Origin: Clostridia bacterium
Lineage (GTDB): Bacteria > Bacillota > Clostridia > Oscillospirales > Acutalibacteraceae
Assembly (NCBI GenBank): GCA_017942105.1
Contig: JAGAVE010000024.1
Coordinates: 1-44,697 of the forward strand
DNA length: 44,697 bases
Reading direction: 5' to 3'
In this document: positions 1 to 44,697 of the stretch, piece after piece
Layout: the number at the start of each line of letters is the position of its first letter
Numbering within the stretch: position 1 is the first letter of the stretch
Translations under genes and position numbers: made by a program
The notes under the pieces: model-generated
What the model saw: only the letters and a program-made list of their open reading frames with translations
The model's database searches: none
Told to the model about the DNA's origin: nothing

Positions 1-2
1 CA

Positions 3-311
3 AAAAACATATCGTTTCTTATGGATAAAAAAGGAGTATGGTCATTGTCACCTGCATACGACATAACTTTCTCTTACAGAAAAGACAGTATTTGGGTAAG
101 TGCTCATCAGATGCTTATTAACGGCAAAGCTGACAATATCGAAAAAGAAGATTTGTTAAAGGTTGCCGAGAAAGCAAATATCAAAAAATCGGATGCAGTG
201 AAAATTATAGAGCAGGTAATAAATTCTGTTTCTAGATGGGAAGATTTTGCTGAAAAATCCGGTATGTCTGAAAATAACATAAAACGGATAAAAGACTTTT
301 TAAATGTATGA
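3..311 (+). CDS. HipA-like kinase, C-terminal fragment (5' end outside window)
   Basis: The open frame runs in from the left edge; codons from position 3 read KNISFLMDKKGVWSLSPAYD, which resembles the C-terminal catalytic part of HipA-family Ser/Thr kinases (the D-x-H-x-KN-F/I-SFL, then L-SPAYD signature). HipA toxins phosphorylate target proteins such as aminoacyl-tRNA synthetases and are normally paired with a HipB antitoxin, which would lie outside the window. About 100 residues are visible, ending at TGA 309-311 just before a hairpin terminator. The ATG at 21 is internal and not the start. The family call rests on the SPAYD region and the HQM-x-INGK stretch. Whether the complete gene is intact cannot be judged. 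Confidence 0.75.
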   Translation, partial: KNISFLMDKKGVWSLSPAYDITFSYRKDSIWVSAHQMLINGKADNIEKEDLLKVAEKANIKKSDAVKIIEQVINSVSRWEDFAEKSGMSENNIKRIKDFLNV

Positions 312-314
312 TTC

Positions 315-346
315 AACAGCGTGCGGAGTAAAATCTGCACGCTGTT
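315..346. terminator. Bidirectional hairpin terminator between convergent genes
   Basis: AACAGCGTGC (315-324) pairs perfectly with GCACGCTGTT (337-346) around a 12-nt loop, followed by CTTTCG and T-rich sequence on the plus strand and A-rich sequence on the other side. It lies between the convergent hipA-like and nucleotidyltransferase genes. Confidence 0.75.
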
Positions 347-357
347 CTTTCGTTATT

Positions 358-1011
358 TTATTGGAAATAATTGTGATACACTTCATTGATAGTTTCAATG
401 TATATTATAAATGACGGGTGATTGTGATCATTTCTCTGAAGATACATATTCTTTTTATTAAGATATAAGTCAATCACATCTTCCCATAAATGTTCATTTT
501 TAATGGCAATAACTTTATCGTTCAAACCTTTGGATTGAGGAGAGTCGTTCCAATAATATTGATCAAATGCAACAAAGCCTGTTTTGTTATGTATCAGACG
601 ATGCCAACCGTTATAATCCTCATAAACAATTGCAACATCAATGCTGAACGGAGTGTGGTTACCTTTTTTGAATTGTCGTTGCTCTGTTGATATAACCGAT
701 GTTGAGTCTTTACAGTTGCTCCAACCATTTTTATTGAGAACATAGTTAAACTGTTCGATGATGTATTCTTTAATCGCTCTGCCATTGTGAATATTTATAT
801 CAAAGGTTTTTTCTATGCACAAATTATAGTCGAGGTCAATTGGCTCATTTGCATTCTGCGTTATTAAATTTTTAGCACCGCTACCGACCAAGTGAATGTC
901 AACCTGCATAACGGAATCGTTATTTATTTGTTGCTTGAGTTGATTCATAATATCCGAGCAAACCCGTTTCATATTTCCCAAAAATGCTTTGTCTTTGAAA
1001 TAATGATACAT
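358..1011 (-). CDS. Standalone nucleotidyltransferase-fold protein, function unknown
   Basis: A 217-aa protein with the catalytic pattern of the DNA polymerase-beta-like nucleotidyltransferase superfamily: G43-S44 (LVGSGAKN), D59-x-D61 (PIDLDYNL) and a third acidic residue D125 in FSIDVAIV. It looks like a minimal single-domain transferase with no obvious partner domain. ATG at 1009-1011 is preceded by the site AAGGAGA, and a good promoter lies at 1071-1099. It is convergent with the hipA-like gene. Related small transferases occur in tRNA or nucleotide modification, toxin-antitoxin pairs and second-messenger immunity, but nothing here fixes a role. Its position beside hipA and a broken spoVAD suggests accessory cargo (inference). 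Confidence 0.6.
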   Translation of the reverse strand: MYHYFKDKAFLGNMKRVCSDIMNQLKQQINNDSVMQVDIHLVGSGAKNLITQNANEPIDLDYNLCIEKTFDINIHNGRAIKEYIIEQFNYVLNKNGWSNCKDSTSVISTEQRQFKKGNHTPFSIDVAIVYEDYNGWHRLIHNKTGFVAFDQYYWNDSPQSKGLNDKVIAIKNEHLWEDVIDLYLNKKNMYLQRNDHNHPSFIIYIETINEVYHNYFQ

Positions 1012-1070
1012 ATATTATTTCTCCTTCTTTGCCCATGCCAACCCATTTAACATCAAGGTCAAATTATTTC

Positions 1071-1099
1071 AGCATAATCATGGATAGCTTTATTGTCAA
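1071..1099 (-). promoter_or_regulatory. Sigma-A-type promoter for the 358-1011 gene
   Basis: Minus strand: TTGACA (1099-1094), 17-bp spacer, TATGCT (1076-1071), about 60 bases upstream of the start codon. The -35 box is a perfect consensus. Confidence 0.7.
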
Positions 1100-1185
1100 G
1101 TATTTTTTGAAAATTCTATCAAAAAAGCGCTATATAGTCTTCCTTTCATTGCAACCACCCCATAGCTGCACCCATAATTGAAGTT

Positions 1186-1215
1186 CCGAAAACCCAGTAA
1201 AATCAAGGGTTTCGG
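1186..1215. repeat. Imperfect inverted repeat next to the spoVAD breakpoint
   Basis: CCGAAAACCC (1186-1195) and GGGTTTCGG (1207-1215) form a 9-bp stem with one bulged A and an 11-nt loop. It lies 30-60 bases upstream of where SpoVAD similarity begins and lacks a proper U-tract. It may be part of a mobile-element end or attachment region, or a leftover terminator. Calling it an element end is inference. Confidence 0.4.
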
Positions 1216-1242
1216 GATTTTGAAAAATTTTATGGTTTTCTC

Positions 1243-1659
1243 TTGACATTTACCCCTGCCGCGGCGCAGACCATTGCGGATTTTCTTGCTGATACGGGGA
1301 CAGTTCCCAAGGATTACGATATTATCCTTACGGGTGATCTCGGCAGGGTGGGCTCTGAACTGCTTTATGAGCTTCTTGAAAAGGAGTTTTCATTGAATAT
1401 CAGGGATGTTCATAATGATGCAGGTTTGATGATATATAACATCGATGAGCAGGATGTTCATTCAGGCGGAAGCGGTTGCGCTTGCTGCGGGGTTATCCTT
1501 TGTTCAAAAATTCTTGGAGATTTAAAAAACGGAAAAATTAAAAAAGCTCTTGTTGTTGCTACGGGTGCTCTGCTGTCTTCCGTTTCACCTCTTCAGGGGG
1601 AGAGTATACCGTCCGTTGCTCACGGAATATTATTGACAAACGGGGAGGGGAGCAAGTGA
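1243..1659 (+). pseudogene. spoVAD: SpoVAD, C-terminal fragment (5'-truncated)
   Basis: The 138 residues match the C-terminal ~40% of stage V sporulation protein AD, a thiolase-fold protein that binds dipicolinic acid during its uptake into spores and is about 338 aa in Bacillus. Similarity begins abruptly at PAAAQTIADFL and continues through DYDIILTGDLGRVGS, GGSGCACCGVILC and VVATGALLSS to the family C-terminus. The N-terminal ~200 residues are absent: the frame upstream is closed by TAA at 1198-1200 and the sequence there looks unrelated. The TTG at 1243 is only the first possible start, without a ribosome binding site. spoVAC is not seen. Either a degenerate remnant or half of a gene split by an inserted element. 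Confidence 0.85.
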
Positions 1660-1814
1660 AAAATAACGCGGCAATGACTGCAAAAACCTTTTTCAGGATG
1701 GCTGAAGCGGACAGAAAGCTTCTTGTCGTAACAGGAGTTATAAATACCGTTCTTACTGTGTCTATGATAATGAAGCTGATGGTTGCTTTGGTTTGTTTTG
1801 TTAAAAAAGCTTAA
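1656..1814 (+). CDS. Small membrane peptide (52 aa) coupled to the spoVAD remnant
   Basis: GTG at 1656 overlaps the spoVAD stop (GTGA) and opens 52 codons to TAA 1812-1814. The product has a short polar N-terminus and one hydrophobic segment (about residues 22-49, beginning LLVVTGVINTVL) followed by KKA. The overlap suggests translational coupling to spoVAD, as in sporulation operons, but the sequence does not resemble SpoVAE and I do not recognise it. There is no strong independent ribosome binding site. It could be a genuine small sporulation-associated membrane protein or a chance frame. Confidence 0.4.
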   Translation: MKNNAAMTAKTFFRMAEADRKLLVVTGVINTVLTVSMIMKLMVALVCFVKKA

Positions 1815-1904
1815 AGCTCAGGTTGGATTTTTGTCGTTTAATTCCGTATCGGAAAAACAGTTCTGATTTTTGCTCATAATTTCTTTTTTTCTATAATTTT
1901 TCAG

Positions 1905-1933
1905 TTGATTATTATTTTTTTTAGTGATATAAT
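1905..1933 (+). promoter_or_regulatory. Promoter of the first sugar transferase gene
   Basis: TTGATT (1905-1910), 17-bp spacer, TATAAT (1928-1933), with an extended -10 TG at 1925-1926. It precedes the start codon at 1964 by about 30 bases. Confidence 0.8.
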
Positions 1934-1963
1934 CTAGTGAGAATTTTTTAAAAAGAGGATTTT

Positions 1964-2683
1964 ATGGGAGTAACAGTAAACGAAAAAGTTAATATTGTTA
2001 TTTCAGAAGATCAGCATGAAGTTGTCAAAGCTCATCTTTCTGTCAAGGATTTTGACGGTGAGAAGAAATTTCTTGTAAAGGAACCTGCAGTAGTTAAGGA
2101 TAAAAAGCTGTTCCTTTTTGTAAAGAGAGTTTTCGATATCTTGTTGTCGCTGGTTGCGATTATCATCTTTCTGATACCCGGCGTTATAATTGCTGTTTGT
2201 GTTGCCGTGTCATCAAAAGGTGCAGTCATTTATTCGCAGAAGCGTTTGGGCAAAGGCGGTAAGGAATTTAACATTTATAAATTTCGCACGATGGTTGTTG
2301 ATGCTGAGAAACACGGAGCTGTTTGGGCGAAAAAGGATGATGACAGGGTAACTGCCGTTGGTGCGGTTCTGAGAAAAACTCACCTTGATGAGATTCCGCA
2401 GTTCTGGAATATTCTCAAGGGTGATATGAGCTTTGTCGGCCCCAGACCTGAGCGTCGAGTTTTCTACGATGAGTTTGAAACCTATATTGTCGGCTTTAGT
2501 CACAGACTTTATGTCAAACCCGGACTTACGGGTTGGGCTCAGATTAACGGCGGCTATGAGTTAAAACCTGAGGAAAAGGTTGCCTGGGATGTTGAATATA
2601 TAGAAAAGCAGTCGATATGGATTGATATAAAGTGTATTCTTAACACTTATAAGTTGCTCTTGGGTGACGAAAAAGCAAGATAA
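1964..2683 (+). CDS. Polyprenyl-phosphate sugar-1-phosphate transferase (initiating transferase)
   Basis: A 239-aa bacterial sugar transferase (PF02397) that moves a sugar-1-phosphate from a nucleotide sugar to undecaprenyl phosphate, the first membrane step of repeat-unit assembly. It has one hydrophobic segment (about 58-83) followed by the cytosolic catalytic domain with KFRTM (106-110), LDEIPQFWNILKGD (141-154), SFVGPRPE (156-163) and KPGLTGWAQING (185-196). The acidic pair D142/E143 sits where the family's catalytic residues lie. The length is that of the short single-TM form; the ~57 residues before the TM are polar. GAGG at 1955-1958 serves ATG 1964. Monocistronic, with its own promoter and terminator, unlike the second initiating transferase at 13946. 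Donor sugar unknown. Confidence 0.92.
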   Translation: MGVTVNEKVNIVISEDQHEVVKAHLSVKDFDGEKKFLVKEPAVVKDKKLFLFVKRVFDILLSLVAIIIFLIPGVIIAVCVAVSSKGAVIYSQKRLGKGGKEFNIYKFRTMVVDAEKHGAVWAKKDDDRVTAVGAVLRKTHLDEIPQFWNILKGDMSFVGPRPERRVFYDEFETYIVGFSHRLYVKPGLTGWAQINGGYELKPEEKVAWDVEYIEKQSIWIDIKCILNTYKLLLGDEKAR

Positions 2684-2690
2684 GTTATTT

Positions 2691-2725
2691 AATCTCCGTG
2701 CATAGCTTGTACGGAGATTATTCTT
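2691..2725 (+). terminator. Rho-independent terminator
   Basis: AATCTCCGT (2691-2699) pairs perfectly with ACGGAGATT (2711-2719) around an 11-nt loop, followed by ATTCTTTT. It follows the sugar transferase stop by 8 bases. Confidence 0.8.
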
Positions 2726-2747
2726 TTGGATAAAAGAAAGTTTTTGG

Positions 2748-2776
2748 TTGTATTTTATGACGATATATGATATAAT
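2748..2776 (+). promoter_or_regulatory. Promoter of the Ig-like/BY-kinase/ABC operon
   Basis: TTGTAT (2748-2753), 17-bp spacer, TATAAT (2771-2776), with an extended -10 TG at 2768-2769. The predicted leader before the start codon at 2855 is about 70 nt. Confidence 0.75.
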
Positions 2777-2854
2777 CAATTAAATATAAGCGAAAGTGTT
2801 TGTTTTTGATTAAATCGAAAAAACTATTATCAATAAAGAAACTGGTGATAATCT

Positions 2855-3682
2855 ATGGTTAAACTGATAAGGAGAATAACTCTTGCTCTTTTCGTTTTGA
2901 TGCTGGCGGCTTTTATCGTGTTTTCTATCGTCGATAAAATTTCAACGGATATAACAATTCCTGTCATATTAATTGAATCTGATACTATTGAAGTTAGTGT
3001 CAAGGATAAAAAAGAGAAGCTCCTTGAGGGAGTAACTGCAATGGACCAAAAAGACGGTGATATTTCTGACAAGGTTCTTATTGAGTCAATTTCGGATTTT
3101 ATAGAGCCGGGAGTCTGTACGGTTACATATGCTGTCGCAGATTCAGATAAGCATGTTACAAAGCAAACGAGAACGGTAAAATATACTGATTATACAAAGC
3201 CTGAATTCTATATGAAGCGAGCTTTGGTTTACGGTGTTGACGAAGCTCTTGATATCAGAGCCGCAGTCGGTGCTCGTGACTGTATTGACGGCGATATCAG
3301 CGACAGAGTTGCGATTATAACTACAGACTATATTAGAAACACTGCCGGCGTATTTACCGTTTCTCTCCAGGTATCAAACAGTATGGGAGACACGATTTAT
3401 CTTGATGTGACGGTTCATGTTGAGGGTAACGAGACAATGGCGCCTGAAATTCAGCTCAAGAAGAGTCTTATTTATATTAAGAAGGGTGAAACACCGAACT
3501 TCGAAGACTATCTCGGTGATGTAACGGTCAATGGTGTTTTGATGAAACCTGAGGATGTTCAGTTGATGATTTCAACAAACTTTGATGCTGAAAATGAAGG
3601 AACATATAATGTGCATTACTACATTTCGACAAAAGAGGGCTATGAAGGTCATTCAATCCTGACTGTTGTTGTAGAGGAGTGA
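2855..3682 (+). CDS. Membrane-anchored protein with Ig-like (DUF5011-like) repeats
   Basis: A 275-aa protein with a short cytosolic N-terminus, one hydrophobic helix (about residues 7-25, LALFVLMLAAFIVFSIV) and an extracellular part of about three beta-rich modules (roughly 45-111, 112-190, 195-275). The pattern VTAMDQKDGDISDKV, V-x-YAVADS and GARDCIDGDISDRV is typical of DUF5011/HYR-like bacterial Ig domains. No catalytic motif is visible. It is the first gene of the operon holding the two Wzz/BY-kinases, 6 bases before the first. I infer an extracellular partner for the Wzz domains or a wall/glycan-binding scaffold. A lipobox is absent, so it is most likely a signal-anchored protein. Confidence 0.7.
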   Translation: MVKLIRRITLALFVLMLAAFIVFSIVDKISTDITIPVILIESDTIEVSVKDKKEKLLEGVTAMDQKDGDISDKVLIESISDFIEPGVCTVTYAVADSDKHVTKQTRTVKYTDYTKPEFYMKRALVYGVDEALDIRAAVGARDCIDGDISDRVAIITTDYIRNTAGVFTVSLQVSNSMGDTIYLDVTVHVEGNETMAPEIQLKKSLIYIKKGETPNFEDYLGDVTVNGVLMKPEDVQLMISTNFDAENEGTYNVHYYISTKEGYEGHSILTVVVEE

Positions 3683-3688
3683 TAAAGG

Positions 3689-5197
3689 GTGAAAAGGAAG
3701 TTTTCAGGCTTCTCAATTAATTTTGAGTGGAACAGCCTTATAAAAGATGTTGTGCGTAGCCTATGGGCAATTGTCCTTGCGGCTCTTATCGCACTTATGG
3801 GTATTCAAGTTGTTGAAAAAAGTATATATACGCCTACATATACGAGTACGGCGGTTCTCGTTGTCCGATCGAGAGTTGGTACATCGGGAACATTCAGCAG
3901 CCTTACTGCATCTACGGAAATGGCGAATATTTTTACTGAGGTTTTCAAGCAGAATTCAATAAAAAAGCTTGCTGCAGAGAACCTTGGTCTTGAAACCTTT
4001 GACGGAACGGTTACGACTTCTCTGACTGATTCGACAAACCTTCTGAATGTTTCTGTCAAAGCTGATGACCCGGAGCTTGCATTTAAACTGTTGACTTCAA
4101 TTCTGGAAATTTATCCTGAGGTTACCGAGGCTGTCTTTACAGATTCGGTTATAGATATTGTTTCCGAACCTAAAATGGCAACAATGCCGTCAAACTCGCG
4201 ACTTATGGTATATAGAAAGCATATTATCCTTCTTACGATGCTTTTTGAAGCGGGGCTGATTGTTCTTTGTTCATTGTTCAGAGGAACGGTTAAGGAGGAA
4301 AAGGGCTTTGCTGATAAAGTTGATTCAAAGCTTCTTGGTATAATATCTCATGAAAAGCCGCACCTTTCAAAGAAGGAACGATATAAGAAAAAGAAGCGAG
4401 CTTTGCTTATCAATGACGCTTATTCAAGTCTTCGTTTTACGGAAGATTATCAAAAGCTATGCACTAAAATTGAATACATCCATAAGAATCAGCAAAAGAA
4501 AACCTTTGTTGTTTCCAGTGTTGCGGAAAATGAGGGTAAATCAACTGTTGCGGCTAATATTGCGTTGGCTCTCTCAGACAGAGGGTATAGCGTTGTACTT
4601 CTTGACCTGGATGTTCACAAGCCTTCTATTTATAAGATTTTTGATTTTAATAACGAAATTGAAACGGATTTTTCCGATGTTCTTTCAAAGAAGGTTGAAA
4701 TCGGCGATTTCAAATTTTACAGATACAGAAAAACTTCTCTTACTATTGCATTTAATAAGCACAGCAACGAAAAGTCAGAGCTTTTAATTAACAATCAGGT
4801 AATTGACGATGTTCTTAAAGCTCTGAAAGAAAAAGCAGATTTTGTTATTATCGATACTCCGCCGATAAATGCTTCTGCAGATGCTATCGCAATAGCTGAG
4901 GTAGCAGACGCAACGGTGCTTGTTGTCAAAACGGACAGTGTTCCCGTTGAGGATATCAATGAGGCGATTCTTAATATTTCGGAATCGGGAGCAAATCTTG
5001 AAGGATGTATCCTAAATAATGTCTATAAGCCCTTCACTCTTTTCGGTCAGATGGGCGCAGACGAAAGAGGCTATTACGGACAAAGCAATTATTACGGCTA
5101 CTCGAAATCTTCCAAATTTCATACTACTGATTCAACTCAGAAAAAAGATGACGGCTTTTCTGCTGATTCCTTTGATAGCTTAAACCGTAACGAATAG
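3689..5197 (+). CDS. Wzz/BY-kinase fusion 1 (polysaccharide co-polymerase and tyrosine autokinase)
   Basis: A 502-aa protein joining a Wzz-type chain-length domain, with TM helices near residues 25-42 and 178-197 and an extracellular loop between, to a cytosolic bacterial tyrosine kinase. The kinase has a Walker A-like loop AENEGKST (279-286), Walker A' LLDLDVHKP (304-312) and Walker B FVIIDTPP (385-392). The C-terminus holds a tyrosine cluster at 462, 463, 468, 469 and 471, followed by a polar tail. In Firmicutes these activities are usually split (CpsC/CpsD, CapA/CapB); here they are fused as in proteobacterial Wzc. GTG start at 3689, with GAGGAG at 3674-3679. It should control polymer length or export by cycles of autophosphorylation. 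No cognate phosphatase is encoded in the window. Confidence 0.88.
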   Translation: MKRKFSGFSINFEWNSLIKDVVRSLWAIVLAALIALMGIQVVEKSIYTPTYTSTAVLVVRSRVGTSGTFSSLTASTEMANIFTEVFKQNSIKKLAAENLGLETFDGTVTTSLTDSTNLLNVSVKADDPELAFKLLTSILEIYPEVTEAVFTDSVIDIVSEPKMATMPSNSRLMVYRKHIILLTMLFEAGLIVLCSLFRGTVKEEKGFADKVDSKLLGIISHEKPHLSKKERYKKKKRALLINDAYSSLRFTEDYQKLCTKIEYIHKNQQKKTFVVSSVAENEGKSTVAANIALALSDRGYSVVLLDLDVHKPSIYKIFDFNNEIETDFSDVLSKKVEIGDFKFYRYRKTSLTIAFNKHSNEKSELLINNQVIDDVLKALKEKADFVIIDTPPINASADAIAIAEVADATVLVVKTDSVPVEDINEAILNISESGANLEGCILNNVYKPFTLFGQMGADERGYYGQSNYYGYSKSSKFHTTDSTQKKDDGFSADSFDSLNRNE

Positions 5198-5208
5198 GGT
5201 GATGAATT

Positions 5209-6699
5209 ATGAAGAAAAACGATGACAGAAAAGAATATAATGATTCACCTGTGGATGTAAGGGTTCTCTTGGGTGATATTTGGAGAGGTATTGTTAAATT
5301 CGGTTGGATTGCAGTAGTTCTTGCTGTAGTTCTTTCAGGAATTCAGTTTTACAGAAGCTATGTTAATTTCACTCCGGTATACAATGTTTCGGCTACCTTT
5401 ACCGTTCATACGGAAAACAGAGTTCTGACCGGTGATAACGGCATTGCTGCATATTCTTACTACTATGACAGGGAAACAGCCGACCAGCTTGCGACGGTTT
5501 TTCCGCATATAATAGGAAATAAAATTGTAAAAGCTAGAGTTTGCGAGGATCTCGGTGTTGCAAGTATGCCGGCATCGGTTACGGCAGCCTGCGTTTCGGG
5601 AACGAATATGATAACACTTACGGCTTCGGGAAGCGAACCGCAGCTTACTTACGATACGCTTCTTTCAGTAATTGAAAATTATCCGTCGGTTTCGGATTAC
5701 ATAATCGGCAGAACCAAGCTTGTTATGATAAATGAGCCGACGGTTCCTAAAAAGCCTGCAAACTCGGGAGCGTGGGTTTCGTCAGTCTTAAATGCGGCGG
5801 TTATCGGACTTGCTTTGGGTCTTGCCTGGATTATGATTTATGCATTTTTCAGAAAGACTATTCGTACTAAAGACGATATCCGTACAGTGCTTAATCAAAG
5901 ATGCATTGCCGTCCTGCCTCAGGTAGTTTTCAAAAAATACCGCCGTGAAATCGACAGGAGGATTCTTATTACCAATCCGCTTGTCGGCAGTGAATTTTTG
6001 GATTCTCTGCGTCTTTTGAAAAGCTCTTTTCAGAGCCTTGTTGCAGAAGGAAAGAATACGGTTATGATAACAAGTACGGCTCCTTCTGAAGGAAAAACCG
6101 TAGTTTCCGTTAATTTTGCATCAATTTTTGCCAAGGACGAAAAGAAGGTTCTTCTTATGGATATCGACCTTCGTGATTCCGGTATAAAAGAACTTTTGGG
6201 CGGCGAAAATGTTGCGAAGACAAAGAAAGAGGATACTAAGTATTATCGAATTGAAACAATCGATTCTCTTGGCTTTGATTTGTTTACATTCAAATCGAGA
6301 TCGGAAAGCGTGCAGAAAATAATGCGAACCGAGGAGATTATGAGAAGATTTGTCGGTCTTAAAAACGAGTATGATGTAATTTTTATCGATACTCCTCCTT
6401 GTGGCGTGATTTCCGATGCGTCCGTTATAGCTCAATCGGTCGATTCAATCGTATATGTAATCAGGGAAGATGCTGTTATGCAGACGGCTATCCGCGCAGG
6501 AATTAACTCAATGCTTGAAACTAAAGCGGACTTCCTCGGCTGTATTCTTAACGGAGCTGCCGGCGGTCTCGGCGGCTACAGCGGATATTATAGCTACGGC
6601 GGTTATTATAAGAATTACCGCTACGGCTATTCGTATGGTTACGGCCGTTCATATGGTTATGGCAGAAAAAATAAAAAAGATAAAAACAAAGCAAACTAA
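5209..6699 (+). CDS. Wzz/BY-kinase fusion 2 with long tyrosine-rich tail
   Basis: A 496-aa paralogue of the preceding gene, 11 bases downstream. It has a TM helix near 31-48, an extracellular region, a second TM near 193-214 and a BY-kinase with Walker A TAPSEGKT (290-297), A' MDIDLRDS (317-324) and Walker B VIFIDTPP (390-397). The tail (457-484) carries 13 tyrosines in 28 residues, alternating with Gly/Ser, then a basic KNKKDKNKAN end. The A' motif reads DIDLRDS rather than the usual DADLRRP. The tail is far denser than that of fusion 1, suggesting the pair could form hetero-oligomers with unequal phosphate-accepting capacity (inference). Start ATG 5209 follows GGGTGATG. Confidence 0.88.
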   Translation: MKKNDDRKEYNDSPVDVRVLLGDIWRGIVKFGWIAVVLAVVLSGIQFYRSYVNFTPVYNVSATFTVHTENRVLTGDNGIAAYSYYYDRETADQLATVFPHIIGNKIVKARVCEDLGVASMPASVTAACVSGTNMITLTASGSEPQLTYDTLLSVIENYPSVSDYIIGRTKLVMINEPTVPKKPANSGAWVSSVLNAAVIGLALGLAWIMIYAFFRKTIRTKDDIRTVLNQRCIAVLPQVVFKKYRREIDRRILITNPLVGSEFLDSLRLLKSSFQSLVAEGKNTVMITSTAPSEGKTVVSVNFASIFAKDEKKVLLMDIDLRDSGIKELLGGENVAKTKKEDTKYYRIETIDSLGFDLFTFKSRSESVQKIMRTEEIMRRFVGLKNEYDVIFIDTPPCGVISDASVIAQSVDSIVYVIREDAVMQTAIRAGINSMLETKADFLGCILNGAAGGLGGYSGYYSYGGYYKNYRYGYSYGYGRSYGYGRKNKKDKNKAN

Positions 6700-6732
6700 T
6701 TTCAGACAACCTGAAGGAATCGAGATGATTGT

Positions 6733-8454
6733 ATGAAAAAACCGGGAGAATATGCGAAGCTGTTCCGCTCTTTGGGTAAAGAGTGGAAATGGGTTTTGCA
6801 CTACGCTTTGCGTTATCGTCTGCAGATTCTGTTCTATGTTGTCGTAGGAATTCTGAGTACCGTTATGGGTCTGGGCTCAACGGTTGCTTCAAAATATCTC
6901 ATCGACTCTGTTGTTACGCATAACAGAGAAACGATTTTTGTCAGCGCCGCACTTACGATAGGTCTCGCACTTGTTCAGATTGCAATAAATGCGGTAACAT
7001 CGAGGTTAGCAATAATAATCGGCACCAAGGTTAGCAATGAGATACGAAGCAGTGTTTATGAGCATATAGTCTATTCCAACTGGGAGGATATCAGCAGATA
7101 TCATTCGGGCGATCTTCTTAATAGGATAGAAGGGGATGTTACTGCTCTTTCAAGCAGTATAATCTCGTTTGTTCCAAATCTCTTTACAAGGTTGACACAG
7201 TTTGTCGGTTGCCTTGCTATCGTTCTCTATTATGACCCGATAATGGCTTTGTTCGCTTTTCTCAGTGCACCGTTTCTTGCAATGACATCAAGAATTTCGG
7301 CGAAGATGATGAGAAAGTATAACGAGGAAAGCCGTGAGATGAACGGAAAAATCCTGGCTTTTTATTCTGAATCGATTCAAAATATTCAGACCATTAAGGC
7401 GTTTGGCATAACAAAGCGATATGTTGAGCAGCTTAAGGATTATTTACATAATTACAGAAAGCTGAGGCTTGACCATAGCAAGTTTTCTCTCGTTATGACA
7501 ACGGGTCTTTCAGTTATCGGTCTTGCTGTTGCTTATCTTTGTTACGGATGGGGTGTATGGCAACTGTGGAACGGTGCCATAACTTACGGTACGATGACTC
7601 TGTTTTTGCAGATTTCAGGAAAGCTTACCTCGTCATTCTCTTCGGTCGTTTCAATGCTTCCGACTTCAATTTCTATCGCAACCGCGGCAGGCAGAATTAT
7701 GGCTATAACGGAGCTCCCTGTAGAGGAATATGCTGATGACAGTAAGGCTGAGTCAATGCGGGCAGAGGCTGATTCTGCGGGAATATCTCTAAGCTGTGAA
7801 AACCTGACCTGCTCATATAAGGACGGAAGTGTTCCGGTTGTTAAAAATATTTCTTTCTATGTAAACCCGGGAGAAACTATTGCTCTTGTCGGGCCGTCGG
7901 GTGAGGGTAAGACCACTATTCTGCGTTTGATACTTGGTCTCATCAAGCCGGAAGGGGGAGCAATGACGATGTCTGTCAGAAACGGGACAACTCTCAATGT
8001 TTCTGAAAGCACAAGGCGGTTCTGTGCCTATGTTCCGCAAGAAAATCATGTCTTTTCGGGTACGATTGCTGATAATCTCAAAATAGTTAAGCCAGAAGCG
8101 CAGAATGAAGAGCTTATAACAGCTTTGAAGGCGGCGGATGCTTGGGGATTCATTGAAAAATTGCCGCTGGGTATTGATACGGTTATTAACGAAAAAGGCG
8201 TCAATTTCTCCGAAGGTCAGATTCAGCGTATCTCTATTGCAAGGGCGTTGCTGAGAAATGCACCCGTTCTTGTAATGGATGAGGCAACGAGCGCTCTCGA
8301 TGCAAAGACGGAAGAAACCGTTCTTGCCAATATAATGAAATCCTATCCGAACAGAACCTGTGTCATAACTACGCACAGACCCAGTATGCTTCAATACTGC
8401 GACAGAGTCTATCGTATAAACGAGGACGGAAGTCTTGTGAAAGTTGATAATTGA
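6733..8454 (+). CDS. ABC exporter, fused permease and ATPase, no peptidase domain
   Basis: A 573-aa half-transporter of the type-1 exporter fold: an N-terminal membrane domain (about 28-320) with several hydrophobic helices and a C-terminal ATPase with Walker A GPSGEGKTT (387-395), Q-loop VPQ (434-436), signature FSEGQ (492-496) in place of LSGGQ, Walker B VLVMDEATSALD (512-523) and an H-loop TTH. It probably works as a homodimer. There is no N-terminal C39 peptidase domain, so it would not cleave a double-glycine leader itself. It is the last gene of the BY-kinase operon, closed by a strong terminator, yet lies immediately before the peptide-maturation genes, where such transporters are common. 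The cargo could be the modified peptide or a glycan-linked lipid. Confidence 0.88.
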   Translation: MKKPGEYAKLFRSLGKEWKWVLHYALRYRLQILFYVVVGILSTVMGLGSTVASKYLIDSVVTHNRETIFVSAALTIGLALVQIAINAVTSRLAIIIGTKVSNEIRSSVYEHIVYSNWEDISRYHSGDLLNRIEGDVTALSSSIISFVPNLFTRLTQFVGCLAIVLYYDPIMALFAFLSAPFLAMTSRISAKMMRKYNEESREMNGKILAFYSESIQNIQTIKAFGITKRYVEQLKDYLHNYRKLRLDHSKFSLVMTTGLSVIGLAVAYLCYGWGVWQLWNGAITYGTMTLFLQISGKLTSSFSSVVSMLPTSISIATAAGRIMAITELPVEEYADDSKAESMRAEADSAGISLSCENLTCSYKDGSVPVVKNISFYVNPGETIALVGPSGEGKTTILRLILGLIKPEGGAMTMSVRNGTTLNVSESTRRFCAYVPQENHVFSGTIADNLKIVKPEAQNEELITALKAADAWGFIEKLPLGIDTVINEKGVNFSEGQIQRISIARALLRNAPVLVMDEATSALDAKTEETVLANIMKSYPNRTCVITTHRPSMLQYCDRVYRINEDGSLVKVDN

Positions 8455-8472
8455 ATATTATAAAAAAGAATT

Positions 8473-8514
8473 CAAGCATAGCATCATTTTGAGTGTGGCT
8501 ATGCTTGCTTTTTT
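8473..8514 (+). terminator. Strong Rho-independent terminator after the ABC exporter
   Basis: CAAGCATAGC (8473-8482) pairs perfectly with GCTATGCTTG (8498-8507), loop 15 nt, followed by CTTTTTT (8508-8514). It separates the exporter operon from the peptide-maturation operon. Confidence 0.9.
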
Positions 8515-8558
8515 ACTGTTTAAGGCTAAATATAATTATACCGATTAGCAAATATATG

Positions 8559-8587
8559 TTGATTTAATTTTCTGTTTGTGCTATACT
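8559..8587 (+). promoter_or_regulatory. Promoter of the peptide-maturation island
   Basis: TTGATT (8559-8564), 17-bp spacer, TATACT (8582-8587), with an extended -10 TG at 8579-8580. No other promoter or terminator as clear is seen until about position 35000, so it may also drive the glycan genes downstream. Confidence 0.8.
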
Positions 8588-8632
8588 TTACACAGAAAAT
8601 TGGGGTATTGCGCAGTTTTTGGAGTGATGCTT

Positions 8633-8899
8633 ATGTTTAAGTTGAAAGATGGCTTTATTATACGAGAGATTGGCAATCAAATAATGGCTGTACCTGTCGG
8701 AAAACAAACTTCGGAAATTCACGGTATGATAGCTTTAAGCGAAAGCGGAAAGCTTTTGTGGGAAAGGCTTAAAACGGGCGCTTCTGTCGAAGAGCTTGCG
8801 GCTGTTCTGCTTGAAAATTACGATGTTGAAAAAGAGGTTGCCGAAGCTGACGCAGATAAATTTATCAAGGCTTTGGCTGAGCAAGGAGCTTTATTGTAA
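8633..8899 (+). CDS. PqqD-like RiPP recognition protein
   Basis: An 88-aa protein of the PqqD superfamily, the small winged-helix fold (RiPP recognition element) that binds a precursor's leader and presents it to a maturation enzyme. The start is set at ATG 8633, 8 bases after GGAG (8621-8624); a longer frame to 8576 would overlap the -10 box and is rejected. The core pattern fits the family: IAL-x-ESGKLLWERLKTGASVEELAAVLLENYDV, then a helix ending in ALAEQGALL. The stop overlaps the radical SAM start (TAATG), implying coupled translation. The role as leader-binding partner of the next enzyme is inferred from family and context. Confidence 0.85.
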   Translation: MFKLKDGFIIREIGNQIMAVPVGKQTSEIHGMIALSESGKLLWERLKTGASVEELAAVLLENYDVEKEVAEADADKFIKALAEQGALL

Positions 8900-9951
8900 T
8901 GTTTGAATGTGAAAGCTTTGGAGAAGGCTTTTTAGCAAAGCTGAATCTTTGGGCGGTTGAGCATTGTGTGCCGTTCAGTACGACCTTCGAGCTGACGCCT
9001 TTTTGTAACTTCCGTTGTCCGATGTGCTATGTACGGCTTGAAAAGCATCAGGCGCAAAAGCAGGGTGAGATGCTCAAAATTGGTGATTGGCTTGAAATAG
9101 CTCGTCAGCTCAGGGATATGGGAACGCTGAGAATTACTCTTACCGGCGGTGAGGTTTTTACGCATCCTCAGTTTTGGGAGCTTTACGGTGAGCTTAATAA
9201 AATGGGATTTTGGATTTCAATTCTCTCAAACGGCTATCTTATAGATGATGACGCAATGGAAAAATTTCGTTTTTACGGAATGCCACATTCAGTAAAACTT
9301 AGCATATACGGAGCGAGTGATGAAACGTATGCAGAGGTCTGCGGTGTCAAGTCCGGATTTACAAGGCTCGGCAATGCGGTCAGGCTTTTGAAAGAAGCAG
9401 GTGTTCCGACGACGATGAACGCTACCGTCATAAGAGAAAATGCCGATGACCTGCAGGCAATGTACCTTTTCGCCCGTGAAAACAGGATCCCGTTTCAGCA
9501 CACAATTGCCGTTCTCAAATCCTCAAGAGGAGCAGAAAATACGGCGGAATCATCAAGACTCGGTTTTATTGATTTTTCAAAAGAGCTTACGGTTGATGAC
9601 CTTGAAAAAAGCAGGTATCCTGCCCCTGAAAATCCGTTTTCGCTGTGCGCAAGCTTCAGAAAATCGCTTTTTATAACCTGGAACGGTCATTTTCAGCTTT
9701 GCTCATTCCTCAGTGAGCCCTATATACAGTATTCGGGTAATACTTCGGATGATTTTAAAAAGCTTTATGAAAAACTTAGTGATTTAAAGAATCCTGCTGA
9801 ATGTGAAAATTGCAGGTGGAAGGAATTTTGTCAGAGATGTCCGGGTATTCTTTGCGCAGAAAGCGGTCATCCTGAAAAAACAGATAAAAATTTTTGTGAA
9901 ACTGCAAGGCAGCTTTGGTTGCTTTATGATAATAAAAAGAAGGGGATATGA
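8899..9951 (+). CDS. Radical SAM/SPASM peptide maturase
   Basis: A 350-aa radical SAM enzyme. C36-x3-C40-x2-C43 (CNFRCPMC) binds the SAM-cleaving [4Fe-4S] cluster and TGGE (82-85) is the SAM-contacting motif. The C-terminal SPASM region has C250, a G263-x4-C268 motif, C302-x2-C305-x5-C311-x2-C314, C319 and C333, enough for auxiliary Fe-S clusters. Such enzymes install carbon-carbon, thioether or ether crosslinks, or epimerise or cleave residues in ribosomal peptides, using a PqqD partner, which is encoded immediately upstream. Its stop overlaps the candidate precursor frame. No PqqD domain is fused to it, in keeping with the separate gene. The exact reaction cannot be read from sequence. Confidence 0.9.
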   Translation: MFECESFGEGFLAKLNLWAVEHCVPFSTTFELTPFCNFRCPMCYVRLEKHQAQKQGEMLKIGDWLEIARQLRDMGTLRITLTGGEVFTHPQFWELYGELNKMGFWISILSNGYLIDDDAMEKFRFYGMPHSVKLSIYGASDETYAEVCGVKSGFTRLGNAVRLLKEAGVPTTMNATVIRENADDLQAMYLFARENRIPFQHTIAVLKSSRGAENTAESSRLGFIDFSKELTVDDLEKSRYPAPENPFSLCASFRKSLFITWNGHFQLCSFLSEPYIQYSGNTSDDFKKLYEKLSDLKNPAECENCRWKEFCQRCPGILCAESGHPEKTDKNFCETARQLWLLYDNKKKGI

Positions 9952-9953
9952 TT

Positions 9954-10241
9954 ATGAAGAAAAAATATGTAGCGCCGGAAAGTAAGCTTATTGCCCTCAA
10001 CCTTAACGAAAGTATCGCTATTTCAGGCGGTATATCCGAGGTTGGCGGTATGGCTGTTCTTAAGTTCTATTCAGCGCAGGACGGATGCAGAAAGCTCTAC
10101 ACTGAACGAGTTGCCGTTTCAGAGCATCTTTGGGCAGGCGGCGAGTTTTTGGATTATTATAACGACTTTATGGCTAAGGTTCAGTCTCAGGGTGCTTATG
10201 AGGCATACTTCATGTGCTTCAACGGCTTGCAGAATGTATGA
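9954..10241 (+). CDS. Candidate RiPP precursor with double-glycine leader
   Basis: A 95-residue protein between the radical SAM enzyme and the kinase. Start ATG 9954 lies 8 bases after AAGGGG (9940-9945); ATG 9948, which overlaps the upstream stop, would add two residues. The N-terminus MKKKYVAPESKLIALNLNES reads like a conserved leader, and residues 19-26 (ESIAISGG) end in a Gly-Gly that could be a cleavage site. The remaining ~69 residues are rich in aromatics and contain two cysteines (C45, C88), two further GG pairs (31-32, 62-63) and six tyrosines. This is long for a typical core, so only part may be released. The stop overlaps the kinase start (ATGA). The precursor role is inferred from position and leader form. 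Confidence 0.7.
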   Translation: MKKKYVAPESKLIALNLNESIAISGGISEVGGMAVLKFYSAQDGCRKLYTERVAVSEHLWAGGEFLDYYNDFMAKVQSQGAYEAYFMCFNGLQNV

Positions 10242-10999
10242 TTAGATTAGCGGATTTACCGGTTGAGTGGCAAGAGGACCGTCTAAACTTTGCAAGAGGT
10301 TTTATTACAGGTTCAGACGAAAAACCTGTAATAAAGCTAAGCTTTAGTTATAATTTTTCGGAATGTCACTCTGTTCAGTATGCAGATTGTGCATCAGATC
10401 ATTTCCTTAGAGGTACATTCGGAGATATTCTCCTTGCAAACAGCGATTGGAGCGAAGCGACATCCTTTTGCTTGCCGAAGTCAGATAAGGATTATGCACT
10501 TGTGCTTGCAGCTCTTTGCTCAAGATTCTCGTATTTCAATACATTGCTCGTGCATTCGTCGCTTATCGTTTATCAGGGCAAAGGAATTATCTTTACCGGA
10601 AAATCAGGGATAGGTAAAACTACCCAGGCTGAGCTCTGGAATAAGTATAAGGGCGCTGAGATCGTAAACGGAGACAAGGCGTTTGTCCGTGAAGTTGACG
10701 GCAAATTCTTTGCTTATGGGTTACCATGGAAAGGTTCTTCGGAATATTGCCTTAATAAGAGCGCAGAGTTGGTCGGCATTGTTGCTCTTGAACAGTCAAA
10801 TGAGAATTGTATCAGTACTCTTGAAAATTCTGTCGAAAGACTTTTGCCACATATATTTTTACCTCATTGGGATAAGCTTTGCCTTGCGAAAGCTCTTGAT
10901 ACCTTCGATAGTTTAATAAAAAATGTCCCATTGTGGTTGCTTGAATGCAGACCCGACGAAGAGGCAGTCAGAGTGGCGTGTGAAAAAATATTTAGGTGA
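10238..10999 (+). CDS. HPr-kinase-like P-loop protein
   Basis: A 253-aa protein with the P-loop GKSGIGKTT (121-129) embedded in IIFTGKSGIGKTTQAELW, preceded by LLVHSSLI (103-110) and followed by EIVNGDKAFV (141-150), the arrangement of HPrK-like kinases. Stand-alone members are found in RiPP clusters, where in lasso-peptide systems they phosphorylate a serine of the precursor. The start is placed at ATG 10238, overlapping the precursor stop; ATG 10214 would add eight residues. It lacks the N-terminal domain of true HPr kinases and is smaller. No C-terminal serine exists in the neighbouring precursor, so the acceptor would be an internal Ser/Thr or another substrate. Confidence 0.8.
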   Translation: MIRLADLPVEWQEDRLNFARGFITGSDEKPVIKLSFSYNFSECHSVQYADCASDHFLRGTFGDILLANSDWSEATSFCLPKSDKDYALVLAALCSRFSYFNTLLVHSSLIVYQGKGIIFTGKSGIGKTTQAELWNKYKGAEIVNGDKAFVREVDGKFFAYGLPWKGSSEYCLNKSAELVGIVALEQSNENCISTLENSVERLLPHIFLPHWDKLCLAKALDTFDSLIKNVPLWLLECRPDEEAVRVACEKIFR

Positions 11000-11002
11000 G
11001 TT

Positions 11003-11479
11003 ATGGATAAGTTGAATTGTTCTGTTGCTGAAATATCAGAGCTTGTCGATGAGCTGATTGATGAGAATGCTGTTTTACCGTTTTATGTTTCAGGAAGCAG
11101 TATGAATCCCTTCCTCATCAGCAGACGGGATATAGTTTATCTGAAAAAACCTCAGCCTGACGATTTGAAAAAAGGAAGGATTCTTCTTTTTCGCAGAAAA
11201 GATGGTGCATTGGTTTTGCACAGAGTTAAATGTGTTTTAAATGATTCAGTTTTTGTGATGCTTGGGGATGCGCAGAGTCAGACGGAAAAAATTGATAAAG
11301 CGCAAATCGTTGCTGTTGTCAGCGAAATCGAGCGAAAAGGAAAAATCAGAAAAGCAGAGTCATCTTACTGGAAAACAATTTACGCAATTTGGCGGATGCT
11401 TACCCCTTTCAGACCGTTCATAATGCGTGTATGGTTTAAAATAAGACGAATAAAAAGAAAAAATCGAGCGGAGTTTTAG
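11003..11479 (+). CDS. S24/S26-type signal peptidase-like protein
   Basis: A 158-aa protein with the serine peptidase motif SGSSMNPFL (30-38; likely nucleophile S33) and RILLFR-x8-LHRV (59-75). H73 stands where Ser-His type signal peptidases carry the general base, unlike the Ser-Lys bacterial type. The segment GDAQSQTEKI (88-97) resembles the family's downstream GD-x2 motif. There is no clear N-terminal TM helix; the C-terminus is amphipathic and strongly basic. AGGTGA precedes ATG 11003. Short S26-like proteins recur in PqqD/HPrK-like kinase clusters. It may remove the leader of the precursor after export or modification (inference), since the nearby exporter lacks a peptidase domain. Confidence 0.8.
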   Translation: MDKLNCSVAEISELVDELIDENAVLPFYVSGSSMNPFLISRRDIVYLKKPQPDDLKKGRILLFRRKDGALVLHRVKCVLNDSVFVMLGDAQSQTEKIDKAQIVAVVSEIERKGKIRKAESSYWKTIYAIWRMLTPFRPFIMRVWFKIRRIKRKNRAEF

Positions 11480-11482
11480 GAT

Positions 11483-12646
11483 ATGAATCAGGTATCTGAG
11501 TTTATGACACAGCTTTTAAAAAGCGAAATCGCAGAAGAAGAGCTTTGTTGTGAGAAAAAAATCGCATTAACCGATAAATTCCTTATAGATTTGCTCGTGT
11601 TGTCGCGAAAGCATCAGGTTGCCCATATCGTAGCTTCAGCTTTATCCAATAACGGTTATCTTGAAAAATCACCGCAGAAAGGTGAGTTTTTGAATGAAAT
11701 TTACATGGCTGTATATGCTCAGGAAAAAATGAATGAGGTTTTCGAAGAAATTTCTTCAGCTTTTCAGCTGAATGAAATACCGTACATTCCTCTTAAAGGC
11801 CTGGTTATCCGTGGTTTGTATCCTCAGCCGTGGATGAGAACAAGTTGTGATATTGATATTCTCGTTAAAGAAAAAGATATTAACAGAGCCGAAAAAGTAA
11901 TTATGTCTTTGGGAAGCTATAAAAAAACAGGTGAAAGTAAGCACGATGTGATTTTTAAATCAGAAAACGGAATCGTTCTTGAGCTTCACTATAAATTGCT
12001 CGGAAACAAGAAATCTCCGCTGTATGTCAAGGAGCTTTCAAAAGTATGGGAGATGGCAGAGCCTGACCCCGTAAATAAATTCCGTTTTAATCTGAGTGAT
12101 GATATTTTTTATTATTATCACATTATGCATATGGCAAAGCATTTCAGAATAGGCGGTTGCGGTATTCGTCCGTTTATTGATCTTTGGCTGATTGAAAAAA
12201 CAAACCGTGACTTTTCAGGTGCAAAGCGAATGCTTGAAAAAGGAAATATTGATATCTTTGCAGATAATGCCGTAAAACTCAGCAGGGTCTGGTTTTCGAA
12301 TGAAAAACACAGCGGAACGACTGCTAAAATGCAGGATTTTATAATAGAGGCAGGGTCTTTTGGCTCTCATAAAACGAGGCTTATTGCAAACTCACAGCGG
12401 TCGGGAGGAAAATTGAAATTCATCTTTTCAAGGGTATTTGTTCCGTACAGCTATCTTAAAAGGGATTATCCGATTCTTGAAAAATGCCCGATTTTGACTC
12501 CTTGGTGCGAAATTTGCCGATTGTTTTCGTTTTTGTTCGGAAAAAAGAAGATTTTCAAAGATAAATATATAGAAAATCTGAACAAGGAAGCTAATGCTCC
12601 GACGGACAGTATGGAAAATCTTTTCTATGATTTAGGTTTAAAGTAA
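11483..12646 (+). CDS. PF14907-type nucleotidyltransferase family protein
   Basis: A 387-aa protein matching the NTP_transf_5 pattern: IPYIPLKGLVIRGLYP (99-114), R119, then D123-x-D125 (CDIDILVKE), the metal-binding pair of the fold, and a later ELHYKL. Members are frequent beside PqqD and HPrK-like kinase genes; in lasso-peptide systems a homologue is linked to sugar addition onto a phosphorylated peptide. Here it closes the maturation block, 3 bases after the peptidase gene, and its stop is only 27 bases before the aminotransferase gene that opens the glycan block. That location fits an enzyme joining peptide and sugar chemistry, but this is inference. Confidence 0.8.
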   Translation: MNQVSEFMTQLLKSEIAEEELCCEKKIALTDKFLIDLLVLSRKHQVAHIVASALSNNGYLEKSPQKGEFLNEIYMAVYAQEKMNEVFEEISSAFQLNEIPYIPLKGLVIRGLYPQPWMRTSCDIDILVKEKDINRAEKVIMSLGSYKKTGESKHDVIFKSENGIVLELHYKLLGNKKSPLYVKELSKVWEMAEPDPVNKFRFNLSDDIFYYYHIMHMAKHFRIGGCGIRPFIDLWLIEKTNRDFSGAKRMLEKGNIDIFADNAVKLSRVWFSNEKHSGTTAKMQDFIIEAGSFGSHKTRLIANSQRSGGKLKFIFSRVFVPYSYLKRDYPILEKCPILTPWCEICRLFSFLFGKKKIFKDKYIENLNKEANAPTDSMENLFYDLGLK

Positions 12647-12673
12647 AAAATATAGTAATTAAGGATGATTATT

Positions 12674-13933
12674 GTGGAAAAGTTCAGTAAAAAAATATGG
12701 TTGGCAACTCCGACAATGCATGGCGAAGAGCTTGAATATATTACCGAAGCCTACGAAACTAACTGGATGTCTACAGTCGGTGCCAACATCAATGAGGTTG
12801 AGCGCATAGCCGCTGAAAAGGCTGGGAAGAAATATGCGGTCGGCCTTTCCTCTTGTACTGCGGCGCTTCATCTTACGGTCAAGGCGGCAGGTGAAAAGCT
12901 TTACGGCAGACCGGACATAAGCCACGGCGCGCTTGAAAATAAAAGAGTTTTTTGCTCTGATATGACTTTTGCCGCAACGCTCAATCCCGTAGTTTACGAA
13001 GGCGGAATTCCCGTTTTCATTGATACTGAGGAAGATTCTTGGAATATGGATCCCGTTGCTCTCGAAAAGGCTTTTGAGCTTTATCCTGATGTTAAACTCG
13101 TTGTTTACGCTGAGCTTTATGGCTTCCCGGGAAGAATAGACAAGATAAAAGAAATCTGCGAAAAACACGGTGCGCTCCTTATCGAGGATGCGGCAGAAGC
13201 AATGGGTGCAACGGTTGTCGGCAGGCAGTGCGGTTCTTTCGGTGACTATTCCGCAATCAGTTATAACGGAAATAAAATTATTACGGGTTCTGCAGGCGGA
13301 TGCCTTCTTACTGATGATAAGGAGGTTGCAAACAAGGCAAGCAAATGGTCAACTCAGGCGAGAGAAAATGCTCCTTGGTATCAGCACGAAGAGGTCGGCT
13401 ATAATTACCGTATGAGTAATGTTGTTGCGGGTGTTATCCGCGGTCAGTACAAGTATCTTGAAGAGCATATTGAGCGCAAAAAGGCGGTCTATGAGAGATA
13501 TCGTGATGGCTTCAGAGACCTTCCTGTTAAAATGAACCCTATTGTAGACGAAACTGAGCCGAATTATTGGCTTTCGGCAATGATAATCGATAAAGAATAT
13601 ATGTGCCCGCAGGTGAGAGATGATTCCAAGGCGCTTTATGTTAAAGAAAAAGGCAAAACCTGCCCGACGGAAATTCTCGAAAAGCTTGCAAGCTATAATG
13701 CAGAGGGCAGACCGATATGGAAACCGATGCATATGCAGCCTATGTACCGTATGCACGAGTTTGTTACAAAAAGCGGTTCTTTAAGAGCTAAAACAAATGC
13801 TTATATCGAAGGCGGAATTTTTGATGTAAGTATGGATATATTCGAAAGAGGCTTATGTTTGCCCAGTGATATAAAAATGACAGCGGATGAGCAGAACGCA
13901 ATTATTGAAATAATCAGAAGCTGCTTTGATTGA
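12674..13933 (+). CDS. DegT/DnrJ/EryC1-family sugar aminotransferase (EpsN-like)
   Basis: A PLP-dependent aminotransferase of about 419 aa that adds an amino group to a nucleotide-linked keto-sugar. The start is set at GTG 12674, 8 bases after AAGGA (12661-12665); ATG 12665 overlaps that site. The beginning, KIWLATPTMHG-x5-YITEAYETNW, resembles EpsN/PglE-type enzymes. Further motifs are VGLSSCTAALHL (56-67), the cofactor-binding EDAAEAMG (171-178) and the likely Schiff-base lysine K201 in SYNGNKIITG. EpsN-type enzymes act on UDP-4-keto-6-deoxy-GlcNAc to give 4-amino sugars, with a transferase and acetyltransferase, and both are present here. The partner dehydratase is not adjacent; CapE at 29557 or an enzyme elsewhere would have to supply the keto sugar. 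Confidence 0.9.
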   Translation: MEKFSKKIWLATPTMHGEELEYITEAYETNWMSTVGANINEVERIAAEKAGKKYAVGLSSCTAALHLTVKAAGEKLYGRPDISHGALENKRVFCSDMTFAATLNPVVYEGGIPVFIDTEEDSWNMDPVALEKAFELYPDVKLVVYAELYGFPGRIDKIKEICEKHGALLIEDAAEAMGATVVGRQCGSFGDYSAISYNGNKIITGSAGGCLLTDDKEVANKASKWSTQARENAPWYQHEEVGYNYRMSNVVAGVIRGQYKYLEEHIERKKAVYERYRDGFRDLPVKMNPIVDETEPNYWLSAMIIDKEYMCPQVRDDSKALYVKEKGKTCPTEILEKLASYNAEGRPIWKPMHMQPMYRMHEFVTKSGSLRAKTNAYIEGGIFDVSMDIFERGLCLPSDIKMTADEQNAIIEIIRSCFD

Positions 13934-13945
13934 GGTTGTTGAGGT

Positions 13946-14605
13946 ATGTACGAAAAGTTTTTTAAAAGGGTTATAGATTTTATTCTTTCTTTCCTGGCCC
14001 TTGCTGTGCTTTCGCCGGTTATGCTGGTTTTGATAATCGTCGGTGCGGTTGCAATGAAAGGCAATCCTTTCTTTACGCAGAAGCGGCCGGGAAAAATAAA
14101 TAAAAAAACAGGTGAAGAAAAAATATTCAAGCTTATTAAATTCAGGACGATGAGCAATAAAAAAGACAAAAACGGAAATCTTTTGCCCGATGAACAGCGT
14201 TTAAACGGTTACGGCAGATTTCTTCGAAGCACATCGCTTGATGAGTTGCCTGAGCTATGGAATATTCTCAAAGGTGATATGTCCCTGGTCGGACCCAGAC
14301 CCTTACTTATCAGCTACATACCGTATTATACACAAACTGAACGAATGAGGCATGATGTCAGACCGGGACTTACGGGTCTTGCTCAGGTAAACGGAAGGAA
14401 TTTCGTAAGCTGGGATAACAGATTGGCTTATGATGTTCAATATGTTGAAAATATAACATTCTTTGTTGATGTTAAGATAATTTTTATGACTGCGTTCCAG
14501 TTTGTTAAAAAGCAGGATGTTGCAGTTGATACAAATAAAGTTGAACCAAATTTTGCTGCGGAAAGGCAAGCAAAAATGCAGGGTAGTCAAGAGGTACATT
14601 TATGA
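13946..14605 (+). CDS. Second initiating sugar-1-phosphate transferase (EpsL-like)
   Basis: A 219-aa PF02397 sugar transferase with an N-terminal hydrophobic hairpin (about 12-36), FTQKRPGKI, KLIKFRTM, LDELPELWNILKGDMSLVGP and RPGLTGLAQVNGR. It is shorter at the N-terminus than the one at 1964 and has the compact form of PglC/EpsL enzymes, which transfer an N-acetylated bacillosamine-type or similar sugar phosphate to the lipid carrier. Directly following an EpsN-like aminotransferase, it probably uses that sugar. Its stop overlaps the next start (ATGA). A locus with two initiating transferases implies two glycans or two lipid-linked starters. Confidence 0.92.
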   Translation: MYEKFFKRVIDFILSFLALAVLSPVMLVLIIVGAVAMKGNPFFTQKRPGKINKKTGEEKIFKLIKFRTMSNKKDKNGNLLPDEQRLNGYGRFLRSTSLDELPELWNILKGDMSLVGPRPLLISYIPYYTQTERMRHDVRPGLTGLAQVNGRNFVSWDNRLAYDVQYVENITFFVDVKIIFMTAFQFVKKQDVAVDTNKVEPNFAAERQAKMQGSQEVHL

Positions 14606-15588
14606 ACATTTTAATTTTAAGTGCAGGAACAAGAAATAAAATTGTTCGATATTTTAAAGAAAAAGTTGGTGAAAACGGCAGGGTCATTGCAACGGATATG
14701 AGTGAGTTTGCTCCTGCTGTTTATGAAGCTGACAAGTTTTATCAGGTTCCTAAGATAACAACAGAAGGGTATATTGATACAATTCTTGATATTTGCAGGA
14801 AGGAAGAGATCAACGGTCTTTTTACTCTTATTGACCCTGAGCTCTCTTTGCTTGCTGAAAACAAGGAAAAGTTTGACGCTCTGGGAGTAACTGTTATCGG
14901 CTCATCGTACGAGCTTTGTGAGCGTGCATTTGATAAGATGAAAATGTTCAGATGGCTCAGCGATAACGGTTATAAGTGCGCACGGAGCTATACTGATAAG
15001 GAAAAGTTCTATGCGGATGTTGAAGCAGGACTGATTACATATCCCGTCTTTGTAAAGCCCATCTGCGGAAGTGCAAGTATTTCCATTGCCAAGGTTTGTG
15101 ATAAGCAATCAATTGAAAATCTTTTTGACCACGATTCCGATCTTATGATTCAGGAATATCTCAACGGTCAGGAAATCGGCGCTGATGTTTATATTGATAT
15201 GATAAGCGGTGAGGTCGTTTCGATTTTTACAAAGAAAAAGCTTCTTATGAGAGCGGGCGAAACGGATAAGGCTGTGTCTTTCAAGGATGATAAGCTTTTT
15301 GAACTTGTTCGCAGATTTGCTGAAGAAAGCGGTTGGCGCGGACAGATTGATATCGATATTTTTGATGTCGATGGTGAGTATTACATTTCAGAGGTCAATC
15401 CGCGTTTTGGCGGAGGATATCCACATGCTTATGAATGCGGATGCGACCATATAACGATGATTCTCAATAACATCGACGGCAAAGCGAACGAAAAGCAAAT
15501 CGGCCGCTATGAAGATGATGTTTATATGATGAAATATATTGAACTCAGCATAAGACGCGGCGAAGATTGCGTAGCTGAGAAGCTTTGA
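14602..15588 (+). CDS. ATP-grasp ligase
   Basis: A 328-aa ATP-grasp protein of the carbamoyl-phosphate-synthase-like type: an N-terminal Rossmann part (MNILILSAGTRNKIVRYF), a central segment with FVKPICGSASISI and the pair MIQEYLNGQEIGADVY, and a C-terminal catalytic part DIDIFDVDGEYYISEVNPRFGGGYP with the Mg-binding E-x-NPR motif. ATP-grasp enzymes join a carboxylate to an amine or thiol through an acyl phosphate. Members like this occur in polysaccharide clusters and may attach amino acids to sugars. Overlaps the preceding gene by 4 bases. The substrate is unknown; the acid could be one of the uronic acids made by this locus. Confidence 0.85.
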   Translation: MNILILSAGTRNKIVRYFKEKVGENGRVIATDMSEFAPAVYEADKFYQVPKITTEGYIDTILDICRKEEINGLFTLIDPELSLLAENKEKFDALGVTVIGSSYELCERAFDKMKMFRWLSDNGYKCARSYTDKEKFYADVEAGLITYPVFVKPICGSASISIAKVCDKQSIENLFDHDSDLMIQEYLNGQEIGADVYIDMISGEVVSIFTKKKLLMRAGETDKAVSFKDDKLFELVRRFAEESGWRGQIDIDIFDVDGEYYISEVNPRFGGGYPHAYECGCDHITMILNNIDGKANEKQIGRYEDDVYMMKYIELSIRRGEDCVAEKL

Positions 15589-15644
15589 TTCAGTTTATTT
15601 TCTGAGTGCCGCAGACGAAAAGTCGCGGCGGAAACGGAGAGCCT

Positions 15645-16859
15645 ATGAATGTTCTGCTTTTATCAATAGGAAACCTTAAAGATGTCCGTCAGCACGAGAT
15701 CTATACTGATCTTCTGCGTGAATTCAGAGACCGTGGGCATTCCGTGTATGCAATCAGTACATATGAAAGAAGAGTAAACAAGGAAACCGAATTCAAAGAG
15801 GAGTTCGGAATCAAAATGCTCCGTGTGAAAATCGGAAACATAACCAAATGCGGAACGCTTGAAAAGGGTATATCTACCGTTACTCTTCAGTCAGAGTTTA
15901 AAAAGGCTATTAAAAAATATCTTTCGGATGTAGTTTTTGACCTTGTTCTCTATTCAACACCGCCGATAACCTTATGCAGTGTTGTTGAATATATTAAGAA
16001 GCGTGACGGAGCGCATACATATCTTATGCTTAAGGATATTTTCCCTCAGAACGCGCTTGATATTGGAATTCTTGCTGAGGGCGGAGTAAAGGGAGCGATT
16101 TATAAATATTTTAAAGCGAAAGAAAAGAAGCTTTACGAAATCTCAGATTCGATTGGATGTATGTCTCCTGCAAATGTTCAATATCTTCTTGAACATAACC
16201 CGGAACTGGATGCAAGCAAGGTTGGTCTTTGCCCTAATTGCATTGAGGTTCAGGATTTTGTTCTTAATAAAGAAGAGATTAATCTTATGAGAGATAAATA
16301 CGGAATCCCGAAAGATAAGCGTGTTTTCGTTTACGGAGGAAATCTGGGCAAGCCTCAGAATGTTCCCTTTATAATCGAATGTCTCAAAACGCAGACAGAA
16401 AACAAGAAGGCGTATTTTCTTATCGTCGGTGACGGAGCTGAATACGGAACTCTTGAAAAGTTTTTCAAAGAGAATAAGTGCGATAATATGCGCCTTATGA
16501 AAACGATGCCGAAGGATGATTACGACAGAATGACGGCGGCTTGCGATATAGGATTGATTTTCCTTGACTATCGTTTTACGATTCCGAATTACCCGAGCAG
16601 AATGCTTGCGTATATGCAGACGGCGCTTCCTGTTCTTGCCTGTACGGATGAAGCAACTGATATTGCGCAGACGGTAACGGACGGCGGCTTCGGATGGTGG
16701 TGTCCCAGTAATTCTCCGAAGGTGTTTTCAGCACTCGTGGAAAAAATAATCGATGAACCGCTCGAAGAGAAAAAAGAAAAGAGCTTCAGCGTGTTAAAAG
16801 AACAGTTTGATGTTTCGAGAGCCTATGAGCTTATTATGGAAAGATACAACCGAAAGTGA
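15645..16859 (+). CDS. Glycosyltransferase, GT4-like
   Basis: A 404-aa GT-B glycosyltransferase. The start is ATG 15645 with GGAG at 15636-15639; an upstream in-frame ATG at 15606 has no ribosome binding site. The protein begins MNVLLLSIGNLKDVRQHEIY and the C-terminal half holds VFVYGGNLGKPQNVPFII, FLIVGDGAE, and GLIFLDYRFTIPNYPSRMLAYM, the nucleotide-sugar binding region of GT4 enzymes. A 56-base gap precedes it, with a small bulged hairpin (15609-15628) just before the ribosome binding site. It probably adds the second or a later sugar of the repeat. Donor and acceptor are unknown. Confidence 0.85.
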   Translation: MNVLLLSIGNLKDVRQHEIYTDLLREFRDRGHSVYAISTYERRVNKETEFKEEFGIKMLRVKIGNITKCGTLEKGISTVTLQSEFKKAIKKYLSDVVFDLVLYSTPPITLCSVVEYIKKRDGAHTYLMLKDIFPQNALDIGILAEGGVKGAIYKYFKAKEKKLYEISDSIGCMSPANVQYLLEHNPELDASKVGLCPNCIEVQDFVLNKEEINLMRDKYGIPKDKRVFVYGGNLGKPQNVPFIIECLKTQTENKKAYFLIVGDGAEYGTLEKFFKENKCDNMRLMKTMPKDDYDRMTAACDIGLIFLDYRFTIPNYPSRMLAYMQTALPVLACTDEATDIAQTVTDGGFGWWCPSNSPKVFSALVEKIIDEPLEEKKEKSFSVLKEQFDVSRAYELIMERYNRK

Positions 16860-16864
16860 GTATT

Positions 16865-17752
16865 ATGAATAAGTTAAGAATTTTATTCTCGCAGTTGTTT
16901 ATAATTTTGTTTGGAAAAAGAACTCGTCTTATCAGCGATGAGCTCTTTAACAGAGTTTTGTTTTTTCTCAGAACAGGGAGAAAAGCAAACCTGAAAAATC
17001 CTGAAACCTTCAACGAAAATGTCCTTGCAAGAAAAGTTTATTGCGATGAATATGCTCTTTCTTTTTATACCGATAAATACGAAGTACGAAAATATATTGA
17101 GGAAAAAATCGGCAAAGAGTATGTCGTTCCTGCACTTGGTTTGTGGAATTCGGTTGATGAAATTGATTTTTCAGCTTTGCCGCAAAGCTTTGTTTTAAAA
17201 GCTACTCACGGTTCAGGCTGGAATGTTGTTGTAAAGGATAAGTCTCGATTTGTCCCCGAAGCTGATTGTAAAAAGTTAAAGAAAGCGCTTAACTGCAATT
17301 ATTATCATAAAAGCCGTGAAAAAAACTACAGAGACATTCAGCCTCGTATTCTTTGTGAAAAATATGTAAGCACAGAAAATGAAAAAGGACTTATTGATTT
17401 CAAGGTTTATTGTTTCAACGGAAAAGCAGGATTCTTTGAAGTCACTTATACGCTGAATGATAAAATACATCAGACTTTATTTTATCCGGACTTCAGTCTG
17501 GTCGGAATGAAAAACGGACGGGAAGAGGCTCAGATTGATTCAGTTGTCCGCGAGAAAAAGGATAAAATCATTTCTCTTGCTGAGATACTTGCTTCTGAGT
17601 TTGAATTCGTCAGGGTTGATTTTTACATAGCTGATGAAAATATATTTTTCTCTGAATTGACTTTTCATTCGGGCGGCGGTATAAGACCGATAAATCCTGA
17701 AAAGGTTGACAGAGATATGGGCAGTTTTTTTGAAAAGGGAGGTAAAGCATAA
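16865..17752 (+). CDS. TupA-like ATP-grasp protein
   Basis: About 295 aa, matching the TupA-like ATP-grasp family named after the teichuronopeptide biosynthesis protein of alkaliphilic Bacillus. Visible features are the N-terminal LKNPETFNENVLARK motif, SFVLKATHGSGWNVVVKDKS (nucleotide-binding), ILCEKYV and the late FEFVRVDFYIADENIFFSEL-TFHSGGG, the ATP-grasp acidic loop. ATG 16865 is chosen because the GTG at 16856 overlaps the previous stop, but the latter is possible. Related proteins are annotated as glycosyltransferases or as ligases adding amino acids to uronic-acid polymers. Its co-occurrence with a second ATP-grasp and uronic-acid enzymes supports a role in decorating the glycan (inference). 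Confidence 0.8.
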   Translation: MNKLRILFSQLFIILFGKRTRLISDELFNRVLFFLRTGRKANLKNPETFNENVLARKVYCDEYALSFYTDKYEVRKYIEEKIGKEYVVPALGLWNSVDEIDFSALPQSFVLKATHGSGWNVVVKDKSRFVPEADCKKLKKALNCNYYHKSREKNYRDIQPRILCEKYVSTENEKGLIDFKVYCFNGKAGFFEVTYTLNDKIHQTLFYPDFSLVGMKNGREEAQIDSVVREKKDKIISLAEILASEFEFVRVDFYIADENIFFSELTFHSGGGIRPINPEKVDRDMGSFFEKGGKA

Positions 17753-18870
17753 TGAAGGTTTGTATATTGAGCCATTGCTTTTATCCTTCTAAGAAAAGAG
17801 GCGGCCCGACGGTAAGTATAACAAATATGGTGCAAAACCTTGCAGATAAATTCGATTTATCCGTTGTGACGATAATTTACGATAAGGATTCGGATAGGCC
17901 CTATGACAATGTTTCTGAAGGCAAAAACAGAATTTTTGATTCGGATGTATATTATCTCTCAGAAAACAATGCCGAAGCCTTTTATTCCGCGATTTCGCAG
18001 ATTCAGCCGGATGTAATTTATGTCAGCAGCCTTTTCAGCCCTCAGTACAGTATTCCTGCTTTGAAATACACAAAAAAGAACAAGTCTGTCAGGCTTATAA
18101 TCGCTCCGAGAGGGGAACTTATGCCTCTTGCGTTAAAGAGAAAAAGCGGTATAAAAAAACTGTTTCTTTGTGCGGTTAAGATGCTTAAAACAAAAAATAC
18201 GGAGTTCCATGTCACTTCTGATGAAGAAGAGATGTACCTTAAAGAACACTTTAATAATAACCGCGTCTGGAAAATAAAAAATCTGCCGAGCAAGGTTTCG
18301 GCAGGTGACGGAAATCTTGAAAAATCAAGCGGAAGTCTAAAAATCGCAATGGTTGGAAGAATACATCCGATTAAAAATGTTGACTATGCAATTAATATCC
18401 TCGCGGGTCTTAAGGGCGATGTGACTCTTGATATATACGGCCCTGAGGAGGATCAAAAGTACACGGAGCTTTGCAAGGAAACGGCATCAAAGCTTCCCGA
18501 AAATATAAGAGTTAATTTTATGGGTCTTGTTGACCACGATTCTGTCGGCGCAGAGTTGAAAAAGCATCATATTTTCCTTTCGCCGACCCAAAGTGAGAAT
18601 TACGGTCATTCTATTATCGAAAGCCTGCTCTGCGGTATACCGACGATTATCAGTACGGGAACACCATGGCGAAATCTTGAAGACAGCCTTGCGGGGTATG
18701 ATATCGACCTTTCTGATAAAGAAATTTTTGTTGATGCTTTGCAGAAATTTGTTGATATGGACGATGAGGAGTATCGCAAATGGTCGTGCGGAGCAAGTGA
18801 TTATATTAAAAACGGACTTGCAGTTGAAGAAACTGTAGGAAAGTATGTTGAAATGTTTGAAAAAAAGTGA
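17752..18870 (+). CDS. Glycosyltransferase, GT4-like
   Basis: A 372-aa GT-B enzyme with an N-terminal MKVCILSHCFYPSKKRGGPTVSIT, an LIIAPRGELMPLALK segment, AMVGRIHPIKNVDYAINIL (donor domain) and LSPTQSENYGHSIIESLLCG, the E-x7-E motif of GT4 retaining transferases. Its start overlaps the preceding stop by one base (TAATG). Probably adds one sugar of the repeat; the specificity cannot be read. Confidence 0.88.
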   Translation: MKVCILSHCFYPSKKRGGPTVSITNMVQNLADKFDLSVVTIIYDKDSDRPYDNVSEGKNRIFDSDVYYLSENNAEAFYSAISQIQPDVIYVSSLFSPQYSIPALKYTKKNKSVRLIIAPRGELMPLALKRKSGIKKLFLCAVKMLKTKNTEFHVTSDEEEMYLKEHFNNNRVWKIKNLPSKVSAGDGNLEKSSGSLKIAMVGRIHPIKNVDYAINILAGLKGDVTLDIYGPEEDQKYTELCKETASKLPENIRVNFMGLVDHDSVGAELKKHHIFLSPTQSENYGHSIIESLLCGIPTIISTGTPWRNLEDSLAGYDIDLSDKEIFVDALQKFVDMDDEEYRKWSCGASDYIKNGLAVEETVGKYVEMFEKK

Positions 18871-18877
18871 GTGCTTT

Positions 18878-20086
18878 ATGAAAATCCTTTATATCGGTAC
18901 AGTCAGCGAAAACGGAGAATACGAAAAAATCCTCAAAGAGAGCCGCGTAAAAGCTTCGGCAGCGCCTCAGGCGTTCGAGACAGCATTCGTGAAGGGATTT
19001 ATTGAAAACGGCGTTAAAAACGAGGATATTCAGTTTATATCCTGCCCGATGATAGCGTCGTATCCGGGAAGCAGAATGCTTTGTTGGGGAGCAAAAAGAC
19101 AGACACTTTTTGATAAATATGATGTTACATGGGTTCCGACTGTTAATGTCCAAGGACTGAAAATGTTAACTCAGGGGATCGCGTCCAAAAAGCTCATCAA
19201 AAAATGGCTTAAAGAAAACGCTCAAACAAAAGAAAAATGTATATTGCTTTATTCTTTATATAAACCTGTTCTTAAAAATGTTCTTTCTCTTTGTGAAAAA
19301 TATGATTGCAGATGCTTTTCCTTTGTTCCTGATTTGCCGAAGCATATGTATCTCAACAAAAGCGGGATAAGGGCGGTTCTTGCAAACAGTTATGTAAAAA
19401 AAGCTGTCGAAATTCAGGATAAGCTTGACGGTTATATTTATCTTACCGAAGCTATGAAGGATGAAATAGCTCCTGAAAAGCCGTATATCGTCATAGAAGG
19501 CGTTGCAGATGCTTCAAACTTAACTGATTCTCACGCTGAAAGAAAGAATAATGTGATTATGTATGCAGGAGCAATTTCTGCAAGATACGGTTTTCAAAAT
19601 CTTATAGAAGCCTTTTCTTTGCTTGACGGAGATTATGAATTGCATATTTACGGCTACGGTGATTATGTCGCGGAGCTTGAAGAAAAAGCAAAAAATGATA
19701 CGAGAGTAAAATATTTCGGCAGGAAGCCGCGAGCAGAAATTCTTGAAAAGGAAAAAGAAGCAGCACTTCTTGTTAATGTAAGAAATCCCGATGATGAGTT
19801 TACAAAATTCTCGTTCCCTTCAAAAACTATGGAATATATGCTTTCGGGGACACCACTTTTGACTTCCCGTCTTCCCGGAATACCTGAAGCATATTTTAAG
19901 CATTGTCTTTCAATAAAGGATAATGAGCCTGAAAATATAAGAGTAGCACTTGAATCGTTTTTTGCCTTGAACAAAAACGAGAGAGAAGCAATCGGTGAAG
20001 GCGCCCGTGAGTTTATAAAAAATGAAAAGAATCAAAAGGTTCAGGCAAAAAAAGTGTTGGACTTTTTAAAGGAATTTATCGAGTAA
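18878..20086 (+). CDS. Glycosyltransferase, GT4-like
   Basis: A 402-aa GT-B enzyme. ATG 18878 is preferred, because the longer frame from 18845 overlaps the preceding gene by 26 bases. It begins MKILYIGTVSENGEYEKILK and shows FSFVPDLPKHMYL, VIMYAGAISARYGFQNLIEAF, and FPSKTMEYMLSGTPLLTSRLPGI, the conserved nucleotide-sugar-binding region. The sequence is clearly different from the other three transferases. No signal peptide. Likely adds a sugar to the lipid-linked repeat at the inner membrane face. Confidence 0.87.
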   Translation: MKILYIGTVSENGEYEKILKESRVKASAAPQAFETAFVKGFIENGVKNEDIQFISCPMIASYPGSRMLCWGAKRQTLFDKYDVTWVPTVNVQGLKMLTQGIASKKLIKKWLKENAQTKEKCILLYSLYKPVLKNVLSLCEKYDCRCFSFVPDLPKHMYLNKSGIRAVLANSYVKKAVEIQDKLDGYIYLTEAMKDEIAPEKPYIVIEGVADASNLTDSHAERKNNVIMYAGAISARYGFQNLIEAFSLLDGDYELHIYGYGDYVAELEEKAKNDTRVKYFGRKPRAEILEKEKEAALLVNVRNPDDEFTKFSFPSKTMEYMLSGTPLLTSRLPGIPEAYFKHCLSIKDNEPENIRVALESFFALNKNEREAIGEGAREFIKNEKNQKVQAKKVLDFLKEFIE

Positions 20087-20109
20087 AAGTATAGCAGGAG
20101 GTTTCATCC

Positions 20110-21333
20110 GTGAGCAGATTAGCGAAACCTAAACTGAATACAGACCCTATCAATTTTTTTATCTGCGGATTGTTGATACTGACTTTGATTATGAAGCTTA
20201 TGGAAAGCCTCAGCTTTTTACCTACGCAGTATGTAACATATGCTTTGTACGGTGTTTTGTGGCTATGTCTGGGCCTGCATGTTTTAAATAATTTTAATTC
20301 TGTTGTTTATATAACTTTGATAGTCGGCTCAATAACCTTGTTTCTGTGCACCATGGAATCGATGGTGTTTTCTGCAAACGACAAGTATATATGGGGCTTC
20401 GATGTTATGAGTCTGATAACATTTTTGCCGCATAATCTTTTTACTGCGATGATGTTTACAATTCCCGGTCTTCTTGTCAGAGATTATGATGATTTTGTTG
20501 ATACCTTGCATTCCTTTGCGCGGATAGGCGTTGCGATTGGTGCTCTGGCATATGCGTCATATATGTTTTTCGGAAAAGAACTTTATTATGACGATATGAA
20601 CTTTGCATACACGATGTGTATTATGGTTTGTACCCTGATTGCAACAAGTGAAAAAAGGGACTCCTGGTTTATTGCTGTCGGTTTTTTCTGCTTGTTTATC
20701 GCAGGAACGAGAGGTCCTCTTATCTGTACTATTGCGGCGATGGTTTTGAATGTTATCCTTAATTATAGGGGAAGAAAGACATTTGTTTTTATTTTCCTCG
20801 GTATTTTGGCAATAGTTCTTGTTCAAACGAATATACTGGCGACATTGCTCAATCTTCTCGCAAGTCTGCTTTCTTCAATCGGCATAACGAATCTTCGTAT
20901 CATTGATTTCTATAACGAGGGCAATTTGGCTGATACGAGCGGACGAAATGACCTTCAGTATATTATTACGGATGCGATTTCACAAAGACCGCTCAGAGGT
21001 TACGGCGTAGGCTATGACAGAATGGTTCTTGACGGTTCATATGTCCACAATATTATTCTTGAAACGGTCGTATCGTTTGGTATTCTTTTTGGCGGTATTT
21101 TTCTTGCATCAATTGCAGTTGTGATAATTAGAAATCTTTTTTCGAGAAACAGAGCGCTAAAGATTATTGCATTCATATTTTTTACATCGATTATATTAAA
21201 AATGTTTTTCTCAACGAGTATTTTGAATTGCCGAGAGTTTTCGATGTTTCTCGGTCTTTGCATCGGCGGTATTCTAAAGGAAAGAAAAGACAGAAAATCA
21301 GAACGAATGATTCGGGCTGATTTCCGAAAATAA
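20110..21333 (+). CDS. wzy: O-antigen/capsule repeat-unit polymerase (Wzy-like)
   Basis: A 407-aa polytopic membrane protein with about ten hydrophobic segments and the family-like loop TSGRNDLQYIITDAISQRPLRGYGVGYDR (about 278-306), the extracellular Wzy-type signature that is the best sequence evidence here. GTG 20110 follows a strong AGGAGG (20095-20100). It would join lipid-linked repeats on the outer side of the membrane. The sequence is weakly conserved between Wzy proteins, so the assignment leans on topology, this loop and the presence of a Wzx at 23177 in the same block. Confidence 0.82.
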   Translation: MSRLAKPKLNTDPINFFICGLLILTLIMKLMESLSFLPTQYVTYALYGVLWLCLGLHVLNNFNSVVYITLIVGSITLFLCTMESMVFSANDKYIWGFDVMSLITFLPHNLFTAMMFTIPGLLVRDYDDFVDTLHSFARIGVAIGALAYASYMFFGKELYYDDMNFAYTMCIMVCTLIATSEKRDSWFIAVGFFCLFIAGTRGPLICTIAAMVLNVILNYRGRKTFVFIFLGILAIVLVQTNILATLLNLLASLLSSIGITNLRIIDFYNEGNLADTSGRNDLQYIITDAISQRPLRGYGVGYDRMVLDGSYVHNIILETVVSFGILFGGIFLASIAVVIIRNLFSRNRALKIIAFIFFTSIILKMFFSTSILNCREFSMFLGLCIGGILKERKDRKSERMIRADFRK

Positions 21334-21354
21334 ATTAAGAAGAGAGTTTTTATT

Positions 21355-21990
21355 TTGAAAAACACTTTAAAAAGAATTTTACTCAAAAGCAAATACGGTA
21401 AATTGAATGTAAAATTTGCAAAAAAAGCCGTTGTTGCGGCATCATCTTCTTTTGAAGGATGCAACAGAATCGGAAAAAACAGCCGTTTTTCGGGAAGTAT
21501 GGGTTACGCATCTTATATTGGTGAGGATTGCGTAATTAATGCTAGGATTGGTAGATTCTGCAGTATAGCATCAGGTGTCAGAACTGTCAGAGGAAACCAC
21601 CCTTCAAAAGATTGGGTGTCTACACATCCCGCCTTTTTTTCGCCGAATATGCAGTGCGGAATGACATATTCAGGTAAGCAGAAATTTGAAGAGTTTAAAG
21701 CTCCTATCGAAATTGGAAATGATGTATGGATAGGTGATTCTGCTCTTGTTATGGACGGTGTTAAAATAGGCGACGGAGCGATTATAGCAGCAGGAGCGAT
21801 TGTAACAAAAGATGTACCGGACTACGCAATAGTCGGAGGAGTACCCGCAAAGTTGATAAGATACAGATTCAAAGAGGATGAAATTGATTATCTTCTTAAT
21901 CTAAAATGGTGGGATAAACCGGAAAGCTGGATAAAAGAAAATGCAGAAGGCTTTTCGGATATCAGTAGTTTTGTAAAGCAGACGAAATAA
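21355..21990 (+). CDS. Left-handed beta-helix acyltransferase (CatB-like)
   Basis: A 211-aa hexapeptide-repeat acyltransferase with TTG start at 21355. Repeats appear as IGKNSRFSGS, IGEDCVINARIGRFCSIASG, then the CatB-type GNHPSKDWVSTHPAFF loop containing the likely catalytic histidine, IGNDVWIGDSALVMDGVKIGDGAIIAAGAIVTKDVPDYAIVGGVPAK. This family O- or N-acetylates sugars or small molecules with acetyl-CoA. In the glycan operon it is likely an O-acetyltransferase acting on a sugar, or the N-acetyltransferase needed after the EpsN-like aminotransferase. The start was chosen from the lack of an in-frame ATG upstream; AGAAGAGAG serves as binding site. Confidence 0.88.
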   Translation: MKNTLKRILLKSKYGKLNVKFAKKAVVAASSSFEGCNRIGKNSRFSGSMGYASYIGEDCVINARIGRFCSIASGVRTVRGNHPSKDWVSTHPAFFSPNMQCGMTYSGKQKFEEFKAPIEIGNDVWIGDSALVMDGVKIGDGAIIAAGAIVTKDVPDYAIVGGVPAKLIRYRFKEDEIDYLLNLKWWDKPESWIKENAEGFSDISSFVKQTK

Positions 21991-22031
21991 TTGTTAAATC
22001 AGTTGTTTGAATGGCAGAATGGAGATTGCAA

Positions 22032-23174
22032 ATGAAGGTTTGTGATGTTGTTTTAAATTCGGTGTGGTATGACCCTCGCGTACGCAAGCAGATTGCAGAG
22101 TATTTAAGGCAGGATGTCGATGTTACTGTAGTCGGTATGAAGTGCCCACGCTACGATGAGGAAAAGATTGCTCTTGTTCCCTGCAAGACGATTATAGCTG
22201 AAATTGACAGCAGCTTTGACGGAAAACAAAAGGGTGTAATCCGAAAACTTAAAAGAGAAAGCCTGAAAACCAAGGCTGTCAGGGATGCAATTGTTGCAGA
22301 AAAGCCGGATGTAATTCATGCAAATGACCTTAATGCATTGATACCTGCCTATGAGGCCGCAAAAAAGCTTAGCTGTGTGCTTATATACGATTCGCATGAA
22401 ATAAATGTAGAGAATTTTACGGGTCAGCGAAAAGCTGTTTTTGCACGATATATGCGTTATAAGGAAGCTAACCTCGTTAAAAAAGTTGATAAGATGGTTT
22501 GCGTCAGCAATGCTGCAGCGGAGTATTTCAAAGAAGAATATAATATCGAAAAACCGATGGTTGTTACAAACTGTTCTTTGAAGTCAGAACAGTATATTTC
22601 AGAAATTAAAAATCCGGGATTTGAAGTTCTTAATCACGGTCAGTTCTATGAAGGTCGCGGATACGATATTATGGCAGAGGCAATTCCGCTTCTCAAGGAC
22701 TATCCTGAGGTTAAGCTTGCTGTCAGAGGATTCGGAAAGCTTGAAGAATCGCTTCGTGCCAGAGTTAATGAGCTTCAGGGAGAGAATTTTATTTTCTATC
22801 CAAAGGTTCTTGTTCAGGAGCTTATTCCCGAGGCATCAAAATCTATGGTTGGTGTTGCAATAACTGAGGCAATCTGCCTTAATTTCAAGCTCTCAGTTTC
22901 AAACAAGCTTTTTGAGTACGCATCAGCAGGTCTTCCGGTTATTATGTCTGATATTCCCGAACACAGATATCTTAATGATAAATATCAGTTCGGTATTATT
23001 ATTCCGGAAAATACTCCTGAAGCTTTTGCCGAAGCTGTAATCAAGCTTTACACGGATAAACAGTTTTATGATAAATGCGCTGAAAACGCAAAGAAACTCT
23101 CAGATGAAGTTAACTGGGAAAACGAATTTAGTAAATTGATACATTTCGAAAGGAAATGTTGTCGAGGTAAATAA
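22032..23174 (+). CDS. Glycosyltransferase, GT4-like
   Basis: A 380-aa GT-B enzyme. ATG 22032 is chosen because GGAG (22021-22024) lies 7 bases before; the in-frame ATG at 22011 has no such site. It begins MKVCDVVLNSVWYDPRVRKQ, includes VIHANDLNALIPAYEAAKK and IYDSHEINVENF, and in the donor domain LNHGQFYEGRGYDIMAEAI and LNFKLSVSNKLFEYASAGLPVIMSD. The DSHE motif and YDPRV start resemble WbpJ/EpsD-like transferases. The fourth glycosyltransferase of the block; specificity unknown. Confidence 0.87.
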   Translation: MKVCDVVLNSVWYDPRVRKQIAEYLRQDVDVTVVGMKCPRYDEEKIALVPCKTIIAEIDSSFDGKQKGVIRKLKRESLKTKAVRDAIVAEKPDVIHANDLNALIPAYEAAKKLSCVLIYDSHEINVENFTGQRKAVFARYMRYKEANLVKKVDKMVCVSNAAAEYFKEEYNIEKPMVVTNCSLKSEQYISEIKNPGFEVLNHGQFYEGRGYDIMAEAIPLLKDYPEVKLAVRGFGKLEESLRARVNELQGENFIFYPKVLVQELIPEASKSMVGVAITEAICLNFKLSVSNKLFEYASAGLPVIMSDIPEHRYLNDKYQFGIIIPENTPEAFAEAVIKLYTDKQFYDKCAENAKKLSDEVNWENEFSKLIHFERKCCRGK

Positions 23175-23176
23175 TA

Positions 23177-24679
23177 ATGGCAAAAAGTGAAGTTAAATGG
23201 GGCGCGTTGCTTTCGTATGTGCTCATAGGTCTAAATTCAATATACGGTCTTATAATAATGCCGTTTGTTCTCGGAGCGATTGGTGAAAGTGAGTACGGTG
23301 TATATAAAACCATTGGTGCGATGACAGCGACGATTTCTGTTATGGAGCTCGGTCTTGGCGGCACTATGCAGAAGTATATTGCTCAGTTCCGCGCTCAAAA
23401 GGAAGACAAAAAAGCATACAATTATTCGGCTATGTGTATAATTCAGGCTGTGGTTATGGCTTTGGCAATGGCTGTTGTCGGGTTATGTCTCTTCTTCACT
23501 TTGGAACCTGTTTATGGAAATACCTTCACGGCGAAGGAAATGTTCAGAGCAAAACAGGTTTATATTGTTCTTGTTTGCTATGTGGTTTTTCATATCTTTG
23601 AAAATGTTCTTTTCGGAATAATTTCAGGATACAATCGTTTTATCTTTACCAACAGTGTTAAGCTCGCAACGCTCATTTCAAAAATACTTATCTATCTTAT
23701 AATACTTCCGATATTTAAGAATTCGCTTGCAATCGTTATGACGATGCTTGCTCTTGAATTCGTGATAATTGCGGCAGAATGCGTTTATATAAAATTTGTT
23801 TTAAAGCATAAAGTAAAGCTTTATTCGTGGGATAGGGCGATATTTAAAGAAACTTTTATGTATACGATTTTGTTGTTTGTTCAGTCAATTATAATTCAGT
23901 TCAACGGCAATGTTGATAATATGGTTATTGGCGCTGTTATAGGTACATCGGCTGTTACAGTTTATTCATTTGCAATTCAGATTTTCAATATGTACGAGCA
24001 ATGTGCAACATCTGTTTCAGGTGTCATTTTGCCGAGCGTAACAAAGGTTGTTTTCAGCGGAGCGAAGCCGAAAGATCTTGAAAATCTTGTTGTTAAATAC
24101 GGCAGGGCGCAGTGGACAATACTGGGTGCGGCTCTTGGTGGGTTTATATGCCTTGGAAAAGAGTTTTTCTCTCTTTGGTTAGGTAGAGGCTTTGAGGATT
24201 GCTACTATCTTGCTCTTATTCTTATGGTGCCTGTAACATTTCCGCTTATAGTTAATACCTGTCTGGCAATTCTGAAAGCGAGGAATCTTTTGCTTTTCAG
24301 AACGATAGCTCTTGCATATTCGGCTGTTATCAATGTGATTTTTACAATCATAGGAACAAAGTTGTGGGGCTTTTATGCCGCTGCCGTGGGTACTGCATTG
24401 AGTACGGTTATAGGCAGTGTTTTGTCTCTTAATATTTATTATCAGATAAAGCTAAAAATGAATATGCTCAGAGTGTATTTCCGAATTATGCACAAGATTG
24501 TCCTTTGTATAGCGATTCCGACTGTTGTATGTTTCTTAATCAACCCGTGTTTTAATGGCTCGTGGTTAGCCTTTATTGTGAAGGCATTTATTTTTGTTGC
24601 AATTTACGGAGTGCTTATGATTCTGTTTGGACTTAACGAAAACGAGAAACCGAAGTTTTTGAGGAGGAAGCGTGTATGA
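23177..24679 (+). CDS. wzx: Polysaccharide repeat-unit flippase (Wzx-like)
   Basis: A 500-aa membrane protein of the MOP superfamily with about 12-14 hydrophobic segments. The N-terminus reads WGALLSYVLIGLNSIYGLIIMPFVLGAIGESEYGVYKT, typical of oligosaccharide flippases, and VMELGLGGTMQKYIAQFRAQ follows. It would move the undecaprenyl-linked repeat unit to the outer face for polymerisation by Wzy. The start is 3 bases after the preceding stop and the stop overlaps the next start by 4 bases. Together with Wzy and the Wzz fusions this marks a Wzx/Wzy-dependent pathway. Confidence 0.9.
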   Translation: MAKSEVKWGALLSYVLIGLNSIYGLIIMPFVLGAIGESEYGVYKTIGAMTATISVMELGLGGTMQKYIAQFRAQKEDKKAYNYSAMCIIQAVVMALAMAVVGLCLFFTLEPVYGNTFTAKEMFRAKQVYIVLVCYVVFHIFENVLFGIISGYNRFIFTNSVKLATLISKILIYLIILPIFKNSLAIVMTMLALEFVIIAAECVYIKFVLKHKVKLYSWDRAIFKETFMYTILLFVQSIIIQFNGNVDNMVIGAVIGTSAVTVYSFAIQIFNMYEQCATSVSGVILPSVTKVVFSGAKPKDLENLVVKYGRAQWTILGAALGGFICLGKEFFSLWLGRGFEDCYYLALILMVPVTFPLIVNTCLAILKARNLLLFRTIALAYSAVINVIFTIIGTKLWGFYAAAVGTALSTVIGSVLSLNIYYQIKLKMNMLRVYFRIMHKIVLCIAIPTVVCFLINPCFNGSWLAFIVKAFIFVAIYGVLMILFGLNENEKPKFLRRKRV

Positions 24680-25887
24680 AGATAGGTATTCTTACTTTCC
24701 ATCAAAGCGTAAACAACGGCGCAGTTATGCAGGCTTATTCTCTCTCAAAAAGATTAAAAAAAGAATATCCAGAAGCTGAGGTCGAGATAATTGATTATCG
24801 CCGCGAAAGTGTTGATAATTCTTATGCGTTTTCGTTAGCCGGATATCTTAAAGCTCCTTCATTTAAAATTTTCGCTAAAAAAGCTTTTGTTTTGATGGGC
24901 GATCCTATGCGTTTGAAACGCCTTAAAATAAGAACAAAGGTTTTTGAGGCATGTATCGAAAAGCTTCCACTTTCTAAGAAAACCATAATAAGTGACACAA
25001 CGGATGAACTCTATGAATTTATTGAAAATAATTATGATATTCTTGTTGTCGGTAGCGATGCTGTCTGGAATTATGTGACCAGAGGATTTCCAAATGCATA
25101 TTTTCCTAAAGCTGATTTAAAAGTGAAAAAATTAAGCTATGCGGCAAGCTGTTACGGCATGGATTATCTGAAATTTTCTGACGAAGAAAAGAACGAGGTA
25201 AGCAAAGTCTTTTCAGGTTTTGATTTTATCGGTGTCAGAGATACAGCTACGGAAAATTTTGTCAAGTGGACCGGTTGCGAAAACGAACCGTTCCATACTT
25301 GCGACCCGACTGTTTTTCTCAATGTAGATGATCTTCCCGTTGATGTTTCAGTTATCGAGAAAAAACTCAGCCGGAGAGGTTTTAATTTCAGTAAGCCTTC
25401 AATAGGTATTATGGGTCCTGACGAAATGGTGTCTATGGTAAGAAAGCTCTACGGCAGTAAATATCAGCTCGTTTCACTTTATAATTATATCAAAGGTGCG
25501 GATGTCAATCTTTATGACCTTGAACCTTATGAATGGGCATATGTGTTCAGATATTTTAAACTGACTTTTGCAACTTTTTTCCACGGAACGCTCTTGTCGC
25601 TCAGAAACGGTGTACCTCTTATTTGTATTGATCTTAATACCGAATTCGGAAAAAAGCATACGCCAAAAACTCTTGATGTTTTAAAGCGCGTTGGTTTTGA
25701 AGACTGGTATTTTAATACAGACTACAGGTCAAAAAATTTCGATGAAATAAAAGCCAAGGCAGATGAATTGTTATCAGGTGATTATCACAATGCTATCATA
25801 GCGGCTATGGATAAAGAAGCCGAATCTTTTGAAGTTTTCAATAATGCATTGAAAGCTATTGCAGGAAAGGATGAGCAAAATGGTTAA
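24676..25887 (+). CDS. Polysaccharide pyruvyl transferase family protein
   Basis: A 403-aa protein starting MKIGILTFHQSVNNGAVMQAYSL, the signature of PF04230, with DILVVGSDAVWNY, YAASCYGMDYL, and near the C-terminus LTFATFFHGTLLSLRNGVPLICI. The family transfers pyruvate from phosphoenolpyruvate to sugars as ketals, giving negative charge; many members (as in this architecture with SVNNGA) act in capsule clusters. ATG overlaps the flippase stop by 4 bases. Whether this member is a pyruvyl transferase proper or a variant acting on another group is not decided by sequence. Confidence 0.85.
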   Translation: MKIGILTFHQSVNNGAVMQAYSLSKRLKKEYPEAEVEIIDYRRESVDNSYAFSLAGYLKAPSFKIFAKKAFVLMGDPMRLKRLKIRTKVFEACIEKLPLSKKTIISDTTDELYEFIENNYDILVVGSDAVWNYVTRGFPNAYFPKADLKVKKLSYAASCYGMDYLKFSDEEKNEVSKVFSGFDFIGVRDTATENFVKWTGCENEPFHTCDPTVFLNVDDLPVDVSVIEKKLSRRGFNFSKPSIGIMGPDEMVSMVRKLYGSKYQLVSLYNYIKGADVNLYDLEPYEWAYVFRYFKLTFATFFHGTLLSLRNGVPLICIDLNTEFGKKHTPKTLDVLKRVGFEDWYFNTDYRSKNFDEIKAKADELLSGDYHNAIIAAMDKEAESFEVFNNALKAIAGKDEQNG

Positions 25888-27100
25888 TGTAATAGGACTT
25901 GGGTATATTGGACTTCCGACAGCTTTGATGCTTGCATCTCACGGCGTTGAGATTATCGGAACAGATTATAACGAAGAGCTTGTAGCGACTCTTAATGCAG
26001 GAAGAACTACATTTAAAGAAAAGGGTCTCGATGAGCTTTTTAACGATGCTCTTAATGCGGGAATTAAGTTTTCAACCGAATATCAGGTGACCGATACATA
26101 TATTGTTTCAGTTCCGACCCCTTATGATAAGTTTTCAAAGAAGGTAGATCCGTGTTATCTTATTTCTGCAGTTAAGAGTGTTATGGCAGTTTGTCCCAAG
26201 GGTGCAACGGTCGTAATCGAATCAACGGTTTCACCCGGAACAATTGATAAATATATCAGACCTGTTATTGAGGAAAATAACTTTGTTATAGGTCAGGATA
26301 TCAATCTCGTACACGCTCCGGAAAGAATTATTCCCGGTAATATGGTATACGAGCTTCTTCATAATGATCGAACCATCGGTGCTGACGATAAAGCGATAGG
26401 TGAGATGGTCAAAAAAATGTATGCAACCTTCTGCCGGGGTGAAATCGTCGTTACGGATATCCGCACTGCTGAAATGACGAAGGTTGTTGAAAATACCTTC
26501 CGAGCAGTAAATATTGCATTTGCTAACGAGCTTGCAAAAATCTGCCGTCACGATAATATGGATGTTTATGAGATTATCAAAATCTGCAATATGCATCCTC
26601 GTGTAAACATTCTTCAGCCAGGTCCCGGTGTGGGCGGTCACTGCATCTCAGTTGATCCGTGGTTCCTTGTCGGCGATTATCCCAGCCTCGCAAAGGTTAT
26701 TGATGAATCAATGAAAACAAATGACGGAATGCCTGATTTCGTGCTTAATCGCATATATGAAATTATGAAAGAAAACGGTCTGAAAGATGTTTCCCGTGTA
26801 GGACTTTACGGTCTTACTTATAAAGAGAATGTTGACGATATGAGAGAGTCTCCGACGCTTCAGCTTCTCGAAAGCCAGGCTCGTCATCTTGCAGCTCCGC
26901 TTAAGGTTTATGATCCGTTTATTACGGATGATGTTGTTGAAAATCAGTATCATAGCCTTGATAGCTTCCTTGAAGATACGGATTTCGTTGTTATTATGGT
27001 CAAGCATAATGAAATTAAGGAAAATATGGATAAACTCAGCGGTAAGATTATTCTTGATTGCCATAATATCTGCGATTTGCCGGGAGTTTATCATATCTGA
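25880..27100 (+). CDS. wecC: UDP-N-acetyl-D-mannosaminuronate dehydrogenase
   Basis: About 406 aa, a UDP-sugar 6-dehydrogenase that oxidises UDP-ManNAc to UDP-ManNAcA using NAD. ATG 25880 lies 8 bases after AAAGGA; ATG 25871 is an alternative. Motifs: NAD-binding VIGLGYIGLPTALMLAS at the N-terminus, SVPTPYDKFSKKVDP, VIESTVSPGTID, GEIVVTDIRTAEMTKVVEN-x-FRAVNIAF and GPGVGGHCISVDPWFLV with the catalytic cysteine. The C-terminal UDP-binding domain contains LYGLTYKENVDDMRESPTL. The sequence fits WecC/CapO more than UDP-glucose dehydrogenase. Immediately followed by WecB, which makes its substrate. Confidence 0.9.
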   Translation: MVNVIGLGYIGLPTALMLASHGVEIIGTDYNEELVATLNAGRTTFKEKGLDELFNDALNAGIKFSTEYQVTDTYIVSVPTPYDKFSKKVDPCYLISAVKSVMAVCPKGATVVIESTVSPGTIDKYIRPVIEENNFVIGQDINLVHAPERIIPGNMVYELLHNDRTIGADDKAIGEMVKKMYATFCRGEIVVTDIRTAEMTKVVENTFRAVNIAFANELAKICRHDNMDVYEIIKICNMHPRVNILQPGPGVGGHCISVDPWFLVGDYPSLAKVIDESMKTNDGMPDFVLNRIYEIMKENGLKDVSRVGLYGLTYKENVDDMRESPTLQLLESQARHLAAPLKVYDPFITDDVVENQYHSLDSFLEDTDFVVIMVKHNEIKENMDKLSGKIILDCHNICDLPGVYHI

Positions 27101-27134
27101 TCTCCCTGAACACTAAGAGAGGTAAAGGACGAAT

Positions 27135-28229
27135 ATGAAAAAAGTTATGCTCGTTTTCGGAACAAGACCCGAGGCGATTAAAATGTGCCCTCTTGTAAAC
27201 GAACTAACATCGAGAAAAAATATAAAAACGGTTGTGTGCGTAACGGGTCAGCATCGTCAGATGCTTGACCAGGTGCTTGATGCGTTTGGCGTTGTACCTG
27301 ATTATGACCTTTCGATTATGAAAGCGGGTCAGACTCTTTTTGATATTACGACGAATATTCTAAACCGAATCGGCGATGTTCTCGACGAAGTCAAACCGGA
27401 TGTTGTTCTTGTCCACGGCGATACATCAACAACATTTGTAACAGCCCTTGCTTGCTTTTATAAGCAGATTCCCGTTGGCCATGTTGAGGCAGGACTTCGT
27501 ACATACAATATCTATTCTCCGTATCCGGAAGAGTTTAACCGTCAGGCGGTAGGAATCGTTGCAAAGTATAATTTTTCTCCGACTGAGCTTTCAAAGCAGA
27601 ATCTTCTCAATGAGGGAAAAGATTCCTCGACAATTTTTGTTACCGGAAACACAGCAATCGATGCTCTAAAAACAACTGTCAGAGATGATTATAACCATCC
27701 TGAACTTGATTGGGCAAAGGACAGTCGTCTTATAATTATCACGGCGCACAGAAGAGAAAATCTCGGCGAGCCGATGCACCATATGTTCCGTGCTATCCGT
27801 AGAATTATGGATGAGCATCCCGATGTTAAGGCTGTTTATCCTATTCATATGAATCCCGTTGTTCGTGCTGCGGCGGATAAAGAGCTTGGCGGATGCGACA
27901 GAATTCACATTATCGAACCTCTCGAAGTTCTTGATTTTCATAATTTCCTCGCAAGAAGCTACCTTATTCTGACGGACAGCGGCGGAATTCAGGAAGAAGC
28001 GCCGTCTCTGGGTAAGCCCGTCCTAGTTATGAGAGATACGACTGAGCGTCCTGAAGGTATCAAGGCGGGAACGCTGAAGCTTGTCGGTACTGATGAGGAA
28101 GTTATATATAAAAACTTCAAAGAGCTTCTTGAAAACAAAGAAGCGTATGATGCAATGTCGCGCGCAAGTAACCCTTACGGTGACGGTTTTGCTTGTAAGA
28201 GAATTGCAGATATATTGGAGGCTGAATGA
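27135..28229 (+). CDS. wecB: UDP-N-acetylglucosamine 2-epimerase (non-hydrolysing)
   Basis: A 364-aa enzyme converting UDP-GlcNAc to UDP-ManNAc: it starts MKKVMLVFGTRPEAIKMCPL, then VCVTGQHRQMLDQVLDAF, VLVHGDTSTTF, VGHVEAGLRT, ITAHRRENLGEPM and the C-terminal LTDSGGIQEEAPSLGKPVLVMRDTTERPEG. It has the full length and all family residues. It supplies UDP-ManNAc to the dehydrogenase just upstream. A second 2-epimerase homologue at 31824 is the CapG-type enzyme of the L-FucNAc route. The stop overlaps the next start by 4 bases. Confidence 0.93.
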   Translation: MKKVMLVFGTRPEAIKMCPLVNELTSRKNIKTVVCVTGQHRQMLDQVLDAFGVVPDYDLSIMKAGQTLFDITTNILNRIGDVLDEVKPDVVLVHGDTSTTFVTALACFYKQIPVGHVEAGLRTYNIYSPYPEEFNRQAVGIVAKYNFSPTELSKQNLLNEGKDSSTIFVTGNTAIDALKTTVRDDYNHPELDWAKDSRLIIITAHRRENLGEPMHHMFRAIRRIMDEHPDVKAVYPIHMNPVVRAAADKELGGCDRIHIIEPLEVLDFHNFLARSYLILTDSGGIQEEAPSLGKPVLVMRDTTERPEGIKAGTLKLVGTDEEVIYKNFKELLENKEAYDAMSRASNPYGDGFACKRIADILEAE

Positions 28230-29554
28230 TTATGTCATTATATAATTCAATTATCAATAAAGAAGAAAAAATATCTCTTGTCGGTCTTGGCTATGTAGGT
28301 ATGCCGATTGCAGTTGCATTTGCAAAAAAAGGTGTCGATGTTATCGGCTTTGACCTCAGTGAGACTAAAATAGAGCTTTACAAAAACGGCAAGGACCCAA
28401 CAAAAGAAGTTGGCGACGAAGCAATTAAAAACACAACGGTTTATTTTACTTGCGATGAAAAGGATTTGCAGAAAGCAAAGTTTCATATAGTTGCCGTTCC
28501 TACACCGGTAAATACTGATCATACTCCGGACCTTACTCCTGTTATAAGTGCGAGCGAAATTGTCGGTCGTAATCTCGTTAAAGGTTCAATCGTCGTATAC
28601 GAATCAACCGTTTACCCCGGCGTAACTGAGGATGTTTGCATACCTATTCTTGAAAAAGAGTCGGGTCTTAAATGCGGCGTTGATTTTAAAGTAGGCTATT
28701 CTCCCGAAAGAATCAACCCCGGCGATAAGGTGCATAGACTTGAAAACATCCGAAAGATTGTTTCAGGTATGGATGCTGAGTCTCTTGAGGAAATCAAAAA
28801 TATTTACGATCTCGTTATTGAGGTTGGTACATACCCCATTTCAAATATTAAAACTGCTGAAGCCGTTAAAGTGGTTGAAAACAGCCAAAGAGATATCAAC
28901 ATTGCTTTTATGAACGAGCTTGCAATGGTGTTTGACCGAATGGGAATCGATACCAACGAGGTAGTTGACGGAATGAATACAAAATGGAATGCTCTCGGAT
29001 TCCGACCGGGTCTTGTCGGTGGTCATTGCATCGGTGTTGACCCGTATTACTTCACTTATCAGGCAGAAAAGCTGGGCTATCACAGCCAGATTATCCTTAA
29101 CGGTCGAATTGTTAATGATGGTATGGGCAAATTTGTAGCCGATGCCGCAATTAAGAATATGATTGCAGTCGGTCAGGCTCCTAAGAAGTCTAAAGTCGTA
29201 ATTCTCGGTCTTACCTTCAAAGAAAACTGCCCCGATACCAGAAACAGCAAGGTTGAGGATATTATCAAACGCCTTAATGAGTATGGCGTTGAGCCGATTG
29301 TTTCGGATCCGTGGGCAAGTGAGAGGGATGCAATGAATGAATATGGAGTTACTCTTACTCCATTTGAGGATATAAAAGATGCAGATTGCGTTATTGTTGC
29401 TGTTGCACATAACGAGTTTAAAACGCTCGGACTCACTGAGATAAAGGCTCTTTTCAGAGAGTGTCCTGATTCTGAGAAGGTTCTTGTTGATGTTAAAGGG
29501 ATTTATGATATTTCTGAATTCAGCGCAAGCGGAATGAAATACTGGAGGTTGTAA
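28226..29554 (+). CDS. Nucleotide-sugar dehydrogenase, CapL/TviB-like
   Basis: A 442-aa UDP-sugar dehydrogenase related to TviB/WbpO/CapL, which make UDP-GalNAcA (or UDP-GlcNAcA). Motifs: ISLVGLGYVGMPIAVAFA, AVPTPVNTDHTPDL, VVYESTVYPGVTED, YSPERINPGDKVHRLEN, AVKVVENSQRDINIAFMNEL, GGHCIGVDPYY with the catalytic cysteine and LGLTFKENCPDTRNSKV. Start ATG 28226 overlaps the wecB stop; GGAGG lies at 28217-28221, and ATG 28232 is possible. This is the second dehydrogenase of the block, so the polymer or polymers probably contain two different hexosaminuronic acids. Confidence 0.88.
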   Translation: MIMSLYNSIINKEEKISLVGLGYVGMPIAVAFAKKGVDVIGFDLSETKIELYKNGKDPTKEVGDEAIKNTTVYFTCDEKDLQKAKFHIVAVPTPVNTDHTPDLTPVISASEIVGRNLVKGSIVVYESTVYPGVTEDVCIPILEKESGLKCGVDFKVGYSPERINPGDKVHRLENIRKIVSGMDAESLEEIKNIYDLVIEVGTYPISNIKTAEAVKVVENSQRDINIAFMNELAMVFDRMGIDTNEVVDGMNTKWNALGFRPGLVGGHCIGVDPYYFTYQAEKLGYHSQIILNGRIVNDGMGKFVADAAIKNMIAVGQAPKKSKVVILGLTFKENCPDTRNSKVEDIIKRLNEYGVEPIVSDPWASERDAMNEYGVTLTPFEDIKDADCVIVAVAHNEFKTLGLTEIKALFRECPDSEKVLVDVKGIYDISEFSASGMKYWRL

Positions 29555-29556
29555 TT

Positions 29557-30597
29557 ATGTCACTTTTCAAAGATAAAACATTGCTTATTACAGGCGGTAC
29601 AGGTTCATTCGGCAACGCTGTTCTTAACCGTTTTCTTCGTACTGATATAGGAGAAATCCGCGTTTTTTCCCGCGATGAGAAAAAGCAGGACGATATGCGC
29701 CACGAGTTTCAGGCAAAGATGCCTGATGTTGCAGATAAGATAAAATTCTATATCGGCGATATCCGTGACCTTGCATCTGTTAAAAATGCGATGCACGGTG
29801 TTGATTATATCTTCCATGCGGCGGCTCTCAAGCAGGTTCCGTCCTGCGAATTTTTTCCGATCGAGGCAGTTAAGACGAATGTTCTCGGAACAGAAAATGT
29901 GCTTATAGCTGCTATTGAAGCGGGAGTAGAAAATGTTGTTTGCCTTTCAACGGACAAAGCGGCATATCCCGTAAATGCTATGGGTACTTCAAAAGCTATG
30001 ATGGAAAAAGTAATTGTTGCCAAAGCACGAACAACTTCGAAAACAAAAATCTGCTGTACGCGTTACGGAAATGTTATGTGCTCCAGAGGTTCTGTAATAC
30101 CATTGTGGATTGATCAGATCAGAAACGGTAATCCGATTACATTAACCGACCCTCGTATGACACGATTTATAATGTCTCTTGAGGAAGCTGTTGACCTTGT
30201 TCTTTTTGCATTTGAACACGGTGAACCGGGCGATATTCTTGTTCAAAAAGCACCTGCCTGTACTATTCAGACTCAGGCAGAAGCTGTATGCGAGCTTTTC
30301 GGAGGAGACAAGGAAAATATTAAAATTATCGGTATCCGTCACGGCGAAAAAATGTATGAAACTCTTCTTACGAACGAGGAATGTGCCGTCGCTGTTGATA
30401 TGGGTGATTTTTACAGAGTTCCCTGCGATAAGAGAGGACTTAATTATGATAAATACTTCAGTGAGGGCGATGCCTCGCGCAATGTTCTTACTGAGTTTGA
30501 TTCAAATAATACACAGCTTCTTACGGTTGAGGAGACAAAGGCTAAGATAGCCGCTCTTGATTATATCAAAAACGAGCTTGCCAAGGAGGCAAAGTGA
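29557..30597 (+). CDS. capE: CapE-like UDP-GlcNAc 4,6-dehydratase/5-epimerase
   Basis: A 346-aa SDR enzyme beginning MSLFKDKTLLITGGTGSFGNAVLNRFL, with VFSRDEKKQDDMRHEFQ, YIGDIRDLASV, FHAAALKQVPSCEF, LSTDKAAYPVNAMGTSKAMMEKV and TRYGNVMCSRGSVIPLWIDQ. This sequence set is that of CapE/FnlA, which dehydrates UDP-GlcNAc and epimerises C5, starting the UDP-L-FucNAc pathway. The active site has the family's methionine/lysine pattern AMGTSK in place of the Tyr-x3-Lys of classical SDRs. It might also supply the keto sugar to the EpsN-like aminotransferase, though the L-configured product makes this uncertain. Three-base gap from the previous gene. Confidence 0.93.
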   Translation: MSLFKDKTLLITGGTGSFGNAVLNRFLRTDIGEIRVFSRDEKKQDDMRHEFQAKMPDVADKIKFYIGDIRDLASVKNAMHGVDYIFHAAALKQVPSCEFFPIEAVKTNVLGTENVLIAAIEAGVENVVCLSTDKAAYPVNAMGTSKAMMEKVIVAKARTTSKTKICCTRYGNVMCSRGSVIPLWIDQIRNGNPITLTDPRMTRFIMSLEEAVDLVLFAFEHGEPGDILVQKAPACTIQTQAEAVCELFGGDKENIKIIGIRHGEKMYETLLTNEECAVAVDMGDFYRVPCDKRGLNYDKYFSEGDASRNVLTEFDSNNTQLLTVEETKAKIAALDYIKNELAKEAK

Positions 30598-30599
30598 GT

Positions 30600-31799
30600 A
30601 TGAATGTACTTGTAACGGGCGCGCAGGGGTTTGTTGGTAAAAACCTTTGCGCAAGTCTCAAAAATATTCGTGACGGAAAAGACAGAACCCGTCAGGGAAT
30701 TAAGATTGAAGAAATATTCGAATACGATGTTAATACAAAACCCGAGCTTCTCGATGAGTATTGCCGCAAGGCAGATTTTGTCTTCAACCTTGCAGGCGTT
30801 AACCGTCCGCAGAATCCCGAAGAGTTTATGTTGGGAAACTTCGGCTTTGCGTCAAAGCTTCTTGATACTCTTAAAAAGTATAATAATGCGTGCCCCGTTA
30901 TGATTTCATCATCAATTCAGGCGACCTGCATCGGACGGTACGACGGTGAATACGGTCGAAGCAAAAAAGCAGGTGAGGAGCTTGTCTTCAATTATGCTGA
31001 GGAAACGGGTGCGAAGGTTTTTGTTTACCGTTTTCCTAATCTTTTCGGCAAATGGTGCAGACCGAATTATAACAGCGCTGTTGCAACATTCTGCAACAAT
31101 ATTGCTAATGACCTTCCGATAACCGTAAGCGACAGAAATGTTCAGCTTGAGCTTCTTTATATTGATGATTTGGTTAATGAAATGCTTGATGCTCTTGAAA
31201 ATAAGGAGCATCACTGTGATTTTGACGGAATAAATACGGTTTTGGCTGATAACGGAAGATATTGCGCTGTTCCCGTTACGCACAAGGTTACTCTCGGCGA
31301 AATTGTAGATTTGCTTGAGGCTTTTAATAATCAGTCGAAAAATCTTGTTATGCCCGAGATTCCTGATAATTCATTTTCAAAGAAGCTTTACAGTACATTC
31401 TTGTCTTATCTTCCGAAAGAAAAGGTTGCATTTCCGCTTAAAATGAATGTTGACGACAGAGGCAGCTTTACGGAGCTTCTTAAGACTGAAAAATGCGGTC
31501 AATTCTCCGTTAATATATCGAAACCGGGAATAACGAAAGGTCAGCACTGGCACCATTCAAAATGGGAATTTTTCATTGTTGTCAGCGGTCACGGCCTTAT
31601 TCAGGAAAGAAAAATTGGTACTGATGAGGTTATAAGCTTTGATGTCAGCGGTGATAAAATCGAAGCAATACATATGCTTCCGGGTTATACGCATAATATA
31701 ATCAATCTTTCAGAAACAGAAAATCTTGTTACGGTTATGTGGGCAAACGAGCAGTTTGATCCTAATCATCCCGATACATTTTTCGAAATCGTTGAATAA
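30600..31799 (+). CDS. capF: CapF-like bifunctional reductase/epimerase with cupin domain
   Basis: About 399 aa in two parts: an N-terminal SDR (MNVLVTGAQGFVGKNL, FVFNLAGVNRPQNPEEF) and a C-terminal Zn-binding cupin (about 285-399) with ISKPGITKGQHWHHSKWEFF and MLPGYTHNI. CapF performs C3 epimerisation and C4 reduction in UDP-L-FucNAc synthesis, after CapE. ATG 30600 gives the family's usual start MNVLVTGA; GTG 30594 overlaps the upstream stop. AAGGAGG at 30583-30589. Gene order capE-capF-capG is the same as in Staphylococcus aureus type 5/8 capsule loci. Confidence 0.92.
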   Translation: MNVLVTGAQGFVGKNLCASLKNIRDGKDRTRQGIKIEEIFEYDVNTKPELLDEYCRKADFVFNLAGVNRPQNPEEFMLGNFGFASKLLDTLKKYNNACPVMISSSIQATCIGRYDGEYGRSKKAGEELVFNYAEETGAKVFVYRFPNLFGKWCRPNYNSAVATFCNNIANDLPITVSDRNVQLELLYIDDLVNEMLDALENKEHHCDFDGINTVLADNGRYCAVPVTHKVTLGEIVDLLEAFNNQSKNLVMPEIPDNSFSKKLYSTFLSYLPKEKVAFPLKMNVDDRGSFTELLKTEKCGQFSVNISKPGITKGQHWHHSKWEFFIVVSGHGLIQERKIGTDEVISFDVSGDKIEAIHMLPGYTHNIINLSETENLVTVMWANEQFDPNHPDTFFEIVE

Positions 31800-31823
31800 T
31801 CAGCTTGATGAAAGGGTTTATTT

Positions 31824-33008
31824 ATGGATATTAAACTTGATTACAGTGATGTTAAATTTAAAAATAACGGTAAGCTTAAGCTTCTTATAATCGTAGGAAC
31901 GAGACCCGAAATCATTCGTCTTGCGTCGGTTATAAATAAATGTCGCAAATATTTTGATACCGTCCTTGCACATACGGGACAGAATTATGATTACAACCTC
32001 AACGGGGTTTTCTTCAGAGACCTGAAGCTTGCAGACCCCGAGGTATATATGGATGCTGTAGGCGATGATCTTGGTGCAACGGTGGGCAATATTATAAATT
32101 GTTCGTACAAGCTTATGGCAGAGATAAAGCCTGATGCTCTTCTTATTCTTGGAGACACCAACTCTTGCCTCTCTGCAATTGCCGCAAAGAGGCTTCATAT
32201 TCCGATTTTCCATATGGAGGCAGGAAACAGATGTAAGGATGAGTGTCTGCCGGAGGAGACTAATCGCAGAATTGTTGACATTATTTCCGATGTAAACCTT
32301 GCTTACAGTGAGCACGCAAGAAAGTATCTCCACGAGTGCGGACTTCCAAAGGAAAGAACATATGTTACGGGGTCTCCTATGGCAGAGGTGCTTCATCAGA
32401 ACCTCGCAGAGATCGAAGCGAGTGATGTTCTTGAGCGTCTCGGTCTTGAGGAGAAGAAATATATCCTCCTTTCTGCCCACAGAGAAGAGAATATTGATAC
32501 TGAAAAGAATTTCCTCAGCTTGTTTACAGCAATAAATAAATTAGCTGAAAAATACGATATGCCGATTCTTTATTCTTGCCATCCGCGCAGTCGTAATCGC
32601 CTTGAAAAAAGCGGTTTTGTGCTTGATAAGAGAGTTATAAGAAACGAACCCCTTGGCTTCCATGATTATAACAAGCTGCAGATGAACGCCTATGCTGTTG
32701 TTTCAGACAGCGGTACTCTTCCGGAAGAGTCAAGCTTCTTTACTAGCATCGGCAAGCCTTTCCCTGCAGTATGTATAAGAACATCCACGGAGCGCCCTGA
32801 GGCTCTTGACAAGGCTTGCTTTGTGCTTGCAGGAATAGATGAAAACAGCTTGCTGCAGGCAGTAACAACTGCGGTTGATATGAACGACAACGGCGATATA
32901 GGAATTCCTGTCCCTGACTATATTGAAGAGAATGTCAGCACAAAGGTAGTTAAAATCATTCAGTCTTATACGGGCGTTGTCAATAAAATGGTATGGAGAA
33001 AATTTTGA
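31824..33008 (+). CDS. capG: CapG-like UDP-N-acetyl 2-epimerase (UDP-L-FucNAc synthesis)
   Basis: A 394-aa 2-epimerase-family protein with a short N-terminal extension, LLIIVGTRPEIIRLASVINK, VLAHTGQNYDYNLNGVFF, LLILGDTNSCLSAIAA, FHMEAGNRCKDECLPEETNR and SDSGTLPEESSFF. The NYDYNLNG and MEAGNRC-x-DE variants distinguish CapG/WbjD/FnlC enzymes from WecB. It converts UDP-2-acetamido-2,6-dideoxy-L-talose (the CapF product) to UDP-L-FucNAc. It completes the three-enzyme L-FucNAc set and sits 24 bases after capF. Confidence 0.92.
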   Translation: MDIKLDYSDVKFKNNGKLKLLIIVGTRPEIIRLASVINKCRKYFDTVLAHTGQNYDYNLNGVFFRDLKLADPEVYMDAVGDDLGATVGNIINCSYKLMAEIKPDALLILGDTNSCLSAIAAKRLHIPIFHMEAGNRCKDECLPEETNRRIVDIISDVNLAYSEHARKYLHECGLPKERTYVTGSPMAEVLHQNLAEIEASDVLERLGLEEKKYILLSAHREENIDTEKNFLSLFTAINKLAEKYDMPILYSCHPRSRNRLEKSGFVLDKRVIRNEPLGFHDYNKLQMNAYAVVSDSGTLPEESSFFTSIGKPFPAVCIRTSTERPEALDKACFVLAGIDENSLLQAVTTAVDMNDNGDIGIPVPDYIEENVSTKVVKIIQSYTGVVNKMVWRKF

Positions 33009-33041
33009 TTTCTTTGTATTCGGTTAAGGTGAATTTTTGTT

Positions 33042-34220
33042 ATGATGGTTGTAGCAGAACATTTTGAAAAAATATATAAAAAAGCTCCGCAGCGCGTTGC
33101 CTTTACCCCGTACCGTATTTGTCCGATAGGTGCACACAGCGATCACCAGCTTGGTAAGATAACGGGAATTGCAATTAATAAGGGTATTCATATCGCTTAC
33201 GGTCCGAAGGAAAATGGTGTTATTGAGATTCAGTCTCTTCAGTTTGAAAAACGCGCGCAGTGGCATGTTCAGGCAACTCCTGCGCAGAAGCAGGGTGATT
33301 GGGCAGATCATTTGCGCGGAGCAACAATAGCCCTCGATGAGCGTTATCCGCTTCGCCGAGGCTTGTGTGCGGTTATTAACGGTGAATTACCTATCGGAGG
33401 ACTTTCTTCTTCTGCCGCTGTTATTATCACCTTTTTATCTGCTCTTTGTGCAATCAACGGGATAACACTCAGTCCCACGGAGCTTATTACGATTTCGCAG
33501 GAAGCCGAGAATAAATATGTAGGCGTTTCTTGCGGTAAGCTTGACCAGTCCTGCGAGGTCTATTGCAAAAAAAATCATCTTTTATATATGGATTTGAAGG
33601 ATGATACCTATGAGCTTATTCCGCAGAGTCCCGATATGAAACCTTATAAAATAGCTGTTTTCTTCAGCGGAATTGAGAGAAGTCTGGCAGGCTCAGCCTT
33701 CAATATGAGGGTCGATGAATGCCGCAGTGCGGCTTATGCTTTGAAGGCTTATGCAGGATTGGATTATGGCAAGTTTGAAGAAACAAATCTGCGTGATGTG
33801 CCTTATGAGGTATATCAAAAGTATAAAGATAAGCTTCCTGATAACTGGCGCAAAAGAGCTGAGCATTGGTATACGGAGTTTTTCAGAGTTCAGCAGGGAG
33901 CAGAAGCTTGGCGCAGGGGAGATATTGAAGAATTCGGAAGACTTTCTTTTGAAAGCGGATTGTCTTCAATTGAAAACTGGGAAACAGGTTCCCCTGAACT
34001 GAAAACCTTATATGAAATTATGACACGAACAAAAGGAATATACGGCGGCAGATTCTCAGGAGCAGGCTTCAAGGGTTGCTGTATGGCTTTGATTGACCCT
34101 GAATATGAGGATTCGATTGTCGAAAATGTGACAAAAGAATACCTGAAGGTTTTTCCTGAACTTGAAGGCAAATATTCATACCATATATGCGAAAGTGCAG
34201 ACGGTATAAATCTAGTCTGA
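33042..34220 (+). CDS. GHMP sugar kinase, galacturonokinase-like
   Basis: A 392-aa GHMP kinase of the galactokinase superfamily. Instead of the usual GRVNLIGEHTDY start motif it has FTPYRICPIGAHSDHQLGKI (21-40) and a GGLSSSAAV ATP loop (119-127), with RFSGAGFKGCC near residue 350. From memory, plant galacturonokinase shares PYRICPLGAH, SGLSSIEN, AEHYF and RFSGAGF, a closer match than any bacterial GalK. I therefore infer phosphorylation of D-galacturonic acid or a related uronic acid at C1. The start at 33042 could also be ATG 33045. It sits next to a nucleotidyltransferase, giving a possible salvage pair to an NDP-uronate. The exact substrate is not proven by the sequence. Confidence 0.8.
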   Translation: MMVVAEHFEKIYKKAPQRVAFTPYRICPIGAHSDHQLGKITGIAINKGIHIAYGPKENGVIEIQSLQFEKRAQWHVQATPAQKQGDWADHLRGATIALDERYPLRRGLCAVINGELPIGGLSSSAAVIITFLSALCAINGITLSPTELITISQEAENKYVGVSCGKLDQSCEVYCKKNHLLYMDLKDDTYELIPQSPDMKPYKIAVFFSGIERSLAGSAFNMRVDECRSAAYALKAYAGLDYGKFEETNLRDVPYEVYQKYKDKLPDNWRKRAEHWYTEFFRVQQGAEAWRRGDIEEFGRLSFESGLSSIENWETGSPELKTLYEIMTRTKGIYGGRFSGAGFKGCCMALIDPEYEDSIVENVTKEYLKVFPELEGKYSYHICESADGINLV

Positions 34221-34232
34221 TGAGGTGCGTTT

Positions 34233-34970
34233 ATGAAATGTCTTATTCTTGCTGCAGGATATGCAACAAGGCTTTATCCTTTAACTGAAAATTTCCCGAA
34301 ACCTCTTCTTACAGTCGGAGAAAAGACTATCCTTGACTGGCTGGTTGATGACATTGACGAAGCCGGTTTTGTTGACGAATATATCGTTATTTCAAACCAT
34401 AAATATGCGCATCATTTTAATGAATGGGCTAAAACTAAAAAACAAAAGGTAACAGTTGTTGATGACGGAACATCCTCTAATGAAACCCGTCTCGGCGCGG
34501 TAAAAGACATTGCATTTGCGATTGAAGCTTTGGCGCTTGACGATGATATGCTTGTAATAGCAGGGGATAATGTTCTTGATTTCAGCCTGACGAAATTTAT
34601 CAGCTATGCAAGGCAGAAAAATGCTTCGTGTGTTATGCGTTATTATGAACCCGAGTTCAGCAAACTTCTTAAGTGCGGTGTTGTTACGGTAGATGTGGAT
34701 GACAGGATTTCTGAAATGACTGAAAAATCACCGACTCCTGCAACACATTGGTGTTGCCCTCCGTTCTATTATTACACTAAAGAGGATGCAAGGCTTGTGC
34801 CTGCCGGAATTGAGCAGGGTTGCGGAACGGATGCACCCGGTAGCTTTATTGCTTGGCTTTGCACTCAGACTCAGGTCTATGCAATGGAAATGCCCGGCAA
34901 AAGATACGATATAGGTAATCTTGAAAGCTACGAAAAGGTGCAAAAGGAATATATCGGTATAAACAGTTGA
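34233..34970 (+). CDS. Sugar-1-phosphate nucleotidyltransferase
   Basis: A 245-aa enzyme of the RmlA/GlmU-like family: ILAAGYATRLYPLTENFPKP (5-24) is the nucleotide-binding signature, followed by VTVVDDGTSSNETRLGAVKD and VIAGDNVLDFS with the metal-binding GDN. It activates a sugar-1-phosphate with an NTP and is shorter than RmlA, lacking its C-terminal beta-helix. Twelve bases separate it from the galacturonokinase-like gene, so the natural substrate is probably that kinase's product. It is the last gene of the long glycan block; the next gene has its own promoter. Confidence 0.85.
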   Translation: MKCLILAAGYATRLYPLTENFPKPLLTVGEKTILDWLVDDIDEAGFVDEYIVISNHKYAHHFNEWAKTKKQKVTVVDDGTSSNETRLGAVKDIAFAIEALALDDDMLVIAGDNVLDFSLTKFISYARQKNASCVMRYYEPEFSKLLKCGVVTVDVDDRISEMTEKSPTPATHWCCPPFYYYTKEDARLVPAGIEQGCGTDAPGSFIAWLCTQTQVYAMEMPGKRYDIGNLESYEKVQKEYIGINS

Positions 34971-35012
34971 TTTAAAAACTATTAAATTCCGATAAAAATT
35001 TTTATAAAAGTA

Positions 35013-35041
35013 TTGTATTTATTGTGCAGTTATTGTAAAAT
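35013..35041 (+). promoter_or_regulatory. Promoter of the PRTase-like gene
   Basis: TTGTAT (35013-35018), 17-bp spacer, TAAAAT (35036-35041). Ribosome binding site AGAGGTGA at 35066-35073 precedes ATG 35079. The leader is about 30 nt. Confidence 0.65.
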
Positions 35042-35078
35042 AACAACATATCGTAATATTAAAGAAGAGGTGATTTGA

Positions 35079-35726
35079 ATGCTTGATAATAAGAGCGTAA
35101 TCAAAATCAAAACCAATAGTAACAATCTTTTGCTTCGTGTAATGGAAGGTCATTTTGTTTCAAACCATTCACACAGCAATTATTATATTGATGTTGCTGC
35201 GCAGAAATCCCGTCTTTCGGAGGCTAAGGCAGTAGCAAAGGAACTTTGCAGAAATTACAGCTACAGTACGCAGATTATTGATACGATTCTTTGCCTTGAC
35301 GGTACAGAAGTTATCGGTACCTGCCTTGCCGATGAGCTTACGGCAAACAATTTTATGAATATCAACGCTCATCAGACGATTTATGTTGTTACCCCCGAAA
35401 TGACGGGCGCATCTCAGCTTATTTTCAGAGATAACTATGCACCGATGATAAAGGGTAAGCATGTTCTTGTTCTTGCTGTTTCTGTCGCAACGGGTTATAC
35501 CGCTAACTCTGCGATTGAAGCAATTAAGTATTACGGTGGCGAGGTTGTTGGTATTGCTTCAATTTTCGCAACGAAAAAGGAGTGCGGTGGATATCCGGTT
35601 AATTCTGTTTTTGACCCTAACGATATTCCTGGTTATTTCACTGTTCCGGCACACGAGTGTCCTCTTTGTAAGCAGAAGCAGAAAATTGATGCTCTGATAA
35701 ACAATTTCGGATTCTCAAAGCTTTAA
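35079..35726 (+). CDS. Orotate phosphoribosyltransferase-like protein with altered PRPP loop
   Basis: A 215-aa PRTase-fold protein. The line KGKHVLVLAVSVATGYTANSAIEAIKYYGGEVVGIASIF (126-162) has the helix and strand pattern of an OPRT PRPP loop, but the acidic pair (normally VDDVITTG) is replaced by AVSVATG (133-139). The C-terminus has a CPLC cysteine pair (194-197). FHVSNHSHSNYYIDVAAQKSR near 26-46 resembles the OPRT hood region. The protein could be a regulatory or ligand-binding relative rather than an active enzyme, as in PurR-type proteins. It has its own promoter and terminator between the glycan block and the next gene, so a functional link to it is not evident. Confidence 0.7.
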   Translation: MLDNKSVIKIKTNSNNLLLRVMEGHFVSNHSHSNYYIDVAAQKSRLSEAKAVAKELCRNYSYSTQIIDTILCLDGTEVIGTCLADELTANNFMNINAHQTIYVVTPEMTGASQLIFRDNYAPMIKGKHVLVLAVSVATGYTANSAIEAIKYYGGEVVGIASIFATKKECGGYPVNSVFDPNDIPGYFTVPAHECPLCKQKQKIDALINNFGFSKL

Positions 35727-35730
35727 TAAT

Positions 35731-35759
35731 AAAAACAGTCACGAAAGTGGCTGTTTTTT
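35731..35759 (+). terminator. Rho-independent terminator with GAAA tetraloop
   Basis: AAAACAGTCAC (35732-35742) and GTGGCTGTTTT (35747-35757) form an 11-bp stem with one G-T wobble and a GAAA loop, continuing in a T-run. Only 18 bases separate it from the next start codon, so reading-through must be how that gene is transcribed unless a promoter overlaps. Confidence 0.9.
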
Positions 35760-35777
35760 ATAGGAGGAAATAGTTTT

Positions 35778-36722
35778 ATGTTAAAGGTTGGACTTGTCGG
35801 CGTCGGCGGAATAAGCGGCGCTCATATCCCTGTTTGGGAAGAGATGGAAAATGCTGAGCTCGTTGCTTTATGTGATATCCGTCCGGAAAGAATGGAAAAA
35901 TATAAAGAAAAAAGATGTTATCTCAGCTTTGATGAAATGCTTGAAAAAGAGGAGCTTGATATCCTTGATATCTGCCTTCCTACATACCTTCACGCAGATT
36001 TCGCTGTAAAAGCTATGGAAAAAGGTATAAATGTAATAACAGAGAAGCCGATTTCTCTTAAAAACGAGGATGTTGAGAGAGTTTATTCGGCAGCTAAGAA
36101 GAATAATGTCAAATTTATGGTAGCTCATGTGCTTCGTTTTTGGCCTGAATATGAGCTTCTTAAGGAAATTTACGATACAAAAAAATACGGCAGACTTCTT
36201 TCCGGTACTATGATTCGTCTTGGCGGTTATCCAAAGTGGAGCTGGGACGGTTGGATGATGGACGAAAAAAGGAGCGGAATGGTTCCGTTTGATCTTCATA
36301 TCCACGATCTTGATTTTATGGTTTATGCATTCGGATTGCCGAAGGTGAAATATCAGTACCGCTCAAAGCTGGCAAATCAGGATTACATCAGTCTTGTTTA
36401 TGATTTCGGAGATTTCTCAATCAACTCTGAGGCTTCCTGGTATGCTGCAAGTTATCCGTTTACTGCAGAGTTCAGATTCCAATTTGAAGATGCTGTTGTT
36501 GCGAGTGAAAACGGAAAAATGATAATTCATCTCAGGAATGACGAGAAAATCGATCTTTCTGTTGAGGCGGACGGAGATACGGGAAATATCAACCTCCCAA
36601 AAAGCAACGCATATGCAAACGAAATTCAGTATTTTGCAGATTGTGTTGAGAACAATAAACCTGTCGAGAAGTTTAAGCAGGAAGAGCTTGAATGTGTTCT
36701 TGAAATTCTTAATAATCTTTGA
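35778..36722 (+). CDS. Gfo/Idh/MocA-family oxidoreductase
   Basis: A 314-aa NAD(P)-dependent sugar dehydrogenase. The N-terminus LKVGLVGVGGISGAHIPVW is the Rossmann motif and TEKPISL (about 90-96) is the characteristic EKP motif; FDLHIHDLDFMVYAFG follows with the conserved aspartate and histidine. The family oxidises or isomerises sugars and cyclitols; no specific substrate can be assigned. AGGAGG (35762-35767) sits directly after a terminator. It faces the convergent kinase gene and shares the bidirectional hairpin with it. It may serve the uronic acid or rhamnosidase functions nearby (inference). Confidence 0.85.
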   Translation: MLKVGLVGVGGISGAHIPVWEEMENAELVALCDIRPERMEKYKEKRCYLSFDEMLEKEELDILDICLPTYLHADFAVKAMEKGINVITEKPISLKNEDVERVYSAAKKNNVKFMVAHVLRFWPEYELLKEIYDTKKYGRLLSGTMIRLGGYPKWSWDGWMMDEKRSGMVPFDLHIHDLDFMVYAFGLPKVKYQYRSKLANQDYISLVYDFGDFSINSEASWYAASYPFTAEFRFQFEDAVVASENGKMIIHLRNDEKIDLSVEADGDTGNINLPKSNAYANEIQYFADCVENNKPVEKFKQEELECVLEILNNL

Positions 36723-36728
36723 TAAAAA

Positions 36729-36758
36729 ATCACCGTAGACGGTTGCGTCTACGGTGAT
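36729..36758. terminator. Bidirectional hairpin terminator
   Basis: ATCACCGTAGAC (36729-36740) pairs perfectly with GTCTACGGTGAT (36747-36758), 6-nt loop, flanked by AAAAA and ACTTTTAT. It lies between the convergent oxidoreductase and Ser/Thr kinase genes. Confidence 0.9.
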
Positions 36759-36773
36759 ACTTTTATGTTGTTT

Positions 36774-38795
36774 TTAGAAGCAGGAGGTGAGCATTGTCAA
36801 GGACATAAGGTAGTATGGTGAGTATGCGTCGTCCTCAATATAGACAATTTTCCAACTGCCGTTTACATAGCCGAGTACGGCGATTTGATTAACTGTCTCT
36901 GTTTTATATGTTCCTGAGAAAGTTACGGAACATTCAACTTCAGCAAAGTATTCAGCACTAACATTCATTCCGTTGGGGTCGATGTATTCAGAATAATTTT
37001 CACTGATTTCGTTTTTTGTGAGGCTGATATATTCAGCACCCTCTTCTGCTGTAATGAATCTGGAAGAAAAGTCACTGCAGCTTATGGTGAAATTATTGCC
37101 GTATGTTTCTTCGAATATACTTCTGAAATCATCAGGCTCAGAGAACCAATAATCGAGGAAGGTTTCGGAGTTGTTGATTTTAAGCCCTGTTTCAGAGGAA
37201 ATATAGTTATACGCCGCGCTTATGCTGTTTGAACCGCTGATCTCAAGTGCAAGAGAGTCAACTCCGGCAGAAATGTAACTCCAATCTAAAATTTCATAGG
37301 AATTTACTTTCTTTACATCGGATTCAATAACATAATCATAAAGAACAGAGACGATATCTTCAGCGCCGTCGAGCGAAGGCTTCTGCGAAGTTTGCGTTAT
37401 CGGAGTTTGTTCTGAAGGTGTATCGGGAGAAGGTGAGTTCCCGCTGTCTTTACTGTAAAAAACAATAAAAATACAAATTGCAATAGCAACAATTGCCGCA
37501 ATGCCGATAATTACGAACGGCGTTGTATTCTTCTTTTTCTTCTTTGCCGTTGTAATGCTTGTACCGCCGTGAGGGATGTATGGTATACTGCGGTCAATCG
37601 GTGTCGGTGTTGGTGGTGTAGGTGGTGTTGGCGGTGTTGGTGTCGGATAAGGCGTCGGATTAACGGATGAACCGGATGTGCCTTTCTTTTGCGCCGACGA
37701 AGTCTGACTACTACCTGCGGAGGTGCCTGTGTTGCCTTGTGAATTGTTTTTGTTCTTATGTAAAGAATCTACTGAAACGGTTTTGTCAAGACTTGGGTCT
37801 GAAGATGGGACTTTTGAAGAAGATGAGCTTCGACGGTTCTGCAGAGCATTTGTCAGAGCAGTGATAAGCTCATCCATACTCTTGTATCTGTCTTTTTGGA
37901 AAACTGACATACCTTTAAGAAGGACTTCTTCAACAGCGGGACTTATTTTGATTCCGTAGGAAGAAGGCTTTTTAAGCTCGTCAGAAAAAACTCTCTGGGT
38001 TGCGTCATCAGGGGTAACACCCGTAATGCACTTATATATCGTAGCACAAACGGCATAGACATCAGTCCAGGGACCCTGAACTCCTTTGCTTCTGTACTGC
38101 TCTTCAGGAGCGTAGCCGGGCTTGAGCATAACTGAAATACTGCGGTTTATCTGAGTATTCATTTCTCTTGCAGCACCGAAATCCAGAAGCTTGACGCCGT
38201 CGGGAGTCAGACGGATATTATCGGGGCTGATATCGCGGTGGATAAGACCCTGCTGATGAATTTTTCCGAGGGTGCGCATAACAGGGGTAAGCACCTGAAT
38301 TGCTTTTTCAACGGGCATATTACCGTTTGTTCGCTGAAATTCTCTCAGATCCTGGCCGTCAAGATATTCCATAATGATATATGCCGTATTGTTTGTTTCA
38401 AAAAAGTCACGGACTTCAACTATACTCTTTTCTTTTGAAAATTTTGCAAGAGTTCTTGCTTCCTGAAGGAATTTATCGCGGAATCTCAGGAAAACCTCCT
38501 GTTTATCGTCCGATGCACTGCAACTGACGACGGAAGAAAAGGTATTGTTACGGGTAGCCAGACCGTTAGGATAATACTCCTTAACAGCTACCTTCATATT
38601 AAGCTTTGTATCAAGTCCGATATAGGTGATTCCGAAACCGCCTTCACCTAAGACTTTACCGATGCGATATCTGTTTACGAGCAAAGTTCCGGGAATAAGG
38701 CGATGAGGTGGAACGACCTTTGATGTCTCTTTTAAACATTTAGGGCAAACATCACCGGTACCGCTTGGCTCGAAACAATATTTACAATAATTCAT
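36774..38795 (-). CDS. Membrane Ser/Thr protein kinase with N-terminal zinc ribbon
   Basis: A 673-aa eukaryotic-like kinase. C4-x2-C7 and C17-x2-C20 form a zinc ribbon. The kinase domain (about 43-315) has the G-loop GEGGFG (50-55), K72 in VAVKEY, HRDISPDN (186-193) in place of HRDLKPEN, and DFG (205-207). A Ser/Pro/Thr-rich linker (323-410) includes a PTP-type repeat (380-399). One TM helix lies near 427-447, followed by a ~220-residue extracellular domain that looks like a sensor with no family I recognise. The start is preceded by GGTGAAAAG. It is 21 bases after the GH106-like gene and so probably co-transcribed with it. Likely signals envelope state. Confidence 0.88.
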   Translation of the reverse strand: MNYCKYCFEPSGTGDVCPKCLKETSKVVPPHRLIPGTLLVNRYRIGKVLGEGGFGITYIGLDTKLNMKVAVKEYYPNGLATRNNTFSSVVSCSASDDKQEVFLRFRDKFLQEARTLAKFSKEKSIVEVRDFFETNNTAYIIMEYLDGQDLREFQRTNGNMPVEKAIQVLTPVMRTLGKIHQQGLIHRDISPDNIRLTPDGVKLLDFGAAREMNTQINRSISVMLKPGYAPEEQYRSKGVQGPWTDVYAVCATIYKCITGVTPDDATQRVFSDELKKPSSYGIKISPAVEEVLLKGMSVFQKDRYKSMDELITALTNALQNRRSSSSSKVPSSDPSLDKTVSVDSLHKNKNNSQGNTGTSAGSSQTSSAQKKGTSGSSVNPTPYPTPTPPTPPTPPTPTPIDRSIPYIPHGGTSITTAKKKKKNTTPFVIIGIAAIVAIAICIFIVFYSKDSGNSPSPDTPSEQTPITQTSQKPSLDGAEDIVSVLYDYVIESDVKKVNSYEILDWSYISAGVDSLALEISGSNSISAAYNYISSETGLKINNSETFLDYWFSEPDDFRSIFEETYGNNFTISCSDFSSRFITAEEGAEYISLTKNEISENYSEYIDPNGMNVSAEYFAEVECSVTFSGTYKTETVNQIAVLGYVNGSWKIVYIEDDAYSPYYLMSLTMLTSCF

Positions 38796-38816
38796 CTTTT
38801 CACCGCTTACTGTTTT

Positions 38817-41800
38817 TTACTTCTTATAAATACGGGGTGCTGTAATAAGGCCCGAATCTTTTAACATATAGCCGTATGTCCAGTCCTCATCCTCAGTATA
38901 CCAACCGTCAGGACCGAACCAACGGCGTTTGCCGTCGCACATATGAAGAGTACCGAAGGTGTTGATTCTGCTCAGTGAAACAACAAGGTCGAGCGTATGT
39001 TCACCTTCAGAAAGCTTACCAAGCTCAACTGAATACGGTGAGAGTGAAAGGTTTGCAACTCTCTTGCCGTCAAGCTCAGCACAAACGCAGGGAGCTTTGA
39101 AAAGACCGAGACAAAGCTTCGTGTTGTTGCCGCCGTTAATCTTCACTCTGTAAGTCATAACGCCGCCGTAGAAGGGGAGACCCTGTCTTGTTATATCGCC
39201 GAAATGAAGCTTGTTGTGCGGTGCTGTGATCTTAACTGATGTGCCTGCAACCTCAACTCCGAAATCGCCGAGGATAAACATATTTTCAACGCTGGAAACA
39301 ACAGTAAAAGGTTTTTTAACGATAATAGTGTTTTCACCTTTGTTGATTTTTCCTATGTTTACTTTTGTAATCGAGAAGTCAACATAATAACCCTGAGATA
39401 TCTTTTCAATCTTTTTGCCGTTGAAGATGATTTCGCAATCATCAAAATCTTCAAGAGCAAGCACTGCGTTTTCAACTTCGATATCTGAATTGATTGTTGA
39501 CTTGACCGTAATTGTGTTCTTTGCTTCAACCTCGCCCATAACCCATGGCTGAACACCGCGGATTGCGTCAGTTGAGAAATCAAGAGCCTCTTTTGCTTTT
39601 ACGCAAAGGCGAAGCATTTCTTCTTTTTTCTGCCATTCGCCGTCGTCGATTTTCCACTCTGCCATATCAATAACGCAGACATTTGGTTCATCGAGGATAA
39701 CTTCGATATCGTCAGCAATGTACTCAAGCTCACCGTTTTCATCGTTTGCAAATACCGATGTCTCGGCCTTGCCCGGCTCAAGACGAAGAAGGATGCTTGA
39801 CTGTGAGTAACAGGTCCAGTTGAGGATTGTCTGACCGTTGCTGTATGAAGCGGGGTAGTCTGAAATTTCACCCGTAAGTGAATCCATCAGAACGGGCTTG
39901 AATTCACCCTTGATTTTAATTGTATAGTTCTCTTCTTCATCAATAGCTGTTCTCAGAGTGTCTTTGATGTGGCAGATGAAGAGGTTTTTACCGTCACCGT
40001 CATTTCTGAGAGCATACATAAGATTGTCTGAAGGGTTACCTCTTCTGTCGCGAATATCAATCGTGCGGTAGGGCTCAAGAGCTTTGAAAAGCTTTGCTTT
40101 GCTCCAGCTTATAACTTCGCACTTTTCTGCAAGAATAGCAGGTTCGTTTGATTTAACGGCATCAACCATTGTCGGAATTTCGCCCATAAAGATAACCTTA
40201 CCGCCGTTTGCTGTATATTCACTAAGAGCATCAAGCGTTGTTTTACGGAGAGTTTCGCAAGCAGGAACAATAATAACGTCATATTCCATTTCTCCGACCT
40301 TGAAGCTCTTCTCAGCACCGCCGAACTGGTCTTTGAGTAAGGATTCGCAGATATAGTCAAAGTCAAGCGTGCCGTATAGCAACCAATCCGTAATTTGTTT
40401 GAATCTTTCATCCATTTCGTCGCGGATTACGCCTGTCTTGTCTGTCGGGCCGTAATGAAGCCAGAAGGATTCAATGGGATGAATTACGCCGATTTTAATA
40501 TCTGAAGTGCCGCGTGTAAGCATTGTATTGACGCGTGCAAAATGGTCTTCAATGAAAGAATACTCCTTATACCAGGCGGACTGATGACCGATTGATGCGG
40601 GGTAGTCTCTCTTTGCTTCGCCCTTCATTGATACCCAATAAAGGTGAGGAACACGAACAGTAACGCCGAGAGCGGCCTGCCAGTCTCCCTGAAGCTTATG
40701 ACCTCTGAAGTCGAAATCCCAGTTTGTTACGCCGTAAAGCTCGCTCAGAACGCCGGGATAACCAAACTGGTGTGCGGCGCTTGCTGCCTGCTTAGCTGTA
40801 GTGAATTCTCTGAAATCGCAAAGCATATCGATTCCGGGAAGACCGAATGAACGGTAGGAGCGCATTGCCTCGCCAATAGCGCAGGTCTGGCTGTGAAGAG
40901 TTGGCTCTTCCATCATATGACCTGTGAGGAGGATATTATTTTTGCGGCACCACGAGCCGACATTGTCGCAGAAAGCTTCAACGAATCTTTCTGTTGCGTG
41001 GTCGTGATAACGGTGCCTTGCAAGGTGACAGCCTTCCTTTTTCTCCCAAACGATTTCAGGGAATGTGTCAAAAAAGTCAGCGCCGTATGCTTCTTTGTAT
41101 GTATCGGCAAAATCCGTTGTAAACGGGAATTTAACATCATTATCGGAAAGGGAAATATCTATACAGCTCTTATGAAAAACCTGCGGTTCATCTGTGAAAA
41201 TTGCAGGAACTGTCTCTCCAAAATCATTTCCGACAATTTCTTTGTATCTTTCGTGAGTGGTATTGATAAAATCATCAATCGCAGGCTTTGAAAGCGTATC
41301 AACATATGTTTCAAGGTTATGCCACGGACTTGGCTTTGATGTCTCAAGAGAAGCAAACCATTCTTTATGAGCCGCTTTCTCACCTTCATTGAGCTTTGCA
41401 TACGAGGCGAGATAGCCGTCGCTGTCAAGCTCGATATCATATCTTGCAAAAATTTTGCCTTCGATTGCAGAAGGGTTGAATGTTCCGAGGAGATACTTTT
41501 CTCTGTTTTCGAGCTTCTTTGTAACAAGACCTCCTGCAAAACCTGAAGGCCATTTGTCTTCATCATAGAGCCAAGCAAGCATATTTTCTTTCTTTGCTTT
41601 TTCAGTACAGCCTTTGATGTTTGCCATATATGCGTCAGAAAGATAGGGTGTCGATTGGCCGACTCTGGTGTGCATATGGAAGCCGCCCATACCCATTTCT
41701 TTCATAAAATCAATTTCTTTTTCAAGCTCATCAAGCTTAAGGTCACAGTTCCATGCCCAAAACGGAGTGCAACGATATTCGGAAGTAGGATTTCTGAAAA

Positions 41801-41843
41801 GCTCTTCAGATAATTTCGCTTCAGATTTCTTTGGATAAAGCAT
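38817..41843 (-). CDS. Glycoside hydrolase, GH106-like (alpha-L-rhamnosidase-related)
   Basis: A 1008-aa protein whose N-terminus resembles the GH106/PF17132 alpha-L-rhamnosidase family: FWAWN (28-32), EKEIDFMKEMGMGGFHMHTR (41-60), YLSDAYM and YDEDKWPSGFAGG (93-105). A middle section holds the (beta/alpha)8 barrel and DEPQVF-type acidic motif; the C-terminus (about 700-1008) is beta-rich, probably accessory jelly-roll modules. There is no signal peptide or TM helix, so it should act inside the cell on imported oligosaccharides. The catalytic residues cannot be fixed from this reading. AAGGGGGAG precedes ATG 41843 and a strong promoter lies at 41872-41900. First gene of a two-gene operon with the kinase. 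Confidence 0.8.
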   Translation of the reverse strand: MLYPKKSEAKLSEELFRNPTSEYRCTPFWAWNCDLKLDELEKEIDFMKEMGMGGFHMHTRVGQSTPYLSDAYMANIKGCTEKAKKENMLAWLYDEDKWPSGFAGGLVTKKLENREKYLLGTFNPSAIEGKIFARYDIELDSDGYLASYAKLNEGEKAAHKEWFASLETSKPSPWHNLETYVDTLSKPAIDDFINTTHERYKEIVGNDFGETVPAIFTDEPQVFHKSCIDISLSDNDVKFPFTTDFADTYKEAYGADFFDTFPEIVWEKKEGCHLARHRYHDHATERFVEAFCDNVGSWCRKNNILLTGHMMEEPTLHSQTCAIGEAMRSYRSFGLPGIDMLCDFREFTTAKQAASAAHQFGYPGVLSELYGVTNWDFDFRGHKLQGDWQAALGVTVRVPHLYWVSMKGEAKRDYPASIGHQSAWYKEYSFIEDHFARVNTMLTRGTSDIKIGVIHPIESFWLHYGPTDKTGVIRDEMDERFKQITDWLLYGTLDFDYICESLLKDQFGGAEKSFKVGEMEYDVIIVPACETLRKTTLDALSEYTANGGKVIFMGEIPTMVDAVKSNEPAILAEKCEVISWSKAKLFKALEPYRTIDIRDRRGNPSDNLMYALRNDGDGKNLFICHIKDTLRTAIDEEENYTIKIKGEFKPVLMDSLTGEISDYPASYSNGQTILNWTCYSQSSILLRLEPGKAETSVFANDENGELEYIADDIEVILDEPNVCVIDMAEWKIDDGEWQKKEEMLRLCVKAKEALDFSTDAIRGVQPWVMGEVEAKNTITVKSTINSDIEVENAVLALEDFDDCEIIFNGKKIEKISQGYYVDFSITKVNIGKINKGENTIIVKKPFTVVSSVENMFILGDFGVEVAGTSVKITAPHNKLHFGDITRQGLPFYGGVMTYRVKINGGNNTKLCLGLFKAPCVCAELDGKRVANLSLSPYSVELGKLSEGEHTLDLVVSLSRINTFGTLHMCDGKRRWFGPDGWYTEDEDWTYGYMLKDSGLITAPRIYKK

Positions 41844-41871
41844 AATTCTCCCCCTTATATATATTTAAAAT

Positions 41872-41900
41872 AGTATACCAATTCTGTATAAAAAAATCAA
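41872..41900 (-). promoter_or_regulatory. Promoter of the GH106-like/kinase operon
   Basis: Minus strand: TTGATT (41900-41895), 17-bp spacer, TATACT (41877-41872). Confidence 0.8.
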
Positions 41901-41903
41901 TAA

Positions 41904-41928
41904 TCGACACTTTCTTTTTCTGTGTCGA
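41904..41928. promoter_or_regulatory. Perfect inverted repeat just upstream of the GH106-like promoter
   Basis: TCGACAC (41904-41910) and GTGTCGA (41922-41928) separated by an 11-bp T-rich spacer, immediately upstream of the -35 box on the minus strand. Candidate operator for a regulator of the hydrolase operon; the spacer has no poly-U tail on either side that would make it a good terminator. Confidence 0.45.
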
Positions 41929-41971
41929 AAAGTAAAAAATTTTTTGTTAAATTTGTATGATGTGCTGTGTT

Positions 41972-41986
41972 TGTGATTTAGTCACA
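41972..41986. promoter_or_regulatory. Crp/Fnr-type operator upstream of trxA
   Basis: TGTGATTTAGTCACA, an almost perfect palindrome of GTGA half-sites. Its centre (41979) is 29 bases before the -10 box TATAAT at 42008-42013. The -35 region (CAGTTT) is weak, as expected of an activated promoter. See the matching site at 43841-43855. Confidence 0.75.
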
Positions 41987-42007
41987 GTTTTTTTGAAAAA
42001 ATACGGT

Positions 42008-42013
42008 TATAAT
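42008..42013 (+). promoter_or_regulatory. -10 box of trxA
   Basis: TATAAT, with no consensus -35 box at 17-18 bp; TTGAAA at 41993-41998 is only 9 bp away and too close. With the start point near 42020 the operator is centred near -41, the class II activation position. Confidence 0.65.
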
Positions 42014-42046
42014 AAAGTCACAAAGAAAAGAAAGGAAGTGCAGATT

Positions 42047-42355
42047 ATGTCAGCATTAGTTGTAAATAAAAATAATTTTGAAGAAGTATTAAAAAGTGAA
42101 AAGAAGGTTTTGCTTGATTTCTATGCAGATTGGTGCGGACCTTGTCGTATGGTTTTGCCTTTGGTAGAGCAGCTTGCGGATGAAAACCCGCAGTATCTCA
42201 TCGGCAAAGTAAATATAGACAATGAGCCCGAGCTGGCTCAGGCGTTCGATGTTTTCAGTGTGCCGACGCTGGTTGTTCTTGAAAACGGAAAGGTAGTAAA
42301 TGCAGTTTCAGGCGCAAGACCTAAAAATCAGATTCTTTCGCTCTTAGAGGGTTAA
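42047..42355 (+). CDS. trxA: Thioredoxin
   Basis: A 102-aa thioredoxin with the WCGPC active site (C30, C33), preceded by LLDFYADWC, the conserved cis-proline segment FDVFSVPTLVV and the C-terminal GARPKNQILSLLEG. It reduces protein disulfides in the cytosol with electrons from thioredoxin reductase, encoded at 43913. ATG 42047 follows AAAGGAAG (42031-42038); a longer frame to 41957 runs through the promoter and is rejected. Its last 12 bases overlap the end of the convergent Crp/Fnr regulator gene. The promoter has a Crp/Fnr-type operator, so this is likely a target of that regulator. Confidence 0.95.
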   Translation: MSALVVNKNNFEEVLKSEKKVLLDFYADWCGPCRMVLPLVEQLADENPQYLIGKVNIDNEPELAQAFDVFSVPTLVVLENGKVVNAVSGARPKNQILSLLEG

Positions 42356-43018
42356 AGCTCTTAAACGGTCTTTGTTGATGATTTTAACGCCTTTTCGTGA
42401 ATTTTCAACGATTCCTTCTGTTGCAAAATATTTTAACATTCTTGAAACGACCTCACGGGCAGAGCCGATGTATTTCGCGATTTGCTCGTGAGTCAATTCT
42501 ATATTATCACTTTTTAGCCTGATTGATTCATCAAGCAGAAAGACGGCAAGCCTTTTATCCACGCTCATAAAAAGTATCTGTTGCATTACCCACATAACAT
42601 CAGAAAACCTTGAAACGGCTGTTTCAAGAGCGAAAATTTTGATTTCGGGAGTTTTTTCGGAAACACGGGCGAAAGCAGGGCCGTTTATAACTAAACATTC
42701 ACTGTCCTCTTCGGCGTCAACCAGGACATCAAAGGTGATTGCCTGCAAAACGCAGGAGGCTGAAAGCATACACATATCACCCGCATGAAGCCTATAAAGA
42801 GTTATATCCTTGCCTTCGTCGGACATAATATAAACCCTGAGGCTTCCCGAGCGAACAAGAAAGACGCCCGAGCATTCATTGCCGTCGTGAATCGTTGTCC
42901 CTTTTTTGTACGATATTGAACGGGTATTGTCGCAGATGAATTCCTTGTCCTCCTGAGAAATTAAGTTGCTGAATATTTTAAAGTCATATAAAATGTTTTC
43001 AAAGTCTTCACGGTTCAT
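42344..43018 (-). CDS. Crp/Fnr-family transcriptional regulator
   Basis: A 224-aa regulator with an N-terminal beta-roll sensor domain and a C-terminal winged HTH (about 176-215). The recognition helix GSAREVVSRML has R188-E189-x3-R193, the residues Crp uses to read GTGA half-sites, and GTGA operators are present before trxA and trxB. Cysteines occur at 29, 49, 83, 89 and 108. No FNR-type N-terminal cysteine cluster is clear, and the cyclic-nucleotide pocket arginine and serine are not evident, so the signal is unknown. It follows the MBL hydrolase by 12 bases on the same strand, probably as one operon. A redox or metabolite sensor is inferred. Confidence 0.87.
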   Translation of the reverse strand: MNREDFENILYDFKIFSNLISQEDKEFICDNTRSISYKKGTTIHDGNECSGVFLVRSGSLRVYIMSDEGKDITLYRLHAGDMCMLSASCVLQAITFDVLVDAEEDSECLVINGPAFARVSEKTPEIKIFALETAVSRFSDVMWVMQQILFMSVDKRLAVFLLDESIRLKSDNIELTHEQIAKYIGSAREVVSRMLKYFATEGIVENSRKGVKIINKDRLRALTL

Positions 43019-43030
43019 AACAGCACCTAC

Positions 43031-43807
43031 TTATATTTCAATTTTTTCTCCGCAGGAGATATAATGAAGCTTGGTCATAGTTTTTTTCATATGCTCATAT
43101 TGAGCTGTGCCTGTGCAGTGGCAGGTATAAAACTCAGTATCAAAACCATTAAGAAAGTCGGCATATTGAGAAAGCTCGTTTCCGGGTTCAATCTTTGAAA
43201 AATGAAAACCGCCGACCAGAACATCAGGCTTGAACCATTCGGTTATGTCCATAATGCCTTTATGTGAACAGCCGCTTATCAGGACTTTTTCAGTGTCTTT
43301 TTCAATAAGCAGGTATTGCTCGTGCCGGAAGTCGTCCGGAACAAATTGACCGTTAATTTCCATGTTGAGTCCGAAACTGCCGAGATAATGTTCTCTTTCT
43401 TTATCGTTGCAGGAGAACAAAGAGCAATTTTCGTTGATCTTGAGTGTGTCATCGACGAAAATAAGACGGCTGTTGTCCTGAAGAGAGCAGTCGAGACCTA
43501 TGTATTTTTCGGTGCCGTTGAAGTGCGGCTCAAATGCAAAACGATTAATGTATACAGGAGCAGTGCTGTTGATTTCAAGAAACTTTTTCAGCCCACCTCC
43601 GTGGTCATAATGTCCGTGGGAGAGAACGGCGAAATCAACATCAGCAAGATCAATGCCGAGCTTGACTGCATTTTCATAAAAAAGCTCGCTCTGCCCCATA
43701 TCAAACAGAATTTTCAAGTTTTCTGTTTCGATGAACAGAGAAAGTCCGTGTTCACATTCAAGACTACTGTTGTGACAGGTGTTTTCAACAAGACAAGTAA
43801 TTTTCAT
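43031..43807 (-). CDS. MBL-fold metallo-hydrolase
   Basis: A 258-aa metallo-beta-lactamase fold protein with SHGHYDHGGG (63-72), giving H64, H66, D68 and H69 as the di-metal site, and a later CSHKGI and HCTGTAQ metal-ligand segments. It resembles the MJ0296/7,8-dihydropterin-type subfamily of MBL proteins, which act on small organic phosphates or similar; no substrate is assignable. No flavodoxin or rubredoxin domain is attached. GAGG precedes ATG 43807. First gene of a probable operon with the Crp/Fnr regulator, divergent from trxB, with which it shares an intergenic region containing the operator at 43841. Confidence 0.85.
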   Translation of the reverse strand: MKITCLVENTCHNSSLECEHGLSLFIETENLKILFDMGQSELFYENAVKLGIDLADVDFAVLSHGHYDHGGGLKKFLEINSTAPVYINRFAFEPHFNGTEKYIGLDCSLQDNSRLIFVDDTLKINENCSLFSCNDKEREHYLGSFGLNMEINGQFVPDDFRHEQYLLIEKDTEKVLISGCSHKGIMDITEWFKPDVLVGGFHFSKIEPGNELSQYADFLNGFDTEFYTCHCTGTAQYEHMKKTMTKLHYISCGEKIEI

Positions 43808-43840
43808 AATGTTACCTCATAGAGTTAAGATATATCGTTT

Positions 43841-43855
43841 TGTGATTAAGTTACA
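43841..43855. promoter_or_regulatory. Crp/Fnr-type operator between MBL gene and trxB
   Basis: TGTGATTAAGTTACA, matching the trxA site (consensus GTGATTWAGTYAC). Its centre (43848) is 29 bases before the trxB -10 box at 43877-43882, the same spacing as at trxA. The site also lies between divergent genes, so it could affect the MBL/regulator operon, giving autoregulation. Confidence 0.75.
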
Positions 43856-43876
43856 GAAATTAAAATGAATTTTCGA

Positions 43877-43882
43877 TATAAT
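43877..43882 (+). promoter_or_regulatory. -10 box of trxB
   Basis: TATAAT with a poor -35 (CAGAAA at 17 bp), as at trxA. AAAAGGAGG at 43897-43905 is the ribosome binding site for ATG 43913. Confidence 0.65.
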
Positions 43883-43912
43883 TAAATCAGTTAAAGAAAA
43901 GGAGGCATAAAA

Positions 43913-44697
43913 ATGGAGCATATTTATGATGTTGTAATAATCGGCGGCGGACCGGCAGGTTATACTGCAGCACTTTACGCTTCAAGAGCCGGACTCGACA
44001 CTCTGGTTCTTGAAAAATTTTCTGTTGGCGGTCAGATGACTCTTACAGATGCTATTGATAATTATCCCGGTTTTGAAGAGGGGATAGACGGAATAAGCCT
44101 CGGCTTTAAAATGCAGCAGGGCGCTGAACGCTTTGGTGCAAAGACCGAATATGATGAAATTACGGCGGTTGACCTGAAAGATAAAATAAAAATTATTAAA
44201 GGTGCGTCGAATGAATATAGGTCTAAAACGGTAATTATCGCAACGGGTGCGAATCCGCGTGAGCTTGGTCTTGAAAAAGAAGCGGAGCTGACCGGAAGAG
44301 GTGTTCACTATTGCGCTCATTGTGACGGCAGATTTTATAAGGATAAGGTTGTCGCTGTCATTGGAGTCGGAAATTCTGCAGCATCAGATGCACTTTATCT
44401 GTCAGGGCTTGCAAAAAAAGTTTATCTTATTCACAGACGAGATTCCCTCAGAGCTGAAAAAAATTATCACAAGCCATTATCAGAGGCGAAAAATGTTGAG
44501 TTTGTGTGGAACAGTGTTGTTGAAAGCTTTGTTGCCGAGAACAGAGTGAAGGGTGTAAAAATCAGAAACTTAAGAAATTCTCAGGTATCCGATTTGGAAT
44601 GTGACGGCGTTTTTGTAAGCATAGGAAGAAAACCGTCAACTGAGCTTTTTGAAGGACAGCTTGAAATTGACGCATACGGATATATTGTTGCCGATGA
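43913..44697 (+). CDS. trxB: Thioredoxin reductase, N-terminal part (3' end outside window)
   Basis: The frame is open from ATG 43913 to the window edge (261 complete codons). It encodes a low-molecular-weight thioredoxin reductase, an FAD/NADPH flavoprotein: FAD motif GGGPAG (11-16), GGQM (39-42), ATGANPR (110-116), the redox-active dithiol C134-A-H-C137 (canonical CATC is replaced by CAHC), NADPH motif GVGNSA near 155 and SIGRKP near the end. The C-terminal ~50 residues lie beyond the window. It reduces thioredoxin (42047). Promoter and operator match those of trxA. Confidence 0.92.
   Translation, partial: MEHIYDVVIIGGGPAGYTAALYASRAGLDTLVLEKFSVGGQMTLTDAIDNYPGFEEGIDGISLGFKMQQGAERFGAKTEYDEITAVDLKDKIKIIKGASNEYRSKTVIIATGANPRELGLEKEAELTGRGVHYCAHCDGRFYKDKVVAVIGVGNSAASDALYLSGLAKKVYLIHRRDSLRAEKNYHKPLSEAKNVEFVWNSVVESFVAENRVKGVKIRNLRNSQVSDLECDGVFVSIGRKPSTELFEGQLEIDAYGYIVAD

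Follow-up and report, generated by a model that had tools for sequence, protein, structure and literature searches.

The locus analyzed here lies in a window (the whole stretch of DNA under study) of 44,697 nt from a Clostridia bacterium of the Acutalibacteraceae (GCA_017942105.1, contig JAGAVE010000024.1, forward strand). The closest described systems are the phosphorylated or glycosylated lasso peptides paeninodin, pseudomycoidin and Bsf, which, according to excerpts of the two reports concerned (PMC9266682, PMC10368454), share with it a PqqD-type RiPP recognition element (RRE), an HPr-kinase-like (HPrK-like) kinase, a nucleotidyltransferase (NT) of the PF14907 type, an ABC exporter and a leader carrying Y..P. 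The tailoring kit of our cassette is lasso-like; it differs from those systems in a radical SAM (rSAM)/SPASM enzyme in place of B2 and cyclase, an S26 peptidase, a core of ~70 aa, the lack of a C-terminal Ser and its setting in a capsule/EPS locus. NT and HPrK also co-occur in lasso clusters of rumen Butyrivibrio, there with a glycosyltransferase 2 and EpsH; these clusters possess lasso enzymes, and the excerpted account does not mention an rSAM enzyme (PMC7533575).

The combination of rSAM/SPASM enzymes with an HPrK-like protein is shared with the SynChlorMet cassette (NCBIfam ScmC/ScmE/ScmF). Among NCBIfam families, ScmE ranked second for the window rSAM and first for the L092 rSAM, ScmC weakly matched the L111 HPrK (2.3e-4), and the window HPrK gave no match to ScmC; scores for these families were far under the curated cut-offs (75.9 of 400; 20.6 of 125), which argues against SynChlorMet membership. 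The SynChlorMet cassette also has a PqqD-like protein. No paper with the word SynChlorMet was found in the open-licence PMC literature. Finally, an rSAM/SPASM enzyme with an RRE is common to sactipeptide-type maturases (SkfB) and to PqqE/PqqD, systems that are not known to include a kinase, a nucleotidyltransferase or an EPS context. A search of open-licence PMC titles and abstract starts found no paper describing the present gene set.

Results

A previous sequence-only reading had described a RiPP-like island of six tightly packed genes sharing one promoter. The six genes were confirmed at this place, all on the + strand, and are real and tightly coupled: as read from the junctions, genes 1–4 overlap or touch via TAATG, a 2-base gap or ATGA, and ATGA. 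As a small correction, ATG 10238 is a more probable start of the HPrK-like gene than GTG 10214. Between the upstream ABC gene and the cassette, a computed fold revealed a hairpin with a T-run (8473..8514, + strand), a terminator or attenuator, and a hairpin followed by Ts was present in 12/12 listed loci with an ABC-PqqD gap of >100 bases, a count that takes in the window's own locus and two identical loci (L057 and L058). The shared promoter fared less clearly. A promoter-like string, TTGATT-17-TATACT with TG ahead of the second hexamer, is indeed present at 8559..8587 (+), its place being its only support, as such matches as a class showed no enrichment in the window relative to shuffled sequence (48 versus a mean of 38.3, sd 6.0). 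No terminator-like site was listed on the + strand from the end of gene 6 to the next EPS gene, 19 bases downstream, so the transcript may run on into the EPS genes.

The first gene (8633..8899, +) encodes a PqqD-family protein (Pfam PqqD, 1.3e-15), a family match that points to an RRE predicted to bind the leader; its best NCBIfam match was lasso_PqqD_Bac, under cut-off. Since PqqD belongs to the same RRE family as lasso B1, a B1-type element is present, contrary to what had been proposed. The second gene (8899..9951, +) encodes an rSAM/SPASM maturase (Pfam PF04055, 3.9e-26). With the window included, CX3CX2C was found in 79/79 rSAM relatives and the SPASM motif CX2CX5CX2-3C in 77/79. The proposal that an rSAM enzyme takes the place of the lasso enzymes is supported; the nearest solved enzymes in the PDB were SkfB (6efn, 3.1e-20) and then PqqE (6c8v, 5.3e-13).

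Downstream of the small third gene lies that for a putative HPrK-like peptide kinase (10238..10999, +; Pfam Hpr_kinase_C 7.8e-4, under cut-off). A profile of 36 relatives had HPr kinase/phosphatase 1ko7 as its top PDB match (E 0.0045), and Walker A GxSGxGKTT and its following Asp, NGD and PWxGSS were invariant in 36/36. The sixth gene (11483..12646, +) encodes a clear PF14907 NT (5.6e-38; 131.4 bits against a cut-off of 31.2), whose KG and DxD motifs were invariant in 13/13. The predicted pairing of a lasso-type kinase with a PF14907 enzyme is supported. Between them, 11003..11479 (+) encodes an S26B-type Ser/His peptidase, probably the leader protease, with no Pfam match and an NCBIfam match under cut-off (TIGR02228, 5.5e-7), in which Ser33 and His73 (SxSMxP and HR boxes) were invariant in 15/15 sequences.

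The third gene, a small ORF of 95 codons (9954..10241, +), had no Pfam or NCBIfam match, but behaves like a RiPP precursor, with a conserved leader and a more variable core. It occupies the slot between rSAM and HPrK, is under purifying selection (dN/dS 0.05–0.17, 7 pairs) and, in an alignment of 18 precursors, carries a leader part of aa 1–24 (9954..10025, +) with Y5..P8 and E.IA.S24. Mean pairwise identity was 0.65 in the leader versus 0.38 in the remainder, the leader being the more conserved part in 153/153 pairs. The precursor profile gave 7 matches in 300 genomes of the family, 7/7 flanked by rSAM and HPrK-like genes, although only 2 of them are independent of the profile; the L172 match covers the leader only, behind which stands an unrelated 59-aa core. 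Its candidacy as precursor, already put forward from the sequence, thus holds. The core of ~60–70 residues is conserved along its length, with C45, Y49, Y68 and C88 invariant, the two Cys among them being candidates for a thioether to an alpha or other carbon of the sactipeptide/ranthipeptide kind. In an AlphaFold model based on 18 sequences, mean pLDDT was 60.6, with residues 8–23 below 50 and helices at 65–79 and 82–88 of moderate confidence. A second precursor type (36 sequences, 35 loci) fills the same slot; its profile matched once in 391 genomes of the class (G013, already known), so this type is rare in the sample or its profile weak. In the PDB, the precursor profile hit designed repeat proteins (Tako8, 2.7e-5, 22 positions, no single stretch passing), a similarity put down to chance.

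The unit PqqD-rSAM-peptide-HPrK recurs in Clostridia and Coriobacteriia, and PqqD and HPrK were both located ≤2 kb from the rSAM gene in 58/65 testable loci; shared ancestry inflates this and all other locus and sequence counts given here. The assumption that the genes are conserved together therefore stands for this core and fails for the constancy of S26 and NT, which were near 19/52 and 25/52 rSAMs, respectively. The S26-NT pair was nevertheless kept in 6/6 cassette genomes, in 3 of which it is detached from HPrK with both genes still adjacent. Several fusions were also encountered: HPrK-PqqD in L062, L070 and L039, S26-NT in L130, and glycosyltransferase-NT in L079 and L081, the glycosyltransferase being of the capsule type. 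Because the HPrK profile is contaminated by PqqD tails of fusions (PqqD proteins of 88–96 aa match it at 1e-4 to 1e-5), the fusions were rechecked with Pfam, which recovered both domains in L062, PqqD in L070, a P-loop match only in L039, glycosyltransferase plus PF14907 in L079 and L081, and PF14907 only in L130, the S26 part of which rests on our own profile and visible motifs. The HPrK-PqqD fusions, together with the acceleration of the lasso kinase BsfK by the B1 RRE (excerpt of PMC10368454), suggest that PqqD may present the precursor to the kinase too. Likewise, the L130 fusion and the retention of the pair suggest that S26 and NT act together, while the glycosyltransferase fusions and the placing of hexoses on phosphoserine by PsmN in pseudomycoidin (excerpt of PMC9266682) would tie the NT to sugars.

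The cassette is part of a capsule/EPS locus, a position kept in relatives, which the sequence-only reading had missed. Upstream on the + strand, a bacterial-surface Ig-like protein (2855..3682; PF16403, 8.9e-12), found by the cassette in 34/42 full-flank loci, heads the EPS machinery genes; it is followed by two Wzz-CpsD-type chain-length/tyrosine-kinase-like proteins (3689..5197, with Pfam Wzz and AAA_31 and NCBIfam TIGR01007 above cut-off; 5209..6699, with TIGR01007 at 3.9e-24, under cut-off) and by an MsbA-like ABC transporter lacking a peptidase domain (6733..8454; Pfam ABC_membrane, ABC_tran), probably the peptide exporter. Downstream, also on the + strand, a DegT-family aminotransferase (12665..13933; PF01041) and an initiating sugar-phosphate transferase (13946..14605; PF02397, 1.2e-57) lead into glycosyltransferase, Wzy, Wzx and sugar-nucleotide genes up to ~34970. 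A CpsC/CpsD-type gene (E≤1e-20) lay ≤9.5 kb away in 34/42 full-flank loci (16/16 among L053–L077, 18/26 among the others), where ~0.035–0.04 per 20 kb would be expected by chance, and the adjacency spans several different gene orders. The ABC gene was ≤5 kb from the rSAM gene in 47/52 loci and was also present in L132, which has no cassette. G304 (68% complete) harbors an Ig-Cps-Cps-ABC block without the cassette, so the EPS genes can stand alone and the ABC gene may belong to them. A link to one particular sugar chemistry was discarded, as glycan-specific genes of the window were rare beside the cassette (0–6 of 78 loci: Wzy 2, Wzx 2, pyruvyltransferase 4, UDP-glucose dehydrogenase 6, FnlA-like 4, and neither of the ATP-grasp proteins, PylC-like and TupA-like, in any), counts that are underestimates with flanks of ≤10 kb. 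A Mantel comparison of rSAM with EPS genes gave r 0.50–0.79 without species-tree control and was not counted as proof.

Discussion

Two readings of the cassette are hard to sustain. That the small ORF is no precursor and the genes are unrelated neighbors would agree with its lack of a family match, but is contradicted by selection, position, leader conservation and gene fusions, and we regard it as hardly credible. A lasso cluster with an added rSAM would account for the leader Y..P and for PqqD, HPrK and NT, all of which occur in lasso clusters (excerpts of PMC7533575 and PMC9266682). However, as the sequence-only reading had noted for the enzymes, PF13471 (B2) was found in 0/18 genomes of the genus and a Pfam scan of 40 proteins of the window gave no asparagine-synthase-like lasso cyclase; the lasso reading was rejected on these two results. 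The lasso leader motif is YxxPxL (excerpt of PMC10368454), whereas here Y and P are invariant in 18/18 and the invariant Leu stands at P+4, not P+2, and the core is unlike the lasso core of 16–23 residues. Such a cluster is very improbable. None of the 18 precursors ends in Ser, the site of the paeninodin-type kinase, which speaks further against a lasso cassette, rules out C-terminal phosphoserine and means that the phosphosite must sit elsewhere; since BsfK acts on core Ser3 (excerpt of PMC10368454), the kinase site can vary.

With a slight lean in its favor, and building on the observed gene content, coupling, conservation, fusions and co-location, we propose a leader-guided rSAM RiPP cassette within a capsule/EPS locus, the peptide of which would work with EPS assembly. 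PqqD would bind the conserved leader (Y..P) and pass the precursor on to the rSAM/SPASM enzyme for crosslinking or another modification of the core, probably at C45 and/or C88, or nearby aromatics. The HPrK-like kinase, likewise via PqqD, would phosphorylate a core Thr/Ser, with [ST]50 as best candidate, and the PF14907 enzyme would next transfer a nucleotidyl or sugar group to that phosphate. S26 might then cut off the leader near the invariant A22-x-S24, the MsbA-like transporter would export the mature peptide, and this may act with the chain-length/assembly machinery (CpsC/CpsD type, Ig-like protein). A bolder version, in which the crosslinked peptide carries a phospho-sugar made by PF14907 from its phosphate and becomes a covalent partner of the EPS, which is assembled on it or joined to it, yielding a peptide-primed or -anchored capsule under CpsC/CpsD control, seems to us unlikely.

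The main competitor, possible though distinctly less probable than the proposed cassette, is an rSAM RiPP with its own function (bacteriocin or signal) merely housed in the capsule locus, which is known as a hot spot of variation. The 8/42 full-flank loci without a nearby CpsC/D gene, the rSAM-free HPrK-ABC-PqqD-S26 kit outside the EPS locus of the same genome, the G304 block and the fact that the nearest solved enzyme is the SkfB of a killing factor fit this explanation. On the other hand, the association is with constant machinery (Ig, CpsC/D, ABC) across gene orders and not with variable sugar genes, the glycosyltransferase-NT fusions point to sugars, and no immunity gene was recognized, though none was specifically sought. 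We also consider it improbable that the peptide, instead of being a secreted natural product, is a small folded protein assisting the EPS machine, with a single rSAM maturation step and phosphorylation as its switch; while the conserved core with its invariant residues and the modeled helices would suit it, the low mean pLDDT, the unrelated core behind the same leader in L172, and the ABC exporter and leader-like N-terminus, which point to secretion, oppose it.

If the proposed cassette is correct, surface-coat assembly in gut bacteria would bring together rSAM chemistry on a peptide, peptide phosphorylation and the transfer of sugar, and RiPPs would gain a role other than that of antibiotics or signals. 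The activity of PF14907 enzymes would become easier to settle as well: for PsmN, sugar transfer itself versus prior nucleotidylation was left open (excerpt of PMC9266682), and the glycosyltransferase-PF14907 fusions offer a direct substrate system. Named isolates carry the set, e.g., Drancourtella massiliensis An770, Mediterraneibacter glycyrrhizinilyticus An427 and Olsenella sp. An285, and it is therefore testable.

Organization of the Cassette within an EPS Cluster

The window is one contig of 44,697 bases from a 2.3 Mb genome that is 79.7% complete, and its close relatives by radical SAM (rSAM) sequence are, according to record titles, ruminant-gut Clostridia MAGs. Six genes on the plus strand (8633–12646) code for a PqqD-family protein, an rSAM/SPASM enzyme, a small protein of 95 aa, a protein resembling HPr kinases (HPrK), a peptidase of the S26 type and a nucleotidyltransferase of family PF14907 (NT). 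The family scores of HPrK and S26 were weak, both below curated cut-offs, and HPr kinases were the best PDB matches of the HPrK profile with E values of only 0.0045–0.012, but the active-site residues of both hold: Walker A, NGD and PWxGSS were present in 36/36 aligned HPrK, and the catalytic Ser and His in 15/15 aligned S26.

Genes upstream code for a surface protein of Ig-like type, a pair of Wzz-CpsD-type proteins and an ABC exporter resembling MsbA; those downstream code for an aminotransferase, the sugar-phosphate transferase that initiates the chain, glycosyltransferases, Wzy and Wzx, a pyruvyltransferase, and enzymes of sugar-nucleotide metabolism. The cassette is therefore located within a capsule/EPS cluster, with chain-length control on one side and chain initiation on the other. 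In the window and its relatives, a hairpin with a T-run separates the ABC gene from the cassette (12 of 12 gaps longer than 100 bases). This one EPS region harbors two initiating sugar-phosphate transferases (PF02397; 1964–2683 and 13946–14605), as well as two ATP-grasp proteins, PylC-like and TupA-like (14602–15588, 16856–17752), from which the glycan may perhaps receive amino acids; the ATP-grasp genes were not common to the other cassette loci.

The Small ORF as Precursor

Orthologues of the rSAM were found in 6 of 18 genus genomes, its own included (59–100% identity), each with a homologous small ORF behind it. The sequence-only reading had proposed this ORF as a candidate precursor, and on comparative sequence grounds it is a real one. 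Its dN/dS was 0.05–0.17 in seven pairs (an eighth was saturated), ratios that are rough because dS exceeded 1 in 5/7, and residues 1–24 were more alike than the remainder in 153/153 pairs (0.65 vs. 0.38). Across 18 aligned type-A precursors, Y5, P8, S10, S24, F38, C45, Y49, Y68 and C88 were invariant, with Thr or Ser at position 50. A precursor profile gave seven matches in 300 family genomes, all between the rSAM and HPrK genes; five were profile members or identical to members, and only two loci were independent: in L171 the core set is complete, and in L172 the match is confined to the leader and the core is unrelated. No NCBIfam model matched any precursor tested.

Conservation and Link to EPS Assembly

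Scanning named genomes with the rSAM alignment yielded 79 loci from the best 80 of 259 candidates, L058 being dropped as a duplicate. Among these, PqqD and HPrK both lay within 2 kb of rSAM in 58/65 testable loci (singly, 62/65 and 58/65); within 4.5 kb, S26 was found in only 19/52 and NT in only 25/52. An ABC gene was present within 5 kb in 47/52. Within the same best 80, a second precursor type was found at the precursor position in 35 loci, with 36 sequences, including, by record title, Olsenella, Mediterraneibacter, Drancourtella and Pseudoflavonifractor; in the 29 of 36 aligned, Y, G, W and C were invariant and further W residues near-invariant.

A CpsC/D-type gene (E ≤ 1e-20) lay within 9.5 kb in 34 of the 42 loci with full flanks among the best 80 of 259 candidates (36/42 at a looser cut-off), namely 16/16 in the group L053–L077 and 18/26 in the remainder, while about 0.035 per 20 kb is expected by chance, given how densely these genes occur in the genus (68 matches in 18 genomes). 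This contact was kept across several gene orders. The sugar-specific EPS genes of the window were not common to the cassette loci, and therefore it is the EPS assembly machinery to which the cassette is tied. Against this link we counted the absence of a CpsC/D-type gene near 8/42 full-flank loci; genome G304 (68% complete), in which the Ig-Cps-Cps-ABC block is followed by a surface-protein gene and neither HPrK nor rSAM was matched; and an HPrK-ABC-PqqD-S26 kit without rSAM elsewhere in the window's own genome. In G304 (L132, 1019–10427), the block is 75–83% identical to that of the window, and the gene in the cassette's place is large. The kit (L157 on G000:C22, ~4175–7630, minus strand) comprises a 53-aa peptide (leader MTYMRPE), HPrK, ABC exporter, PqqD and S26, with neither rSAM nor cyclase nearby; these four genes recur in G302 (L156, 6415–9528), with no peptide recognized beside them.

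Radical SAM RiPPs, HPrK/NT tailoring and EPS loci are known singly. Searches of open PMC papers did not turn up their stable combination, and two papers on RREs and one on Bacteroidales RiPPs, checked by term, mention neither HPr nor polysaccharide. The nearest named set is SynChlorMet, but the cassette falls outside its NCBIfam models.

Gene Fusions and Proposed Scheme

HPrK-PqqD fusions occur at L062 and L070 (PqqD part Pfam-supported) and at L039 (by our own profile), an NT-S26 fusion at L130 and glycosyltransferase-PF14907 fusions at L079 and L081. Such fusions point to a work order in which PqqD would serve the kinase, S26 and NT would form a pair, and NT would work with sugars. In G301, G302 and G306, HPrK lacks a downstream gene, and S26 and NT are adjacent at another site, probably through a single move because the flanks are alike; the pair is thus kept in 6/6 cassette genomes of the genus. 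At L079 (3890–5869) and L081 (4051–5898), a DXD-type glycosyltransferase, also matching Caps_synth, precedes the PF14907 domain, and the fusion gene directly precedes Ig-CpsC/D genes.

For lasso peptides, passages of PMC10368454 describe acceleration of the kinase by the RRE B1 and a leader motif YxxPxL; passages of PMC9266682 describe phosphorylation of the C-terminal Ser by PadeK and, for PsmK/PsmN, addition of phosphate first and then hexoses, leaving open whether PsmN is itself the glycosyltransferase. Carried over from that work, and with only the anatomy established here, we propose that PqqD would bind the leader, rSAM would change the core, [ST]50 would be phosphorylated, a nucleotidyl or sugar group would be moved onto the phosphate, the leader would be cut off near A22-x-S24, and the exported product might act alongside EPS assembly.

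L084 (3153–11086) carries a rearranged version of the kit, with PqqD-S26, HPrK, ABC, two peptides (ENIASS leaders), glycosyltransferase 2 and rSAM, and with CpsC/D not near. At L062 (6439–9575) and L070 (2–3318), a second rSAM set with the HPrK-PqqD fusion adjoins the main cassette and has another short peptide (leader MKKAYSTP or MKKTYETP). At L039 (9464–10603), a cassette-type rSAM is split into 158 and 214 aa, with a one-TAG match listed, and is apparently broken.
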